DNA from: Streptomyces marianii
GTDB lineage: Bacteria; Actinomycetota; Actinomycetes; Streptomycetales; Streptomycetaceae
Reading direction: 5' to 3'
Assembly (NCBI RefSeq): GCF_005795905.1
Contig: NZ_VAWE01000001.1
Location: 8,063,501-8,127,500 of the forward strand
DNA length: 64,000 nucleotides
Position numbers and translations under genes: made by a program. Shown here piece after piece: positions 1 through 64,000 of this stretch. How positions within the stretch are numbered: position 1 is the stretch's first letter; each line of letters starts with the position of its first letter. Below the pieces are notes generated by a model. That model worked only from the letters and a program-made list of their open reading frames with translations, had not been told where the DNA came from and did no database searches.

Positions 1-90
1 GACCGCGCGGTCCTGGACGACGGCACGGCGAACGAGGCGTTCGAGGCCCTCGCCGGCACGCTGCGCCCATCGGGGCCGGCCGTGGACTGA
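1..90 (+). CDS. 3' end of an unidentified gene
   Basis: Only the last 29 codons are inside the window, ending PSGPAVD with TGA at 88-90. No motif survives in this tail and no function is assigned. It has the same direction as the NRPS operon starting at 409 and could be an upstream cluster member, but a 318-base gap separates them. Confidence 0.5.
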   Translation, partial: DRAVLDDGTANEAFEALAGTLRPSGPAVD

Positions 91-408
91 CGTCTCCCCG
101 CACGGCGTGGCGGCGCGGCCCGGACGAAGGGCCCGGCATGACCAGCCTCGTGATCCGCCCCGGCGTCCGGACCACCGGGCACCACCACGCCCGCGGCACA
201 CCACGGGCACCGCACGGCGGCGCCCGCCACCCCGCCGCACCACCGATGTTCGACGCGCCACCCCGACCTGCCACCGACGTACGACGCAACCCCGACGTAC
301 CACCGTCCGAAGCGCCGCCGCGCGACCCGCGGAGCGCCCGAACGACCGCCGCCGGCCACGACCGTGACCGGCGCAGGACAACCGACCCGACGACCTCAGG
401 GATCGCCC
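91..408. other. Leader region upstream of the NRPS operon
   Basis: No convincing gene lies here. The stretch is C-rich with many CACC and CCG runs, which keep several frames open by composition alone. An in-frame GTG at 364 would add 15 residues to the first NRPS protein. The ATG at 409 has an AGGGA ribosome-binding site at a better distance. Any operon promoter should lie here, but no clear -35/-10 pair was seen. Confidence 0.4.
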
Positions 409-3400
409 ATGCTTCCGCTCTCCTCCTCGCAGGAGATCGTCTGGCTGCACGAGCAGATGCAGCCGGGCAGCCGTGCCTACAACTTCACCGCCGCACTCGA
501 CCTCTGGGGCACGCTCGACACCGAGGCGCTGCACCGCGGGCTCGCCGCCACCCTGGAGCGCCACCCCGGCCTGCGGCTCGAACTCGTCGCCTCCACCGGT
601 TCCGTACCGGGGCAGCGGGTCGCGCAGGAGTGCCGGCCGAGGCTCAGCACGGTCGACATCAGCGGGGAGGAGGACCCCGAGGCGGCGTTCGCGGAGCTGC
701 TGCGCGCCGAGGCCGAGTCACCTCTCGACACCTTCGAGGCCCCGCTGCTCCGCTGGACGCTCGTCCGTCTCGCGGAGCGCCACCACCGCCTGGTCCACGT
801 CGAGCACCACCTGATTCACGACGGTCACTCCTTCGCGATCCTGCTCGACGACGTGTTCGGCGTCTACCGCGCCCACGTCCTCGGCGAGCCCGCGGAGCTC
901 CCGCCCGCCGCGTCGTACGCGGACCACGTCCTCGCCCGAGCCGAGGCCGCGTTCGCCCCCGAGAGCCTCGACTTCTGGCGGACGGCACTCCGCGACCAGC
1001 CCCACGACCTGCCACTGCCCGGCCTCGCCCGCCCCGGCGCCGGGCGCAGGCACCACGGCGCGCAGCTGCGGCAGTCGATCGGTGCCGACCTCGCCGGGCG
1101 GCTGCGCGAGCACGCCCGCTCCCGCGGCCTCACCCCGTTCGCCACGCTCCTCGGGCTCTTCGCCGAACTGCTGCGCCGGCACAGCGGACGCTCCCGGATG
1201 GTCGTCGGCACGGCCGTCGGCAACCGGCCCCGGGGCTACGAGAACTCCGTCGGCATGTTCGTCAACACCATCCCGCTGCCGCTCGCACTGGACGCCGGCG
1301 CGCCCGCGCAGGACACCATGGACGAGGTCACCGACACCCTCATCCGCGCCCTGCCGCACCAGGACGTGCCCGTCCAGGAGCTGACGCGCGCGCTCGGCAT
1401 GCACTCCTCGGGCGCGGACAACCCGCTGTTCTCCGTCATGTTCAGCGCCCACGACGCCCCGCTCCCCGAGATCGACGTACCCGGTCTGGACATCACGCTC
1501 TTCGAGGGGTTCAACACCGGCACCACCCGGTTCGACCTCGACGTCGTACTGCTGCCGGACGACCGGCGCGGTGTCACCCCGCGCCGCGGCGCGGCCGGTA
1601 TGACGCTGGTCTGGGACTACGACGCCGACCTCTTCGGCGAGGACGTGGCACGCATGCTCGCCGGCCGCTTCCTGGACCTGCTCCGGGCCTACCTCGACGC
1701 CCCGGAGACCCCGCTGGCCGACCTGGCGCCCGCGGCCGTGGAGCCGGCCGCCGAAGCCGTCCCCCTGCCGGAGGACCGCGACCCGCTCGATCCCACGGCC
1801 GGCCACGACCCGGCCCTGCCGGCCCTGCTGTCCGGCGCACGGCGCCTCAGCTACGGCGAACTCGACGCGCGCGTCGGCTCGCTCGCGCAGCGGCTGCGTG
1901 CCGCGGGGGTGACCCCCGGACAGCCGGTGGCCGTCGTCCTGCCCAGGGGGGCCGACTCCGTCGTCGCGCTGCTGGCCTGCCTGCGCACCGGCGCGGTCCA
2001 CTGCCCGCTGTCCCCCTCCGACCCGCCCGCCCGGCTCGCACTGCTCCTGGAACGGCTGGGCCCGGCGCTGGTGCTCACCGGTGAGGGCGGCCCGGCCGTA
2101 CCGGACGGACTGCCCGCCGCCCGGATCGACGCACCCGTGCTCCCCCGCGTGCGCGAGGCCGCGGTGCTCCCCGGCACCACGTACGTCATCCACACCTCCG
2201 GATCCACCGGCACGCCGAAGCCCGTCGCCGTCGGGCGCGCGGCGCTGGAACACCATGTGACGGCGGTCGCGGGCCGGTTCGCCCTCGCCGCCGGGGACCG
2301 GGTCCTGATGTTCGCGCAGCCGTCCTTCGACGTGGCGCTGGAGGAGGTGCTGCCGACCCTGCACGCCGGGGCGTGCCTGGTCGTCCCCGACCACGAGGTG
2401 CCCACCGGTGGGGAGCTCGCCGACCTGCTCGCGTCCGCGCGCGTCACCGTCGCCAATCTGCCCACCAGCTACTTCCTCGCCACCCGCGACGACCTGCGTC
2501 CCGCACTGCGCGACGGGAGCTGGGCACCGCGGCTGCTCGTCCTCGGTGGCGAGCGCCTTCCCGCGGACGCCCTCCGCGACGTCCTCGCCGACACCGGGGC
2601 GACCGTCCTCAACGCGTACGGCGTCACCGAGGCGGCCATCAGCTCCACCGTCCACGAGATCTCCCGCGACGCCCTCGCCGACGGTGCCGAGATCCCCCTC
2701 GGCACCGAACTCCCGGGCGAACGCGTCCACGTCCTCGACGCCCACCGCCGCCCGCTGCCGCCAGGCGCCGTCGGTGAACTCGCCATCGCCGGGCCCGGTC
2801 TCGCCGAGGGGTACGCGGGGAACCCGGAGGCGACGGCCGCCCGCTTCGTCACCGTCGACGCGCTCGGCGGGGAGCGCGTCTACCTGACCGGAGACCTCGG
2901 CTACCGCGGACTGGACGGCCTCCTGTACTTCCTGGGCCGGCGGGACAACCAGATCAAGCTCCGAGGGCACCGCATCGAGCTGGAGGAGATCGAGGCCGCG
3001 GCGTCCGCCGCACTCGGCGGCCGGTCCTGCGCCGTCGTCCTGGACCGCGAGACCGCCGGAGGCCCCCGGCTCGTCGGTTTCCTCGAGGACGGCGGCGGCC
3101 GCGCGGCGTTCGACGAGAAGACGCTGCACGCCGAGCTCGGCCGCCGGCTGCCCGGCCCCCTCGTCCCCGCGCGCTGGGCACTGCTCGACACCATGCCGAC
3201 CCTCGCCGGGGGCAAGCCCGACCGGACGGCGCTCGCCCGTCGTGCGGCGGCACTCGAACCCGTGGCACCCGCCGCGACCGCGTCCTCGCCCGCCCCCGTG
3301 CCGGACGATCCGATGACGGCCCTGCTCGCGGAGGGCTGGCGCGAGGTCCTCGGCCACAGCCGGTTCGACGCGCGCTCCCACTTCTTCCGCAGCGGAGGCC

Positions 3401-3546
3401 ACTCGCTGCTCGCCGCCGAGCTCGCGGCCTGGCTGGAGCCCCGGCTGGGCACCCGCCCACCGCTCAGGGTGCTCTTCCGCAACCCGGTGCTCGCCGAGCA
3501 GGCCGACGCCCTCGCGGCCACCTCCACCCTCTCCACGGAGTCGTGA
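409..3546 (+). CDS. NRPS module C-A-T
   Basis: A 1045-residue non-ribosomal peptide synthetase acting on carrier-bound substrates in the cytoplasm. The condensation domain fills about residues 1-430 with an intact catalytic motif HHLIHDG at 133-139. The adenylation domain follows, with TSGSTGTPK at about 596, NAYGVTEA, and a GGKPDR motif carrying the C-terminal lysine. The carrier serine is in GGHSLL at about residue 999. Read against GrsA, the binding-pocket code is D-V-E-N-V-G-A-I-S-K, loosely like recalled hydroxyornithine codes (D-x-E-N-x-G-x-I-x-K), so a basic or small polar amino acid is possible but not assigned. A C domain at the front of the first NRPS gene suggests that it acylates or extends something supplied by another protein. 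The stop overlaps the next ATG, so translation is probably coupled. Confidence 0.93.
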   Translation: MLPLSSSQEIVWLHEQMQPGSRAYNFTAALDLWGTLDTEALHRGLAATLERHPGLRLELVASTGSVPGQRVAQECRPRLSTVDISGEEDPEAAFAELLRAEAESPLDTFEAPLLRWTLVRLAERHHRLVHVEHHLIHDGHSFAILLDDVFGVYRAHVLGEPAELPPAASYADHVLARAEAAFAPESLDFWRTALRDQPHDLPLPGLARPGAGRRHHGAQLRQSIGADLAGRLREHARSRGLTPFATLLGLFAELLRRHSGRSRMVVGTAVGNRPRGYENSVGMFVNTIPLPLALDAGAPAQDTMDEVTDTLIRALPHQDVPVQELTRALGMHSSGADNPLFSVMFSAHDAPLPEIDVPGLDITLFEGFNTGTTRFDLDVVLLPDDRRGVTPRRGAAGMTLVWDYDADLFGEDVARMLAGRFLDLLRAYLDAPETPLADLAPAAVEPAAEAVPLPEDRDPLDPTAGHDPALPALLSGARRLSYGELDARVGSLAQRLRAAGVTPGQPVAVVLPRGADSVVALLACLRTGAVHCPLSPSDPPARLALLLERLGPALVLTGEGGPAVPDGLPAARIDAPVLPRVREAAVLPGTTYVIHTSGSTGTPKPVAVGRAALEHHVTAVAGRFALAAGDRVLMFAQPSFDVALEEVLPTLHAGACLVVPDHEVPTGGELADLLASARVTVANLPTSYFLATRDDLRPALRDGSWAPRLLVLGGERLPADALRDVLADTGATVLNAYGVTEAAISSTVHEISRDALADGAEIPLGTELPGERVHVLDAHRRPLPPGAVGELAIAGPGLAEGYAGNPEATAARFVTVDALGGERVYLTGDLGYRGLDGLLYFLGRRDNQIKLRGHRIELEEIEAAASAALGGRSCAVVLDRETAGGPRLVGFLEDGGGRAAFDEKTLHAELGRRLPGPLVPARWALLDTMPTLAGGKPDRTALARRAAALEPVAPAATASSPAPVPDDPMTALLAEGWREVLGHSRFDARSHFFRSGGHSLLAAELAAWLEPRLGTRPPLRVLFRNPVLAEQADALAATSTLSTES

Positions 3547-5507
3547 TGACCCAGCCCCTGACCACCCCTGACCCCACGACCGCCGCCGGCGCAGTCGCCC
3601 GCGGTGCCGAGGCCGCCGGCACCGGGCCCGCCGCCGTCGCCGCCGTCCCCCGCGACCCCGACGGCACCCCGCTGAGCATCGCCCACGGCCCCGCGGCCCG
3701 ACCGACCGGCGTGCTCGCCCGCTTCGAGGACTGGGCCCGGCGCACCCCGCAGGCCCCCGCCGTGATCGACGGCGACCGCACCTGGACGTACCGGGAACTC
3801 GACACCGCCGCCGCGCGCGTCGCCACCGCCCTGCGCGGCCGCGTGGGACCGGGGGACCTGGTCGGCGTCTGCCTCGACCGCTCGACGGCCCTCGTCGTGA
3901 CGGCCGTCGCGCTCGCCCGCCTCGGTGCCGTCTACCTGCCGCTCGGCCCCCGTCCCGGCGAGCGACGCACCGAGGCGGTCACCGAGGACCTCGACGTCGC
4001 CTGCCTCGTCGGCGACCCCGGAGTCCTACCCGCCCGCCACTGCGCCGGGGACCTGACCGCCCTGCCGCTGCCCATCGAGGGCAGCAACGCGCCCACCGCC
4101 CCCGTGGCCGCCTTCGCCCCTCCGGCGGCCGGCGCGCGACGAGCGCCCGAGGGCGCCCTGTACGCCGTCCTCACCTCCGGTTCCACCGGCCGCCCCAAGG
4201 CGGTCGCGGTGGCCGGGCCCGCCCTGTCCGTCGCCCTCGACTGGTACCGGGCCGAGACCGGTCTCGCACCCGGCGACCGCCAGTCCCTGCTCATCGGTGT
4301 CGCGTTCGACCCCCACCTGCTGGAGCTGTGGGCCGGGCTCACCTCCGGAGCCGCCCTCGTTCCCGCACCCGACGACGTCCGCTGGGACTCGCGCGTTCTC
4401 ACCGACTGGTGGCGCGACGCCGCCGTGACCGTGTCCGTGGCGGCCACCCCGATGGTGGAACCGCTGCTGGACCGGCCGTGGCCGCAGGACCTGAGCCTGC
4501 GTCACCTCGTCGTCGGAGGCGACCGGATGCGCCGCCGGCCCGGCCGCGACGTCACCGCCACCGTCCACAACGCCTACGGACCCGCGGAAGCCACCGTCGT
4601 CACCACCACCTACGCCATGCGCGGCACCGACGCGCAGGCGGGCAGCGCGACCCCGCCGCCCATCGGCGCCCCCCTGCCCGGTGTCACGGTCGTCGTCACG
4701 GGGGAGGACGGCCGGCCCGTCGCCCGCGGGCAGAACGGCGAACTCCGCATCGGCGGCCACTGTCTGGCGCTCGGCTACCTCGACCCCGAGCTGACCGCAC
4801 GGCGCTTCGCCGCCCCGCCGCAGGACCCGCCGCTGCCCGGCGTCGACCGTCTCTACCGCACCGGCGACCGGGTGCGGATGACCGCCGACGGCAGCCTCGA
4901 GTTCCTGGGACGCCTCGACGACCAGGTCAAGATCAGCGGCGTGCGGATCGAACCGGCCGAGGTGGAGGCCGCGTTCGAGCGGGACCCGGACGTCCGAAGC
5001 GCCGTCGTGACCGTGCTGCGCGACGAGTCCGGCCACGCACGCCTCGTCGCCCACGTACGGCCCGCCGCCGGCACCCGGCCCGCGACCGGTGACCTGCTGG
5101 CGGCGGTCCGCGCCTGGCTCCCCGAACAGGCCGTGCCCACCGCCGTGCGCATCGTCGAGGGCTACCCCCTGGACGCCAACGGCAAGGTGGACCGGCCCGC
5201 GCTGGCGGCGGAGACATCCGCTCCCGGCGGCTGCGCGACCCCCTCCGGCGACGCCCGTGGGACGACACCCGCCGAACGGCTCGTCCTCGCGACCGTACGG
5301 GACCTCCTCGGCCGGCCCGGGACCTCCCTCGGCGACAACTTCACCGACGCGGGCGGCACCTCCGTCGTCGCCGCCCGGCTGCTGGAGGCGGTCGAGCGCG
5401 AGACGGGTGTCCGCCTGCGCGCCCCCGAACTGCTGCGCAGCCCGGACCTGCGCGCCTTCGCCGCCCTCCTCGACGAGCGCCGGACCACACGGCCGACAGG
5501 AGCCTGA
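3546..5507 (+). CDS. NRPS A-T didomain
   Basis: A 653-residue adenylation-thiolation protein. After an Ala/Pro-rich leader of about 55 residues come the adenylation motifs TSGSTGRPKA (about 210), NAYGPAEAT, FLGRLDDQVKISG and NGKVDR, then a carrier site DAGGTS with its serine near 606. There is no condensation domain, so it must load its amino acid in trans or hand it to a C domain on the first or fourth protein. The hand-read code is D-P-L-V-V-G-A-V-V-K. Proline at the second pocket position is unusual and no substrate is proposed. The ATG at 3546 overlaps the previous stop; a GTG at 3543 is an alternative. Confidence 0.92.
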   Translation: MTQPLTTPDPTTAAGAVARGAEAAGTGPAAVAAVPRDPDGTPLSIAHGPAARPTGVLARFEDWARRTPQAPAVIDGDRTWTYRELDTAAARVATALRGRVGPGDLVGVCLDRSTALVVTAVALARLGAVYLPLGPRPGERRTEAVTEDLDVACLVGDPGVLPARHCAGDLTALPLPIEGSNAPTAPVAAFAPPAAGARRAPEGALYAVLTSGSTGRPKAVAVAGPALSVALDWYRAETGLAPGDRQSLLIGVAFDPHLLELWAGLTSGAALVPAPDDVRWDSRVLTDWWRDAAVTVSVAATPMVEPLLDRPWPQDLSLRHLVVGGDRMRRRPGRDVTATVHNAYGPAEATVVTTTYAMRGTDAQAGSATPPPIGAPLPGVTVVVTGEDGRPVARGQNGELRIGGHCLALGYLDPELTARRFAAPPQDPPLPGVDRLYRTGDRVRMTADGSLEFLGRLDDQVKISGVRIEPAEVEAAFERDPDVRSAVVTVLRDESGHARLVAHVRPAAGTRPATGDLLAAVRAWLPEQAVPTAVRIVEGYPLDANGKVDRPALAAETSAPGGCATPSGDARGTTPAERLVLATVRDLLGRPGTSLGDNFTDAGGTSVVAARLLEAVERETGVRLRAPELLRSPDLRAFAALLDERRTTRPTGA

Positions 5508-5508
5508 G

Positions 5509-7381
5509 ATGTCACACCGCACCCCGCAGCCCCTCGACACCACGGCGGACGCGCCCGCGCCGCCGCCCGCCGCGCCGGGCGGCCCCGGAGCCCGGCCGTC
5601 CGCACCACGGACCGGCCTGCCCGCCCTCGTCGCCCGGCACGCCGAACTCCACCCGAACGCCCTGGCCGTGGTCGACGGCGACACCACCCTCACCTACGGC
5701 CGGCTGGTCGCGGCCGGCCGTGCGCTCGCCGCACGCCTGCGCGACCACGGGGTGACCCGCGGCGACCGGGTCGCGTTGCTCACCACCCGCTCCGCCCGTA
5801 CGGTCGTGGCGCAGCTCGCGCTGTGGTGGGCCGGAGCCGTGTGCGTGCCGCTGGATCCCGCCCAGCCCCGGCCGCGCACCGAGGCGATGACCGCCGACGC
5901 GGAGGTGACGCTCACCGTCGGCGACGCCAAGCTGCTGGACGCGTCCTCGTTCGCCGGCCCCGTGCTCGCACTGCCCGAGGAACCGCTGAACGGCACGGGT
6001 CTCCAGGAGGAAGCCGACCCGGACAGCCCGGCGTTCATCATGTTCACCTCCGGCTCCACCGGACGCCCCAAGGGCGTCGCCGTCCCGCACGGAGCCATCG
6101 CCGAACTGGTCACCGCACCGGAGTACGTCACCGTCACCGCGCGGGACCGGGTCCTCTTCCACTCGCCGATGACCTTCGACGCCTCGACGTTCGAGGTGTG
6201 GGCCGCGCTGGCCAACGGCGCCGCGGTCGTCGTGTGCACCGTGGAGCGCCCTTCCCTGGAGGACCTGTCCCGGCACGTCGAACGCCACGGTGTGACGGTG
6301 GCGTTCTTCACCACCGCCCTCTTCCACCAGCTCGCCGCCCGCCGCTCCCGCGTCTTCGACCAGCTGCGGTCGGTCGTGGTGGGCGGTGAGGCGCTGGCCG
6401 CCGCCCAGGCCCGCGAGGTGCTGGCCGCCTTCCCGTGGCTGGAGCTGGTCAACGGCTACGGACCGACCGAGACGACCACCTTCGCCACCGCCCACCGGGT
6501 CACCCGGGCCGACTGCGACGGCCCGATACCGATCGGCCGGCCCATCGCCGGCGCGACCGTGCACCTCCTGGGCACCGACGGCCACCCGGTCGCGGACGGG
6601 GACCGGGGAGAACTGTGGATCGGCGGCAGCAGGCTGGCCCACGGGTACACCGGACTGCCCGCGCTCACCGCCGAGCGGTTCGTCGACCACCCCGGCGCCG
6701 GGCGGCTCTACCGCACCGGCGACATCGTCTCCCGCCGTCCCGACGGCACGCTCGACTTCCACGGGCGCAACGACGACCAGGTCAAGGTCCGCGGATTCCG
6801 CATCGAACCCGGCGAGGTCGAACACGCCCTGCGCGAGCGGCCCGACGTCGACGACGCCGCCGTCACCGTCGACCGGGCGGGCACCCCTGAGGCACGCCTC
6901 GTCGCCTTCGTCGTACCCGCGCCCGGCCCGGTTCCCCGGCCCGCGGCGCTCCGCGAACGGCTCACCGACGTCCTGCCCGCGCATCTGGTGCCCGACGCGG
7001 TCACCGTGGTGGAGCAGCTGCCGCTCACGCCGTCCGGCAAGGTCGACCGGCGCGCCCTCGGCGGACTCACCGGCACGGGCGAGGGCGGTGAGTCCGGTAC
7101 GCCCGTGCCGCCGATGACCCCGCTGGAGCAGGCGGTCGCCGAGGTGTGGAGCCGGGCGCTCGGCAGCGAGGTCGCCCGTGCCGACGCCGACTTCCTCGCC
7201 CTCGGCGGCCATTCGCTGCTCGCCCTGGCCGTCACCGACGACCTGCGTGAGGAACTCGGTGCGGAGATCGCCCTCGCCGACTTCTTCGCCGCCCCGACCG
7301 TCGCCGGCCAGGCGGTCCTGGTCGAGCGCGCCCTGCTGGCCGTGCACGGCGACCTCCACCCCGAGACCCCGGAGCACAGCG

Positions 7382-7392
<11 letters not shown>
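5509..7392 (+). CDS. NRPS A-T didomain, valine-like code
   Basis: A 627-residue adenylation-thiolation protein starting one base after the previous stop. Motifs in order: FTSGSTGRPKGV (about 180), FDASTFEVW, NGYGPTETTT, FHGRNDDQVKVRGFRIEPGE, SGKVDRRAL and the carrier site LGGHSLL with its serine near 569. The code read by alignment to GrsA is D-A-F-F-V-G-G-T-F-K, eight of ten positions identical to the remembered valine code D-A-F-W-I-G-G-T-F-K. A branched aliphatic residue (Val or Ile) is therefore the best guess. It has no C domain and must cooperate with neighbouring proteins. The next gene begins inside its last codons. Confidence 0.93.
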
Positions 7393-10657
<3,265 letters not shown>

Positions 10658-10833
10658 GGCGGCGGCGTCTGAGGCGGCGGCGCCCGGGGTCCGTGGGGGC
10701 CGCCGGGCGCCGCCGTCGCGCGGCAGGCCGTCCCCGCCGGCGCGGGCCCGTCCCGGGACGATCCGCCGACACCGGACGCGCCGGCAGCCACGGCCGGTGG
10801 GGAGGCGTGGCGGCCCGCGGACCCTCCCGCACG

Positions 10834-12948
10834 TCATCCGCCGGTCGTGCCAAAGCGCATGAGCAGCAGGGCGATGTCGTCGACGGGGTTGGGCACGCGC
10901 TGGACGAGCGTGTCCGCCAGAACGTCCAGGTCGGCGGGATCGGCGCTCCGGAGCAGGTCGCCGAGCGAGTCGAGCGCGTCGTCCGGATCCACCCCCGGGT
11001 CCTCGACGAGGCCGTCGGTGTAGAGGAGCAGCACGCAGCCGGGCGGCAGGGGGAAGCCCAGTGCCGGGTAGTCGGCCTCCGGGTCGATGCCGAGGAGCAG
11101 ACCCGGTGGCACGGCCAGCACTTCGGTACGGCCGTCGGCGTGCCGCAACAGGGGCCGCGTGTGCCCGGCGGTGGCCATGCACAGCTCCCGCCGGGCCATG
11201 TCCACATGGGCGTAGAGACAACTGGTGAACAGATCGCTGTCGAGGTCGATCAGCAGGCGGTTCGTGCGGCGGAGGACGTCGCCGGGAGGGGCGCCGGCGG
11301 TGGCGTGGGCGTGCACGGCGGTGCGGACCTGGCCCATCAGCGCGGCGGCGTCGGTGTTGTGGCCCTGGACGTCGCCGATGGCCGCCGCGGCGGTGGTGTC
11401 GTCCAGCCGGATGAGGTCGTAGAAGTCGCCGCCGACATCGAGGCCCTGTCCCGCGGGCAGATAGCGCGCGGTCACGTCGAGCCCGGGCACGCGCGGGAGG
11501 CTGTGGGGCAGCAGCGCGGCCTGGAGACGGCGGGCGACGTCGTGTTTGGTGTCGTACAGCCGGGCGCGCTCCAGGGCCTGGCCGATCAGCCCGGCGAGCG
11601 AGGTGAGCACGGCCCGTTCGGTGGCCGGGAACCGCTTGTGCCGGTCGTACGCCAGCACCAGGGACCCGATCCGCCGGCCGGACGCGATCAGCGGCAGGAC
11701 GGCCCAGGACTCCATGCCGTACCGGTGGACGGCCCGGGGATGGGCGCGCCTCAACTCGGCGAGGTCGCCGAAGAACTCCGCCTCGCCGGTGAGCATGGCG
11801 CGGGCGGCAGGAGTGTCCGGCGTCAGGGGGACGTCGTCGAAGTGCTCCATGGGCGCGTCGCCGTAGCCGCGGTGACCGAGGACCCTCCATCGCCCGTCCT
11901 CGGCGGCCAGCAGGGCCATGGCCTGCGCCCCGAGTGCCGGCAGGAGCTGGTCCGCGCTCTGCTCGACGACGTCCGCGACGCCGGCGGCCTCGGTGAGCGT
12001 GGCCGCCAGATGCATCAGGTGGTACAGCACGGTGGCGCGGCTCGGGCCGGAGGGCGGTGCCGCCCCCGGATCGGGCGCTTTCGGACCGGGGCCGCAGGGG
12101 GTGATGCGGACGCTGATGCCGGAGGCGTCCGGGTACAGCTCGAAGGTGAGCCGGGTCTCCGGCGGGCGGAGCGCGGTGAACGAGGTGGGCAGCTTGCTGA
12201 CCAGGGCCGCCCGGTAGTGGTCCTCCACCTCGGGCACGTCCGTCCACGGCAGCGCCTCCCACGGCACTGCGCCCAGCAGGTCCGCCGGATCGGCACCGAC
12301 GAGCGCGGCGGCCTCACGGGTGATGAAGACGATCCGGCCGTTCAGGTCCAGGGCACAGGATCCGCCCGGTAGCCGCTCGACGAACGCGGCCAGCGCCTCG
12401 GGCGGTCCCAGCTCTCGGTCCGGTTCCGGGGCGACGACGCGGGGACGCTCGCGGGGCACCGGTTCGCCGGCCTCCGCGGCCGCCCGCAGGGCTCGACCGA
12501 GTCGGCGGCAGGCGGCCTCGACGAGCGCCCGCTCGTCGGAAGCGAGCCGAGCCGGGTGGGATCCCGGCCACAGCAGCACCAGCCCGCCCCGAAGGGCACC
12601 GTCGTCGGCCACCGGAGCGGCCGCCAGCACGAAGTCGTACGGCAGCACGAGGGACGGCCTCGGGTACCGCCGAGCCAGTTCCTCCGTGCCACCCACCCAC
12701 ACCAGTCGTCCTTCCCGCACGGCGTCCGCCACGGGAAGCGGATCCGTCAGCGCCACCCGGGTCCAGGGTGCGGCGATCTGCCGGGGCACGCCGGTCAGAA
12801 CCGCCAGCCACAGGGAGTCCGCGCCGGCCTCGAGGACGTACAGCATCGCGGCGGAGGCGCGGGAGTCCCGCACCGCGTCCACCAACGTGGCTTCCACGTC
12901 CCGGCCCGGGCCCGCCGCGGCACGCGAACCGGCGGGCTCGCCGCTCAT
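10834..12948 (-). CDS. PAS/GAF sensor with SpoIIE-type PP2C phosphatase domain
   Basis: A soluble 704-residue serine/threonine phosphatase of the RsbU/SpoIIE class, which in Streptomyces acts on anti-anti-sigma proteins in stress and developmental signalling. A GAF-like N-terminus (to about 170) precedes a PAS-like segment (SCALDLNGRIVFIT, VGADPADLLG) and a GAF domain (about 320-470). The catalytic domain carries DVGGDFYDL at about 504, AIGDVQGHN, TAGHTRPLL and YTDGLVE, with VDDIALLLMR near the end, so its metal-binding acidic residues are present. ATG 12948 was chosen because homologous sequence begins just after it. The gene converges on the NRPS operon and may regulate it or be an unrelated neighbour. 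Confidence 0.88.
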   Translation of the reverse strand: MSGEPAGSRAAAGPGRDVEATLVDAVRDSRASAAMLYVLEAGADSLWLAVLTGVPRQIAAPWTRVALTDPLPVADAVREGRLVWVGGTEELARRYPRPSLVLPYDFVLAAAPVADDGALRGGLVLLWPGSHPARLASDERALVEAACRRLGRALRAAAEAGEPVPRERPRVVAPEPDRELGPPEALAAFVERLPGGSCALDLNGRIVFITREAAALVGADPADLLGAVPWEALPWTDVPEVEDHYRAALVSKLPTSFTALRPPETRLTFELYPDASGISVRITPCGPGPKAPDPGAAPPSGPSRATVLYHLMHLAATLTEAAGVADVVEQSADQLLPALGAQAMALLAAEDGRWRVLGHRGYGDAPMEHFDDVPLTPDTPAARAMLTGEAEFFGDLAELRRAHPRAVHRYGMESWAVLPLIASGRRIGSLVLAYDRHKRFPATERAVLTSLAGLIGQALERARLYDTKHDVARRLQAALLPHSLPRVPGLDVTARYLPAGQGLDVGGDFYDLIRLDDTTAAAAIGDVQGHNTDAAALMGQVRTAVHAHATAGAPPGDVLRRTNRLLIDLDSDLFTSCLYAHVDMARRELCMATAGHTRPLLRHADGRTEVLAVPPGLLLGIDPEADYPALGFPLPPGCVLLLYTDGLVEDPGVDPDDALDSLGDLLRSADPADLDVLADTLVQRVPNPVDDIALLLMRFGTTGG

Positions 12949-13664
12949 CCGTACGCCCCGCTCATCAGAAGTCCCCGGTCCCCCGGCGGCCCCGGTCCGC
13001 GCGTCGGACCAGTCCACCGCCCTGTCCACGGCTCGTCCGCGGCGCCCTCCGGCAAGGGCCGGACGCCGTCGGTGCCGGGAGTCGCACGCTCGGCGTCTTC
13101 CGGCACGGCGCGCCGGTCGTACCTCCCGGCGGCGCGCGGCTCCGCGACGCCGGCGGCCGTGCGCGGCCGTGCGCGGCGGTTCCACCGAGCATCGCCCATA
13201 TGCGGACCATAAGCCCGGCCGCTGCCGAGGACACCCGGGCGGTCCACACGACCCCGGGGCGGACCCGCGGCCGTACGCACGGGGTCACGGCAGGACGGCA
13301 TGCCGTGTCCACGACCGGGCACCGGACGGCCGGGCGGGCCGTCCGCCGGACCGCACCTCCGACCCTGCGGCCCCGGCCCGGCCCGGCCCGACCCTGCGGC
13401 CCCGGCCCTGCTGTGTACCGGGCCGCGCGCCACCTTCCCGCTCCCTGGAAGAATGGACCACGCGTGAGGCGCCCTGCCCCGTCCGAGCCCGGACGCCTGG
13501 CGCGGGCGCGCCACCCGCCGACTCCCGTACCCGACCCCAGGAGCGGTTGTGAGATCCGGAGTCTCGACCTTCGCCACCGACCGGGGAATCCGCACGATAC
13601 GGCTGGGAACGGCACTCGAGGAGCCCACGTTCGAGTCGTTCGGGTTCCGCCGGGACGGGACGCG
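12949..13664. other. Divergent intergenic region with a 19-bp direct repeat
   Basis: This 716-base gap separates the divergent phosphatase and PPOX genes. Several frames are open but none reads like a protein. A 19-base direct repeat starting GACCCTGCGG occurs at 13361-13379 and 13390-13408, separated by GGCCC-rich units. Promoters for both flanking genes should be here, but no clear pair was found. Confidence 0.4.
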
Positions 13665-14093
13665 ATGCCTTCCCTGACGAGCGCCGAGGCGCGGGAGCGG
13701 TTCGCGGCGGCCCGGGTGGCCCGGCTCGCCACCGTCGGCACTGCGGGCCGCCCGCGTCTGGTCCCCGTCGTGTTCGCCCTGGACGGCGACACGGTGCTGA
13801 CGGCCGTGGACCACAAGCCGAAGGCCACGACGCGGCTCAGGCGCCTGGCCGACATCGAGGCCGCCCCGGCCGTCTGCCTGCTCGCCGACCACTACGAGGA
13901 GGACTGGGACCGGTTGTGGTGGGTCCGTGCGGACGGGGAGGCACGTGTGTTCCCCGGGGCGGGCCGGTCCCCCGAGGCCGCACGCTGCGCCGCGCTGCTG
14001 ACGGCGAAGTACGAGCAGTACGCCGGTCGGCCTCCCGCCGGACCCGTCATCCTGGTCGACATCGTGTGCTGGAGCGGCTGGCGCGCCTCGTGA
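13665..14093 (+). CDS. PPOX-class F420-type oxidoreductase
   Basis: A 142-residue split-barrel flavin/deazaflavin-binding protein of the pyridoxamine-5'-phosphate-oxidase-like superfamily, resembling the TIGR03668 F420-dependent group. The start MPSLTSAEARERFAAARVAR and the strand pattern LATVGTAGRPRLVPVVFALDGDTVLTAVD followed by KPKATTRLRRL are typical. WDRLWWVRADGEARV and the C-terminal WSGWRAS complete the family outline. The substrate cannot be told from the sequence. It stands alone, with a strong hairpin six bases after the stop. Confidence 0.85.
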   Translation: MPSLTSAEARERFAAARVARLATVGTAGRPRLVPVVFALDGDTVLTAVDHKPKATTRLRRLADIEAAPAVCLLADHYEEDWDRLWWVRADGEARVFPGAGRSPEAARCAALLTAKYEQYAGRPPAGPVILVDIVCWSGWRAS

Positions 14094-14098
14094 GGGCG

Positions 14099-14128
14099 GC
14101 CGGGACCGCTCGCCGGGGCGGTCCCGGC
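14099..14128 (+). terminator. Hairpin terminator after the PPOX gene
   Basis: An 11-bp perfect stem, GCCGGGACCGC at 14099-14109 with GCGGTCCCGGC at 14118-14128, and an 8-base loop, starting six bases after the stop. There is no T tract, as is usual in Streptomyces. The rest of 14094-14402 shows nothing else. Confidence 0.6.
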
Positions 14129-14402
14129 GTTCCCATGGCCGGGTGTCCGGGGCCGGGGCCCGTGCCCCGTTCGGGGCACGTCTCGTCTACGGGGAGTTGA
14201 CCGCGCCGGGCGTCGTGCGCGGGTGGGCGTGGCGGACCGGCAGGGACCGGGACGGGGCCGGCGGCGGTGCGGGGGGCCGGCATCGGAGGCCGCGGCCGGG
14301 GGGCAGGCGACCGCGGCCGGACCGCGCCCGGCCCGGCCCGGTGCCGGTACGGCCGGTAATGCCGTCGACGCCCGACCGCCGTGGAAACTAGGTTGGGTCG
14401 GC

Positions 14403-14765
14403 ATGACCACCCTGGAGAAGATCCACGACGTCCCGGTCCTGCTCTGCGCGGCGGCGGGGAAGCCCATCGGCAGTGAAGCCGATGCCCTGGACCTCATCGG
14501 TGACGCGATGTACCGGGGTGCTTGTTGGGTCGCCGTGCCCGCCGAGAGGTTCGACGAGTCGTTCTTCAGGCTCCGCACGCGCGTCGCCGGCGACATCGTG
14601 CAGAAGTTCGTCAACTACCGGCTGGGCCTGGCGATCGTGGGCGACATCTCCGCACACACGGAAGCCGCGCCCGCCCTCCGGGACTTCGTCCGTGAGTGCA
14701 ACCGCGGCCGTCAGACGTGGTTCGTCGCCGACGGTGAGGAACTACGGGAGCGCCTGAAGGGCTAG
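14403..14765 (+). CDS. DUF4180 domain protein
   Basis: A 120-residue protein starting MTTLEKIHDVPVLLCAAAGK and containing IGSEADALDLIGDAMYRGA, VAVPAERFDESFFRLRT and GDIVQKFVNYRLGLAIVGDIS, a pattern recognised from the DUF4180 family. The function of that family is unknown; the fold is compact and cytoplasmic with no membrane segment. Its TAG stop (14763-14765) lies inside the CTAG that bounds the MITE-like element, so the insertion may have supplied the present stop codon. Confidence 0.8.
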   Translation: MTTLEKIHDVPVLLCAAAGKPIGSEADALDLIGDAMYRGACWVAVPAERFDESFFRLRTRVAGDIVQKFVNYRLGLAIVGDISAHTEAAPALRDFVRECNRGRQTWFVADGEELRERLKG

Positions 14766-14969
14766 GGCGTGTGGCGAAAGTAGCTCCGTCCGCCCGTAGG
14801 GCGGGGCCTGCGGCGTCTGGTGCATGGGGCCTCCCCCGGCCCTCCGGGCCGAGGGGAAGATCGCAAGGCGGAGGATCATCCTCGTACTGGACGTACTCGG
14901 ATGAGTCCGACAACGCAGCGAGCGTGCGTGCCAGGCGTCGCGGGCCAGGAGGGACTTTCGCAACACGCC
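14766..14969. mobile_element. MITE-like element with terminal inverted repeats
   Basis: A 204-base non-coding element bounded by CTAG at 14762-14765 and 14970-14973. Its ends are inverted: GGGCGTGTGGCGAAAGT at the left, and at the right the complement of GGGCGTGTTGCGAAAGT, one mismatch in 17. Ends of this type recur in Streptomyces genomes. The element has no transposase and would need one supplied in trans. Its right-hand CTAG is shared with the IS701-family insertion that follows. Confidence 0.65.
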
Positions 14970-14973
14970 CTAG

Positions 14974-16415
14974 TAGTGCTTGGTCAGGTTGGTGCGCGGG
15001 TGGGTATGCCGCGGTGGCAGGTGGGGCAGGCGCCGGTCCAGGTTGCGAGGAGTGTCTGCAGCTCGCGGACGACCTGGTACAGGCTCAGGCCGGCGCCGTG
15101 TCTTTTGGGGCATGGGCCAGTCGCTGCAGGGTGCAGAAGGCGTGCGCGACGGAGACGAGGGTGACGTGGTGGTGCCAGCCGCCCCAGGTGCGGCCTTCGA
15201 AGTGGGCCAGGCCCAGGGCCTGCTTCATCTCCCGGTAGTCGTGCTCGATCCGCCAGCGGAGCTTGGCCAGGCGGACCAGTGTGGTCAGCGCGGTGTCCTC
15301 GGGCAGGTCGGACAGCCAGAACTGGACCGGCTCGCTCTCGCCTGCGGGCCATTCGGCCAGCAGTCGGCACTTGGGCAGTTCCGGTCCGTCGGCGGCTTGG
15401 CGGATCTCGCGTCCGGCGGGCCGGACCCGTAAGGCCACGAAGCGGGAGTACATTCGCTTGACCCCGCGGCGGCCGGTGCCCGGCCGGGATCCCTCCCGCC
15501 ACTGCACCGGCCGTGCGGCCTTCCTGCCCGCCGCGATGACCAGATCTTTCACCGGCCGGGCAGGGTCGGGGTACTTCGCCACCGGCGGTCGTCCATGGCC
15601 CGAGTACGGCTCGCATACCGGGACTGCATCGGCGGGCTGTGCCGACATGGTGGTGGAGATCCCCACCACGTAATTCAGGCCGCGGGCCTGCAGCCCGTGC
15701 CGGAAGGCCGCGCAGTCGCCGTATCCGGCGTCCGCGACGGCCAGCGGCACATCGATTCCCCAGGAGCGGGTCTCATCGAGCATGTCCAGGGCCAGCTGCC
15801 ACTTCTCGACATGACCGACGTCGTCGGGGATGCCGCACCGCTCGCGGCGGGCCACCTTGCCGGGGTCGGCTTTCGGTGAGGTGGGGTCCCAGGTCTGAGG
15901 CAGGAACAGCCGCCAGTTGACCGCCGTCGAGGCGTGGTCCGAGGCCAAGTGCAGTGAGACACCCACCTGGCAGTTGGTGACCTTGCCCGCGGTGCCGGTG
16001 TACTGCCGCGACACGCACGCCGAGGCCGTCCCGTCCTTCAGGAAGCCGGTGTCGTCGAAGACCACGGCCTTCGGCCTGATCGCCACCTCCATCCGCCAGG
16101 CCAGCTGGGCCCGGATATGCGCCGGGTCCCAGGGACTGGTAGTGATGAAATTGGCCAGGGCCTGACGGTTGCCGTCAGCCCCGAGCCGGGCGGCCATCGG
16201 CTCGACGGACTTGCGCCGCCCGTCGGTCAGCAATCCCCGCAGGTAGACCTGCCCCCACCGACGCTGGTCCTTGCGCGCGAACGGCTCGAACACCTCCGCC
16301 GCAAACGCCTCCAACTCACCACGCAACAAACCAATCTCGTCCGGAGTCACACACTCCCAACGTCACACCCAGCCCAAAGGACACGCACCACCACAACCAA
16401 CCTGACCAAGCACTA
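14974..16415 (-). mobile_element. Intact IS701-family insertion sequence, CTAG duplication
   Basis: A 1442-base insertion sequence. Its ends are TAGTGCTTGGTCAGGTTGGT at the left and the exact inverse complement at the right, 20 bp perfect. Identical CTAG tetranucleotides flank it (14970-14973 and 16416-16419), matching the YTAR-type target duplication known for IS701 elements. It contains one full-length transposase gene on the minus strand. Perfect ends and an intact gene indicate recent insertion. The pre-insertion target was CCTAGG, at the edge of the adjoining MITE. Confidence 0.9.
15085..16350 (-). CDS. IS701 family transposase
   Basis: A full-length 421-residue DDE transposase. The catalytic residues can be placed in VVFDDTGFLKDG (first Asp), LAVADAGYGD (second Asp) and RWRIEHDYREMKQALGLAHFEGR (Glu, with the Y-x2-K signature). 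RQYTGTAGKVTNCQVGVSLH is also characteristic. The gene fills the element, leaving 111 and 65 bases to its two ends. No frameshift or stop interrupts it, so this copy may be active. It lies between the two NRPS blocks. Confidence 0.95.
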   Translation of the reverse strand: MTPDEIGLLRGELEAFAAEVFEPFARKDQRRWGQVYLRGLLTDGRRKSVEPMAARLGADGNRQALANFITTSPWDPAHIRAQLAWRMEVAIRPKAVVFDDTGFLKDGTASACVSRQYTGTAGKVTNCQVGVSLHLASDHASTAVNWRLFLPQTWDPTSPKADPGKVARRERCGIPDDVGHVEKWQLALDMLDETRSWGIDVPLAVADAGYGDCAAFRHGLQARGLNYVVGISTTMSAQPADAVPVCEPYSGHGRPPVAKYPDPARPVKDLVIAAGRKAARPVQWREGSRPGTGRRGVKRMYSRFVALRVRPAGREIRQAADGPELPKCRLLAEWPAGESEPVQFWLSDLPEDTALTTLVRLAKLRWRIEHDYREMKQALGLAHFEGRTWGGWHHHVTLVSVAHAFCTLQRLAHAPKDTAPA

Positions 16416-16515
16416 CTAGGGACCCGCCGCCCACGCGCCGCCTGGTGCTCGGCGGCGGTGGGCGGTGCATCGCGCGGCCGGTGCGGCGGCACGCTCCCGG
16501 GCCCGGGCCGGGAAG

Positions 16516-17499
16516 TCAGACCGCGGGGGAGGGGGCCACCGCGGCCGGCGGGGCGAGTACGTGTTCGCCGTAGAGGTCGTGGACCCAGTTGGTCTGGTAG
16601 ACCGTCTCCAGGTACCGCTCGCCCAGGTCCGGCGCGATGGCCACCGCGGTCGGGTTCTCGTCTCCGTGCGCGGCGAGCCAGCTCGTCGCGCCGCTGACGA
16701 CCGTGCCGGTGGAGCCGCCGAAGAGGAATCCGCGCCTCGCCAGCCGGTGACACGCCCGGATGGTGTCGGCCTCCGGTACGTGCACGACCTCGTCCACGTA
16801 CGAGGTGTCCAGCAGCGGTGGTCGGACGCTGGTGCCCAGACCGGGGATCATCCGCCGGCCCGGGGTGTCGCCGAAGGTGACGGAGCCGGCGCTGTCCACG
16901 GCCACGATCCGAACCGGTCGGTGCCACTCGCGGAAGAAGCGGGCACAGCCCATCAGCGTGCCCGTGGTCCCGGCGCCGACGAACAGTACGTCCAGGTCGG
17001 GGAACTGCCGGGCTATGGCCGGAGCGGTCCTGCGGTAGTGGGCCATGCCGTTGTTCGGGTTCGTGTACTGGTTCAGCCATACGTAGCGGTCGTCGGACGC
17101 GCACAGAGCCCGCACATGGTCGATGCGCGCCCCGAGGAAACCGCCCTCGCCCGCCTCGGTGACGACGTGCACCTCGGCGCCCAGGGCCTCCATCAGCAGT
17201 CGGGTGGACAGATTGCACCGCGAGTCCGTCACACACAGGAACCGGTAGCCCTTGCTGGCTGCGATCATGCTCAGTGCCACGCCCAGGTTGCCCGACGAGG
17301 ACTCGATCAGCACCGAGCCCGGTCCCAGAAGGCCGTCGCGCTCGGCGGCCTCGACCATCTCGGTGGCGGCCTTGAGCTTGATCGAGCCGGCGAAGTTGAA
17401 CCCCTCGCATTTCAGGAACAGCGGGTGTCCGAAAATCGACTCGAGATCGACATAGAGGTCGTCTTCGTTGAAATCCTGTGGGACGGATATGACAGACAC
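16516..17499 (-). CDS. sbnA: SbnA-like 2,3-diaminopropionate biosynthesis enzyme (PLP)
   Basis: A 327-residue PLP-dependent enzyme of the cysteine-synthase fold. In Staphylococcus, SbnA condenses O-phospho-L-serine with L-glutamate to N-(2-amino-2-carboxyethyl)-glutamate, the first step to L-2,3-diaminopropionate. The Schiff-base lysine is in GFNFAGSIKLKAA (K41). The phosphate loop is GAGTTGTLMG, the substrate loop ESSSGNLGVAL, and GGSTGTVVSGA follows. The GTG start at 17499 has a strong AGGAGG nine bases upstream. It is divergent from the NRPS/dioxygenase/SbnB operon and probably shares a control region with it. The downstream IS701 copy ends about 100 bases past its stop. Confidence 0.88.
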   Translation of the reverse strand: MSVISVPQDFNEDDLYVDLESIFGHPLFLKCEGFNFAGSIKLKAATEMVEAAERDGLLGPGSVLIESSSGNLGVALSMIAASKGYRFLCVTDSRCNLSTRLLMEALGAEVHVVTEAGEGGFLGARIDHVRALCASDDRYVWLNQYTNPNNGMAHYRRTAPAIARQFPDLDVLFVGAGTTGTLMGCARFFREWHRPVRIVAVDSAGSVTFGDTPGRRMIPGLGTSVRPPLLDTSYVDEVVHVPEADTIRACHRLARRGFLFGGSTGTVVSGATSWLAAHGDENPTAVAIAPDLGERYLETVYQTNWVHDLYGEHVLAPPAAVAPSPAV

Positions 17500-18288
17500 G
17501 GTGGCCTCCTGTCAGGGCGTGTGGGAAGCGGGGAAGAAAGCCGTCCGGGCGGCGCCCGAACGCCTCTCCAGTACGCCTGACGGGAAGCCCTTCGTCATGC
17601 CACCGGAATTCGGGGCTTGACATCGAAGCGCAATGTGCATGTCGGTGCAGCGTGGTTTTCTGTGCAGGTCATAGTCGTGATCGAGGGATCGGCTGAGATC
17701 TGCGGGCACACGGCGAAATACGGTTGCGGTCCCCTATCTGGTTGCGGCTTCCGTGTCAAGTGGCGAATTCCCGTAGCAGGACAGAACCGGCTCGGCAGGG
17801 CCTACTGGATTGCGTTCGCCGGATTGCGCTCGACCCCGGCGGAACCTGCGACGAGATCCGCTGCCGGGATGGCCTGTGAAGAGTCACCCCGGGAACGGAA
17901 GATTCCAAGGGGAAAAGACGTGCAAGCATGCGGACTACAGGTGTGCGACCGATGTGTCCGTGGTTCCGTGGCGAGGACAGGGGCCCATGGCCCCGTCCTT
18001 CCCGAGTGGCCCCCACCGGGCACGGGCACGGTCTCCGGCCGGCCTGCCGGGGGCAGCCCCCGGCGGATCACGCAACGTGACCGTGTGCCGGCCGGTCGCG
18101 AAGTTCCCCCTAACGCACGGTGGGACGGCAACCCGGCCCGGGAAGTACGGGACCACGAGGCCCTCCACCAGAAGGCCGTACACAACGCCATCAGCCACCA
18201 CATCGCGGCTCCGGAACACGCCCACCGACGGCCCACCGGCACCGCGACGTCACCCCACACACCACCAGAGCAACCGAGGAAGGACACG
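17500..18288. other. Divergent control region of the Dap/NRPS block
   Basis: A 789-base gap between the divergent sbnA-like and NRPS genes. The frame of the NRPS is open upstream to 17617, but the translation is Cys/Arg-rich and not protein-like. The part around 17600-17760 is clearly richer in A and T than its surroundings and contains TTGACA at 17617-17622, though no matching -10 hexamer sits at the right distance. Promoters and operators for both operons are expected here. Confidence 0.45.
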
Positions 18289-20820
18289 ATGGACATGCAT
18301 ACGGACCCGGGCAGGGAGTTCTGGTGCGCTGTGCTGGGTGCTGGAGGGCTGACGTCGGTTCCGCGGTGGACGGCCGAGCCGGTGTCGGGTGGTGCGGAGC
18401 GGGTGGTGCGGGTTCCGGTGGGGTTGGTGCGGGGTTTGCGGCGGTTGGCCGAGGAGTTGGGTGTTCCGTTGGGGGTGGTGGTGCTGGCGGCTCACGTCCG
18501 TGTGCTGGCGGTGTTGTCGGGTGAGGACGAGGCCGTCACGGGCTGTGTTCCCGTTCCGGGTGCGCGGGCGTTGCCGTGCCGGTTGGCGGCCGATGGTGCT
18601 CGTTCCTGGTGGGCGTTGGTGCGTGATGCGCATCGCGTGTCCACGGGGTTGTGTGCGCATCGTGATTTTCCGGTGGGGGAGTTGGCGCGTGAGTTGGGTG
18701 TTGGGGGTGTGTTGTACGAGGTGGAGTTCGACGCCTTTGGTGTGGAGGGGGAGGTTGGTGGGGGGACGGTGTTGCGGTTGTCGGTGGTGGAGGGGGTGGG
18801 TGGGGAGGTGGTGTTGCGGTTGCGGTTCCGTACCGAGGTGCTGGACGGGGAGGCGGTGGGCCGGATTGCCGGTTATCACCTGGCGGCGCTGGAGCGGATC
18901 GTGGCGGATCCGTATGCCGTGTGCGGCGAGGCGGGTCTGGTGTCCGCCGAGGAGGTGGGTTTTCAGGTGGAGGGGCTGGCGGGGCGGCGGCGGGAGTTGC
19001 CGGGGTTGCGGGTGCACGAGTTGTTCGAGGAGCGGGTGCGGATGCATCCGGACGCGGTGGCGGTGGTGGATGCGGGGCGGGAGTGGACGTACGGGGAGTT
19101 GAACGGGCGGGCGAACCGGTTGGCGCGGGCGTTGCGGGTGCGTGGTGTGGAGGGGGAGGGTGTGGTGGGGGTGGTGCTGGAGCGGAATGCGGACTGGCTG
19201 GCGTCGGTGCTTGCGGTGTTCAAGGCGGGTGGGGTGTATCTGCCGGTCGAGCCGCGTTTCCCGGCGGGCCGGATCGCGGCGACGCTGTCGCGGGCGGGGT
19301 GCCGGGTGGTGCTGACGGAGTCCGGGAGCAGCGGGTCGCTGGACGAGGCGTTGGTCTCGGTCGGTGGGGTGGAGCGGTTGCCGGTGGATGTGGCGTATGC
19401 CGAGGGGCACGCTGAGGATGATTTGGGTGTGCCGGTGGCGGCGGGGCAGTTGGCGTACATCTATTTCACCTCTGGTTCGACGGGTGAGCCGAAGGGTGCG
19501 ATGTGCGAGCACGCGGGTCTGGTGAACCATCTGTTCGCGAAGATCGACGATCTGGGGATCGGTGAGGGTGGTGTGGTGGCGCAGGTCGCGCCGCAGTGTT
19601 TCGACATCTCGTTGTGGCAGTTGGTGGCGGGGTTGTTGGTGGGTGGGCGGACGGTGCTGGTGGAGCAGGACGCGGTGCTGGATGTGTCGCGGTTCTTGGA
19701 CACGGTCGTCGGTGCCGGGGTGAATGTGGTGCAGGTGGTGCCGTCGTATCTGGAGGCGGTGCTGGCGGCGTTGGAGCGCGAGCCGCGGGGGCTGGGGGAT
19801 CTGCGGTGTGTGTCGGTGACGGGTGAGGCGTTGAAGCGGGAGCTGGCGGAGCGGTGGTTCGCGGCGCAGCCGGGGATCGTGCTGGTGAACGCCTATGGGC
19901 TGACGGAGACCTGTGACGACACCAACCATGAGGTGATGACGGGGGTGCCGGGGCGGGTGTTGCTGGGGCGGCCGGTGGCCAATGTGCATGTGTATGTGGT
20001 GGACGAGGGGCTGCGGCCGGTGCCGTTGGGTGCGCCGGGGGAGATCGTGTTCTCGGGGGTGTGTGTGGGGCGTGGGTATGTCAATGATCCGGAGCGGACG
20101 GCGGCGGCGTTCGTGCCGGATCCGTTGCGGCCGGGTGAGCGGTTGTATCGCAGTGGGGATCGTGGCCGGTGGGATGTGTCGGGGAAGCTGGAGTTCCTGG
20201 GCCGGCGGGACACGCAGGTGAAGATCCGCGGGTTCCGGATCGAGGTCGGGGAGATCGAGAACACGCTGTTGCGTCAGGCGGGGGTGCGGGACGGTGCGGT
20301 GGTCGCGGTGGCGGGTGGTGCGGGGACGCAGTTGGTGGCGTTCTACACGGCCGCGGGGCCGTTGGAGGCGCGGGTGCTGGCCGCGGGGCTGGGGGCGACG
20401 CTGCCGTCGTACATGGTGCCGTCGGTGTTCCACTGGCGGGACGGGCTGCCGCTGACCGCGAACGGCAAGGTCGACAGGAAGGCCCTGACCGCGCTCGCCG
20501 CCACCCTGGACACCCCCACCGAGAACACCGGCACCGGTGACCGCGGCGGTGGCGGTGCGCCGGCGACCCCGGCGGAACGACGGCTGGCGGCGGCCTGGTC
20601 GGCCGTGCTGGGTGTGCCCGAGGACCGGATCAGCCGCGGCGACCACTTCTTCGACCGCGGTGGCACATCGCTGTCCGCGGTGAAACTCGCCATCGCCCTG
20701 GACCGCGCCGTCACCCTCAAGGACGTCACCCGCCACCCCGTCCTCACCGACCTCGCCGCACTCCTCGACACCGACACCGACACCGACACCACCGACAACC
20801 AACCCGCCTCCGCCTCGTGA
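18289..20820 (+). CDS. NRPS half-C-A-T protein, predicted to load Dap
   Basis: An 843-residue NRPS protein. The first 220 residues resemble only the C-terminal half of a condensation domain, with no HHxxxDG. A full A domain follows (TSGSTGEPKGA about 394, QCFDISLWQL, NAYGLTETCDDTNHE, FLGRRDTQVKIRGFRIE, NGKVDRKAL), then a carrier domain with serine near 794 in RGGTSLS. The pocket code is D-I-W-Q-S-T-A-D-D-K, eight of ten matching the remembered SyrE diaminobutyrate code D-I-W-E-L-T-A-D-D-K. With Dap biosynthesis genes on both sides, L-2,3-diaminopropionate is the likely substrate. Base usage is strongly G-biased (TTG, GTG, GGG codons) from about 18340 to 20460, then turns abruptly C-rich. ATG 18289 follows GAGGAAGG. 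Confidence 0.9.
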   Translation: MDMHTDPGREFWCAVLGAGGLTSVPRWTAEPVSGGAERVVRVPVGLVRGLRRLAEELGVPLGVVVLAAHVRVLAVLSGEDEAVTGCVPVPGARALPCRLAADGARSWWALVRDAHRVSTGLCAHRDFPVGELARELGVGGVLYEVEFDAFGVEGEVGGGTVLRLSVVEGVGGEVVLRLRFRTEVLDGEAVGRIAGYHLAALERIVADPYAVCGEAGLVSAEEVGFQVEGLAGRRRELPGLRVHELFEERVRMHPDAVAVVDAGREWTYGELNGRANRLARALRVRGVEGEGVVGVVLERNADWLASVLAVFKAGGVYLPVEPRFPAGRIAATLSRAGCRVVLTESGSSGSLDEALVSVGGVERLPVDVAYAEGHAEDDLGVPVAAGQLAYIYFTSGSTGEPKGAMCEHAGLVNHLFAKIDDLGIGEGGVVAQVAPQCFDISLWQLVAGLLVGGRTVLVEQDAVLDVSRFLDTVVGAGVNVVQVVPSYLEAVLAALEREPRGLGDLRCVSVTGEALKRELAERWFAAQPGIVLVNAYGLTETCDDTNHEVMTGVPGRVLLGRPVANVHVYVVDEGLRPVPLGAPGEIVFSGVCVGRGYVNDPERTAAAFVPDPLRPGERLYRSGDRGRWDVSGKLEFLGRRDTQVKIRGFRIEVGEIENTLLRQAGVRDGAVVAVAGGAGTQLVAFYTAAGPLEARVLAAGLGATLPSYMVPSVFHWRDGLPLTANGKVDRKALTALAATLDTPTENTGTGDRGGGGAPATPAERRLAAAWSAVLGVPEDRISRGDHFFDRGGTSLSAVKLAIALDRAVTLKDVTRHPVLTDLAALLDTDTDTDTTDNQPASAS

Positions 20821-20927
20821 ACACCGTGCCGACCGGGGCCGAGGACGGAGCACGGCAGGCCACGGAACAACAGATCACGGAAGCACCACAGATCACGGAA
20901 CACCGCAGCAAGGAAAGGACACACACG

Positions 20928-21935
20928 ATGACACCCCCCGCTCCCGCCACCCTGCCCCAGGTCGCCCTCCGGCCCGGCAGGCCGCCGGTCCTGTCCATCG
21001 ACGCCCCTGACGACGCATCGACCTGGACCGCCGCGCATGCCCCCGCACTGCGCGCCCTCGTCGCCGAGCACGGTGCGATCCTCGTGCGCGGTCTGGGGCT
21101 GTGCGACGCGGACCAGGTCGGCGTCGCGTTCCGGCAACTCGCCGGCAGCGCACTCCTGCCCGACAGAGAAGCGTTCGCAGCCCGGGAGGCCTACGCGGGC
21201 GGTGTCTATTCGTCATCGGCCTGGCCGCCCAACCAGCCGATGTGCATGCACCACGAACTCAGCTATGCCCTCACTCCTCCCGGCATGATGATGTTCGCGT
21301 GCCTGACCGCGCCGGCCGACGGCGGGGTCACCGGGGTCTCGGACTCCACCGCCGTGCTGGAGGCGCTGCCGCCGGCGATGGTGGAACGCTTCGAGCGGGA
21401 GGGCTGGCTGCTCACCCGCAGCTACAACGACGAGATCGGCGCCTCCTGGACCGAGGCCTTCGGCACCGACGACCGCACCGCCGTCGAGGAGTACTGCCGA
21501 GCCAACGCCATCGACCTCGCCTGGCAGAGCGACGGCGGCCTGCGCACCCGCCAGCGCCGCAGCGCCGTCGTGCGCCACCCGCGGACCGGAGCCCGCTGCT
21601 GGTTCAACCAGATCGCGTTCCTCAACGAATGGACCCTCGCCCCCGAGGTCCGCGAGTACCTCGTCGACGAGTACGGCGAGGACGGCCTGCCGTTCAACAC
21701 CCGCTACGGCGACGGCGACCCCGTCGGCGAGGACGTCGTCCAGACCCTCAACGAGGTCTACGAGGCCCACACGGCCCGCGAACCCTGGCAGCCCGGCGAC
21801 CTCATGCTCGTCGACAACATCCGCACCGCCCACAGCCGCGAGCCCTACGAAGGCCCCCGCGAGATCCTCGTCGGGCTGGCCGAGCCGCAGAAGCTTGCCG
21901 GCGTCCCGTCGGCGGGCGGGCCGGGCGTGCGATGA
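20928..21935 (+). CDS. Fe(II)/2-oxoglutarate dioxygenase, TauD/SyrP-like
   Basis: A 335-residue non-haem iron dioxygenase. MHHELSYALTPPGMMMFACL supplies the H-x-E iron ligands and DIRTAHSREPYEG-like sequence near the C-terminus (LVDNIRTAHSREPYEG) supplies the distal His and the 2-oxoglutarate-binding Arg. Relatives such as SyrP and the VioC group hydroxylate amino acids, either free or on carrier proteins. Its position between the Dap-loading NRPS gene and the SbnB-like gene suggests hydroxylation or desaturation of Dap or of the growing peptide. The stop overlaps an ATG (ATGA at 21932) in frame with the next gene. Confidence 0.86.
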   Translation: MTPPAPATLPQVALRPGRPPVLSIDAPDDASTWTAAHAPALRALVAEHGAILVRGLGLCDADQVGVAFRQLAGSALLPDREAFAAREAYAGGVYSSSAWPPNQPMCMHHELSYALTPPGMMMFACLTAPADGGVTGVSDSTAVLEALPPAMVERFEREGWLLTRSYNDEIGASWTEAFGTDDRTAVEEYCRANAIDLAWQSDGGLRTRQRRSAVVRHPRTGARCWFNQIAFLNEWTLAPEVREYLVDEYGEDGLPFNTRYGDGDPVGEDVVQTLNEVYEAHTAREPWQPGDLMLVDNIRTAHSREPYEGPREILVGLAEPQKLAGVPSAGGPGVR

Positions 21936-22069
21936 CCTCTCCGACCTCCGGTTCCCCCGGGGCCCCGACCGGTTCGGGCCACCCGGCCACAGCCGCCACC
22001 GCGACCCGGCCGAAACCGTCCACCACCGCGACCGTACCCAACAGCAGTTCCGTCTCCCGGGAGTCCTCC

Positions 22070-23107
22070 ATGTCCCAGCCGACCGCCGTGCCGCCGTTCG
22101 CCGTGATCTCCGGCGCCCAGGTCCGCAGAGCCCTGCACAATCGCGAGAAGCAGGTCACCGACCTCGTCGAGGCCACGTACCGACTGCACGCCGCGGGCGA
22201 CTCGGTGAACCCACCCTCGTACTTCCTCAGGTTCCCCGACCGCCCCAACTCCCGGATCATCGCACTGCCGGCCTCCATCGGCGGTCAGATCCGCGTGGAC
22301 GGCCTCAAGTGGATCTCCAGCTTCCCCGACAACGTCGCGGCCGGCATCCCCCGGGCCTCGGCCGTACTGATCCTCAACGACCACGACACCGGCTACCCCT
22401 TCGCCTGCCTGGAGAGCTCCATCATCAGCGCGACCAGGACTGCCGCCATGGCGGCGCTCGCCGCCGACCGGCTCGGCCGCGCCCTGCCCCAACGCCCGGC
22501 GCGGGTCGGGTTCTTCGGCACCGGCCTGATCGCCCGCTACATCCACACCTTCCTCGCCGGCACCGGCTGGTCCTTCGAGGAGATCGGTGTGCACGATCTG
22601 TCGGCTGACAGCGCCGCCGGGTTCGCCGGGTACCTCCAGCAGAGCGGCACTCCCGGCCGGGTCACCGTCCACCAGGACCCCGAGGAGCTCATCCGCTCCA
22701 GCGACATGGTCGTCTTCGCCACGATCGCCGCCAAGCCGCACGTCGCCGACCCGTCCTGGTTCAGCCACAACCCGCTCGTGCTGCACGTCTCCCTGCGCGA
22801 CCTCGCCCCCGAGATCCTGCTCGCCTCGGCCAACTTCGTCGACGACGTCGAGCACTGCCTCAAGGCCGACACCTCCCCGCACCTGGCCGAGCAGCTCACC
22901 GGCAGCCGGGACTTCCTCACCGGCACGCTCGCCGACGCCATGAGCGGCAAGGTGCAGGTGCCCGACGACCGGCCGGTGGTCTTCTCGCCCTTCGGCCTCG
23001 GGGTGCTCGATCTGGCCGTCGGCAAGTACGTGTACGACGAGACGGAACGCGCCGGTCAACTGCAAGTCGTCGACGACTTCTTCCACGAGCTGCGTCGTTA
23101 CGGCTGA
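22070..23107 (+). CDS. sbnB: SbnB-like 2,3-diaminopropionate biosynthesis enzyme
   Basis: A 345-residue enzyme of the ornithine-cyclodeaminase/mu-crystallin fold. In Staphylococcus, SbnB oxidatively cleaves N-(2-amino-2-carboxyethyl)-glutamate with NAD+ to L-2,3-diaminopropionate and 2-oxoglutarate. The signatures are the substrate-binding SYFLRFPDRPNSRIIALPA and DGLKWISSFPDNVAAGIPRA, the Rossmann loop GFFGTGLIARYIH, and late LGVLDLAVGKYVYDE. ATG 22070 gives the family length. An ATG at 21932 overlapping the dioxygenase stop would add 46 Ser/Thr/Pro residues that look non-native. It is the last gene of the operon. Confidence 0.88.
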   Translation: MSQPTAVPPFAVISGAQVRRALHNREKQVTDLVEATYRLHAAGDSVNPPSYFLRFPDRPNSRIIALPASIGGQIRVDGLKWISSFPDNVAAGIPRASAVLILNDHDTGYPFACLESSIISATRTAAMAALAADRLGRALPQRPARVGFFGTGLIARYIHTFLAGTGWSFEEIGVHDLSADSAAGFAGYLQQSGTPGRVTVHQDPEELIRSSDMVVFATIAAKPHVADPSWFSHNPLVLHVSLRDLAPEILLASANFVDDVEHCLKADTSPHLAEQLTGSRDFLTGTLADAMSGKVQVPDDRPVVFSPFGLGVLDLAVGKYVYDETERAGQLQVVDDFFHELRRYG

Positions 23108-23137
23108 GGTTCCGGCCCGCGCGGCCCCGCCGGCTCC

Positions 23138-23184
23138 GTGCCCGGCAGGGCCGCGCCGGGCACGGCTCCCGGGCACGGGAGCCG
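23138..23184 (+). terminator. Double hairpin after the SbnB-like gene
   Basis: Two stems follow the stop by 31 bases. GTGCCCGGC (23138-23146) pairs with GCCGGGCAC (23155-23163). CGGCTCCC (23163-23170) pairs with GGGAGCCG (23177-23184). They probably end the NRPS/Dap operon. The rest of 23185-23537 holds no gene that reads as protein. Confidence 0.5.
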
Positions 23185-23537
23185 AACGGGTGCGCTCGCG
23201 GGCCGTGCCCCCAGGAGGCCGTTACGGCCCGGGCGGGCATGCCGCGTAAGGAGTAATGGGCAGTCCGCACCGATCGGCCGTGTCACGCTGAGAGGATTCC
23301 GCAGCCGGTCTCCCGCAGGGCCAGGACGCCCGCGGCACGACGAAGGACACCACCTCGCATGAGCCCCGCACCGACCACCGCCGACGCGGTGCGCAGGCAT
23401 CCGGTGCCTCAGGGACGTCCGGCTGTACCCGAGCCGGTCCTCGTGCCGGAGCCGGGGCTGCGACAGGGGTCGGGCCCCGGACCTGGGTCCGGACGTCGGG
23501 TCGGCCGCCCCGGCCGGGTCCAGCCCACCGGGCCGTC

Positions 23538-24887
23538 ATGATGGACGGGCAGGAGCCACCGGAGCCCGGCGACGGACCGGGGTCCGGCGGCACCGACGGC
23601 TACACCGTCCCCGAACTCGGCCGGATCGCCGCGCAGTTCCAGGAGCTGGCCTGGGCCAAGGACCGGATCGAGGGCCTGCTCGACGCGGTGCTGGCCATCA
23701 GCCGGGAGGTGGAGCTGCCCGCGGTGCTCCGCCGTATCGTCACCACCGCCATGGACCTCGTGGGCGCCCGCTACGGCGCACTCGGCGTGCTGCACGAGTC
23801 GGGCGGGTATCTGGAGCAGTTCATCACCGCCGGCCTGTCCGAACAGGAGCGCGCAGAGCTGGCCGGCGTCGACTTCCCCCGTGGCCGGGGCGTCCTCGGC
23901 CACCTCATCCGCCACCCCCAGCCGCTGCGCGCCGACGACATCGCCTCCCACCCCTCCTCGGTCGGCTTCCCGCCGGGCCACCCGCACCTGCGCACCCTGC
24001 TCGGCGTCGCCATCAGCGTCCGCGGCGAGATCTACGGCGACCTCTATCTGTCCGAGCGGCGCGACGGACGGCCCTTCGACGCCCACGACGAGAACATCGT
24101 CGTCGCCCTGGCGAGCGCCGCCGGCATCGCGATCGAAAGCGCCCGGCTGTTCGAGCAGCTCCGCGCCCGGGCCGAGCAGTTCCAGCGGCTCCTGCTCCCT
24201 CGGCTGTCCGACCTGAGCCCGTTCGACGCCGCCGCCGTCTACCGGCCCGCCACCGAACCGAACTCCGTCGGTGGTGACTGGTACGACGCCATCATGCTGC
24301 CGGACGACGCCGTCGCGGTCGTCATCGGCGATGTGGTCGGCCACGACCTGCACGCGGCGGCCGCAATGGCCCAGACCCGCAACATGCTGCGCGCCCTGCT
24401 CTTCGACCGGCGCACCCCGCCCAGTGCCGTACTCGCCCAACTGGACCTGACCCTGCAGGCCATCACCGACAACCCCGTCACCACCACCAGCCTGGCCCGC
24501 ATCGAGCCCGACGGTCCGGCGTGGCGGCTGCACTGGAGTTCGGCGGGTCATCTCCCGCCGCTGCTGGTCACCCCCGACGGGCAGGCGCGGTACCTGTACG
24601 CCGACCCCGGAGTGCCCCTCGGTGTCGACACCTCACTGCCCCGCCCCGACCACACCCGCCCCGTGCCCCCGGGCGCCACCGTGGTCTTCTTCACCGACGG
24701 GCTCGTGGAGCACCCCGACCACCCCATCGACCGCAGCCTCCAGGACCTCGCCGAACTCGCCGTCACCCACGCAGCGCTCCCCCTGGAGGAGTACGTCATG
24801 ACGCTGGCCGACAACCACCCGAGCGACGGCCATGACGACATCGCCCTCCTCGCTCTTCGCACTCCGGCCGCCGAGGAGACTCCGTAG
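23538..24887 (+). CDS. GAF-PP2C (SpoIIE-type) serine phosphatase
   Basis: A 449-residue cytoplasmic signalling phosphatase. After a Gly/Pro leader and a short helix comes a GAF domain (about 55-205; GARYGALGVLHESGGYLEQF, ISVRGEIYGDLYL). The PP2C domain has SVGGDWYDA near 243, VIGDVVGHDLHAAAAM, SSAGHLPPLL, FFTDGLVE and HDDIALLALR. The acidic metal ligands are present. It is the second phosphatase of this class flanking the peptide cluster; the other ends at 10834. ATG codons at 23538 and 23541 are adjacent and either may be used. Confidence 0.87.
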   Translation: MMDGQEPPEPGDGPGSGGTDGYTVPELGRIAAQFQELAWAKDRIEGLLDAVLAISREVELPAVLRRIVTTAMDLVGARYGALGVLHESGGYLEQFITAGLSEQERAELAGVDFPRGRGVLGHLIRHPQPLRADDIASHPSSVGFPPGHPHLRTLLGVAISVRGEIYGDLYLSERRDGRPFDAHDENIVVALASAAGIAIESARLFEQLRARAEQFQRLLLPRLSDLSPFDAAAVYRPATEPNSVGGDWYDAIMLPDDAVAVVIGDVVGHDLHAAAAMAQTRNMLRALLFDRRTPPSAVLAQLDLTLQAITDNPVTTTSLARIEPDGPAWRLHWSSAGHLPPLLVTPDGQARYLYADPGVPLGVDTSLPRPDHTRPVPPGATVVFFTDGLVEHPDHPIDRSLQDLAELAVTHAALPLEEYVMTLADNHPSDGHDDIALLALRTPAAEETP

Positions 24888-24920
24888 CGGCCCCACCGCG
24901 TGCGTTCACCCCACGTGCGG

Positions 24921-24941
24921 CCACGGGGCGATTCCCCGTGG
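24921..24941 (+). terminator. Hairpin terminator after the GAF-PP2C gene
   Basis: An 8-bp stem CCACGGGG / CCCCGTGG with loop CGATT, 34 bases after the stop and ahead of the convergent gene ending at 25156. No gene is visible in 24888-25155. Confidence 0.5.
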
Positions 24942-25155
24942 TGCGGGCTTCCGTGGTCTGCGGCTCGCGTCGCGCGGAGTCTCCGGACGTGATCAGGACA
25001 CACCGGGCCGGGTCGACGACCGGCGTCCGCCGAAGGAGGCGCCGTCACGGCGTCACGCCCCTCACCGCCTCCGGACGGCCCCGCACCGCACGGCCGCACT
25101 CCAGGGCGGGGTGCGGCGGGGCGACAGGGGGTACACGTCCGGTGCGGCGAAGGGT

Positions 25156-25917
25156 TCAGCCGGTGGGCGACTGGTAGAGGCCGCGGCCCGCGCGGTGGGC
25201 GCGTGAGGTGGCGACCAGCCGGTCGAGGGTGCTGCGCACGGTGTTGATGTTCCCGGCGCTGTCGTCACGGCCGAGCGCCTGGGCCACGTCCCGCGCTCGC
25301 AGGGCGGTGTCCGCGTGGCGGGTCAGCACGGCGATGACCTGCTCGGTCAGACCGCCGGACTCCGGTGCCGCCTCGGCCGGTGCCGTGCTCGCCGCCGACC
25401 TCCTCGCCGTGCCCGCGGTCTTCGCCTTCGACTTCACGGACTTGGCCGGTGTGGTGGGCGCGTTCTTCGCTGGACGGCGCCGGGAGGCGGAAGCGGTCGG
25501 CCTCTTCGCCTTGGACGGCTTCGAGGCGGCGGCGCTCTTGCGGGAAGCGCGAGGACGGCCGGACTTCGTCGCAGTCCCGTCCTCGACCGCGGGGGGCAGT
25601 TCAGCCGTGTCATCCGGTACGGCCGACCCGGTGACGGGCTCCCCGGCCGCCGCGGCGACGTCCGTTACGGGTTCGGCAGGCACCTCCTCGGCGAGGGGGG
25701 GCTCGACGACCGGCTCGGCGGCGCGCGGCGCGGGGACCACCGTCGCCGACAGCGCGCTGAGCGCCGCCAGAGCCGCTCGCACCGTCTCCAACCGCTCGGA
25801 GACCGCGGCGAGTTCCTTCTGCAGTGTGATCTGCTGCTCCTCCAGCTGGGGAAGCTCCGCCTGCAGCAGCGCGGTTGTCGCTTCGATGCTGTGTGTTGCG
25901 GTGGGCGTCGATGTCAT
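25156..25917 (-). CDS. Coiled-coil protein with histone-H1-like linker and winged-helix-like C-terminus
   Basis: A 253-residue protein of unknown function. Residues 10-65 form a coiled coil (LLQAELPQLEEQQITLQKEL). A Pro/Glu/Val-rich stretch follows, then a Lys/Ala/Ser/Pro-rich basic linker (about 125-180) like eukaryotic H1 tails and actinobacterial nucleoid proteins. The last 65 residues (LTEQVIAVLTRHADTALRAR with DVAQALGRD and TLDRLVATSRAHRAGRGLYQ) look like a winged helix-turn-helix. A DNA-binding or nucleoid role is inferred. ATG 25917 is preceded by AGGAG at good spacing. Confidence 0.75.
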   Translation of the reverse strand: MTSTPTATHSIEATTALLQAELPQLEEQQITLQKELAAVSERLETVRAALAALSALSATVVPAPRAAEPVVEPPLAEEVPAEPVTDVAAAAGEPVTGSAVPDDTAELPPAVEDGTATKSGRPRASRKSAAASKPSKAKRPTASASRRRPAKNAPTTPAKSVKSKAKTAGTARRSAASTAPAEAAPESGGLTEQVIAVLTRHADTALRARDVAQALGRDDSAGNINTVRSTLDRLVATSRAHRAGRGLYQSPTG

Positions 25918-26280
25918 GGTGCTCTCCTGACGCGGCGGTGCCAGCTGCCGGTGGCGGGAATGTTGTGATGCAGCGTACGCCGTTCGCCCCGGGTTCGGGG
26001 CATGCGGTCGTGACACCGTCCTTGAGTTCGAGGACGCGACGGAGTGCGGTATGACCGCCATCCGCCCCGTACACTGCGGTGTTGTGTCGGATTCCCGCTG
26101 GTGGGCACCCGTCCTTGCGTCGGTGCGGATCCGTGGTGGGAACACGTCCTGGCGTTGCCTTGCGATGAGTTGACCTTCGCGGGGGAGACGGCCGCGACAG
26201 CCCGCGGCCTCGGGCGCCCTGCGGCGGTGTGCGTCGGCGCGGGAGGCCGTCGTGTCACCGCCGGAGTACGGTCGCAGCCC
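25918..26280. other. Intergenic promoter region
   Basis: A 363-base gap upstream of the minus-strand coiled-coil gene and downstream of the endonuclease/phosphatase-family gene. No frame reads as protein. The first 180 bases next to 25917 are less GC-rich and presumably hold that gene's promoter; no exact hexamers are claimed. Confidence 0.35.
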
Positions 26281-27225
26281 TCAGAAGCCGATGCGGGCGG
26301 CGACGGGCAGATGGTCGCTGCCCGTCGCGGGCAGCGACCAGACCTCCGCCACCGTGGCGCCGCGCGCCATGATCTGGTCGATCCGGGCCACGGGAAAGGA
26401 CGTCGGCCAGCTGAAGGCCATGCCCGAACGCGGCGGACTCAGCCGCGCGAGAACCGGGTCCAGGCCACGGTCGTCCACCGTGCCGTTGAGATCTCCGAGC
26501 AGAACCGTCCGCTCCAGCGGCTCGGCCGACAGTGCCGCACCGAGCAGACGTGCGCTCTCGTCACGGTGCGCCGTGCCGAAGCCCCGGTCCCAGCCGAGGC
26601 GGACCGAGGGCAGATGGGCGACGTACACCGCCACGTCCCCGTGCCCAGGGAGCCGCACCGTCGCCCTCAGCCCCCGGTCCCAGCCCTCGGCGATCCCCCG
26701 CGGTCTGATGTCGACCCGGCGTATGTCGGCGAGCGGGTGCACCGACCACAGACCCACCGTTCCCACGACCGCGTGGTGCGGGTAGCGAGGTTCCAGCGCC
26801 GCCGTGAGCTCCGGCAGGGCCGCACCGGTCACCTCCTGCAGGGCGATGAGACCGGCCCCGCTCGCGGCGAGCCCGCGCGCCGCTGCCGCCGGATCGGGGT
26901 TCTCGTCGCTGATGTTGTGCGTGACGGCCGTGAGATCGTCACCGGCCGTGCCGGGCGGCGGAAGCAGCCGGTCGCCGAAGACGCAGGCCCATACCGTCAC
27001 CGGCAGCAGCACGGCGCACGCGGCCACGGGCGAGCGGCGCAGAAACGCCACGACCAGCAGCGCCGGGAAGGCCGCTGCGAGCCACGGGAGGAACGTCTCG
27101 AGGAGACTGCCCGGGCGGCCGGCCATGTCGGGCACCGCCGAGTGGAAGGCCAGCAGGCAGGCGAGGAGCACGGACAGCAGAACCGGCACGGCGTCCCGGG
27201 ACCGCACTCCGCGCCGGCACCGCAC
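26281..27225 (-). CDS. Membrane-anchored endonuclease/exonuclease/phosphatase family protein
   Basis: About 314 residues: three N-terminal membrane helices (LLSVLLACLLAFHSAV, ETFLPWLAAAFPALLVVAFL, AACAVLLPVTVWACVF), then a DNase-I-like domain presumably outside the membrane. Motifs are ALQEV (metal Glu), LLGDLNGT (Asp/Asn) and the final GSDHLPVAARIGF (Asp/His). The family includes nucleases and phosphodiesterases for lipids or nucleotides; the substrate cannot be told. No ATG lies near the expected N-terminus. GTG codons at 27225, 27207 and 27189 are all in frame, and the first is used here. Confidence 0.78.
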   Translation of the reverse strand: MRCRRGVRSRDAVPVLLSVLLACLLAFHSAVPDMAGRPGSLLETFLPWLAAAFPALLVVAFLRRSPVAACAVLLPVTVWACVFGDRLLPPPGTAGDDLTAVTHNISDENPDPAAAARGLAASGAGLIALQEVTGAALPELTAALEPRYPHHAVVGTVGLWSVHPLADIRRVDIRPRGIAEGWDRGLRATVRLPGHGDVAVYVAHLPSVRLGWDRGFGTAHRDESARLLGAALSAEPLERTVLLGDLNGTVDDRGLDPVLARLSPPRSGMAFSWPTSFPVARIDQIMARGATVAEVWSLPATGSDHLPVAARIGF

Positions 27226-27528
27226 CCCGCCCCGGGGCAAGGGTGTCCGCCGTGCCCCGCCGCGTCGCGGAGACGTCCACCGGCACACCCGCCCGGTCCT
27301 CGTTCCCACCCGGTCGCTCTCGCCCGCCACAGCCCTCTCCCCGCTCTCCGCTCTCCGCCGGACCGCCTCCGTCGGCCGCCACCTCTGCGCGGCCCGGTCA
27401 TGATCGGCGACGCGTGCGTGTCCGCCTCCGGTTCCCAGCCGGAGGGCCAGGCCGCACACCGTGACAGCGCCGCGGTAGGGCGCTGCCAGCCCGTGCCCGG
27501 ACGATGGGGGACGGACCTGGAGGACGGC
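27226..27528. other. Divergent intergenic region
   Basis: A 303-base gap between the endonuclease-family gene (minus) and the MFS gene (plus). Nothing beyond expected promoters is visible. A GGAGG at 27519-27523 serves the MFS start. Confidence 0.35.
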
Positions 27529-28944
27529 ATGGGCAACGGTGTGACCGGCACCGCGGTGCGGGAGCCGGCAGTGCCCGGACCGCGACGGCCCCGCGCCGCA
27601 CGGCGCACCCTCGCGGTCCTGGGAGCAGGTGTCTTCGCGATCGGTACCGACATGTTCGTCGTGGCCGGAGTGCTCGGCGGCATCGCGACGGACCTCGGTG
27701 TCACCGTCGGCAGCGCGGGACTGGCCGTGACGGTGTTCGCACTGACGTACGCGGTCGGTGCGGTCCTGCTCGCTCCGCCGCTCTCCGCGCGGCCGCCGCG
27801 CCGCGTTCTGGTCGTTTCCTCGGCGGCTTTCGCCGTGCTGAACGTATCGGCGGCCCTGGCGCCCGCACTTCCCGCGCTTCTCGCGGCGCGGCTGCTGGGA
27901 GCGCTTGCCGCGTCGGCCTATGTGCCGGCGGCGGCCGCGGCCGCCGCGGCCGTCATGCCGGCGAGCCATCGAGGGCGCGCGCTCGGCACGATCGTCGGCT
28001 GTATGTCGGCCGCGACGGTGCTCGGGGCGCCTGCCGGAGTCCTGCTGGCGTCGATGCTGTCCTGGCGGGCTGCGTTCGCCCTGCCGGCCGTCCTGGCCGC
28101 TGCCGTCACCGGCCTGCTGCTCACCTGCGACGTACCGCGCCCGCCCGAGTCCGGGGAACCTCCCGCGTCCGGCGGCGAGGCGCCGTGTCCCGGGGATGCC
28201 GGGCACCCCGGCCGGCAACAGGTGCCCCCTCACCAACGGCAGCTCCGGCCAGGGCGGCTCTCCCACCACCGGCCGCTCCTCTCGCATCGCGACCCGGGCC
28301 AGGCCCCCCGTTGCCGTGCGGCGGTGCGGGCACGGCTCCGGCCACTGGGGTCCCCGGCCGTCGCCGCCACGCTCGTGGTGACGTTCCTGCTGATGACCGC
28401 CTCGTACAGCACGTACACCTATCTCCCCCAGTTGCTGGCCGAAGCGGCCGCACCGATGGGGAGCGGGCTGTTCATCGCGGTGTTCGGCCTCGCGGGCGCG
28501 GCCGGGACCTGGTGGGGCGGCTCGGCGGCCGACCGGCGGGGCCCGGGCCGGGTGGTGGGGCCGGCCCTGGTCGTCTCCGCCGCCGCCTTCGCGGTGCTTC
28601 CGCACACGGTGGCGACGGCGGCGGGCGCGGTGGTCGCCGTGGCCGGTTGGGGAGCGGCCGTGTGGGGGTTCGTCCCCGCGCAGCAGCACCGGCTCATCGG
28701 CCTGGGCGCGGCCACGCCGACGCTGCTGCTGGCGCTGCACAGCGGCGCCGTCCACCTCGGGTCCGCGGCCGGTTCGCTGCTGGGTGGACTCGTCGTCGAC
28801 ACGGTGGGGGCGGCGCGGCTCTGGACGGTCGCCGTCGTCTTCTGCGGAGCCGCCTGGGCCGTGCACACGATCCTCGCCAGGACGGTCCTCGCCAGGACGG
28901 TCCTCGCCGGGACGGTCCTCGTCAGGAAGGAGAAGCGGTCATGA
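27529..28944 (+). CDS. MFS transporter, DHA1-like exporter
   Basis: A 471-residue major-facilitator protein in the cytoplasmic membrane. The N-terminal half has six helices starting LAVLGAGVFAIGTDMFVVAG, with RLLGALAASAYVPAAAA in helix 4 and HRGRALGTIVGCMSAATVLGAP in helix 5. The second half resumes at AATLVVTFLLMTASYSTYTYL. The GTDMFVVAGVL start is typical of the drug:H+ antiporter-1 group (AraJ/Cml-like). The central loop is unusually long: about 75 residues of Pro/Gly/His/Arg-rich sequence with no family likeness. The C-terminus is made of four 15-base repeats. It is probably translated together with the PIG-L gene, whose ATG overlaps this stop. Confidence 0.85.
   Translation: MGNGVTGTAVREPAVPGPRRPRAARRTLAVLGAGVFAIGTDMFVVAGVLGGIATDLGVTVGSAGLAVTVFALTYAVGAVLLAPPLSARPPRRVLVVSSAAFAVLNVSAALAPALPALLAARLLGALAASAYVPAAAAAAAAVMPASHRGRALGTIVGCMSAATVLGAPAGVLLASMLSWRAAFALPAVLAAAVTGLLLTCDVPRPPESGEPPASGGEAPCPGDAGHPGRQQVPPHQRQLRPGRLSHHRPLLSHRDPGQAPRCRAAVRARLRPLGSPAVAATLVVTFLLMTASYSTYTYLPQLLAEAAAPMGSGLFIAVFGLAGAAGTWWGGSAADRRGPGRVVGPALVVSAAAFAVLPHTVATAAGAVVAVAGWGAAVWGFVPAQQHRLIGLGAATPTLLLALHSGAVHLGSAAGSLLGGLVVDTVGAARLWTVAVVFCGAAWAVHTILARTVLARTVLAGTVLVRKEKRS
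28871..28930 (+). repeat. Four 15-bp tandem repeats in the MFS 3' end
   Basis: Units at 28871, 28886, 28901 and 28916. The first two are identical (TCCTCGCCAGGACGG), the third has one change and the fourth two. They encode a repeated L-A-R-T-V peptide, so the unit is in frame and likely grew by slippage. Confidence 0.85.
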
Positions 28945-29783
28945 CCACGATCGAGTCCGCGACGGACGTCGCCGGACTGGGAACGGTGCTCGGAGTCTGG
29001 GCGCACCCGGACGACGAGGCGTACCTCTCCGGCGGGTTGATGGCGCTCGCCCGCGACCGCGGATCGCGCGTGGTGTGCGTGACCGCGACCCGAGGCGAGC
29101 ACGGCACGGAGCACCCGGAGATGTGGCCGCCCGACCGGCTGGCCGCGGTCCGTACGTACGAACTGGCGGACTGCCTCGCGATCCTCGGAGTGCACGAGCA
29201 CCACTGGCTCGGTCATCCGGACGGGCAGTGCGCGGCGGTGCCCGGTCCACGCGCGGTGGCGCGGCTGCGGAACATCATCGAACGCGTACGGCCCGACACC
29301 GTGCTCACCTTCGGCCCGGACGGCATCACCGGCCATCCGGACCACCGGGCGGTCTCGGCGTGGACCACGGCCGCGTTCGGGCAGGCCGCCCCGGACGGGG
29401 CGAGGCTGCTGTACGCCGCGTTCGCCGAGCGGCGGGGCCCGCGCTGGGCACCGCTGAACGAGCGCCTGGGGATCTTTCCGCCCGGCCTTCCGGTGCTCAC
29501 CCCCGACCGTGAGCTGGCGGTCGACGTGGTGCTGGACGCCGGTACGGCGGACCGCAAGGTGCGTGCGCTGGCGGCCCAGCGGACCCAGACGGCCGAGCTC
29601 ATGGCGCTCTTGGGGCGGGAACGCTTCACTGCCTGGGTCGGTGACGAGTCCTTCGTCGACGCGGAGGACGTGGGAGACGTGCCGGACACGGCGGATACGG
29701 GAGAGGCGGCGCGCGCGGCGGACGCGGTGCGAGCGGCGGGGGGAGTGGGCCGGGGCGGTGGCCGGGTCGGGAGCGACTGCTGA
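28941..29783 (+). CDS. PIG-L family N-acetyl deacetylase
   Basis: A 280-residue zinc-dependent deacetylase of the LmbE/PIG-L family. The metal motif AHPDDE is at 21-26, TRGEHGTEHPEMW follows, and the second His site is GHPDHRAVSAWTTAAF. Family members deacetylate N-acetylglucosaminyl groups in mycothiol and glycolipid pathways or act in antibiotic modification. The partner here is the exporter gene, whose TGA overlaps this ATG by four bases. The last 40 residues are an Ala/Gly/Asp-rich tail without likeness to the family. The substrate is unknown. Confidence 0.88.
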   Translation: MTTIESATDVAGLGTVLGVWAHPDDEAYLSGGLMALARDRGSRVVCVTATRGEHGTEHPEMWPPDRLAAVRTYELADCLAILGVHEHHWLGHPDGQCAAVPGPRAVARLRNIIERVRPDTVLTFGPDGITGHPDHRAVSAWTTAAFGQAAPDGARLLYAAFAERRGPRWAPLNERLGIFPPGLPVLTPDRELAVDVVLDAGTADRKVRALAAQRTQTAELMALLGRERFTAWVGDESFVDAEDVGDVPDTADTGEAARAADAVRAAGGVGRGGGRVGSDC

Positions 29784-29872
29784 CGCGCCCGCCGGGACGG
29801 CGTACGGCTGCGGGAGCGCCGACGACCACCGCGTACGCACGACCGGCCCACCGGGACGCGGGTGCCGTCGCT

Positions 29873-32800
29873 TCACGGCCGCGCCGCCCCGGACAGGTTC
29901 CGCTCGATCGCTTCACGGGCCGCGTCCAGCACCGCCGCCCGGCCGACGGCGGGAGCGCCGCGGAGCGGGATTCCGGGCGTGACGGGCCCGTCTCGCGGTC
30001 CGCCGTCCCCCGGGTGCACCGCGTGCTTCTCGGCACCCTCCACGGCGGGCGCGTCGGGAGCCCCGTCGGCAGCCGTCTCGATCAGCACCGCGGTCTCCTC
30101 GTCGCCGAGCCGGCGGAGAAGTCCGGCGAGGTTGCGCAGAGTGACCCAGAGATGGGTCCAGTTGCCGTTGCGGGCGAAGTAGTCGATGACCTCGCGGTAA
30201 CCGCCCAGCGCCTCGTGCACCCGGCCCGTACGGGCACGCAACGACAGCAGTCCCACCGTCGCGACACCGACGAGGAACGTCGCCCCCGAAGCACGGGCCA
30301 GTTCGACGGCGCGCACGTACCGCACCTCCGCCGCGTCGTTGTGCCCCGCCAGACTGTCGATCTCCCCGGCGACATAGGCCCCCCACGCTCGCATCGAGGG
30401 TGACACCGCACCGGCCAGTCCCCGCTCGTTCAGGCGGCGGGCCTGGTCCGGATCGCCCGCGTAGGCCGTGGCCAGGGCCGCGATCCCCAGGTTCTCCCGT
30501 TGCGGGCCGACGAGGGCGAGGGCGGCGAGGGAGTGCTCGACCACGTCCTCGTACGCGCCACGGGCCAGGTCGGCCACCGACAGGACCGACAGGCAGCGCC
30601 ATCTCCCCGTGGTTCCGGTCGTCCGTTCCAGCCCGGTGCGGGCGAGCAGACCGGCCCGACGGTACTCCCCGCGGTGATAGGTGGCCTCGGCCGCCGTTCC
30701 GAGTACCTCGCCGGCCAGGGGGTGGCCGTCGAGTGCCTCGTCCGCGGCCAGTTCCACCGCCCAGTCCCGGATCTCGACCAGGTCGCGGTAGGTGACGGCG
30801 TCGTAGAGGGCGGTGACGACGGCTGCGGCGTCGTCCACGGCCCCCCGGGCCCGGGCAAGTCGCCAGGCGGCCCGGAGGTTGGGGAGTTCCCGGCGGAGCG
30901 CGCTGTCGGCCTCGCCCTCCCTCCCGGAATCCAGGGTCCGTCCGATCCACGCGGTCAGCGTGCGGGCCCAGGCCAGTAGCCGGCCTGCCGCGGCGTCGTC
31001 CTCCCCGGCTGCCGCGAGCCGGTCCAGGGCGAACGCCCGTAGTGTCTGCAGCATCCGGTAGCGGGTGGCGCCTTCGAACGAGGCTTCGATCATGGAGGCG
31101 TCGACGAGCCGGGCGAGTGCGGCTCCCGGGTCGCCGCCGAGGCCCAGGTCGTCGGCGATCCGTTCGGCGGTGTCGGGGTCGACACCGTCGGGGAAGACCG
31201 CCAGATGTCTGAAGAGCCGCTGCTCGTCCGGTGTCAGGAGCTCGTACGACCACTCGAGCGTGGCCCGCAGCGTGCGGTGCCTGCGGTCGGCGCTCGATGT
31301 GCCCCCCGCGAGCAGATCGAGCGAGCGTTCGAGCCGGCGCTGTAGGTCGGTGAGGGAGAACGTCGACAACCGGCCGGCCGCGAGTTCGATGGCCAGCGGC
31401 ATCCCGTCGAGCCTGCGCACGATCCCGGCGACCGTCCGCAGGTCCTCCTCGGTGGGCGGCGGGCCGGGCCGGACACGACGGGCCCGCTCCAGGAACAGGG
31501 CGGAGGACGGGATCTGCGCGGGGTCGTCACCGGGCCGGGGAAGGGCGAGGGGTGTCAGCCGGTAGAGGTGTTCCACCGGCAGGCCGAGGGGCTCACGGCT
31601 GGTCGCCAGCAGGGTGGTCCCGGGGCAGGCGGTGAGGATCGTGTCGACGGCGTCGCGGACGCCGTCGAGCAGGTGCTCGCAGTTGTCGACCACGAGGAGG
31701 CCGGGGTGGTCGGCCAGCACGGCGAGGCAGGCGGAGAGCACGTCGCCCCGGTCGACCTTCAGATTGAGCGCCGTGGCCAGAGCGTGCGCAAGGGCGGCGG
31801 CGTCGGTGACCGGCGCGAGGCACAGCACCGCCACCGCGCCGTTCCGCCGCGCGACCTCCAGCGCGAGCCGCGTCTTCCCGACACCGCCGGGCCCGACGAG
31901 AGTGACGAGCCGCTCGGTCGCGAGCAGTTCCCGCAGAGCCCTGACCTGCGGTTCGCGGCCGATCAGAGGGATGGCCGCGCGGCCCGGTGAGTCGAGCGCC
32001 GCCGATGGGCCCGGTGGCACCGACGCGCCGGGCCGCGGCTGTGAGTCCGGTTGCTCCGGTGCTCCGGCCGGTTCCCCGGTTTGCCGTGTGGGCCTGGACG
32101 GCGCGTCGACGGTTGCCGGGGGCGCGGCGCGCGGCGTCGGGGGCGGCGCGGACGTCTCCGGTGCGGGGGCCGTCTCGGCGAGGGGCGCCGTTTCCTTGGG
32201 GTACGCCTCCTTGGGGTACGCCGTCTCCGTGAGGGGCACGGCGCCCGTGAGGATGTCGTGTTCGGTCGCGTCCAACGCGGGGGAGGGGTCGAGCCCGGTC
32301 TCGTCGATCAGCCGCCGCCGGTACTCCCGGGCGGTGTGCAGCGCCCGGGGCGCCTGTCCGGTCGCTGCGAGAGCCCTCATGAGGAGCAGGACGGCGGGCT
32401 CGCGCAGGGGATCGGCGGCCCAGGACGCGGCCGCCAGGCCGACGACCTCTTCGGCCCGGCCCGCGGCGACGGCCCGTGCGATCAGGGCGTCGGTCACGTC
32501 CTGCCGCAGCCGTGCGCAGTCCTCGACCGCGGCCGCGATCGGCCCGACGTCGGCGAGGTCGGCGAGGACGGGCCCCCGCCACAGCTCGTGCGCCTGGCGG
32601 AGCAGTGCGTACCCGCCCCTCGCGTCGTGCTGCGCCGCCGCGAAGAGCGCACGGGCCTGGGCCAGATCGAGTTCGCCGTCCCCGAGGACGAGCCGGTAGC
32701 CGTCGTGCCGGGTCTCGAGCCGGTCCGAGGCGGCGCCGAGGTGCCCGCGCAGCCGGGAGACGTGGTTGTGCAGGGCCTGGCGGCCGGAATCGGGTACTTG

Positions 32801-32983
32801 CGAGGGCCACAGCGCGTCCACGAGACGGTCGATGGTGACGGTCCGGCTTTCGGCGAGGGCGAGCAGTGCGAGCACGGCCCGCCGTTTCGGCCCGGGCACG
32901 TCCACCCCGGCGCCGTCGACGAGGAGCCGCAGGGGCCCGAGCACCTCCACCCGGACCGACGGCGGCGGACACCCGACTGTCAT
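29873..32983 (-). CDS. AfsR/SARP-like regulator: wHTH-BTAD-NB-ARC-TPR
   Basis: A 1036-residue transcription regulator. An OmpR-type winged helix (about 10-95; VRVEVLGPLRLLVDG, LHNHVSRLRGHLG) is followed by the bacterial transcriptional activation domain (to about 245). After a Pro/Ala/Thr linker with PKEAYPKE repeats comes an NB-ARC ATPase (GPGGVGKT near 365, LLVVDNCEHLLDGV, LATSREPLGL, DGMPLAIELAAGRL) and helical TPR-like repeats to the end. Relatives such as AfsR switch on secondary metabolism. It is about 6.8 kb from the peptide operons and nothing ties it to them directly. ATG 32983 follows a GGGGGT motif. It converges with the PIG-L gene, 89 bases apart. Confidence 0.9.
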   Translation of the reverse strand: MTVGCPPPSVRVEVLGPLRLLVDGAGVDVPGPKRRAVLALLALAESRTVTIDRLVDALWPSQVPDSGRQALHNHVSRLRGHLGAASDRLETRHDGYRLVLGDGELDLAQARALFAAAQHDARGGYALLRQAHELWRGPVLADLADVGPIAAAVEDCARLRQDVTDALIARAVAAGRAEEVVGLAAASWAADPLREPAVLLLMRALAATGQAPRALHTAREYRRRLIDETGLDPSPALDATEHDILTGAVPLTETAYPKEAYPKETAPLAETAPAPETSAPPPTPRAAPPATVDAPSRPTRQTGEPAGAPEQPDSQPRPGASVPPGPSAALDSPGRAAIPLIGREPQVRALRELLATERLVTLVGPGGVGKTRLALEVARRNGAVAVLCLAPVTDAAALAHALATALNLKVDRGDVLSACLAVLADHPGLLVVDNCEHLLDGVRDAVDTILTACPGTTLLATSREPLGLPVEHLYRLTPLALPRPGDDPAQIPSSALFLERARRVRPGPPPTEEDLRTVAGIVRRLDGMPLAIELAAGRLSTFSLTDLQRRLERSLDLLAGGTSSADRRHRTLRATLEWSYELLTPDEQRLFRHLAVFPDGVDPDTAERIADDLGLGGDPGAALARLVDASMIEASFEGATRYRMLQTLRAFALDRLAAAGEDDAAAGRLLAWARTLTAWIGRTLDSGREGEADSALRRELPNLRAAWRLARARGAVDDAAAVVTALYDAVTYRDLVEIRDWAVELAADEALDGHPLAGEVLGTAAEATYHRGEYRRAGLLARTGLERTTGTTGRWRCLSVLSVADLARGAYEDVVEHSLAALALVGPQRENLGIAALATAYAGDPDQARRLNERGLAGAVSPSMRAWGAYVAGEIDSLAGHNDAAEVRYVRAVELARASGATFLVGVATVGLLSLRARTGRVHEALGGYREVIDYFARNGNWTHLWVTLRNLAGLLRRLGDEETAVLIETAADGAPDAPAVEGAEKHAVHPGDGGPRDGPVTPGIPLRGAPAVGRAAVLDAAREAIERNLSGAARP

Positions 32984-33259
32984 GGGACCCCCGGAACGAG
33001 GACGAGAGACGGAAGGGACGGAAGGGACGGAAGAGGACGGGAGGGAGCGGGGGGACACGACGGGGCAGCGAGGACGAGGTTCGCAGGCGGGCCGGTCACG
33101 ACGAGCAGGCCGCGGGCGAACCGGTCACGAGCACGGAGCCCGGGAACCGGGACGCGCCTGTTAGCACGACGATAGTCCGTGCGAGGGCCGTGACAGGCGA
33201 CGCGCCGAGGCTTTCTGGCGTGGCCGGTACAGGCCGGTCGCAGGAGGAAGGAGCCAGTG

Positions 33260-34306
33260 ATGGATCAGGACAACGTGACGGCGTTCCTGGAGCGGTTCGT
33301 GAGCGACCTCGGTGCCACCGGTGCCGCGGGTTCCGTGGTGATCGGCCACCGACTCGGCCTCTACCAGGCCCTCGCGGACGGCCCGGCGACCCCGGAGCAG
33401 TTCGCCGAGCGCACCGGATGCCACCAGCGCTACCTGACCGAATGGCTGTGCGGCCAGGCGGCGGGCGGCTACGTCGACTACGACCCGGCGACCGGGACGT
33501 TCTCGCTGACCGAGGAGCAGGCGTACTGCCTCGCCGACCCGGAGGGCCCCAATCTGGCTGCCGCGTTCCGCGTCGTGCTGGGCTATCTGCGGGCCGAGCA
33601 GCGGATCACCGAGGCGTTCCGGACAGGTGAGGGGGTTGGCTGGCATGAGCACGACGAGGACGTCTTCATCGGGTGCGACGCGTTCTACCGGCCCGGATAC
33701 GCGGCCGAACTCGTCCGTACGTGGATTCCGGCGCTGGACGGGATCGACGCCAAGCTGAGCGCGGCCGGGAGGGTCGCCGACCTGGGCTGCGGCCTCGGCT
33801 CGACGTCGCTGCTCATCGCGGAGGCCTACCCGCGTACCACCGTCTCCGGCTCCGACTACCACACCCGGTCGGTCGAGCTGGCCAGGAAGAAGGCCGCCGA
33901 GGCCGGTGTCTCCGACCGCGTGTCCTTCGAGGTGGCCACGGCGCAGACCTTCACCGGTACCGGATACGACCTCGTGGCGATGTTCGACTGCCTCCACGAC
34001 ATGGGCGACCCGCTCGGCGCCGCGCGCCGGGTGCGCCGGGCCCTGGCTCCCGACGGCACCTGGCTGCTCGTCGAACCCGCGGCCTCCGACCGCATCGAGG
34101 ACAACCTCAACCCCGTCGGTCGGTTGTTCTACAGCGGTTCCACGTTCCTGTGCGTGCCGAACGGCCTGTCCCAGCCGGGCGGCTACGCCCTCGGTGCCCA
34201 GGCCGGCGAGACGGCGATCCGCCGGATCGCCACGGAGGCCGGCTTCACCCGGTTCCGGAAGGCCGCGCAGACCGGGTTCAACGCCGTGTACGAGATCCGG
34301 CCGTGA
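33260..34306 (+). CDS. Class I SAM-dependent methyltransferase with N-terminal winged helix
   Basis: A 348-residue methyltransferase resembling the Rv2258c group. The first 90 residues form a dimerisation/winged-helix region (GHRLGLYQALADGPATPEQF, HQRYLTEWLCGQAAGGYV). The Rossmann core has VADLGCGLGSTSLLIAEAYP at about 172 (SAM-binding GxGxG), SDYHTRSVELARK and FDCLHDMGDP, and ends ETAIRRIATEAGFTRFRKAA. The acceptor is unknown. ATG 33260 has GGAGGAAGGAG upstream; the GTG one codon earlier is less likely. It stands alone, convergent with the MerR gene. Confidence 0.85.
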   Translation: MDQDNVTAFLERFVSDLGATGAAGSVVIGHRLGLYQALADGPATPEQFAERTGCHQRYLTEWLCGQAAGGYVDYDPATGTFSLTEEQAYCLADPEGPNLAAAFRVVLGYLRAEQRITEAFRTGEGVGWHEHDEDVFIGCDAFYRPGYAAELVRTWIPALDGIDAKLSAAGRVADLGCGLGSTSLLIAEAYPRTTVSGSDYHTRSVELARKKAAEAGVSDRVSFEVATAQTFTGTGYDLVAMFDCLHDMGDPLGAARRVRRALAPDGTWLLVEPAASDRIEDNLNPVGRLFYSGSTFLCVPNGLSQPGGYALGAQAGETAIRRIATEAGFTRFRKAAQTGFNAVYEIRP

Positions 34307-34452
34307 GCCGCCCCCGGCTCCGTCCGTCCACGGAACACGGCCTCCGCCACGGGCGGTGAGGCCGCGGGGGACCTGACCGGCCGGGACGGCACGGCCCGCT
34401 CGACCCGCGGGACCGGACCGAGAGCCGTCAGGCGCGCTCCGGACTCCGCCCG

Positions 34453-34860
34453 CTACCCCGCCGGGGCGTTCTGCTCCAGGCGCGCGCCCAGGGTGGCGGC
34501 GAAGTCCTCGGCGCGGGCCAGCTGGACCCGCAGCCTCTCCACCTGCTCGGTGGCGGCCTGCTGGTACCTCCGTACGCGGTGCAGGAGGGCTTCGAGCTCG
34601 TCGGCGTCGAGGACGGTACCGGCGTCGAGGCGGTCGGTGGCTTCCAGCAGGTCGCGCATCTGCTCCAGGGTGAAACCGAGCGGCTTCATGCGGCGGATGA
34701 CCATGAGTCGGGCGACGTCGGCCTCGGTGTAGAGGCGGAAGCCGCCCTGGGAGCGGGCGGAGGGGACGACCAGGCCGTTCTCCTCGTAATGGCGGATCGT
34801 GCGCAGGGACAGCTCCGTACGCGCGGCGACCTCGCCGATCTGCATGTGCCTGCCGTCCAC
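34453..34860 (-). CDS. MerR family transcriptional regulator
   Basis: A 135-residue MerR protein. The N-terminal helix-turn-helix and wing are MQIGEVAARTELSLRTIRHY, then EENGLVVPSARSQGGFRLYT. The dimerisation coiled coil is in LHRVRRYQQAATEQVERLRV. There is no conserved Cys pair at the effector end, so it is not an obvious metal or redox sensor. The GTG at 34860 has GGAGG nine bases upstream; ATG 34845 is an alternative. It is divergent from the SulP transporter, with a near-perfect palindrome between them that is likely its operator. Confidence 0.88.
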   Translation of the reverse strand: MDGRHMQIGEVAARTELSLRTIRHYEENGLVVPSARSQGGFRLYTEADVARLMVIRRMKPLGFTLEQMRDLLEATDRLDAGTVLDADELEALLHRVRRYQQAATEQVERLRVQLARAEDFAATLGARLEQNAPAG

Positions 34861-34921
34861 GCCCGTGATCCTCCGGCCCTTCTCGCCGTCGGCGGTCTCG
34901 GCCCGGAAGGGCGCCGCCGAT

Positions 34922-34945
34922 CTCTACTCTAACGTTAGGGTAGAG
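34922..34945. promoter_or_regulatory. 24-bp palindromic operator between merR and sulP genes
   Basis: CTCTACTCTAAC at 34922-34933 is followed directly by GTTAGGGTAGAG at 34934-34945, complementary except for one base. Its AT content contrasts with the surrounding DNA. Such dyads between divergent MerR and target genes are the usual MerR binding sites. It is 62 bases upstream of the MerR GTG and 337 bases upstream of the transporter start. Confidence 0.72.
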
Positions 34946-35282
34946 TTGCCGGCGGTGAGGGCGGCCTTCCGCTCCCTCCGCCGCTGCCGTGTCGGGGCCG
35001 ATGGCGCCCCCGGCGAGGATCCGAGTTCCTGCAGGAGAGAAGTGTGCGCGAGCCCTTGACGCCCGGCGCCGCCGCCTGCCCGCCGTGACGCTTCGCCCCC
35101 GGGCGTGAGGCAGGGCCGCGCAGGCCCCGCTCCGTCCTCCTTCGACCTCCGGCTCCGCATCGCGCGGAGCCGCCCTGCGGGGTGCCGGCCCGGCTTCTCT
35201 GCATCCTCCCGATCCTCCCGATCCTCCCGCGCACCCCGGCCTGCCGTAGCGGTGTGCCCGAGCACGACAGGTTCCTTCTCCC
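34946..35282. other. Long leader ahead of the SulP gene
   Basis: No gene reads in these 337 bases. Direct GATCCTCCC units occur at about 35208-35230. The leader would be transcribed if the SulP promoter overlaps the palindrome at 34922. Confidence 0.35.
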
Positions 35283-36791
35283 TTGCCTTCCGCCACTGCT
35301 CTGCCCCCGGCCGCGCGTCTGCGCGGCCTGAAGCCCGACTGGATCGCCGACCCGAAGGCCTGGCGCACCGAGGTCCTCGCGGGACTGGTCGTCGCCCTCG
35401 CGCTGATCCCCGAGGCGATCTCGTTCTCGATCATCGCCGGTGTCGACCCGGCGATCGGCCTGTTCGCCTCGTTCACCATGGCAGTGGTGATCTCGGTCGC
35501 CGGCGGTCGGCGGGCGATGATCTCGGCCGCGACCGGCGCCGTCGCCCTCGTCATCGCCCCGCTCAACCGTGAGCACGGTCTGGGCTACCTGGTCGCCGCC
35601 GTCATCCTCGCCGGCGTCTTCCAGGTCGTCCTGGGAGCGCTCGGGGTCGCCCGGTTGATGCGGTTCATCCCGCGCTCGGTGATGGTCGGCTTCGTCAACG
35701 CGCTCGCCATTCTGATCTTCATGGCCCAGGTCCCCGAGATGACCGACGTGCCGTGGGCGGTCTACCCGCTGGTCGTCGGCGGCCTCGCCATGATGGTGTT
35801 CTTCCCGAAGATCACCACCGTGGTCCCTGCACCGCTCGTCTCGATCGTCATCCTGACCGTGATCACCGTCGGCGCGGCCGTCGCGGTGCCGACCGTGGGC
35901 GACAAGGGCGCCCTGCCGTCCTCGCTGCCGGTACCGGGCCTGCCCGACGTGCCGTTCACCCTGGACACCCTGACGACGATCGCCCCCTACGCGTTCGCGA
36001 TGGCGCTGGTCGGCCTGATGGAGTCGCTGATGACGGCGAAGCTGGTCGACGAGATCACCGACACCCACTCAAGCAAGACCCGCGAGTCCATCGGCCAGGG
36101 CATCGCCAACATCGTCACCGGCTTCTTCGGCGGTATGGGCGGCTGCGCCATGATCGGCCAGACGATGATCAACGTGAAGGTCTCCGGGGCCAGAACCCGC
36201 CTGTCGACCTTCCTCGCGGGCGCGTTTCTGATGGTGCTGTGCATCGTCTTCGGCCCGGTCGTCTCCGACATCCCCATGGCCGCCCTGGTCGCGGTCATGA
36301 TCATGGTGTCCTTCGCGACATTCGACTGGCACTCCATCGCGCCGAAGACCCTCAAGCGGATGCCCGCCGGCGAGATCGCCGTCTTGGCGATCACCGTCGC
36401 CTGTGTGGTGACCACCCACAACCTCGCCATCGGCGTGGTCGTCGGCTCCGTCACCGCCATGGTCATCTTCGCCAAGCGCGTCGCCCATCTCGCCGAGGTC
36501 ACCGCCGTGATCGACCCCGACGGCACCACGGTGGTCTACCGGGTCACCGGGGAACTGTTCTTCGCCTCCTCCAACGACCTCGTCGGCCGGTTCGACTACG
36601 CGGGCGACCCGGACAGGGTCGTCATCGACCTCAGCGCGGCACACGTCTGGGACGCCTCCTCCGTCGCCGCCCTCGACGCCATCGAGACGAAGTACGCCCA
36701 GCGCGGCAAGACCGTCGAGATCACCGGCCTGAACGACCCCAGCGCCGACCTCCACGGCAAGCTCACCGGCGAACTCTCCGGCAGCCACTGA
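35283..36791 (+). CDS. SulP family inorganic anion transporter with STAS domain
   Basis: A 502-residue membrane transporter. About eleven hydrophobic segments start with LAGLVVALALIPEAISFSII, the characteristic SulP helix 1, and include GGMGGCAMIGQTMINVKVSGARTRLSTF. A cytoplasmic STAS domain (about 400-495; VYRVTGELFFASSNDLVGRF, VIDLSAAHVWDASSVAALD) closes the protein. Family substrates are sulphate, bicarbonate or other anions; no residue here decides. The start codon appears to be TTG at 35283; no ATG or GTG lies at the family N-terminus. Control by the divergent MerR protein is inferred. Confidence 0.88.
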   Translation: MPSATALPPAARLRGLKPDWIADPKAWRTEVLAGLVVALALIPEAISFSIIAGVDPAIGLFASFTMAVVISVAGGRRAMISAATGAVALVIAPLNREHGLGYLVAAVILAGVFQVVLGALGVARLMRFIPRSVMVGFVNALAILIFMAQVPEMTDVPWAVYPLVVGGLAMMVFFPKITTVVPAPLVSIVILTVITVGAAVAVPTVGDKGALPSSLPVPGLPDVPFTLDTLTTIAPYAFAMALVGLMESLMTAKLVDEITDTHSSKTRESIGQGIANIVTGFFGGMGGCAMIGQTMINVKVSGARTRLSTFLAGAFLMVLCIVFGPVVSDIPMAALVAVMIMVSFATFDWHSIAPKTLKRMPAGEIAVLAITVACVVTTHNLAIGVVVGSVTAMVIFAKRVAHLAEVTAVIDPDGTTVVYRVTGELFFASSNDLVGRFDYAGDPDRVVIDLSAAHVWDASSVAALDAIETKYAQRGKTVEITGLNDPSADLHGKLTGELSGSH

Positions 36792-37100
36792 CACACGGCA
36801 CCCGGACGGTGAGAGGGCCCCGGCACCGGCCCCCCTCAGCGTCCCCCAGGGCGAGGCCTGTCCGTTCGCCGCAGCCCCACGGGGGACAGGGCCGCCACCC
36901 GGGCGACCGCCGGTGCTCGCGGGCCCCGAAGACGCGCACCCGCGGGATGGCACGGGCAGACCCACCCGCGCCCCTCAGGCGTTGGGAATGGGCCTTCCCC
37001 GCGAGGGTCGCCATGGGCCCGTTCCGCCACGGCGCCGCAAACCTGCGCGACGGTGCTGTCCCGGTGGCGCAAGCACGGACCTGGGCGCGGACGGCCGGTC
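36792..37100. other. Convergent intergenic region
   Basis: A 309-base gap between the SulP and DUF1206 stops. An imperfect hairpin with GAGGG / CCCTC arms lies near 36812-36838 and may act as a bidirectional terminator. Nothing else is seen. Confidence 0.3.
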
Positions 37101-37937
37101 TCAGACCCTGCGCCACCGGGACGTCAGCAACGAGAAGACACCGAACAGGACCAGCCCCGTGGCCGTCGCGACCAGCAGCCAGGGCCCCGCGGCCGTCGTG
37201 GCGAAGGTGCGGAGCGTGTCGTCGAGCCCCTTCGCGTCGGACGGGTCGTACGTGATCGCCGCACGAGCGGCGAAACCTCCCGCCACCGCGAAGACCAGAC
37301 CCCGGGCGATGCCACCGGCCACGCCTGCCACATCCACGGCCTGCCGGGACCGCCGGCCCATGGCCCCTGTCTTGAGGTGCTTGCGGTACTTCCGCAGCGC
37401 GGCACGCACACCGATCCACACACCCGCGCAAGCGATCCCGGCACCGCCGAGACCCACGATCCACTGGCCGGCCGGAAGTTCGAGGGCCCGGGCGGTGATG
37501 TCCCGCGACTGCTGGTCGCTCGAACCCGAGCCCCGTTCGCCGATGGCGAAGGCCAGCACCGAGTAGGCGGCGAATGCGTAGAAGACGCATCGCGCCGCCG
37601 ACAGCGCGCGCTTGCGGGCCTTGCGTCCGTCGGGGCCTACCGCCCCGAACGCTGCCTCCGACAGCCGCCAGAGCACCATGCCGATCAGACCGACCCCCAC
37701 AGCCCACAGCAGAACCGCGCCGAAGGGCTGAGCGGACAGTTCCTCCAGCGCGCCGCCGCGGTCGGCCTCACGGCCGCCGTCCGACCCGAAAGCCACCTGC
37801 AGGGCGAGCACACCGATGAGCAGATAGATCACGCCGCGTGCCGCGAGCCCCCAGCGTGCTCCGGTCTCCACCGCGTCGCTGCGTGCCGCGCGGTGTGCCA
37901 CCGTGCGGCTCCGGAATGTCAATGCGCGTGCGTTCAT
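37101..37937 (-). CDS. DUF1206 membrane protein
   Basis: A 278-residue integral membrane protein built of three repeats, each with two helices: ARWGLAARGVIYLLIGVLAL, ARCVFYAFAAYSVLAFAIGE and GIARGLVFAVAGGFAARAAI begin them, and GWR/RLSEAAF-type second helices follow. This triplicated R-G-x-x-Y/F pattern is DUF1206, of unknown function and common in actinobacteria. ATG 37937 was chosen because the family N-terminus starts shortly after it. It stands alone. Confidence 0.85.
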   Translation of the reverse strand: MNARALTFRSRTVAHRAARSDAVETGARWGLAARGVIYLLIGVLALQVAFGSDGGREADRGGALEELSAQPFGAVLLWAVGVGLIGMVLWRLSEAAFGAVGPDGRKARKRALSAARCVFYAFAAYSVLAFAIGERGSGSSDQQSRDITARALELPAGQWIVGLGGAGIACAGVWIGVRAALRKYRKHLKTGAMGRRSRQAVDVAGVAGGIARGLVFAVAGGFAARAAITYDPSDAKGLDDTLRTFATTAAGPWLLVATATGLVLFGVFSLLTSRWRRV

Positions 37938-38219
37938 GACCCTCGCTTGCCCCCGAAACTCCAGGAAGAACGCGGCTACTTCAGGGCGCGTGGCCGGGGA
38001 AGGGGCGGATGTCCCGCGGAGCGTGCACGGGGCACGGGGCCGGAGCCCGAGCACGGCGACCCCCGCGCACGGGCGGACGGGCAATGCCGGGGCGAGGTGT
38101 GGCACCGCCGGCGGGCCCACAGGAAGCCGTGTGTGACACCGGCACAACGGCGCGGCGGGGGATCCGGGGTGTCACGCCGCCGCGCCTCCCGCCGCGCCGC
38201 GATCGCGTCACCGCGTGCA

Positions 38220-38939
38220 TCAGGGGTTGCCGCCGTGCCACGGGGCGGGGGACGTGCCGTCGGCCCATGCCGTGAGAGCGGTCTGATCCAGACAGCGGAT
38301 GCCGCACTGCTCCGCGTAGTCCGCTGCGGGACCGGTGAACCCACCCGTGGTCACCACAGCGGCGACGTCCGCCTCGTGCACGGCGAAGCAGGTGCCGCCG
38401 AAGCGCTGCATGTCCTGCGAACCGACCTTGTTGACGGGCCCGTACCGCTTGCACTGGATGACCACACGCCGCCCGTCCGGCGCGACGGCCAGCACATCGG
38501 CGCCGAGATCACCGCTGCCACCGACCACTTCGACGTCCGTGCAGCCGTCGCGCTCGCACAGCCCGGCGATCGCCAGCTCGAACGCCTCGGCGTCCATCGC
38601 CGCGAAGTCCTGGCCGCTCTCGGCCCGTGCCGCTGCCGCAGCGGCCCGGTCGGCACCGGTCACCGGCCCGGTCTCCCACCGCTCGTCCGGTACGGACTCC
38701 GGACGTGGAACGGCCCGCCGCCCGCTGCCGGCACCTCGCAGCCCGAGGAGCCCGAGGGCCGTGCAGATCAGCGCGACACCTCCGAGCGCCCCGCCCACAC
38801 CGGCCGCCTTCACCAGCGACTTGAGCATCAGGCCGCACCCGCAGAGCACGGCCCCTGTCAGGGCGAACCACAGAAACGTCTGCCTCATGCTGAAGACGGC
38901 TCGGTCGGCGGACCGCGGACGCCGGACGGGTATCGTCAT
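38220..38939 (-). CDS. Membrane-anchored Mrr-like (PD-(D/E)xK) restriction-endonuclease-fold protein
   Basis: A 239-residue protein with two N-terminal membrane helices (FLWFALTGAVLCGCGLMLK and VGGALGGVALICTALGLLGL), a linker, and a nuclease-fold domain (about 112-232). FAAMDAEAFELAIAGLCERD, VVGGSGDLGADVLAVAPDGR and VVIQCKRYGPVNKVG give the D-x(n)-(Q)-x-K core of the Mrr_cat/restriction-endonuclease-like group. The arrangement matches the DUF2034/YcjY-type membrane nucleases, whose role is poorly known. No methyltransferase or other restriction gene is adjacent, so a classical restriction system is not supported. Confidence 0.78.
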   Translation of the reverse strand: MTIPVRRPRSADRAVFSMRQTFLWFALTGAVLCGCGLMLKSLVKAAGVGGALGGVALICTALGLLGLRGAGSGRRAVPRPESVPDERWETGPVTGADRAAAAAARAESGQDFAAMDAEAFELAIAGLCERDGCTDVEVVGGSGDLGADVLAVAPDGRRVVIQCKRYGPVNKVGSQDMQRFGGTCFAVHEADVAAVVTTGGFTGPAADYAEQCGIRCLDQTALTAWADGTSPAPWHGGNP

Positions 38940-39039
38940 GTGCAGCGCTCACCTCATTCGGGATCGGATCGATCCAAGATCGTCCCGATCCCCTCTGCCC
39001 CGTCCCCGCCACCTCTAACAGGCTTGCCGACGCAACGAA

Positions 39040-39265
39040 TCAGAGGTTCTCGGCGATCTCCTCCCGGGCCACCGCCTCGAGCTCACTCCCGGCCGCCGCG
39101 AACTCCGCGTCCAGCAGGTTGAATTCCTCCGTCGTTACGTGAGTGAGCCCGTACGGGTCCGCCAGATCCGACGGCCGCTCCGCCTCGATCAGCTCGCGGA
39201 GCCGCAGGACGATCGCTCTGCCCTCGTCGACGACGTGATCCGGAGGACACGCGTCGCGCCGGCGT
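39040..39265 (-). pseudogene. DUF5713-like fragment
   Basis: On the minus strand the frame reads PDHVVDEGRAIVLRLRELIE, then AERPSDLADPYGLTHVTTEEFN and AGSELEAVAREEIAEN before a stop at 39040. This resembles the C-terminal part of DUF5713 proteins as remembered, but there is no start codon or N-terminal half and the end looks premature. The upstream side runs straight into the NAD kinase promoter region. It is best read as a remnant; confidence in the family name is moderate. Confidence 0.45.
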
Positions 39266-39315
39266 CCCGGCCGGTCCTTGTGCGCGGTGGAACCCAGCGG
39301 TCTAGCGTGGAAGTG

Positions 39316-40407
39316 ATGCCCTTGAACCGGCTGGGACTGGTCGTCCACCAAGGCCGTCCCGCCGCCGTCGCGGCGGCGCGGACGGCCCGGGCATGGTCTG
39401 CCGCACACGGCGTGAGCTGCACCGACATCGACGTGTGGCGGGAGGGCGAACCGAGGCGCGGGGGCCAGGCGGAGGCCGACGCCGCGGGCCACCCGGAGGT
39501 GATCATCACGTTCGGGGGCGACGGCACCTTCCTGCGAGGCGCCCGTATCGCGGCCAAGGACGGCGCGTCCGTCCTGGGGGTGAACGTGGGCCGGGTCGGC
39601 TTTCTCACCGAGATCACCACCGACCAGGTCGAGGAGGCCCTGGACGCCCTGCACGGCGGCGAGGCCGTGATCGAGGACCGTATGGTGCTGACCCTGCGTG
39701 CGTCACGCCCACTCCGCACGCCGGTGGGTCTGGACACGCTGCTGTGCTACGGCCGCGGTCCCGCGCTCCCGGCCCCGGCCGTGCGCCCGGATGCGGTGGA
39801 AGCGGTGGACTGGGGCGTCGCGCTGGACGTCACCGCGGTGAACGACGTCGTCCTGGAGAAGCTCGCCCGCGACCGGCAGGCGAGTGTGGCCGTCTATCTG
39901 GCCGGGCAGCTGCTCGCCTCCTACTCGGCCGACGCGGTGATCGTGGCCACCCCGACCGGTTCCACCGCCTACAGCTTCGCAGCCGGAGGGCCGGTGGTGG
40001 ACCCGGCCACCGACGCCATCGTCTTCACGCCCGTCGCTCCCCACATGGCCTTCGGCAGAACGGTCGTCGCCGCGGCCGACGAAGCGATCGCGATGCGCGT
40101 GCTGCCGCATTCGGGACGGGTGGCCGTCAGCATCGACGGACAGCACCGCGGCGTGCTGGAACCCGGGGACTGGGTCGCCGCCTACCGTGCGTCGTACCGG
40201 CTGCGGCTGGCGCGTCTTGCTCCCCTGGAGTTCTACCACCGGCTGCGTGAGCGCTTCCATCTGAGTGACGCCCCGGCGGCGGCCGTCGACCAGGCGCCGC
40301 TCTTCCACCGCCCCGACACCCCGCCGCCCGACGACCTTGCCCACCTGCGTGACCTGCGCAGGCCCTTCCGCGATCGTGCCGTCGGCGAGGCGCGTCGGGC
40401 GCTCTGA
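39316..40407 (+). CDS. NAD kinase-like protein
   Basis: A 363-residue ATP-NAD kinase family enzyme, predicted to phosphorylate NAD to NADP. The nucleotide loop FGGDGTFLRGARIAAK (GGDGT at 67-71), NVGRVGFLTEI, AVNDVVLEKL (NDxxxxK near 176) and TPTGSTAYSFAAGGPVVDP are the family motifs. Residues 120-165 and the C-terminal 60 residues, rich in Pro and Arg, are not typical, so the protein is longer than the common 290-310-residue enzyme. It may be an accessory paralogue. ATG 39316 is used; GTG 39307 or 39313 would add one to three residues. Confidence 0.85.
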   Translation: MPLNRLGLVVHQGRPAAVAAARTARAWSAAHGVSCTDIDVWREGEPRRGGQAEADAAGHPEVIITFGGDGTFLRGARIAAKDGASVLGVNVGRVGFLTEITTDQVEEALDALHGGEAVIEDRMVLTLRASRPLRTPVGLDTLLCYGRGPALPAPAVRPDAVEAVDWGVALDVTAVNDVVLEKLARDRQASVAVYLAGQLLASYSADAVIVATPTGSTAYSFAAGGPVVDPATDAIVFTPVAPHMAFGRTVVAAADEAIAMRVLPHSGRVAVSIDGQHRGVLEPGDWVAAYRASYRLRLARLAPLEFYHRLRERFHLSDAPAAAVDQAPLFHRPDTPPPDDLAHLRDLRRPFRDRAVGEARRAL

Positions 40408-40781
40408 CGCAACCGGGCCGTGGGTACGCCGCTGATTCACCGGGCTGCCGAGCCGGAAGGCCGCTGAGCCAGGAGTCGCAGAACCACGCAGCAAGGAGCC
40501 GACGCCCCGCGGCCCACCGAGCGCCGGCGGGCCTGGGCGACCCGCGTGCCGCCGACCTGCGACCCGGCGCTCACGGATGCTGATGGTGGTGGCGTCCGTC
40601 AGGGGCTCCTCAAGGAGCGTGTCTTCTTGATCGATTACTCGTTGTTGTGGAGCGGGCCGCGGGGCCCGCTCGATTCTGCTTTCCGGTGCGATGCCGGGGC
40701 CTGGCGCGGAGGAGCCTCTCCACGCGCGTGGCGCGGGCGCTGTCCGGTTGGCAGGGGTTCGACTGCTGAGGGAGGATGGCC
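40408..40781. other. Intergenic region with hairpin
   Basis: A 374-base gap after the NAD kinase gene. A local AT-rich patch (40621-40649, TTGATCGATTACTCG) precedes the hairpin at 40650-40671. GGAGG at 40771-40775 serves the next gene. Confidence 0.35.
40650..40671 (+). terminator. Candidate rho-independent-like hairpin
   Basis: GAGCGGGCC (40650-40658) pairs perfectly with GGCCCGCTC (40663-40671) around GCGG, and a T-containing stretch GATTCTGCTTT follows. It lies 242 bases after the NAD kinase stop and 110 before the hydrolase start. Confidence 0.5.
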
Positions 40782-41621
40782 ATGCGCGATGAGCGCGATC
40801 AGTTCGCGGAGCTGTCGACGGTGAGGATGTGCTTCCGCGACGAGGGAGACCCGTCGGGGGATCCGCTGGTGTTGATCATGGGGCTCAGCTCGCAGCTGAT
40901 CCACTGGCCGCAGGAGATCGTCGACGCGCTCGGCGAGCGGGGCTACCGGGTGATTCGCCCCGACAACCGCGACAGCGGCCTGACCGAATGGAAAGACGCG
41001 CCGAGCCAGTACTACCTGCGCGCTATCGCGCGTGACACGGTCGAACTGCTCGACCATCTCGGTATCGAGCAGGCGCACGTCGTCGGCGCCTCGATGGGCG
41101 GAATGGTCGCCCAGCTCCTCGCGATCGAGTACACCTCGCGCGTGCTCAGCCTGTGCTCGATCATGAGCACGCCGCACATCAGCATCGGTATGGCCGACGG
41201 CGAGGTGCTGGAGGAGCTGACCAGGCCGCTTCCGCCGGATCGCGAGGCCGCGATCGCGCAGATCGCCGGCCTGTACGCGACCATCGGCTCGAAGACATAC
41301 GCGGACAGCGAGCGCGAGCGCCGCCTCGCACTGGCGACCCAGGCGTACGACCGGGCGAAGAACCCCGACGGGGGAACACGCCAGGTGACCGCAGCCATGA
41401 TCGCCCCTGACCGCAGGAAGGGCCTTCGGGAACTGACGCTCCCGGCGCTGGTGATCCACGGGGCCGAGGATCCACTGATCAAGATCGCGGGCGGGGAGGC
41501 GACCCACACCGCGCTCGCCGACTCGACGTACCTGCCGTTCGACGCGATGGGCCATGACCTGCCCGCGCCGCTCCTCGACCAGATCGTTGCGAGTATCGCC
41601 GAGAACGCCGCGCGCGCCTGA
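40782..41621 (+). CDS. Alpha/beta-fold hydrolase
   Basis: A 279-residue serine hydrolase. The nucleophile elbow is GASMGG at 102-107 (Ser104), the oxyanion loop LIMGLSSQLIHWP, the acid in HGAEDPLI and the catalytic His in AMGHDLPAPL. RVIRPDNRDSGLTEWK and the pattern of the lid resemble the DoxR/aclacinomycin-methylesterase RdmC group, which act on polyketide esters, but also many generic esterases. The substrate is unknown. ATG 40782 has GGAGG at six bases; an ATG at 40776 abuts that site and is unlikely. Confidence 0.85.
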   Translation: MRDERDQFAELSTVRMCFRDEGDPSGDPLVLIMGLSSQLIHWPQEIVDALGERGYRVIRPDNRDSGLTEWKDAPSQYYLRAIARDTVELLDHLGIEQAHVVGASMGGMVAQLLAIEYTSRVLSLCSIMSTPHISIGMADGEVLEELTRPLPPDREAAIAQIAGLYATIGSKTYADSERERRLALATQAYDRAKNPDGGTRQVTAAMIAPDRRKGLRELTLPALVIHGAEDPLIKIAGGEATHTALADSTYLPFDAMGHDLPAPLLDQIVASIAENAARA

Positions 41622-42025
41622 GAGGGCGGCAAACCCGTTCCCGAGCCCGGGGCCCCGGCGGCTCGGCGTCCTCGAAGATGCTGGCCAGGGGCTCGGGAAC
41701 GGCGTTCCGGACATTCATCGGTCCGCAGTACGGGCGGCGGCCGGAAGGGGCCCCGGCGCGTCCGGGACCGGCGGTCGGACGGCGCTGGCGATGTGCCGGT
41801 AGGCCATCTGTTCCCCGGTGCCAGGGCTGCCGGATTCGCAGCTCGGCCAAGTCGGCGGGTGCCGTGTGCGGCCAGCGGCACGGTGGTTGACGGCCTCCCG
41901 CTTTTGCGCCGTTGCCGTCGGGCAACCTATCCGTGGGGTCCCGGAGCGAGCCGCGCACGCATATGGCCGCCGGTTTCCGCACCGACAGCGAGACCCGCAC
42001 GGGCGCGAACCAGGGGAACCACCGT
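41622..42025. other. Region without a recognisable gene
   Basis: 404 bases downstream of the hydrolase. Frames are open on both strands by composition, but none shows a motif, credible start and ribosome-binding site together. Confidence 0.3.
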
Positions 42026-42351
42026 ATGCAGACAGACGGCCCGCCGGACGGAGTCCCGGCCGCACCCGCGGTCCACGCGTCGCCGAGTGGGCCCTGTGCG
42101 GCGTACTCGCCACGGCCCTGCTCCTGAGTGCCGTCGAGGCAATCGCTCAACCGGCGGCGCCCTGGTGGCCCTTCGTCTGGCAGAACGCCTGGACCCTTAG
42201 CGCCGTCACCCTCGGCTGCCGGGCCGTCCTGCGCATCACCGAGAAGGCCGACGCCCGCGCCGCCGAGTGGCGCGCCGGGACACCACCGCACCACGGTCCC
42301 GCGTCGCAGGACGGCGACGCCGCGCCCCCTTCACAGTGCTCTGGTCCGTGA
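42026..42351 (+). pseudogene. Small two-helix membrane protein, probably frameshifted
   Basis: ATG 42026 has AGGGG eight bases upstream and reads MQTDGPPDGVPAAPAVHA before a short dead end. One frame over, from about 42080, the sequence continues WALCGVLATALLLSAVEAIA and WTLSAVTLGCRAVLRI, two credible membrane helices, then a hydrophilic tail ending at 42351. A single-base change near 42078 would join them. Function unknown; a sequencing error cannot be excluded. Confidence 0.35.
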
Positions 42352-42438
42352 GCCGGTTTGCAGCGTGCGCACGGTCCCCGCCCACGGATCCGCGGAACGC
42401 CCGCCGCTCCCCGCGGACACCGGGATGGACATGAATGT

Positions 42439-42462
42439 GCATAGTCATATTCATGACTATGC
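42439..42462. promoter_or_regulatory. AT-rich palindromic operator upstream of the SGNH hydrolase
   Basis: GCATAGTCAT (42439-42448) and ATGACTATGC (42453-42462) are perfect inverse complements separated by ATTC. In a region over 70% GC this AT-rich dyad stands out. It ends 55 bases before the ATG at 42518. TATGCT at its right edge could serve as a -10 box. It resembles binding sites of MarR or TetR/PadR-type repressors, but no candidate regulator gene is adjacent. Confidence 0.65.
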
Positions 42463-42517
42463 TGAGTTCGCTCATTCGTCTGTCCGTGGGGACGGGCATT
42501 GCGAGGAGGGGATTTCC

Positions 42518-43327
42518 ATGTCCGGTGCCGAACCGCGCCCGCTCCGCTACGTCGCTCTCGGTGACAGCCAGACCGAGGGTCTGGGGGACGGCGACGACGT
42601 GTCCGGGCTCCGAGGGTGGGCCGACCGGCTCGCCGAGCAGCTCGCCCGGCACCACCCCGGTCTGCGGTACGCGAACCTGGCCGTACGGGGGCGCCTGGCC
42701 GGTGAGGTCCGCGCCGGGCAGCTCGGTCCGGCCCTCGCCCTGCGCCCCGATCTCGTCACCGTCGTCGCCGGGGTCAACGATCTGCTGCGGCCGCGGTTCG
42801 ATGCCGACGAGGTCACCGGTCACCTCGAGGCGATGTTCGCGGCGCTCACCGCGGAGGGTGCCCGCGTCGCCACCCTCACCTTCCCCGACATCGCACGCGT
42901 CATCCCGCTCGCCCGGCCGCTCGGTTCCCGCGTGACCGCCCTGAACGACGGCGTTCGCCGCGCGGCCCGGCGCCACGGCGTGGTGGTCGCCGAGACCGGC
43001 CACCATCCCGTCGTCGCCGACCCGCGGTTGTGGAGCCCGGACCGGCTCCACGCCAGCCCCCTCGGTCATCAGCGGATCGCCGCCGCCATGGCGCACGCCC
43101 TCGCACTGCCCGGCAGCGACGACACCTGGACGCTCGCCCTGCCCCCTCCGGCCGCTCCCCTCCCTGCCGGGTGGCGGGCGGCCGCTGCGGAGTTCCGCTG
43201 GGCCGCCGGGTATCTCGGCCCCTGGCTGGGCAGACGCCTGCGCGGCCACTCGTCCGGTGACGGGCGTACCGCCAAGCGCCCGCACCTTCTGGCGGTGGAC
43301 GGCCCGACCGGTTCCGCAGGACTCTGA
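42518..43327 (+). CDS. SGNH/GDSL-family hydrolase
   Basis: A 269-residue esterase/lipase-like enzyme. Block I is YVALGDSQTEGLGDG with the nucleophile Ser17, followed by block II Gly in NLAVRGRLAGEV, block III AGVNDLLRP (Asn) and block V WSPDRLHASPLGHQRIAAAM with the catalytic Asp and His. It has no signal peptide, so it acts in the cytoplasm. The last 60 residues (GWRAAAAEFRWAAGYLGPWL) form a basic amphipathic tail seen in many Streptomyces paralogues. GAGGAGGGG precedes ATG 42518. Expression is probably controlled through the palindrome at 42439. Confidence 0.88.
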   Translation: MSGAEPRPLRYVALGDSQTEGLGDGDDVSGLRGWADRLAEQLARHHPGLRYANLAVRGRLAGEVRAGQLGPALALRPDLVTVVAGVNDLLRPRFDADEVTGHLEAMFAALTAEGARVATLTFPDIARVIPLARPLGSRVTALNDGVRRAARRHGVVVAETGHHPVVADPRLWSPDRLHASPLGHQRIAAAMAHALALPGSDDTWTLALPPPAAPLPAGWRAAAAEFRWAAGYLGPWLGRRLRGHSSGDGRTAKRPHLLAVDGPTGSAGL

Positions 43328-43350
43328 GGGGCGCGCCGCTCGGCCGGCAG

Positions 43351-43413
43351 GGGGCCGCGTACTTCGGCGGTCGCCCGGCACGGAGCCGGGCGACCGCCGA
43401 AGTACGCGGCCCC
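43351..43413. terminator. Bidirectional terminator with a 29-bp perfect stem
   Basis: The arms 43351-43379 and 43385-43413 are complementary over all 29 positions, with loop ACGGA. The left arm starts GGGGCCGCGTACTTCGGCGG. It sits between the convergent SGNH hydrolase (stop 43327) and the LuxR-type gene (stop 43458) and should terminate transcription from both sides. Confidence 0.85.
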
Positions 43414-43457
43414 TGGTTTGTCGCCCCCGTCGCGGCCGGATGCCGCCCCCGGGGGCG

Positions 43458-43682
43458 TCACAGGCCGAGGGAGACGGCCAGTCGGGTGAGTTCCGCGGTG
43501 GTGTTGATGTCGAGCTTGGCCCGGATCCGCCGGAGATAGGCGTCGACGGTGTGCTTGGAGAGGCCCATGTGACGGGCGGTCTGCACGTAGGTGCGTCCTG
43601 CGGCGATATGCCGCAGAGTCTCGCGCTCACGCGGGGCCAGGGCGGGGGTTTCGATGTCCGGGGTGGTGAGGGTGAGGCTCAT
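43458..43682 (-). CDS. Single-domain LuxR-type HTH regulator
   Basis: A 74-residue protein that is almost only a GerE/LuxR helix-turn-helix: LAPRERETLRHIAAGRTYVQTARH, with MGLSKHTVDAYLRRIRAKLD as the recognition helix and TAELTRLAVSLGL as the dimer helix. It lacks a receiver or ligand domain, so activity must be set by its level or by a partner. ATG 43682 has GGAGG seven bases upstream. The palindrome GGGCATATGCCC lies 59 bases upstream and may be its own site. Confidence 0.85.
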   Translation of the reverse strand: MSLTLTTPDIETPALAPRERETLRHIAAGRTYVQTARHMGLSKHTVDAYLRRIRAKLDINTTAELTRLAVSLGL

Positions 43683-44005
43683 GGGATTTCCTCCGGCGAG
43701 ATCGGCTCGGTCCTCACTGCTCACACCCTCGGAAGCAGAGTGGGCATATGCCCGAAGAGTGCGTTTTGCCCTCTTTCCATAGAGATTGCGGGTCCGTTTT
43801 CACCGTGATGTCCGTCGACTGTCACAGGCGCGTCACAGCGGATCCCGTCGGCGCGTCACGACCCCGATGTGCGGGGGAGTGGTGTGCGGAGGAGGCGAGT
43901 GGGGCGGTGCGGCCGTCGGGCCGGTGCGGGCCTGAATGCGCCGGCCACGCCCGTCCGAAGGCCGCGCAGGCGTTCGTCAGGGCCGCTGACGGGTAGTGCG
44001 ACCAG
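43683..44005. other. Divergent promoter region with palindrome
   Basis: A 323-base gap between the LuxR-type and GST-like genes. GGGCATATGCCC at 43742-43753 is a perfect 12-bp palindrome. It is followed by an AT-richer stretch to about 43830 that probably carries the promoter of the LuxR gene. Confidence 0.5.
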
Positions 44006-45016
44006 ATGAGCTACGTGAACCCCGGCGGGGAGTACGCGCGTGACAGTCGGTACATCACCACGAGGATCACCGCCGACGGACGCGACGGCTTCCCGGTGGA
44101 GGCAGGCCGCTACCGCCTGGTGGTCAGTCGTGCCTGCCCGTGGGCCAGTCGCGCGGTGATCGTGCGCAGGCTCCTCGGCCTGGAGCGGGCGCTGCCGATG
44201 GCCATCGCCGGGCCCACGCACGACGAGCGCAGCTGGACCTTCGGCCTCGACCCGGGCGGACGCGACCCGGTCCTCGGCATCGAGCGGCTCCAGGACGCGT
44301 ACCTGGCCCGGGACCCCGGCTACGACCGGGGTGTCACCGTCCCGGCGATCGTCGATGTGACGACCGGCAAGGTGGTCACCAACGACTTCGCGCAGATCAC
44401 GATCGACATGTCCCTCGAGTGGGCGGCGCACCATCGCGCGGGCGCTCCCGCGCTGTACCCGGCCGCGTCGCGCCCGGAGATCGACGCGGTGAACGAGGCC
44501 GTCTACAAGGACGTGAACAACGGGGTCTACCGGGCCGGGTTCGCCGGCTCGCAGAAGGCGTACGACGTCGCGTACGAGCGCCTGTTCGCGCGCCTCGGCC
44601 GGCTCGCGGACCGCCTGGAGCGGTCGCGCTACCTGGTCGGCGACACGGTCACGGAGGCGGACGTACGGCTGTTCACCACGCTGGTGCGCTTCGACGCCGT
44701 CTACCACGGCCACTTCAAGTGCAACCGGCGGAAGCTCGCGGAGATGCCGGTGCTGTGGGCGTACGCACGGGACCTGTTCCAGACGCCGGGTTTTGGTGAC
44801 ACGGTCGACTTCGACCACATCAAACGGCACTACTACGTGGTGCACCGCGATATCAATCCGACCGGAATCGTTCCGGTCGGACCGGACCTGTCGAACTGGC
44901 TCGAGCCGCACGACCGTGCGGCCCTGGGCGGAACCCCCTTCGGTGACGGCACGCCGCCCGAACCGGTCGCGCCCGAGGAGGCGGTGCCGGCCGGCCACTC
45001 TCCTCTCGCTGCGTGA
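44006..45016 (+). CDS. Glutathionyl-hydroquinone reductase-like (GST omega/ECM4 family)
   Basis: A 336-residue thioredoxin-fold enzyme. The active-site motif RACPWASRA has its nucleophilic Cys at 44. WTFGLDPGGRDPVLGIERLQDAYLARDPGY, VPAIVDVTTGKVVTNDFAQI and the C-terminal all-helical domain (NNGVYRAGFAGSQKAYDVAY, ADVRLFTTLVRFDAVYHGHF) are diagnostic of YqjG/EcM4/PcpF-type proteins. Those reduce glutathionyl-hydroquinones; actinobacteria use mycothiol, so the natural thiol here is probably different. It ends with a Pro/Glu/Ala tail and has no operon partners. Confidence 0.9.
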   Translation: MSYVNPGGEYARDSRYITTRITADGRDGFPVEAGRYRLVVSRACPWASRAVIVRRLLGLERALPMAIAGPTHDERSWTFGLDPGGRDPVLGIERLQDAYLARDPGYDRGVTVPAIVDVTTGKVVTNDFAQITIDMSLEWAAHHRAGAPALYPAASRPEIDAVNEAVYKDVNNGVYRAGFAGSQKAYDVAYERLFARLGRLADRLERSRYLVGDTVTEADVRLFTTLVRFDAVYHGHFKCNRRKLAEMPVLWAYARDLFQTPGFGDTVDFDHIKRHYYVVHRDINPTGIVPVGPDLSNWLEPHDRAALGGTPFGDGTPPEPVAPEEAVPAGHSPLAA

Positions 45017-45344
45017 GTCCCGGGCGCTCCCGAGTCCGCAACTCTGCGGCGGCCGCCCTGGACCCGGCGGCCGCACGACCCGCAGCGGCCCGCGATACGG
45101 CAGCGGCCCGCGTTCTGCGGCCGGCCGGAGCGTACCCGCGGCGCCGCCGGTCTCCACGTGCCCGGCGGTGACGCCGGCGCTCGGGCAACCGCCCCTTCCG
45201 GGGTCCCCGGCGGCCCTGGTCGGGGAACCCCGAGAGCCGTGTTCCGCCGCGTCGTCGTTCGTTCCTCCAACGCGTCTCGCACATGCCGTCCGCATCGCAC
45301 GAAAGGTTTGCAGATAAGAGGCTGAGAGCTCTACCGTGGCGCGT
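45017..45344. other. Intergenic region upstream of the molybdate locus
   Basis: A 328-base gap. GCAGCGGCCCGCG is repeated directly near 45080 and 45100. The last 50 bases are AT-richer (GAAAGGTTTGCAGATAAGAG) and probably hold the promoter of the TOBE regulator. No gene is seen. Confidence 0.35.
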
Positions 45345-45740
45345 ATGCAGTCCTACACCATCGGGCAGGCGGCGCGGCTGCTCGGCGTCAGTCCCGACAC
45401 CGCGCGCCGCTGGGCGGACGCCGGCCGGATCGCGACCCATCGCGACGAAGGCGGGCGGCGCCTCATCGACGGCCGGGACCTGGCCGCCTTCTCCATCGAG
45501 CTCGCACAGTCCGGCGGAGTGGAGGAGGACACCTCGTACACCTCCGCCCGCAACGCTTTCCCCGGCATCGTCACCGCCGTGAAACTCGGCGACGTCGCGG
45601 CACAGGTGGAGATCCAGGCGGGGCCGCACCGGCTGGTCTCGCTGCTCACCAGGGAGGCCGTCGAGGAACTGGAACTCGAGGTCGGCATGCAGGCCACCGC
45701 CCGTGTGAAGTCGACCAGCGTGCACATCGACCGCGCCTGA
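45345..45740 (+). CDS. Molybdenum-binding (TOBE/Mop) protein with MerR-type HTH
   Basis: A 131-residue protein. The N-terminal excisionase/MerR-like helix-turn-helix is [25 protein letters not shown]. The C-terminal TOBE (Mop) domain [20 protein letters not shown] with [21 protein letters not shown] binds oxyanions, usually molybdate or tungstate. This pair is common just upstream of modABC in actinobacteria and is thought to regulate uptake. ATG 45345 is used; GTG 45336 would add three residues and has GAGAG at better spacing. Confidence 0.85.
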
Positions 45741-45834
45741 TCCGCGCGTACCACGGCGGCGCCCCCGCGCCGGCTCAACACGACCCGCATCGACGCCCGA
45801 CGCGCCGCCCCCGCCCCCCAGGAGCCTCAGCCCC

Positions 45835-46641
45835 ATGACCCTCACCCTCGCCCCACCCCGCGCGGCCGCCGCAGTCCTGACGGCAGCCCTCCTCGTGCCG
45901 CTAGCCGCATGCGGCAACGACGCGGCGGACTCCGAGAGCGGCACCCAGGCCACACCGCTTGCCCCCGGCGCCTCCGCGGCAGACCTCACGGTGCTGGCCG
46001 CCGCCTCCCTCACCGACGTGTTCAGGACCGCCGGCGCCGCCTACGAGAGGTCCCACCCCGGCACGCGGATCACCTTCTCCTTCGCCGGGTCGCAGGAACT
46101 CGCCGCGCAGGTGAGGCAGGGTGCGCCGGCCGACGCCCTGGTCACCGCCGACACCAGGACCATGGACGGGCTCAGGGCCGACACCGGTACGCCGGAGATC
46201 ATCGCCACGAACCGGCTCGTGATCGCCACGGCCGAGGGCAATCCGGACAGGATCGACGGCCTCGAGGACCTGGCCGATCCCGGACTGAAGGTCGTGCTCG
46301 CGGCACCCGAGGTCCCGGTCGGGCGCTACGGCCAGAAGATCCTGGACGCCCAGAAGATCACCGTGAAGCCGGTCTCGCAGGAGCCCAACGTGCGTGCCGT
46401 GCTGAGCAAGGTCGAGCTCGGCGAGGCCGATGCCGGGATCGTCTACAAGACTGACGCCGCCACCGCACCGGGCAAGGTCGACGCCGTCGAGATCCCCGAC
46501 GCGCGGAACGCCATCGCCGAGTACCCGGCCGCCACCCTGAAGACCTCGGAGAACGCCGAGGCGGCCACGGCGTTCGTGGCATGGCTCTCCTCGCCCGAGG
46601 CGCAGAAGATCCTCGGGGACGCCGGTTTCCAGCGGCCCTGA
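45835..46641 (+). CDS. modA: Molybdate ABC transporter substrate-binding lipoprotein
   Basis: A 268-residue extracellular binding protein. A signal peptide ends in the lipobox LAAC with lipidated Cys26. The mature part starts the ModA pattern [20 protein letters not shown], then [35 protein letters not shown] and [13 protein letters not shown], ending [14 protein letters not shown]. It delivers molybdate or tungstate to the fused ModBC protein downstream. GGAG precedes the ATG. The gap to the permease (169 bases) contains a degraded repeat described separately. Confidence 0.93.
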
Positions 46642-46702
46642 GACGTGCTTCGAAGGTCCCGTCCGGGTGCGGGCGGACGACGCTGCTTTCGAAACACGCC
46701 CT
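46636..46702. repeat. Possible degraded MITE remnant between modA and modBC
   Basis: The right end CTTTCGAAACACGCCCT (46686-46702) differs at one base from the right terminus of the element at 14766-14969. The left end GACGTGCTTCGAAGGTC (46642-46658) matches the other terminus at about 13 of 17 positions in inverted orientation. The modA stop lies at its left edge. The match is short and could be a coincidence. Confidence 0.35.
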
Positions 46703-46810
46703 GGGCCCGGAGCCGTCGTGAGGGTCCGCCCGGTCACGGGCCCATGGGCAGGCCCCTTGCCCCGCCCCTGTTCCTCACCCCGCCCGGCCTCCTCGACCCT
46801 GGACCACGCA

Positions 46811-48754
<1,944 letters not shown>

Positions 48755-48795
48755 ACGTCCGCGGCGGCGAACCGAGGCGGTGCCCGAGGCGCCGG

Positions 48796-49085
48796 TCAGC
48801 CGGGGTCCCCGGCGGCACCGGGCGCGTCGCCGCCCCCGCCGCCCCGCCGCCGTAGCGGCGCTCGAACCGGGCGATGAGGGCCTCGGAGTCCACCGTCCGC
48901 GCCTTGCCCGTGTAGAAGGGGTGGCTCTCCGAGGAGGTCTCCACATCGACGACCGGGTAGGTCCTGCCGTCGTCCCACTCGATCACCTGGTCGCTCGTCG
49001 CGGTGGAGCGGGTGAGGAAGGCGTAGCCGGCCGCGCGGTCGCGGAACACCACGGGGCGGCAGTCCGGATGCTTGTCCTGCTGCAG
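48796..49085 (-). pseudogene. rpmE2: Type B ribosomal protein L31, degenerate copy
   Basis: From 49085 downward the minus strand reads [20 protein letters not shown], then [40 protein letters not shown] and RFERRYGG, an unmistakable zinc-independent L31. The codon at the expected start is CTG (49083-49085) with no ATG, GTG or TTG close by. The frame does not stop after the RRYGG end but runs on to 48660, under the modBC gene; a TGA at 48796 lies in another frame. A non-standard start plus frameshift, or simple decay, explains this. It converges on modBC. Confidence 0.6.
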
Positions 49086-49813
49086 GGGCGCTTCGTCAGG
49101 GGGCGGGGGCGGACGATGAGCCGTCCGAGGCGTGCTCAGGGCCGTTGTGAACCGGTCCGGAGTCCGTGCAGGTCTGTTGTGGACCGGTCCGAGTCCGCGC
49201 AGGGCCGTTGTGAACCGTGCGGGGGCGGTCCGCTGCCCGCGCCCTCTCCGAGGCGCCCGGATTTCACCCTCCACCCCCTCCCGGAGAGCCCGCAACAGCG
49301 ACGCGAGCACCGCCCGCGAGGTGGGACGTGATCCCCTCCGTCCACCACCCACCGGACCCGCGACGGCCGGTCCGGACCCGGTGCGGCGGCCGAACCCCGG
49401 CGGTGACGGCCAGGGACCTCGCCGGGCCCCGGCGGCCAGTTGCGAGCGGTCCTCGCGCACGGGTCGCCGCCGTACTCCGCGCCGCCCCGGTAGCAGGTGA
49501 CGCGGGGGTCGGGTGACACCGGACCGGCTTGGCCCGTGCGGTACCGGTCGTCCGTGCGTGCTCTCGGAGAACGTACGTCGAGGCCGGTGACACACCATCA
49601 CGCCCACCGCGAGAGGGCGGGAAGGACTCAGAGTGCCGCAACCGGTGCGCTGCTCTACCGCCGGCCCGAGACCTCGTCCGGCTCCGCGATGCGACCGGCC
49701 TCCGCGCGCTCAGCCCCGTACGGCGGAGTTCCTTCCGTGAGCTCGCCGCCGCCAGGAGCCCGGCAGGGTCCGGAGGGCGGTGCGCCGGCACACGCGTCCA
49801 TGGGCGGCCGACC
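49086..49813. other. Region without genes, carrying iteron-like repeats
   Basis: 728 bases upstream of the degenerate rpmE2. No protein-like frame is seen on either strand. The repeats at 49137-49223 are described separately; the rest is plain GC-rich sequence. Confidence 0.4.
49137..49223. repeat. Three tandem 31-32-bp direct repeats
   Basis: Copies start at 49137, 49169 and 49200 (the last partial). The first begins CAGGGCCGTTGTGAACCGGT and ends AGTCCGTG; the second differs at a few positions and lacks one base. The GTTGTGAACC core recurs once per three DNA turns, as binding-site arrays do. They lie 52 bases upstream of the rpmE2 start. Confidence 0.7.
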
Positions 49814-50131
49814 CTACTCCGCGTCGATACCGGTGATCACCGGTTGCCCCAGGGGCACTTCCTCCTCGGAGACCCCCACCGACCTGAGCGCGTCCCTGGC
49901 GAGTTTTCGAGCCTCGGCTTCTGCGGAGGCCTTGTCATGGGCCTCGACCTCGAGGCGGAGGCTGAACGCGGGGGAGTCCGGATAGAACGTGAGGATGTCG
50001 AGGTCCTCGGCCGCGCCGAAGTCCGTGGTGCGGGGGTCGGCCGGCCTGAGGGCCCGGACGAGCTCCGTACGGGCCGACGCGGAGAGCTCCTTGAGGAAGG
50101 TGCCGGGAATGGTGACGACGTAGACGGTCAT
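49814..50131 (-). CDS. Hypothetical small protein
   Basis: A 105-residue acidic protein without a recognised family. MTVYVVTIPGTFLKELSASA is followed by LVRALRPADPRTTDFG, DLDILTFYPDSPAFSLRLEV and KASAEAEARKLARDALRSVG, ending PVITGIDAE. The strand-helix alternation suggests a ferredoxin-like or dodecin-sized fold, which is only a guess. Its ATG (50129-50131) overlaps the stop of the upstream gene as ATGA, so the two are co-translated. GGAAGG is upstream. Confidence 0.7.
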   Translation of the reverse strand: MTVYVVTIPGTFLKELSASARTELVRALRPADPRTTDFGAAEDLDILTFYPDSPAFSLRLEVEAHDKASAEAEARKLARDALRSVGVSEEEVPLGQPVITGIDAE

Positions 50132-50406
50132 GCAGATGGCCTTCCCGGTCGTGCCCCGGAGCACGCCATTGTTCTCGTCCGCGCTCTCGGCGCGCCGGGA
50201 GCACCGGTGCGGTCCGGGCGTGGAATCACCCCCCGCTCTCCCGTTCGGTTTCCTCGATCGCCGGGAGTCTCCTCGGCTGCACGTCGGCCCGCCGCGTCCC
50301 CCTCGCGCACAGGGCGGCTGACGCTCTTGTGGCCGGGGCGGTCCGGGGTCTCACGCCAGTCCTCCCCGAGCCGTGCGAACTCCTCGGCGTTCCGGTCCTT
50401 CCCCAT
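50128..50406 (-). CDS. Hypothetical hydrophilic small protein
   Basis: A 92-residue, highly charged protein (MGKDRNAEEFARLGEDWRET, PGHKSVSRPVREGDAAGRRA, then an Arg/Gly/Pro tail). Probably disordered; no family is named. ATG 50406 has AGGAAGG eight bases upstream, which supports it as real. Its stop overlaps the start of the next gene, suggesting a two-gene operon. Confidence 0.6.
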   Translation of the reverse strand: MGKDRNAEEFARLGEDWRETPDRPGHKSVSRPVREGDAAGRRAAEETPGDRGNRTGERGVIPRPDRTGAPGAPRARTRTMACSGARPGRPSA

Positions 50407-50651
50407 GTCAGGCACCTTCCTGCGGCCGCACGCGAGGCCGGGCCGCGCACGGTTCCAGCAGAACACGGCGGCCGGGTGGGTGCACGTCGCCGGACGTGTC
50501 CGCCAGACCACCACGGAAGCGCCGAGAGCCGCGTGGCGACGATCCACTCTGGCTCGTTGTCGGCGGAGTGTCTGTGACGCCGGCGGAACTGGTGGCACCA
50601 TGGCGGTACGCACCGGTCCGCGACCGGCTCCACCTCTCCTGGGGCGCACGT

Positions 50652-51494
50652 ATGAACACCTGGCTTCCGTTGCGGCACTTCGCCGCGGCAACAGCGGCCG
50701 CCCTGGCCCTGATCGGCTGCAGCGGCGCCGGCGGGTCCCCGAGCGCATCGGGAGCGACGTCCGCCGCGCCGGGGACACCCCCGCCGTCGCCCACGACGTC
50801 CGTACGCACGCCTCCGACGGCGGATCCCCCGACCTCGTCGCGTACCCCCTCCGCAGCGACGCAGACTCCCAACGTCGCGCCGCCGCTGGGCTCGTGGAGC
50901 CTTCAGCCGGTGTGGCCCTTCACCACGCTCGCCCAGGCCGAGGCGTGGGAGCGTTCCTATCGTTCGGGCGGTCACCAGCCGTGGCACCTCGACCCCGACC
51001 AAACCGCACTCTCGTTCACCCGTGACTTCCTGGGCTTCGAGGAGATCGACAGAGTCACCTCGAGCAAGGTGAGCGGCAGGCACGCCCGTGTCGGTGTTGC
51101 GCCCACCGGGCCGGAGGGCGGCACCGCCGCGGTGATCCACATGGTGCGCTTCGGCACCGGCGCGGACGCCCCCTGGGAGGTCGTCGGCACCGACGACACG
51201 ACGTTCTCCCTCACCACACCGGCGTACGGAGCGGTCGTACGCTCCCCCCTGGCGACCGGCGGCAGGATCACCGGAATCGACGAGAGCATCCGTGTCCAGG
51301 TACGCCAGCCGTCGTCCGACGCGCCATTGGGAACCTCCAAGTGCTGCACTCCCGCGGGCGGCGACAACCAGCCCTGGAGCGTCACGGTCCCCTTCTCCGG
51401 GGCCCGGGACCCCGTGCTCACCGTGGTGGCCTCCACCGGCGGACATGTCGCCGCCGTGGAACGCTTCACCGTGACGGCGGTGCGCACCCGCTGA
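50652..51494 (+). CDS. Secreted lipoprotein of unknown function
   Basis: A 280-residue exported protein. The signal peptide AAATAAALALIGCSG places the lipidated Cys at 23. A Ser/Thr/Pro-rich spacer (about 25-85) leads to a folded domain: PFTTLAQAEAWERSYRSGGH, DPDQTALSFTRDFLGFEEID and a beta-rich C-terminal part (ITGIDESIRVQVRQPSSDAP, VLTVVASTGGHVAAVERFTV) that looks like an immunoglobulin-type Gmad2 domain. It would sit on the outer face of the cytoplasmic membrane. No partner genes suggest a role. Confidence 0.82.
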   Translation: MNTWLPLRHFAAATAAALALIGCSGAGGSPSASGATSAAPGTPPPSPTTSVRTPPTADPPTSSRTPSAATQTPNVAPPLGSWSLQPVWPFTTLAQAEAWERSYRSGGHQPWHLDPDQTALSFTRDFLGFEEIDRVTSSKVSGRHARVGVAPTGPEGGTAAVIHMVRFGTGADAPWEVVGTDDTTFSLTTPAYGAVVRSPLATGGRITGIDESIRVQVRQPSSDAPLGTSKCCTPAGGDNQPWSVTVPFSGARDPVLTVVASTGGHVAAVERFTVTAVRTR

Positions 51495-51527
51495 CCTGCC
51501 GGGGCATTCCCCGCGCTCCACGGACGT

Positions 51528-51790
51528 TCACTCGCGTGCGGGGGGTGCGTGCGGTGCGTGCCCTCGGATGGTGCTGAACGGATTCACTTCAGCCATGACG
51601 TCCATGACCACCCCCGGCGCCACGGGGCGGCGGCCACCCGTCCGACAGGCCGTGTTCGGGTCGCGACGCGGCACGGCCCCTGGGGCGGAATCGGCCATAC
51701 CTATGGCAACGTCCTGGCTGGGCAGCGCCCCGAAGAGGCGACGGTACTCCCGGCTGAACCGCGAAGAGCCGTCGTAGCCCACTGTGGCCG
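51528..51790 (-). pseudogene. C-terminal remnant of an AraC-family regulator
   Basis: On the minus strand, [20 protein letters not shown] with PSQDVA is the second helix-turn-helix of AraC/XylS proteins. The preceding domain is missing: upstream sequence runs directly into the promoter of the nitrobindin gene. The frame stops at 51528 after a C-terminal stretch without family likeness. The regulator was evidently truncated by a deletion. Nothing else is seen in 51495-51844. Confidence 0.6.
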
Positions 51791-51844
51791 GCACGAGCGA
51801 CGTCCTAGTCTGCCCCAGGCACCCGCCCCGACCCAGGAGCACGC

Positions 51845-52405
51845 ATGGCCTTCGAGCCCGCCCGGCAGCCCCCGTACCCCGACGCCCTCCGACCGGACGA
51901 AGCGCCCGAGCCGCACGCGCTGCTGGCGCCGCTGGTCGGGTTCCTCGGCACCTGGCTCGGGCGGGGGCACGGCGGATACCCGACACTCGCCCACGACTTC
52001 GCGTACGGGCAGGAGGTCACGTTCAGCCACGACGGCCGGCCCTTCCTCCGCTACGAGGCGCGCGCATGGCTCCTCGACGCGGACGACACCCCGCTGAGGC
52101 CGGCGGCCCGGGAGAGCGGTTGGTGGCGGGTGCACCCCGATGGGCGCGTGGAGGCGCTCATCACCCAGCCCACCGGTGTCGCGGAGATCCTGGTCGGCCG
52201 TGCGGACCAGGGTGCCGTCGATCTCACCACCCATCAGACGGCACTCGCGCCGACGGCCAAGGAGGTCACCGCCACCCGCCGCCGTTACACCCTGAGGGAC
52301 GCCGAGACGTTCGACTTCGTCCACGACCTCGCGGCGGTCGGCCGGCCGCTGCAGCACCACCTTTCGGCACGGCTTCGACGCGGGGGCCGGGACAGGGCGT
52401 TGTGA
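51845..52405 (+). CDS. Nitrobindin-family haem-binding beta-barrel protein
   Basis: A 186-residue FABP-like barrel. [20 protein letters not shown] has the conserved G-x-W-x-G-x-[41 protein letters not shown] and the C-terminal HHLSARLRR supply the remaining nitrobindin pattern, including a His near the end that would bind haem. Mycobacterial relatives isomerise peroxynitrite to nitrate. ATG 51845 follows CCAGGAGCACGC. It stands alone beside the AraC remnant. Confidence 0.85.
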
Positions 52406-52524
52406 TCCCGGACGTTGATCGCCTCGAGGACATCGGGGCCCCGCCGTACCGGGTTCGCATGTCCACCGGGTTCCCGAAGCCGGGGGGCCTCGCGTCAGCG
52501 TTCCTGACGCCGGGGGGCCTCGCG

Positions 52525-53376
52525 TCACCTGCGTTGTGCCGTCACGAGCAGATACTCCCAGTCCATGGCCAGACCGCCGCCTGCGGCGCCGTCCGTTGCG
52601 GAAGCCTGGTCGCGTGCCAGCGCGGCGAGCTCCTGGTCCAGAGCCGCGACGCGTTCGGGGGTGCCGGCGATGTTGCGGTAGACCGCGATCGTGGGCCCGT
52701 AGTTCTTCTTGAAGTAGTCGCCCACTTCCCCGGGGGTCGTGAACCGGTCCACGCGGACGGTGCCCCGCCGGGCGTGTACCGAGGTGACGCGCTCTCCGAG
52801 CAGTGCCCGCACATGCCCCTCGTCACCCCACATCGGCGGGGGCTGCGCACCGGGCGGCGGTGGGGGAGCGTAGGGCTTCATCGTCGCGAACATGCGGCCG
52901 ATGAAGCCTTCGGGGGTCCAGTTGAGCAGCCCGATCGTGCCCCCGGGCCGGCAGACGCGCAGCATCTCGTCGGCGCTGGCCTGGTGGTGCGGTGCGAACA
53001 TGACTCCCACGCAGGACATGACGGTGTCGAAGGCACCGTCGCCGAAGGGCAGCGCCTCCGCGTCGGCCTCGCGCCATTCGAGCTCCGCGCCGAGTCCCTC
53101 CGCGATCCGTCTGCCCACGTGGAGAAGGTCGGGCGTCAGGTCCGAGGCGACGACATCGGCCCCGGCCAGCGCCGCCGGGATCGCGGCGTTGCCGGTGCCT
53201 GCCGCAACGTCCAGCACCCGCGTCCCGGCGCGGATGCCGCAGGCGTCCACCAGCGCCGTGCCGAGTGCCGGGATCAGCTGGTTCGCCACCGCGGCGTAGT
53301 CGCCCAGCGCCCACATCGCCCGGTGCTTGGCCTTCACGGCCCGGTCGGCGTCGCTCTCGCCCGACGCGTCGCCCAT
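52525..53376 (-). CDS. Class I SAM-dependent methyltransferase (UbiE-like)
   Basis: A 283-residue methyltransferase. Motif I is [20 protein letters not shown], motif [22 protein letters not shown], the post-I acidic region [20 protein letters not shown], and [20 protein letters not shown] is motif [23 protein letters not shown] at the start is typical of actinobacterial UbiE/Coq5-like enzymes of unknown acceptor. ATG 53376 has GGGAGG at eight bases. It stands alone. Confidence 0.85.
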
Positions 53377-53649
53377 GACGGACACCTCCCTCGCCGTACT
53401 GCCGCCGGAGCGTACGGGACGGCCCTGCGGCCACGTCGTCCTGTCCCATCATCCGCCGCGGACCCTTCCGGCGCCGTTCGGCGAGGGGGAGGGGGCGGCG
53501 GGCGCGCCCCGGCCCCGCGGCTCGCCGACCCCGGTGTGGAGGACCCGTTCCCGCAACCGCCGCGTGCCGCGTCCCAGCTCGTGAGGCGTGGCCCCTGCGG
53601 TTTCCCCGTGCGTGGAGCTCTGCCGGCCGGGGGCAGCGGGGCGAGGCCG
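53377..53649. other. Promoter region of the methyltransferase gene
   Basis: A 273-base gap between the methyltransferase start and the rml remnant. No gene is seen. Confidence 0.3.
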
Positions 53650-53931
53650 TGGCCGCTGACCCGCTCGGTGTCCGAGCAGCTACTGCCGGTGTTCGGCAAA
53701 CCGATGGTCTGCTCCCCGCTTTCCACGTTGGTGATGGCGGGCGTCTGCGAAATCCTGGTCATCACGACCCCGGATCGGCAGGGCCGGTTCCGTCGGCGGC
53801 TCGACGACGGCAGCCGGCTGGGCCTGCGGATCACCTACGCGGTGCAGGAGCGGCTGGCAGCCACCGCCGCCCGGGACCGCGAGAACCGGGTCTGGTGGGA
53901 GCCGCTCGAGGCCGGGGCGGCGCTGCGATGA
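53650..53931 (+). pseudogene. rmlA'-'rmlB deletion scar
   Basis: One open frame joins two unrelated pieces. About 53655-53848 reads [37 protein letters not shown] and [16 protein letters not shown], which is residues 20-85 of glucose-1-phosphate thymidylyltransferase (RmlA). It then switches to [20 protein letters not shown], the C-terminus of dTDP-glucose 4,6-dehydratase (RmlB). The start of RmlA, the rest of RmlA and nearly all of RmlB are missing. The stop overlaps the ATG of rmlD, showing the original operon order rmlA-rmlB-rmlD. Confidence 0.75.
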
Positions 53932-54830
53932 CCACGAGATGGCTGGTGACCGGCGCAGGAGGGATGCTCGGCCGCGACGTCCTCACGGAACTCGCCGCCG
54001 GTCAGGGCGCCGACGTCACCGGACTCACCCGGCACCAGCTCGACGTCACCGACCCGTCCGCCGTGTACGCGGCCGTCGACGGGCAGCGCGTGGTCGTCAA
54101 CTGCGCGGCGTGGACGGACGTCGACGCCGCCGAGGCCGCCGAGGAGACGGCAACCGCCGTCAACGGCACGGGTGTCCGCCATCTCGCGCGCGCGTGCGCG
54201 GACACCGGGGCCCTCCTGCTGCACCTCTCCACCGACTACGTCTTCCCCGGCGACGCCCACGATCCGTACGCCGAAGGGGCGCCGACCGCCCCGGTCAACG
54301 CCTATGGGCGGAGCAAACTGGCCGGAGAGCATGCGGTGGCCGAACTCCTGCCCGACACCGGCTACACCGTGCGCACCGCCTGGCTCTACGGGACCCACGG
54401 GCGCAACTTCGTGACCACGATGCTCGAACTGGCGCGACGGCGCGAGACGCTGGACGTGGTCGCGGACCAGCACGGTCAGCCGACCTGGTCCCGCGCACTG
54501 GCCCGCCAGCTGACCGCGCTGGGCCGCGCCGCCCTCGCCGGTCTGGCGCCGGCGGGCATCTACCACGGCACGGCGACCGGCCGCACCACGTGGTACGGGC
54601 TTGCCCGGGAGACCTTCCGGCTGAGCGGTCTCGACCCCGAGCGGATCCGCCCGGTCGGTGCCGCGGCCTTTCCGCGGCCGGCGGCCCGCCCGGCGTTCGC
54701 GGTGCTGGGGCACGGCCGTTGGCCGGCCGCCGGCGTTCCGTCCCAGCCCCGGTGGGACGACCAACTGCCGAAGGCCCTGAACACGCCCGCGTTGGCCGCA
54801 CTGGCCGCCGCGGCACGCACCTCTCGCTGA
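53928..54830 (+). CDS. rmlD: dTDP-4-dehydrorhamnose reductase
   Basis: A 300-residue extended SDR enzyme for the last step of dTDP-L-rhamnose synthesis, or a related 6-deoxyhexose 4-ketoreductase. The NAD(P) loop is [27 protein letters not shown] follows, and [10 protein letters not shown] and [13 protein letters not shown] carry the catalytic Tyr and Lys. [20 protein letters not shown] and [17 protein letters not shown] are also conserved. The gene is intact although its partners upstream are reduced to a scar, so it depends on rml genes elsewhere or is on its way out. Its ATG overlaps the scar frame's stop. Confidence 0.92.
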
Positions 54831-54958
54831 CGCAGGACCCGGCGGTACCACCAACGCACCGGTGGCGCCCGGTCCCTGCCCGGCCTGCGTCGGTATCGGG
54901 GGGGTTGAGGAACATCGGAACGAAAACCGGCGCTAATACTCCAGTGTGGTTTCGTGAT

Positions 54959-56297
54959 CTATCCAGCAGGTTCGTCGGCGGATCGTCGTCGGTAGTGGCT
55001 GTGGCGGGCTGTCGCCTGGTGGCGTCTGCGCCAGATTGACCAGTGCAGAAGCCTGGCGGCAGTCAAGGCGGGCTGGCGGAAGACTGCGGTAAGCAGGTGG
55101 CGGATCTCTGGGACGGTCAAGGAGATCGGTTCGCTGCTGCGAGCTGAGCGGTGCGGATCGGCGGGCCGCTTCGGTGCCGCGTCGGCGGCGGCCAGGAAGA
55201 CCAGAGCGAGCATGGCGAGTGTGATGTGCCGGTGCCATGAGGTCCAGTGCCTGACCTGGTAGTGGTCGAGTCCGACTTGGCTCTTCGCGGCCTGGAAGCA
55301 CTCCTCGACGCTCCAGCGGACACCGGCCACGCGTACCAGCTCCGGAAGGGTCGCCGTGGTGTGTGACCAGCACAGGTAGAAGGCCAGTTCACCACTGGTG
55401 CGGTTGCGGCGGATGAGTGGATGGCGGTGTTCGTCGACGCCGATGTGGATCCAGGCCCAGTCGTAGCGCGGGCCCTTCGCCCCGGAGCCGGCACTTGCCG
55501 CTGCCAGGCGGTGGCGGGCAGGCGTTCGGCGAGGTGTCCGCGCGGATGGGGGTGCGTCCGTGATTGATCCGCACCCTGGTCGAGCAGGCGACGGCCAGCA
55601 CGTAGCCGGTGCCGCGTGCCTCCAGGGCGGCGCGGAGCTGTGGTTCCTGCCCGTAGGCTTCGTCGCCGGTCACCCGCGCTGCCTCCACTCCGGCGTCCAG
55701 CGCAGCGGCGATCATCTCCCAGGCCAGGCGGGGCTTGGCCGCGAACCGCACCGTCCCGGGTATCCCGGCCGCCTGGCGGCGTTCGGGATCGGTGCACCAG
55801 GACTGCTCGGGCAGGTAGAGCCGACGGTCGATCAGTGCCCGCCCCCGGCTGGTGGCGTAGGCGAGGAAGACGCCGACCTGGGAGTTCTCGATGCGACCTG
55901 CGGTGCCGGTGTACTGCCGCTGGACGCCTGCTGAGGTCCGACCCTTCTTCAGGAAGCCGGTCTCGTCCACGATCAGCACACCGTCGTCGGTGCCGAGGTG
56001 ATCGACGGCGTAGGTGCGGATATCGTCGCGGACGGCGTCGGTGTCCCAGCGGGCGTAGCGCAGCAGCCGCTGCATCGGCCCCGGCCGGACGTGACCAGCC
56101 TGTTCGGCCAACTGCCAGCAGTTCTTCCGCTCCGCCTGCGACAGCAGCCCGAGCAGATAGGCACGGGCACTCGCCCTCGGCTCAACACGGCGAAAGCGGC
56201 CCGCGATCCGGGCCATGACCTGGTCGAACATCATCCGCCAGAGGGCAGGATCCACGTCATGGCCCGCGGCCACCGAACGATCTTCGTTTGTCCACAC
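54959..56297 (-). pseudogene. IS701-family transposase, frameshifted
   Basis: The N-terminal two thirds read in one frame from GTG 56297 (VDETGFLKKGRTSAGVQRQY, VTGDEAYGQEPQLRAALEAR, the first two catalytic Asp). The frame is lost near 55535: LAERLPATAWQR continues in a second frame and GPRYDWAWIHIGVDEHRHPL in a third from about 55485. That third frame carries VRWSVEECFQAAKSQVGLDH (catalytic Glu) to the stop at 54959. All parts of the protein are present, so only two small indels inactivate it. Confidence 0.85.
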
Positions 56298-56361
56298 ACC
56301 AACCGGTAATCACGCGGTGGCCGCTCCCGTTCCCAGCCGGGCCCGTCACAAGATCGCGCAA

Positions 56362-56865
56362 TCAGAACGGATTACCAGGAGCCCCGTCGCCGTCGACATT
56401 GGCCACCATTCTGCGCAGCACCTTGAGCGCGGCCACGTACTCCTCGTCGCTGATGCCCTGGTGGACCACGGCACGCACCTCGGTCGCCAGCTCACGGAGC
56501 CGTACTCTGGCGGCCTCCCCTGCATCCGTGAGGTGCAGACACTGCCCGTCGTCGATCCGGAGCCATTCGCGGTGGAGCAACTGGTCGACGACCCTGGCGA
56601 TCTCGTGCGGCCCGTCGGCAAGGTGCGTCAACTGCGCGACGACATCCTCGCGGCTCGGCGCCGCGGGGCCACCGTTCACGCGGTTGAGCACCCAGTACTG
56701 CGGCTGCGTGACGTCGATCCTGGCCATGCCGTCACGCAGATGCCGGGTGACGGCCGCTTGGGTCAGGCCGCACCAGTACCCGACTGGCTGAGTGGCCAGC
56801 ATGTCATCGGTGGCGGCCGGGTTCGCCGGCGCCTGGTCGGTGGTGGATCCCGTCAGTAATTCCAT
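56362..56865 (-). CDS. MarR-family winged-helix regulator (IS passenger)
   Basis: A 167-residue protein. RHLRDGMARIDVTQPQYWVL and SREDVVAQLTHLADGPHEIA, then VVDQLLHREWLRIDDGQCLH and LTDAGEAARVRLRELATEVR form the winged helix and dimer helices of MarR regulators. The ligand is unknown. It begins 187 bases inside the right end of the IS701-like element and runs in the transposase direction, ending 64 bases before the transposase start. It therefore moved with the element and may regulate it or neighbouring host genes. Confidence 0.82.
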   Translation of the reverse strand: MELLTGSTTDQAPANPAATDDMLATQPVGYWCGLTQAAVTRHLRDGMARIDVTQPQYWVLNRVNGGPAAPSREDVVAQLTHLADGPHEIARVVDQLLHREWLRIDDGQCLHLTDAGEAARVRLRELATEVRAVVHQGISDEEYVAALKVLRRMVANVDGDGAPGNPF

Positions 56866-57135
56866 GATCGCGACGCTACACTCCTCCGGCGCGCCGAACC
56901 ATCGGAATGCGACATCTACTGCAACTCACCCCGGGTGCACATCGGAACCACCAGCCACCGTACTCTTCGGGCGCGTCGCAGCCCGGGCCGTCATGCCGAA
57001 GCCCACCGCGGCCTATGCCGACGATGGCTCACCCACGCAGCCAGCGGGTGCATCACGAAACCGCACTGGAGTACTAACGGCCTCGCCCGCGATTGAGGTG
57101 TGAACTTGCTGGGTTGTGGTTCGGCTGGTGGGTGA

Positions 57136-57390
57136 TCAGCAGGCAGTGTCGCGTGCGAGTACCAGTTCGGTGCTGTGTTCGTGGTGGGTGGGTCGTTTGG
57201 TTGCTCGGTCGGAGACCAGGCCGGCGATCGCTCGTGGGGTTTGCGTGTAGGTTTCGCGGCGTTGGGTGAATCTGCGCATGGCTGCCCATTGCCGCAGTTC
57301 GGCATTGGTGTGCTCGACGCAGATCCGGGCCGAGGACTGCCGGCGTCTGGCCTCGCGCCAGGCTCTCTTGTCGCCGTCGCAGGCGCAACG
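57136..57390 (-). pseudogene. C-terminal fragment of an IS5-type (DDE_Tnp_4) transposase
   Basis: The minus frame reads ICVEHTNAELRQWAAMRRFT then QRRETYTQTPRAIAGLVSDR, the conserved EHxNAxLKxW...F end of DDE_Tnp_4 transposases including the catalytic Glu. Only about 85 residues remain. Upstream, the likeness stops near 57390 ahead of the DUF4440 gene. No inverted repeats could be assigned to it. Confidence 0.55.
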
Positions 57391-57503
57391 TAGAGGCGAC
57401 CAGGCACGCCGCGGCCCCGGAATGCCATGTTCTCCACTTTGGTCAACGGACAAGGACCCGAAGAGCCTTTGCCGAGGGCTCCGGGGCGAGAGAGGATGTG
57501 TCG

Positions 57504-57896
57504 ATGATCGACACGGATGAGAACCCCGAGGAACAGGTGGCAATCGCTGCGGCGAAGGACGGTGAACTGCGCCTGCATGACCCCGCCGTCCGCGCCTCCG
57601 CGGTCGGCGTCCGGCTGTTCGACCCAGATTTCGTCGAGGTCGGTGCCTCCGGGCGGCGCTGGACGTACGAGGAGATGGTCGCGGCCCTGCCCACCCTGCA
57701 CGGCGGAGCGGACAGCCCGCACATCGAGGCCTCCGGCATGCGCGGGGTGCTCCTCGCCCCGGACCTCGTGCACCTGACGTACGAGAGCGTCATCGCCGGC
57801 CGCCGGGCCCGCCGCAGCTCCCTATGGCGCAAGGGCGAGGGCGACAGCGGATGGCGGCTCTACTACCACCAGGGCACCCCCGTCCCCGAGGGCTGA
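57504..57896 (+). CDS. DUF4440 / NTF2-like protein
   Basis: A 130-residue single-domain protein of the cone-shaped SnoaL/NTF2-like fold. ELRLHDPAVRASAVGVRLFD, PDFVEVGASGRRWTYEEMVA and VHLTYESVIAGRRARRSSLW are typical of DUF4440 members, in which the W-T/R-x-E stretch is conserved. Family roles include small enzymes and binding domains; none is assigned. ATG 57504 has GAGAGAGG about nine bases upstream. Confidence 0.8.
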   Translation: MIDTDENPEEQVAIAAAKDGELRLHDPAVRASAVGVRLFDPDFVEVGASGRRWTYEEMVAALPTLHGGADSPHIEASGMRGVLLAPDLVHLTYESVIAGRRARRSSLWRKGEGDSGWRLYYHQGTPVPEG

Positions 57897-57909
57897 ACCG
57901 TCCCCGGGT

Positions 57910-58065
57910 CTACTCCTGAACGATGTCGTAGACAGCCCGTTGAGGGTCGGTTTTGGCGATGAGCCCGTCCGCGCACAGGTCGCGCAGGATCTGCCGGACC
58001 CGTTTCTCCGCTGCCCGTTGGTCTTCCCACGTGTGACCGTGGTCGCCCAGTGTCGAGTACGGCGG
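57910..58065 (-). pseudogene. C-terminal fragment of an unidentified protein
   Basis: The minus strand reads STLGDHGHTWEDQRAAEKRV, then RQILRDLCADGLIAKTDPQR and AVYDIVQE before TAG at 57910-57912. The amphipathic helix pattern suggests the end of a real protein, perhaps a winged-helix domain. No start codon or N-terminal part is found, and another gene fragment begins on the opposite strand at the same place. Confidence 0.35.
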
Positions 58066-58411
58066 TGAATGGCTCGGGTGGAACGTCGGCGTCTACTCCG
58101 GCTACCACTGGCTGCCCGACACAACAAGCCTTGCGAGCGAGCAGGAGCCCACGCGTCCGACGTGGGCAGGCAAGGACGGCGCCGTGGACTTCAAGAAGGT
58201 CCCGGCTCGCGTTCAGGTGGCCGACGAGGACGGCACGCCGGCCATGAACAGCGACGGTTCCGCCGCCACCGTACCCTTCCCCGGAGCTGACGACGCACCG
58301 GGAAGGAACAAGCGGGCGCCGTCTGATGAGGCACAGCGTTCCGTCACCGTCGACGATGACGGGCGCGTCGTCGAAACCGCGGTGGTGCCACTCAAGAGGC
58401 CGCTACCGTAA
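58037..58411 (+). pseudogene. 3' part of an unidentified gene, 5' truncated
   Basis: The plus strand reads VEYGGEWLGWNVGVYSGYHW, then EPTRPTWAGKDGAVDFKKVP and VTVDDDGRVVETAVVPLKRP to the stop at 58411. The Trp/Gly/Tyr-rich start looks like genuine protein, but a TGA at about 58031 closes the frame and no start codon fits. The gene appears cut at about 58035. A strong terminator follows it. The family is not recognised. Confidence 0.4.
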
Positions 58412-58434
58412 GACGTCAGCGCGCGAGGTCCGAT

Positions 58435-58473
58435 GGCCCCTCCCGGGCGCACGCGCCGCGCCCGGGAGGGGCC
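58435..58473 (+). terminator. Strong hairpin terminator
   Basis: A 16-bp perfect stem with arms 58435-58450 (GGCCCCTCCCGGGCGC) and 58458-58473, loop ACGCGCC, starting 24 bases after the stop at 58411. It supports the preceding fragment having been a real gene end. Confidence 0.8.
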
Positions 58474-58494
58474 CGCTGAGAGGGGGGCCCAAGA

Positions 58495-58728
58495 GTGGCT
58501 CGGAATGACAGCAACGAACCTCAAGCCGTGGGCCGGCGTACTGCCGCGCAGATGTGCGGCGTACTTGCTCTCGCCGCTGTGGCGGCCTTGCTCATCGTGA
58601 CATTGGTATTGCTTCTCCAAGGGCCCGAGTTCGCTATGAGCCGCCTCATCAAGGAGGGCAGGCTGCTCCCCTTCGCTGCGGGTGCGGCGTTCTTCGGCGC
58701 GGCATGGGGCTTGCTCCGGCGCCCGTGA
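58495..58728 (+). CDS. Small two-helix membrane protein
   Basis: A 77-residue protein starting at GTG 58495. MCGVLALAAVAALLIVTLVL and LLPFAAGAAFFGAAWGLL are membrane helices with charged ends. No family is recognised. AGAGGGGGG lies about 15 bases upstream of the GTG, a rather long distance, so the start is uncertain. Confidence 0.5.
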   Translation: MARNDSNEPQAVGRRTAAQMCGVLALAAVAALLIVTLVLLLQGPEFAMSRLIKEGRLLPFAAGAAFFGAAWGLLRRP

Positions 58729-58748
58729 CGAACGCGACGACGGGGACT

Positions 58749-58970
58749 CTAGTTCCGCGCCGAGCGCGGGCGGGGCAGCCCGAGATGGACGGTTGGCCTG
58801 TGAGTGAGGCGGGCTGCCTCCGCCTGTTTGGTGCGCAGGAAGGTGATCGTCATGTCGATACCGTCGATCTCGCCCGGCCACTGTTCTTCCTCGGCGCGTT
58901 TGCGGCGGGCGAGGAGGTCCTCTTCCAGTTCCGCGAGGCGGAGCAGCACCTTCGGGTTGACCTGGAGCAT
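58749..58970 (-). CDS. Small protein of the recombinase locus
   Basis: A 73-residue charged helical protein: MLQVNPKVLLRLAELEEDLL, ARRKRAEEEQWPGEIDGIDM, TFLRTKQAEAARL, ending LGLPRPRSARN. Similar short proteins accompany tyrosine-recombinase groups in Streptomyces, from memory of such loci. The frame stays open upstream of the ATG with ICCP, so the true N-terminus may be longer and partly lost; it would then overlap the divergent recombinase promoter. Confidence 0.5.
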   Translation of the reverse strand: MLQVNPKVLLRLAELEEDLLARRKRAEEEQWPGEIDGIDMTITFLRTKQAEAARLTHRPTVHLGLPRPRSARN

Positions 58971-59064
58971 GGGGCAGCAGATGCACCGTTGACTGAACGA
59001 ACCACGTTGATTGTGCAGTTCAGGGCGCGGGTGAGGTTGTCGCCCAGTACGGTCTGCGGTCGTG
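58971..59064. promoter_or_regulatory. Divergent control region of the recombinase locus
   Basis: This 94-base gap is AT-richer than its surroundings. It contains TTGACTGAACGAACC and an inverted pair CTGAAC (58993-58998) / GTTCAG (59018-59023). Promoter or binding-site use is plausible but unproven. Confidence 0.3.
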
Positions 59065-60543
59065 ATGAACGATGGTGTGCCCGAGCGGAATCTGTCGAGG
59101 TTGACCGTTCCTCGGTGGGGCCGGCTGGTGGAGACCGGCGACCGGTACGAGCCCTACCGGCTCGTCGACGCCGACGGCGCGGCCGTGATGCCTGCTGCGG
59201 TGTTCTTCCAGGAGCTGCTCGCAGCCGGGAAGACGGCGGCGACCGTCCGCTCGTATGGCATGGACCTGCTGCGGTGGTGGCGGTTCCTGCATGCGGTCGA
59301 GGTGTCGTGGGATCGAGCGACACGCGTGGACGCTCGGGATTTCAGCTGCTGGATCCAGCTGGCGGTCAAGCCGCGAGCGACCGCAGCCAGGCGGCGGTCG
59401 GCCCGTACAGTCGGGGCCCCGAACCCGGTGACTGGGAAAACGGGCCCTGGGCTCGGCTATGCTCCGTCGACCGTCGCCCACAGTGAGACGGTGCTGCGCA
59501 GGTTCTACGACCTGCACCGTGATGCCGGATCGGGGCCGTTGCTCAACCCGTTCCCGCTGGACCTGGCTCGTCGTTCCGGCCGCGCGCACGCGCGCACCAC
59601 AACCCGATGGAAGTCTGGGCGCCAGAGCGGACCGGCCGCTACCGGCCCACGGTTCCCCGCCGGATTCCGCGCTCGATCCCGGACGAGTGGTTCAACTCGC
59701 TGTTCGCGGCGCTGCGGTCGAACCGAGACCGGGCCATGATCGCGTTTTGGATCTCCAGCGGAGCCCGGGCCTCAGAGTTGATCGGCGTCCGGCAGTGCGA
59801 CGTCGCCCCGGGGCAGCAGCTGATCAGCGCTGTGCGGAAGGGCTCCCGGGCCCGGCAGCAGGTGCCAGCCTCGGCAGATGCGTTCGTGTGGCTGCGGCTC
59901 TACCAGCAGGAGTTACATGGGCGGGTGCCGCGAGGCCGTACGCAGCCAGTGTGGTGGACGCTGCGGCGTCCGTTTCAGCCGCTGACCTACCACGGGGCCC
60001 ATCGCATGTTCGAACGGGTAAACGCCACCTTCGGCGCAGACTGGACCCTTCACGACCTTCGTCACAGCGCCGCGCGCCCGCATGGTGCGCGACCCGGCGC
60101 TGACGCTGACCGACCTGCAGTGGGTCCTCGGGCACACGCATCTGACCACGAGCGAGATCTACCTCAACCCTGGGGAATCGGTGATGGACTGGGCCGTCGA
60201 AGCGGTCGCCGACTACGTCGAGAACGTCCGCCCCCGCTTCGGATTCCCTGATCACCCTGCTCTGTGGATCACCGAGCGCGGTGGCCGCCTGCATCCCGGC
60301 TCGATCAACGACCGATTCGAGGCATACCGGGACGCTCTCAGGCTGACGAAAGAGCTGACCCCGCACAGTCTTCGGCATTCGTACGTCACGCACCTGACCG
60401 AGGACGGCGTGGACCGGCGCTTCATCCAGCAGCAGGTCGGCCACGAGTGCGACAGCTCCCTGGCCATCTACACGCACGTCAGCGACGACTTCATGAACAC
60501 TTCCCTGCACAAGGCACTGGCCCCGGCGTTCGCCGGGGCCTGA
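59065..60543 (+). pseudogene. Frameshifted tyrosine recombinase fused to the end of a second one
   Basis: From ATG 59065 the first recombinase has a SAM-like core-binding domain (FFQELLAAGKTAATVRSYGM, LLRWWRFLHAVEVSWDRATR). Its frame shifts near 59595 in a CG-repeat, where HHNPMEVWAPERTGRYRP resumes. The catalytic core follows: ISSGARASELIG (Arg) and WTLHDLRHSAA (His-x-x-Arg). A further one-base shift near 60070 leads to DLQWVLGHTHLTTSEIYLNP (His and Tyr). At about 60180 this joins without a break to the C-terminal half of a different recombinase, LTPHSLRHSYVTHLTEDGVD and VGHECDSSLAIYTHVS. The N-terminal half of the second enzyme is gone. Confidence 0.8.
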
Positions 60544-60560
60544 TGAGGAGGGATCCGGCG

Positions 60561-60911
60561 ATGGCCGCCAAGCTCGACTACCACTGGCACCTGCGCAAAG
60601 TCATGGCCGACCGCGGGATGTTCTCCACCACCGACCTCCTTCCACTGCTCGCCGAACGCGGCATCACGCTGTCCACGAGCCAGGTCTACCGGCTCGTCGT
60701 CGAGCGACCGGAGCGACTGAGCCTGAAGATCCTCATGGCCCTGCTCGACATCCTCGACTGCACCATGGACGACCTCATCGAGCCCATCGCGGCAGCCGGC
60801 ACCGCGAAGAAGCCGAAGAAGGCAGCCGCCGCCGGCTCGGCGCCCGAGTCGGAGGGACTCGGCGGACTGCTGCCCAAGCGAGCACGGATCAGAGGAGTTG
60901 ACGGGCCTTGA
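60561..60911 (+). CDS. XRE-type helix-turn-helix protein of the recombinase locus
   Basis: A 116-residue protein with LRKVMADRGMFSTTDLLPLL, AERGITLSTSQVYRLVVERP and LSLKILMALLDILDCTMDDL, the Cro/C1-type HTH_26 pattern. A Lys/Ala-rich tail follows. ATG 60561 has GAGGAGGG at eight bases. The next gene starts at TTG 60908, overlapping this stop as TTGA, so the pair is co-translated. It probably regulates or assists the recombinases. Confidence 0.82.
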   Translation: MAAKLDYHWHLRKVMADRGMFSTTDLLPLLAERGITLSTSQVYRLVVERPERLSLKILMALLDILDCTMDDLIEPIAAAGTAKKPKKAAAAGSAPESEGLGGLLPKRARIRGVDGP

Positions 60912-63324
60912 CCACGGCTGACCAGCTGGATCGTGCCGTCGCGGACCCGATCGGCCTGATCACAGACCTTGTCGCCGATGTCGAGAAGGAACTCGGCGCC
61001 GAGAGGACCCGAGCCGTGGTCACCGCGGTCGTGGGCGGTCGAGCGAAGTCCCGCCAGGTGGCCAAGGCTTTGGTGATGCGGTCGGCCGTCCTGACCGACG
61101 GCAAGACCCCAGCGCCCCGGGCGATCGGCGATCTGCTCATCGAGCTCCGCAAGGCCGGCGCCTCGGCGATCGCGGCACCAGTCTGCGCGGAGTGCGGCAA
61201 GCAGCTGCGAACCATCCGGCGCAAGGGCCAGGACTGGTACTGCTCGGTCTGCGGGCAGCAGACCGTTGAGTGCACCACCTGCGGAAACGTCCGACGCATC
61301 AGCTTCCGGGACCGCAAGGGCCTACCCCGCTGCAAGATGTGTCCCGACAAGGATGACCGCGATCCCGTGACGTCCGTCCACGAACTGATCACCGCGATCG
61401 CCCCGGGCGCTGACCGCGACGTGATCGCCGAAGCCCTTTGCCGCACGGCACCCAGCTGTCCCACCTACCGGCAGAGACTGGTCTGGGCTCTGGAGGAGAA
61501 CCCTCGTCTGCTGACCGGGGAGGGATACCTGGCGCCGCATCGCGCCATCCTGCGGTTTATCGACCTGCTGCACGAGGCTGGCGTCGCCAGGATCGTCCGG
61601 CCCGCCTGCCCTCGCTGCCACCGGGTGGTCCGCATCGACAAGCCGCTCGACGGGCAGCGGGTCTGCCGAAACTGCATCGCCAAGTCCCGACTCGAGGAAT
61701 GCGTACGCTGTGGTGCTCGGCGAGAGCCAGCCACCAGCGACGCCGACGGGCGACCACTCTGTCCGAGCTGCCTGGTCAAGGACCCGGCAAACCTGGAGAC
61801 CTGCATCGTCTGCGGCGAGTCACGCATGGTCAGCAACCGCACCGCCGACGGGCCGATCTGCCCCAACTGCCGTCCCCTGCCCATCCTGCCTTGCTCGATC
61901 TGCGGCCGCACCGCACCCTGCGCATGCTCTCGAAGCTCACCGGTCTGCCCCGCTGCGGCGGCTGTGACAGGCGCCAAGGCCACTGCACCGTCTGCAGACG
62001 AATGCGAGGCATCCACTCCGGCACCGCCGACGCCCCCGTCTGCGGCCCCTGCACCACGCCGGACGCCGAGCTCTGGCGCCCCTGTCCCACCTGCGGACAA
62101 GCCGAACGGCTGCACGCACCGGGACCGTGCCCCCGCTGCACCCTCAAGCAGCGGCTCCACGAACTCCTCGCCGATGGCACCGGCTCCATAAACCCGAAGC
62201 TACAGCTCCTTCACGACGCCCTGGCCGACACCGAACGGGCCGGCACCGCGATGCGCTGGCTCTCCCAGGGCATCGTCTCCACCGTCCTGTCCGATCTCGG
62301 CTCCGGCCGCAGGCCTCTCACTCACAAGGCCCTGGACGAGCTCCCTGAAGGCAAGGTCGTCGAGCACATCCGCAGCGTCCTCGTCGCCACCGGAGCCCTG
62401 CCTCAGAGAGATGAGCAGATGGTCCGTCTCGAACGGCACGTGAAGGACCTCGTCTCCTCCCACGCGACGGCCGAGGGCCGGAAAATCCTGCACCGCTACG
62501 CGACATGGCACCTCCTGCGCCGGCTCCGCCGACGCAGCCGCGGCAAGGACATCACGCACTACCAGCTCACGGTCGCCCGCCAGCATCTGCGGGCGGCAGT
62601 CCACCTCCTGGACTGGCTCGAAGAACATAACCTCACCCTGACCACCTGCCGCCAGGCCGACCTTGAACGCTGGATGACCAGCGACGACGCCCGCCACCGC
62701 CCAGGCCACTTCGTGCGCTGGGCCCTGGCCCAGAAGATCGCCCGCGACCTCAGCTTCCCGGCCGAGCGGTGGAACGGCCCCTCCCAGGCCATGGACGACG
62801 AAGCCCGCTGGGACACCGCCCGCCGCCTGCTGCACGACGACACCCTCAAACCCGAAGACCGCCTGGCCGGACTGCTGTTGCTCCTCTATGCCCAGTGGCC
62901 CGCGGCGATCTCCCGGCTCACCATCGACCACATCGAGGAGACGGACGGAGCCGTCCACATCCGCCTCGGCGCCGTCCCAGTCGAGCTTCCCGCACCCGTC
63001 GCTGACCTGGCCCTGCAACAGGTCGCGGTTCGCCGCAGCCATGCCGTCCTCGCCCAGACAGACTCACCCTGGCTCTTCCCCGGCGGCCAGCCCGGCCGTC
63101 CGATCAGCGCCTGGGCCATGGGCGAGAGGCTCCGCAAACTCGGCATCCGGCTCGCGGAAGCCCGCTCGACCGCGCTGTTCCAGCTCGCCACCGAGCTGCC
63201 CGCCGCAGTCCTCGCCCGCACCCTCGGCATCGACATCACCGTCGCCGTCAAATGGCAGCGAGCCGCCGCCGGGGACTGGGGGGCCTACGCGGCCGAGGTC
63301 AGCCGCCGTCACCATGACGTCTGA
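60908..63324 (+). pseudogene. Zinc-ribbon recombinase-like protein with one frameshift
   Basis: A protein of about 800 residues if joined. The N-terminal third carries repeated CxxC zinc ribbons (CAECGKQLRTI, CSVCGQQTVECTTCG, CPRCHRVVRI, CVRCGARREP, CIVCGESRMV). The frame changes by minus one near 61925; after CSICGRTAPC the ribbons continue in the other frame as PRCGGCDRRQGHCTVCRRMR and RPCPTCGQAERL. The C-terminal 350 residues resemble a recombinase core (WLEEHNLTLTTCRQADLERW; LLLLLYAQWPAAISRLTIDH). No complete R-H-R-Y set is obvious. Every domain is present, so the break could be recent, a sequencing error or recoding. Confidence 0.72.
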
Positions 63325-63349
63325 ATCCAAAGGCAAGGGAGCAACACAG

Positions 63350-63859
63350 ATGCTGCTACGTGATGTTGAGTACGGCGACGTCGACGCCTACGTCCGGATG
63401 CGATGCGACCCGGTCATGATGGCCGAGCTGGGCGGACCGGTGCCTCGCGAAGGCATGGAGGCAAAGGTCCAACGTGATGTTCAACGGGTGGCAGCGGACA
63501 CCGACTGGACAAAGATGATCGTGCCCGATGAGGCCGAGCCGGGCGTGGTCGCGGGAACCGTGACGTTGTGGCCCCACGACGCAGACGGCGAGCGTATCTC
63601 CGAGATCGGCTGGATGGTGCTGCCGGAGTATCAGGGACGGGGACTCGGAAAGCAGGGCGTCCGCGCGCTGCTTGAACTGGCCCGCAACGACGGCCGGTGG
63701 GGCGTGGTACACGCATTCCCGGCGACAACCAACGCCCCGTCCAACGGCATCTGCCGCACGCTCGGCTTCCGATTCCTGGGCAAGCAAGACGTGCCCTTCG
63801 CCGGTCGAGTCCTGCAAACCAACCACTGGGCTATCGACCCTCGCACCGACCTGACATGA
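63350..63859 (+). CDS. GNAT family N-acetyltransferase
   Basis: A 169-residue acetyltransferase. MLLRDVEYGDVDAYVRMRCD starts the fold. ERISEIGWMVLPEYQGRGLG with KQGVRALLELA gives the acetyl-CoA loop (Q-G-R-G-L-G), and APSNGICRTLGFRFLGKQDV is the typical late motif. The acceptor is unknown. ATG 63350 has GGGAG at eight bases; an ATG at 63314 overlapping the recombinase stop is an alternative. The following frame starts inside its stop codon. Confidence 0.85.
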   Translation: MLLRDVEYGDVDAYVRMRCDPVMMAELGGPVPREGMEAKVQRDVQRVAADTDWTKMIVPDEAEPGVVAGTVTLWPHDADGERISEIGWMVLPEYQGRGLGKQGVRALLELARNDGRWGVVHAFPATTNAPSNGICRTLGFRFLGKQDVPFAGRVLQTNHWAIDPRTDLT

Positions 63860-64000
63860 TACATGTCCGCAGCACGCCGGGGACCCACGCAGGGCCTCGG
63901 GGGCGGGAGGCATTCGCAGAGTTCCAATACCCGACTCCACCATTAGCGATCTACCCGGCCGAGACCATCGAGGCTCACCGCGCCTTCATCACCCGTCGCA
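63856..64000 (+). CDS. 5' part of an unidentified gene
   Basis: An open frame from ATG 63856 runs off the window edge (MIHVRSTPGTHAGPRGREAF, then AEFQYPTPPLAIYPAETIEA and HRAFITRR). The ATG overlaps the acetyltransferase TGA, suggesting coupling. It contains a TTA codon, rare in Streptomyces and dependent on the bldA tRNA. No family is recognised from 48 residues. Confidence 0.4.
   Translation, partial: MIHVRSTPGTHAGPRGREAFAEFQYPTPPLAIYPAETIEAHRAFITRR

Follow-up and report, generated by a model that had tools for sequence, protein, structure and literature searches.

The window, a stretch of 64,000 nucleotides from the genome of Streptomyces marianii, contains four genes apparently for the supply and loading of L-2,3-diaminopropionate (Dap), sbnA, A-T, a dioxygenase gene, and sbnB, whose reading frames are all open and which lie within positions 16516-23107. 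The explanation that we consider likely is that this block is a satellite copy, derived from the type II lineage, of a conserved Dap cassette, that its A-T gene has undergone conversion with that of the canonical cassette, which lies 5.4 Mb away in the same genome, and that it most likely acts in trans. The sbnA gene is divergent to the other three genes, whose likely starts are at 18289 (A-T), 20928 (dioxygenase), and 22070 (sbnB). The features in and around the block are as follows.

409..10657, plus strand: NRPS operon (C-A-T, A-T, A-T, C-T-reductase), judged separable from the cassette, since Streptomyces sp. I6 and S. pacificus do not have it at this place
15085..16350, minus strand: DDE-type transposase beside sbnA (PF13546; synteny gap), outside the cassette
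16516..17499, minus strand: SbnA-type enzyme of 327 aa for Dap step 1, of the type II lineage (TIGR03945; PDB SbnA; tree 100/98)
18094..18213, plus strand: 3' remnant of a Pls/PosA-type gene, comprising its final ~20-40 codons (tblastn, blastn)
18289..20820, plus strand: half-C-A-T NRPS loading protein of 843 aa without TE, code DIWQSTADDK
18289..19008, plus strand: half-C region, the C-terminal half of a condensation domain, boundary approximate (phmmer, partial PF00668)
19024..20490, plus strand: adenylation domain, bounds approximate (PF00501 and PF13193, aa 246-727)
20581..20766, plus strand: thiolation (carrier) domain with the GGTS serine (PF00550, aa 765-826)
18301..20808, plus strand: homogenised, GRINS-like stretch, 2507/2508 nt identical to G000:C1:2696126-2698633
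20928..21935, plus strand: TauD-type Fe(II)/2-oxoglutarate dioxygenase (PF02668, ligands conserved)
22070..23107, plus strand: SbnB-type dehydrogenase for Dap step 2, probably of the type II lineage (TIGR03944; tree weak, 80/86)

The block encodes predicted Dap-forming enzymes, a predicted loading protein, and a dioxygenase

The gene set, which the initial annotation had described as SbnA-like, half-C-A-T, dioxygenase, and SbnB-like, was confirmed by profile cut-offs and domain matches, and it is far above chance because it is kept as a unit across dozens of genomes. SbnA scored 389.3 bits against the NCBIfam equivalog TIGR03945 (cut-off 349.95), whereas the cysteine and cysteate synthase models gave 141-210 bits, which is under their own cut-offs of 344-600 (for the cysKM model, 209.8 bits against 344.15). 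SbnB scored 419.3 bits against the equivalog TIGR03944 (cut-off 326.9). The curated cut-offs rule out cysteine synthase and ornithine cyclodeaminase as identities, and the two enzymes did not group with those families; such a grouping had been named earlier as one that would count against the Dap reading. The top PDB match of the SbnA in the window was SbnA itself and the second was CmnB, and chains of SbnA/SbnB (staphyloferrin B) and CmnB/CmnK (capreomycin) appear among the PDB matches. The motif SSSGN(L/M)G is present in all 105 aligned SbnA rows, and the five commonest patterns of the PLP lysine motif FAGS(I/V)K cover 103 of them. SbnA and SbnB together make L-Dap from O-phosphoserine and glutamate, and by family membership the predicted supply of L-Dap from the block is well supported.

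The first ~240 aa of the A-T protein are equivalent to the second half of a condensation domain: phmmer aligned this region to McyA starting at McyA residue 207, PF00668 covered only profile positions 189-284 or 392-451 in the A-T relatives, with weak scores (E 0.23 to 8e-5), and none of the 105 homologue rows checked has an HHxxxD motif within its first 240 aa. There is no TE on the protein. The adenylation code that had been read by hand, D-I-W-Q-S-T-A-D-D-K, is exactly the aligned code, and it occurs in 102 of 105 aligned A-T rows, the others being two with DIWQSTTDDK and one unrelated NRPS (L032); besides the latter, these 105 rows contain the same repeated loci as the set of 88 rows described below. 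The serine of the carrier domain is present in 105 of 105 rows. The initial annotation had likened the code to the diaminobutyrate (Dab) code of SyrE. A code listed in a review for Dab-activating domains, DVWQMIGDDK (PMC12283262), has 6 of 10 positions in common with DIWQSTADDK. Because of the code and the gene partnership, we infer that Dap is the substrate that the A domain activates and passes to the T domain of the same protein.

The Fe/2OG dioxygenase reported earlier between A-T and sbnB is indeed there and is of the TauD type: PF02668 assigns it to that family, HxE is present in 111 of 112 rows with a gap in the remaining one, and the distal His and the 2OG-binding Arg are present in all 112. 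Single homologues have been deposited under SyrP-like or AmbC names. The AlphaFold2 model of the enzyme was poor (mean pLDDT 53). It is plausible that the dioxygenase oxidises T-bound Dap.

The block is probably a reduced copy of a conserved actinobacterial cassette

The conserved actinobacterial cassette consists of a Pls/PosA-type membrane synthetase, half-C-A-T(-TE), dioxygenase, SbnB, and SbnA. Among 80 GTDB loci, taken as the 80 best among 422 confirmed matches in a search that started from the dioxygenase, so that cassettes that are more distant or without a dioxygenase fall outside the count, a Pls-type gene is present in 76 and the full canonical order in 57. The order seen in the window occurs in one of the 80, that of Streptomyces sp. 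I6, whose genome contains a canonical copy as well. The Pls/PosA model TIGR02353 gave 784-886 bits in the three proteins scanned (cut-off 423), and an intact gene of this type is present at the second locus of S. marianii. Next to the window A-T, no match to a Pls gene above threshold was found in 15001-25000, and a 3' remnant of such a gene sits between sbnA and A-T, where type II cassettes have the whole gene. The remnant was detected by tblastn with four Pls proteins (E from 1e-5 to 9e-8), at 65-68% over 19-20 residues (L079, L031) and 38-43% over 40-49 residues (L118, L146), the L031 protein alone at an E filter of 1e-5 being too insensitive; by blastn it was 75-84% identical over 44-81 nt to the end region of the Pls gene. 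The block has the A-T, dioxygenase, SbnB, and SbnA of the cassette together, with an identical A code. In the trees, sbnA is placed within the type II sbnA group (100/98) and the type II placement of sbnB is weakly supported (80/86). The block thus appears to be a satellite second copy of type II, without TE and with its Pls gene deleted down to the 3' remnant. It does not stand as a new cluster of its own: it is the reduced paralogue of a widespread cassette that usually has a Pls/PosA-type gene and often a TE. Of the initial view of a compact Dap supply-and-loading unit, the supply stands and the loading fits, but the block is not self-contained.

Comparison with known systems

In term-based searches of open-licence PMC text, no description of a Pls/A-T/dioxygenase/SbnBA pathway was seen among the papers listed. 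The staphyloferrin B (SbnA/SbnB) and capreomycin (CmnB/CmnK) systems have both Dap-forming enzymes like the block, but their end products are different, and we know of no A-T plus dioxygenase partner of the block type in either. The SyrP/AmbC-type dioxygenases belong to the TauD family like that of the window, and the residue modified by SyrP is Asp. In the dapdiamide pathway, DdaA and DdaB are the Dap enzymes, N-fumaramoyl-Dap is the substrate of DdaC, and the ligases DdaF and DdaG build the dipeptide. This pathway of Pantoea (DdaA-DdaD) is like the block in that Dap enzymes go together with a carrier-loading protein, DdaD, and a dioxygenase, DdaC, which acts on a T-bound Dap derivative (PMC12451424). 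The 19 genes called from 409 to 34306 yielded no ATP-grasp domain, and a dapdiamide-type cluster was therefore rejected. According to PMC4357302, AmbC contributes to the modification of a peptide bound to a carrier; in AMB, the modified residue is Glu. The poly-L-Dap synthetase system of Streptomyces albulus PD-1, with NjxA/NjxB, resembles the cassette, whose A domain is predicted to activate Dap, in having a cysteine-synthase-like/ornithine-cyclodeaminase-like Dap pair, a Dap-activating A domain, a PCP, and a Pls-type three-domain membrane C-terminus. Unlike in the cassette, the A, PCP, and Pls-type domains of PD-1 are in one polypeptide without TE, the Dap genes are apparently apart from the synthetase, and no dioxygenase is mentioned in the available part of the source (PMC4668381). 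Position 3 of the A code is W in the block, whereas Glu is kept there in the PD-1 synthetase family (PMC10522769).

The satellite locus in related genomes and the neighbouring NRPS operon

The four block genes are open in the related genome G230 too, and the dN/dS values between S. marianii and G230, 0.07 for sbnA, 0.19 for sbnB, 0.34 for A-T, and 0.35 for the dioxygenase, show purifying selection on all four. The transposase is missing from the matching G230 stretch. In the I6 record, both A-T copies and the sbnB of the satellite are interrupted by frame breaks, which may be due to sequencing error or decay. In S. pacificus, sbnB is the only intact gene at the satellite locus and the canonical cassette is without sbnB, the only close one (88%) being that of the satellite. 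Since the satellite sbnB has been kept where the canonical one has been lost, the two loci of S. pacificus appear to share their Dap supply. Given these losses and the I6 frame breaks, the satellite may be partly redundant. They could also mean, together with the missing TE and a Pls gene that is down to a remnant, that the satellite is a decaying relic without present function and that recombination produced the A-T identity incidentally. We regard this as rather unlikely, because S. marianii has four open genes with catalytic residues, which are open in G230 with low dN/dS, and because the sbnB of the S. pacificus satellite is intact exactly where the canonical one is missing.

The initial annotation had also combined the block with the neighbouring NRPS operon, and the block could supply and load Dap for this operon so that the two jointly make one new product. 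The last protein of the operon has a C domain, no A core but only an A-domain remnant, a T domain, and a reductase; this terminal module would need loading in trans and could take Dap from A-T, and operon and cassette are syntenic in S. marianii and G230 (93% over 13.4 kb). The link is weak, however, because I6 and S. pacificus do not have the operon at this place, and the satellite sbnB of S. pacificus is intact with no operon there. The cassette is normally accompanied by a Pls-type gene instead, and one A code of the operon, DVENVGAISK, has at position 3 a Glu, which occurs in basic-amino-acid domains (PMC10522769), so that the operon may not need Dap. A joint product is therefore improbable.

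The A-T gene is homogenised between the two loci

The A-T genes of the window and of the canonical cassette differ by one mismatch over 2508 nt (99.96% identity), and between the same copies the dioxygenase genes are 91.6%, the sbnB genes 81.3%, and the sbnA genes 81.6% identical. There are no other long A-T copies in the S. marianii genome, the remaining matches being shorter than 500 nt at 66-85%. Homogenisation was testable in three closely related genomes only, in which the A-T copies of the same genome are 99.5% (S. marianii, ends included), 94.2% (G230), and 99.3% (I6, by alignment; the blastn mean, with extra segments counted, is 91.8%) identical, whereas A-T identity between species is 82-88%. 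In G230, the two copies are 100% identical in each 200-nt window between 600 and 2399, homogenisation being confined to the part past ~600 nt, and the tract ends thus differ between species. For controls, 21 genomes besides S. marianii and G230 had at least two matches and further stretches were taken from ten of them; eight were comparable, the second matches in G204 and G049 not being such cassettes, and NBC_01549 is the ninth control genome. The A-T pairs of these nine two-cassette genomes are 70.6-79.9% identical (length-weighted blastn means) and have no skew, third copies without A-T in G144 and G234 being left out of the comparison. In the A-T tree, the copies pair by genome in S. marianii and in G230 (100/99 each); the canonical I6 row was lost to the length filter and the I6 case rests on the alignment. 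Each species has thus homogenised its A-T gene with the canonical counterpart independently, in a direction that the trees leave unsettled. In the dioxygenase tree, both loci of the S. marianii clade form one group that is divided by locus, meaning that the dioxygenase gene was homogenised once, earlier than A-T, here too with the direction unsettled by the trees. The sbnA gene is a type II gene that was spared from overwriting, and so, on weaker support, is sbnB.

The A-T genes of the S. marianii clade form a long branch apart from the other A-T genes in the tree, and among the 120 best relatives listed, S. spongiicola (74%) and partial entries are followed by A-T identities of 69% at most. 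The match between the two A-T copies could also go back, instead of to gene conversion, to a single skewed A-T gene that was recently inserted at both loci on separate occasions or reached them by horizontal transfer, but we find that highly improbable, as the copies are most alike within each genome, at the same two loci and with different tract ends, a pattern that a single transfer cannot yield, and repeated insertion at the same two places is unlikely.

The homogenised A-T gene is skewed and resembles GRINS

Intense GC and TA skew is present in the window A-T over ~18300-20350, the means over 18301-20820 being 0.35 (GC) and 0.30 (TA). Of 88 A-T rows, seven have a GC skew greater than 0.25, and these seven belong to the S. 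marianii clade; five loci are counted twice among the 88 (L042/L076, L037/L054, L040/L056, L039/L058, and L044/L096). The A-T gene of G034 is also above this value, at 0.275. Over the whole gene, TA skew is above 25% only in the S. marianii and I6 copies, and it is 0.24 in G230, 0.23 in S. pacificus, and 0.19 in G034. Skew and codon recoding are present in S. pacificus despite only one A-T gene being left, so that the skew does not depend on the presence of two copies today. The published GRINS thresholds were reached by the pairs of S. marianii, G230, and I6 and not by those of G040 and G212, the two of the nine controls that were run. That skew is common to all two-cassette genomes was rejected, as the nine controls are unskewed, and replication-strand skew as the cause is argued against by the fact that both copies are skewed alike on the coding strand and the flanking genes are not. 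An assembly artefact, in which two A-T regions were collapsed or cross-polished, is scarcely credible even though partial A-T genes of two other strains are on contigs of 1820 and 1980 bases and contigs of G034 end within the dioxygenase gene next to A-T, as with hard-to-assemble repeats, because the copies of S. marianii, G230, and I6 are within contigs of 6.9-8.4 Mb with distinct flanks and collapse cannot create the skew, which along with recoding is found in single-copy S. pacificus.

The original GRINS abstract (2021) is said to mention other gene families already, and it reportedly treats what creates and maintains GRINS as an open question; a skewed element outside PKSs may in itself not be new. 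The criterion for GRINS is GC and TA skew over 25% (PMC10394414), and the definition, as given in PMC10394414, PMC9899208, and PMC11907408, places the partner copy within the same PKS. Like GRINS as described there, the window A-T is a near-identical repeat of more than 1 kb with block GC and TA skew above 25%, codon recoding, and apparent gene conversion; unlike them, it is a single-module NRPS gene with its partner in another locus 5.4 Mb away. The A-T identity pattern has the appearance of GRINS-type conversion, acting here on a pair of NRPS loci.

Proposed pathway and significance

Taking the block as a satellite of the canonical cassette, SbnA and SbnB would make L-Dap from O-phosphoserine and glutamate, the A domain would activate Dap and load it on its own T domain, and the dioxygenase would oxidise the T-bound residue. 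At the canonical cassette, this residue would be used by the Pls/PosA-type membrane synthetase and released with the TE. Lacking a TE and with no more than a remnant of Pls, the satellite would most likely work in trans with the canonical copy. A broader proposal, which could as easily fail as hold, is that GRINS-type recoding extends beyond one PKS, and that a skewed Dap-loading gene drives or results from repeated conversion in species with both copies, tying the satellite, which has lost its polymerase and release domain, to the canonical cassette as a shared loading module for a probably oxidised Dap oligomer or polymer. The system offers a clean comparison for GRINS, with a single small gene at two loci, some 80 homologue rows without skew, and one clade whose skewed genes are also homogenised within the genome. 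It brings to light, too, a pathway common among actinobacteria in which a Pls/PosA-type protein is joined with a detached Dap-loading A-T(-TE) protein and a dioxygenase.

The window cassette and its distribution

The four genes of the window block (16516-23107) are all open reading frames, and they are located together with neighbouring features as follows.

409-10657 (+), NRPS operon encoding C-A-T, A-T, A-T and C-(A remnant)-T-reductase-like proteins
7382-10657, terminal NRPS protein of the operon: C, A cut to its C-terminal subdomain, T, NAD-binding reductase-like domain
15085-16350, DDE_5 transposase flanked by a DUF4180 gene and sbnA; the relative G230 lacks it in the corresponding stretch
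16516-17499 (-), sbnA
18094-18213, tail end of a Pls-type protein
18289-20820 (+), half-C-A-T NRPS loading gene (A-T)
20928-21935 (+), dioxygenase
22070-23107 (+), sbnB

The SbnA-type and SbnB-type identities proposed in the initial annotation held, as both proteins scored above the curated NCBIfam equivalog cut-offs; the NCBIfam cysteine synthase and ornithine cyclodeaminase models scored well under their own cut-offs. The A-domain code that had been read by hand, D-I-W-Q-S-T-A-D-D-K, was confirmed and was found in 102 of 105 homologue rows, one of the three exceptions being an unrelated NRPS. The N-terminal part of this NRPS protein corresponds to a condensation domain's C-terminal half, with the catalytic motif absent. 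The predicted Fe/2OG dioxygenase is indeed of the TauD family with all iron and 2-oxoglutarate ligands present, and since a glutamate iron ligand speaks against a halogenase, that role is disfavoured. These enzyme families, the code and the architecture are established at the sequence level, as are the Pls deletion, homogenisation and skew described below.

The window occupies G000:C1:8063501-8127500 of the S. marianii genome. The dioxygenase was found at E <= 1e-80 in 120 of 246 genomes searched, S. marianii included. At 2.69 Mb S. marianii carries a second cassette, all on one strand, in the order 858-aa Pls-type protein, half-C-A-T-TE, dioxygenase, SbnB and SbnA. The 858-aa protein has an N-terminal carrier region and a terminal Pls/PosA-type domain (818 bits with TIGR02353, whose cut-off is 423). 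When 80 GTDB loci were collected with the dioxygenase as query (the best 80 of 422 confirmed matches), 57 had this full canonical order, 10 had it without TE, and 76 had the Pls-type gene. Three of the four Pls-less loci (L050, L059, L060) were truncated at contig ends and the fourth, from Streptomyces sp. I6, had the gene order of the window, plus a canonical cassette elsewhere.

A third form (L117:30-6250, L155:38-6144, L157:4737-11539) has a Pls-type gene, dioxygenase, stand-alone AMP ligase (531 aa, PF00501 in L117) and small carrier protein; no sbnA or sbnB match was found in these three loci, and in L117 half-C is joined straight to T with the entire A domain absent. Apparently the Pls-type gene keeps its dioxygenase partner when A domain and Dap supply are swapped. 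S. marianii also has a third SbnB-type gene (G000:C1:6180275-6181252), which scores above the family cut-off and lies in neither cassette.

Homogenisation of the A-T genes

Between the window and canonical copies of S. marianii the nucleotide identity was 81.6% for sbnA, 81.3% for sbnB, 91.6% for the dioxygenase and 99.96% for A-T, with a single mismatch in 2508 nt (window position 20531). The A-T copies were 99.3% alike in I6 and 94.2% alike overall in G230, where 200-nt windows were 100% identical at alignment positions 600 to 2399 and 64-83% identical ahead of 600. Between species A-T identity was 82-88%. In nine other two-cassette genomes the A-T copies were 70.6-79.9% identical, a level that does not exceed that of sbnA and sbnB in those genomes. 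In the trees the dioxygenases of this clade formed one group divided by locus, and the A-T genes paired by genome in S. marianii and G230 (the canonical I6 row was removed by the length filter). This indicates that the dioxygenases were homogenised once, before these species diverged, and that the A-T genes were homogenised again thereafter; the direction is not visible in the trees. The contigs with partial A-T genes in the assemblies of S. wuyuanensis (P0123) and Streptomyces sp. NPDC059016 (P0124) are 1980 and 1820 bases long, as expected of a collapsed repeat.

From about 18300 to 20350 the GC skew was mostly +0.35 to +0.52 and the TA skew +0.2 to +0.6, declining at both ends, and the second copy was alike. 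Up to 20350, GTG made up 83% of valine, CCG 97% of proline and CTG 97% of leucine (CTN) codons; in the A-T gene of locus L036 these were 40%, 62% and 61%. Among 88 A-T rows (five loci present twice), seven exceeded a GC skew of 0.25, namely both copies of S. marianii, G230 and I6 and the canonical copy of S. pacificus, and the highest value outside these was 0.139. For the dioxygenase, sbnB, sbnA and Pls rows all values were at most 0.05. The A-T gene of another relative, G034, had a GC skew of 0.275. Whole-gene TA skew above 0.25 was confined to the S. marianii and I6 copies.

Skew and codon bias of this kind are properties of GRINS in PKSs, according to PMC10394414 and PMC9899208. The published thresholds were reached in the pairs of S. 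marianii, G230 and I6, whereas the two control pairs run stayed short of them. The strict definition needs a partner inside the same PKS, whereas the only other long A-T copy in S. marianii is in the canonical cassette. The element therefore appears to work like a GRINS, but as an inter-locus NRPS variant. S. pacificus retained the skew with one A-T gene, so persistence of skew does not depend on having two copies at present.

Origin of the window cassette

A type II cassette, with sbnA divergent upstream followed by Pls, A-T without TE, dioxygenase and sbnB, accompanies the canonical one in genomes G040, G212, G101 and G218. Window sbnA nested within the type II group (support 100/98), and the second-locus sbnA of S. 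marianii nested among canonical genes. Window sbnB also grouped with type II, though weakly supported (80/86); its second-locus counterpart sat in a mixed group. The window DNA between sbnA and A-T matches type II intergenic DNA, and its positions 18094-18213 still code for the end of a Pls-type protein. The window cassette therefore derives from a type II cassette whose Pls gene was deleted.

Predicted function of the two loci

The neighbouring operon, with A codes DVENVGAISK, DPLVVGAVTK and DAFFVGGTAK, adjoins the cassette in S. marianii and G230. This stretch (~19 kb in G230) is missing from I6, and the 19 kb read at the satellite locus of S. pacificus, the counterpart of the window cassette, did not contain the operon. 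As the terminal module without an A core would rely on loading of an amino acid in trans, a joint product is conceivable; that this was the original role of the cassette is not likely.

SbnA and SbnB, as known from their families, use phosphoserine and glutamate to make L-Dap. The Streptomyces pair NjxA/NjxB, however, used serine and ornithine in vitro instead, according to PMC4668381, which makes phosphoserine and glutamate less certain as substrates here. The A domain would activate Dap, the dioxygenase would oxidise it on the carrier, and the Pls-type protein may use the oxidised residue. Plain beta-hydroxylation of Dap would give an unstable carbinolamine, so desaturation is worth considering, as is a reaction on an acylated or oligomeric intermediate.

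Between S. marianii and G230 the satellite dN/dS values were 0.07 for sbnA, 0.19 for sbnB, 0.35 for the dioxygenase and 0.34 for A-T, values that show purifying selection. The I6 record has frame breaks in satellite sbnB and both A-T copies, reflecting either sequencing error or decay. In S. pacificus sbnB is deleted from the canonical cassette (L046). The single close sbnB match in that genome (88%, against 42% for the other one) is an intact gene at the satellite locus (L170:9447-10484), which has lost A-T and keeps a remnant of sbnA. Such a reciprocal loss suggests that both loci contribute to a single pathway with a shared Dap supply, in which the satellite would act in trans with the canonical cassette.
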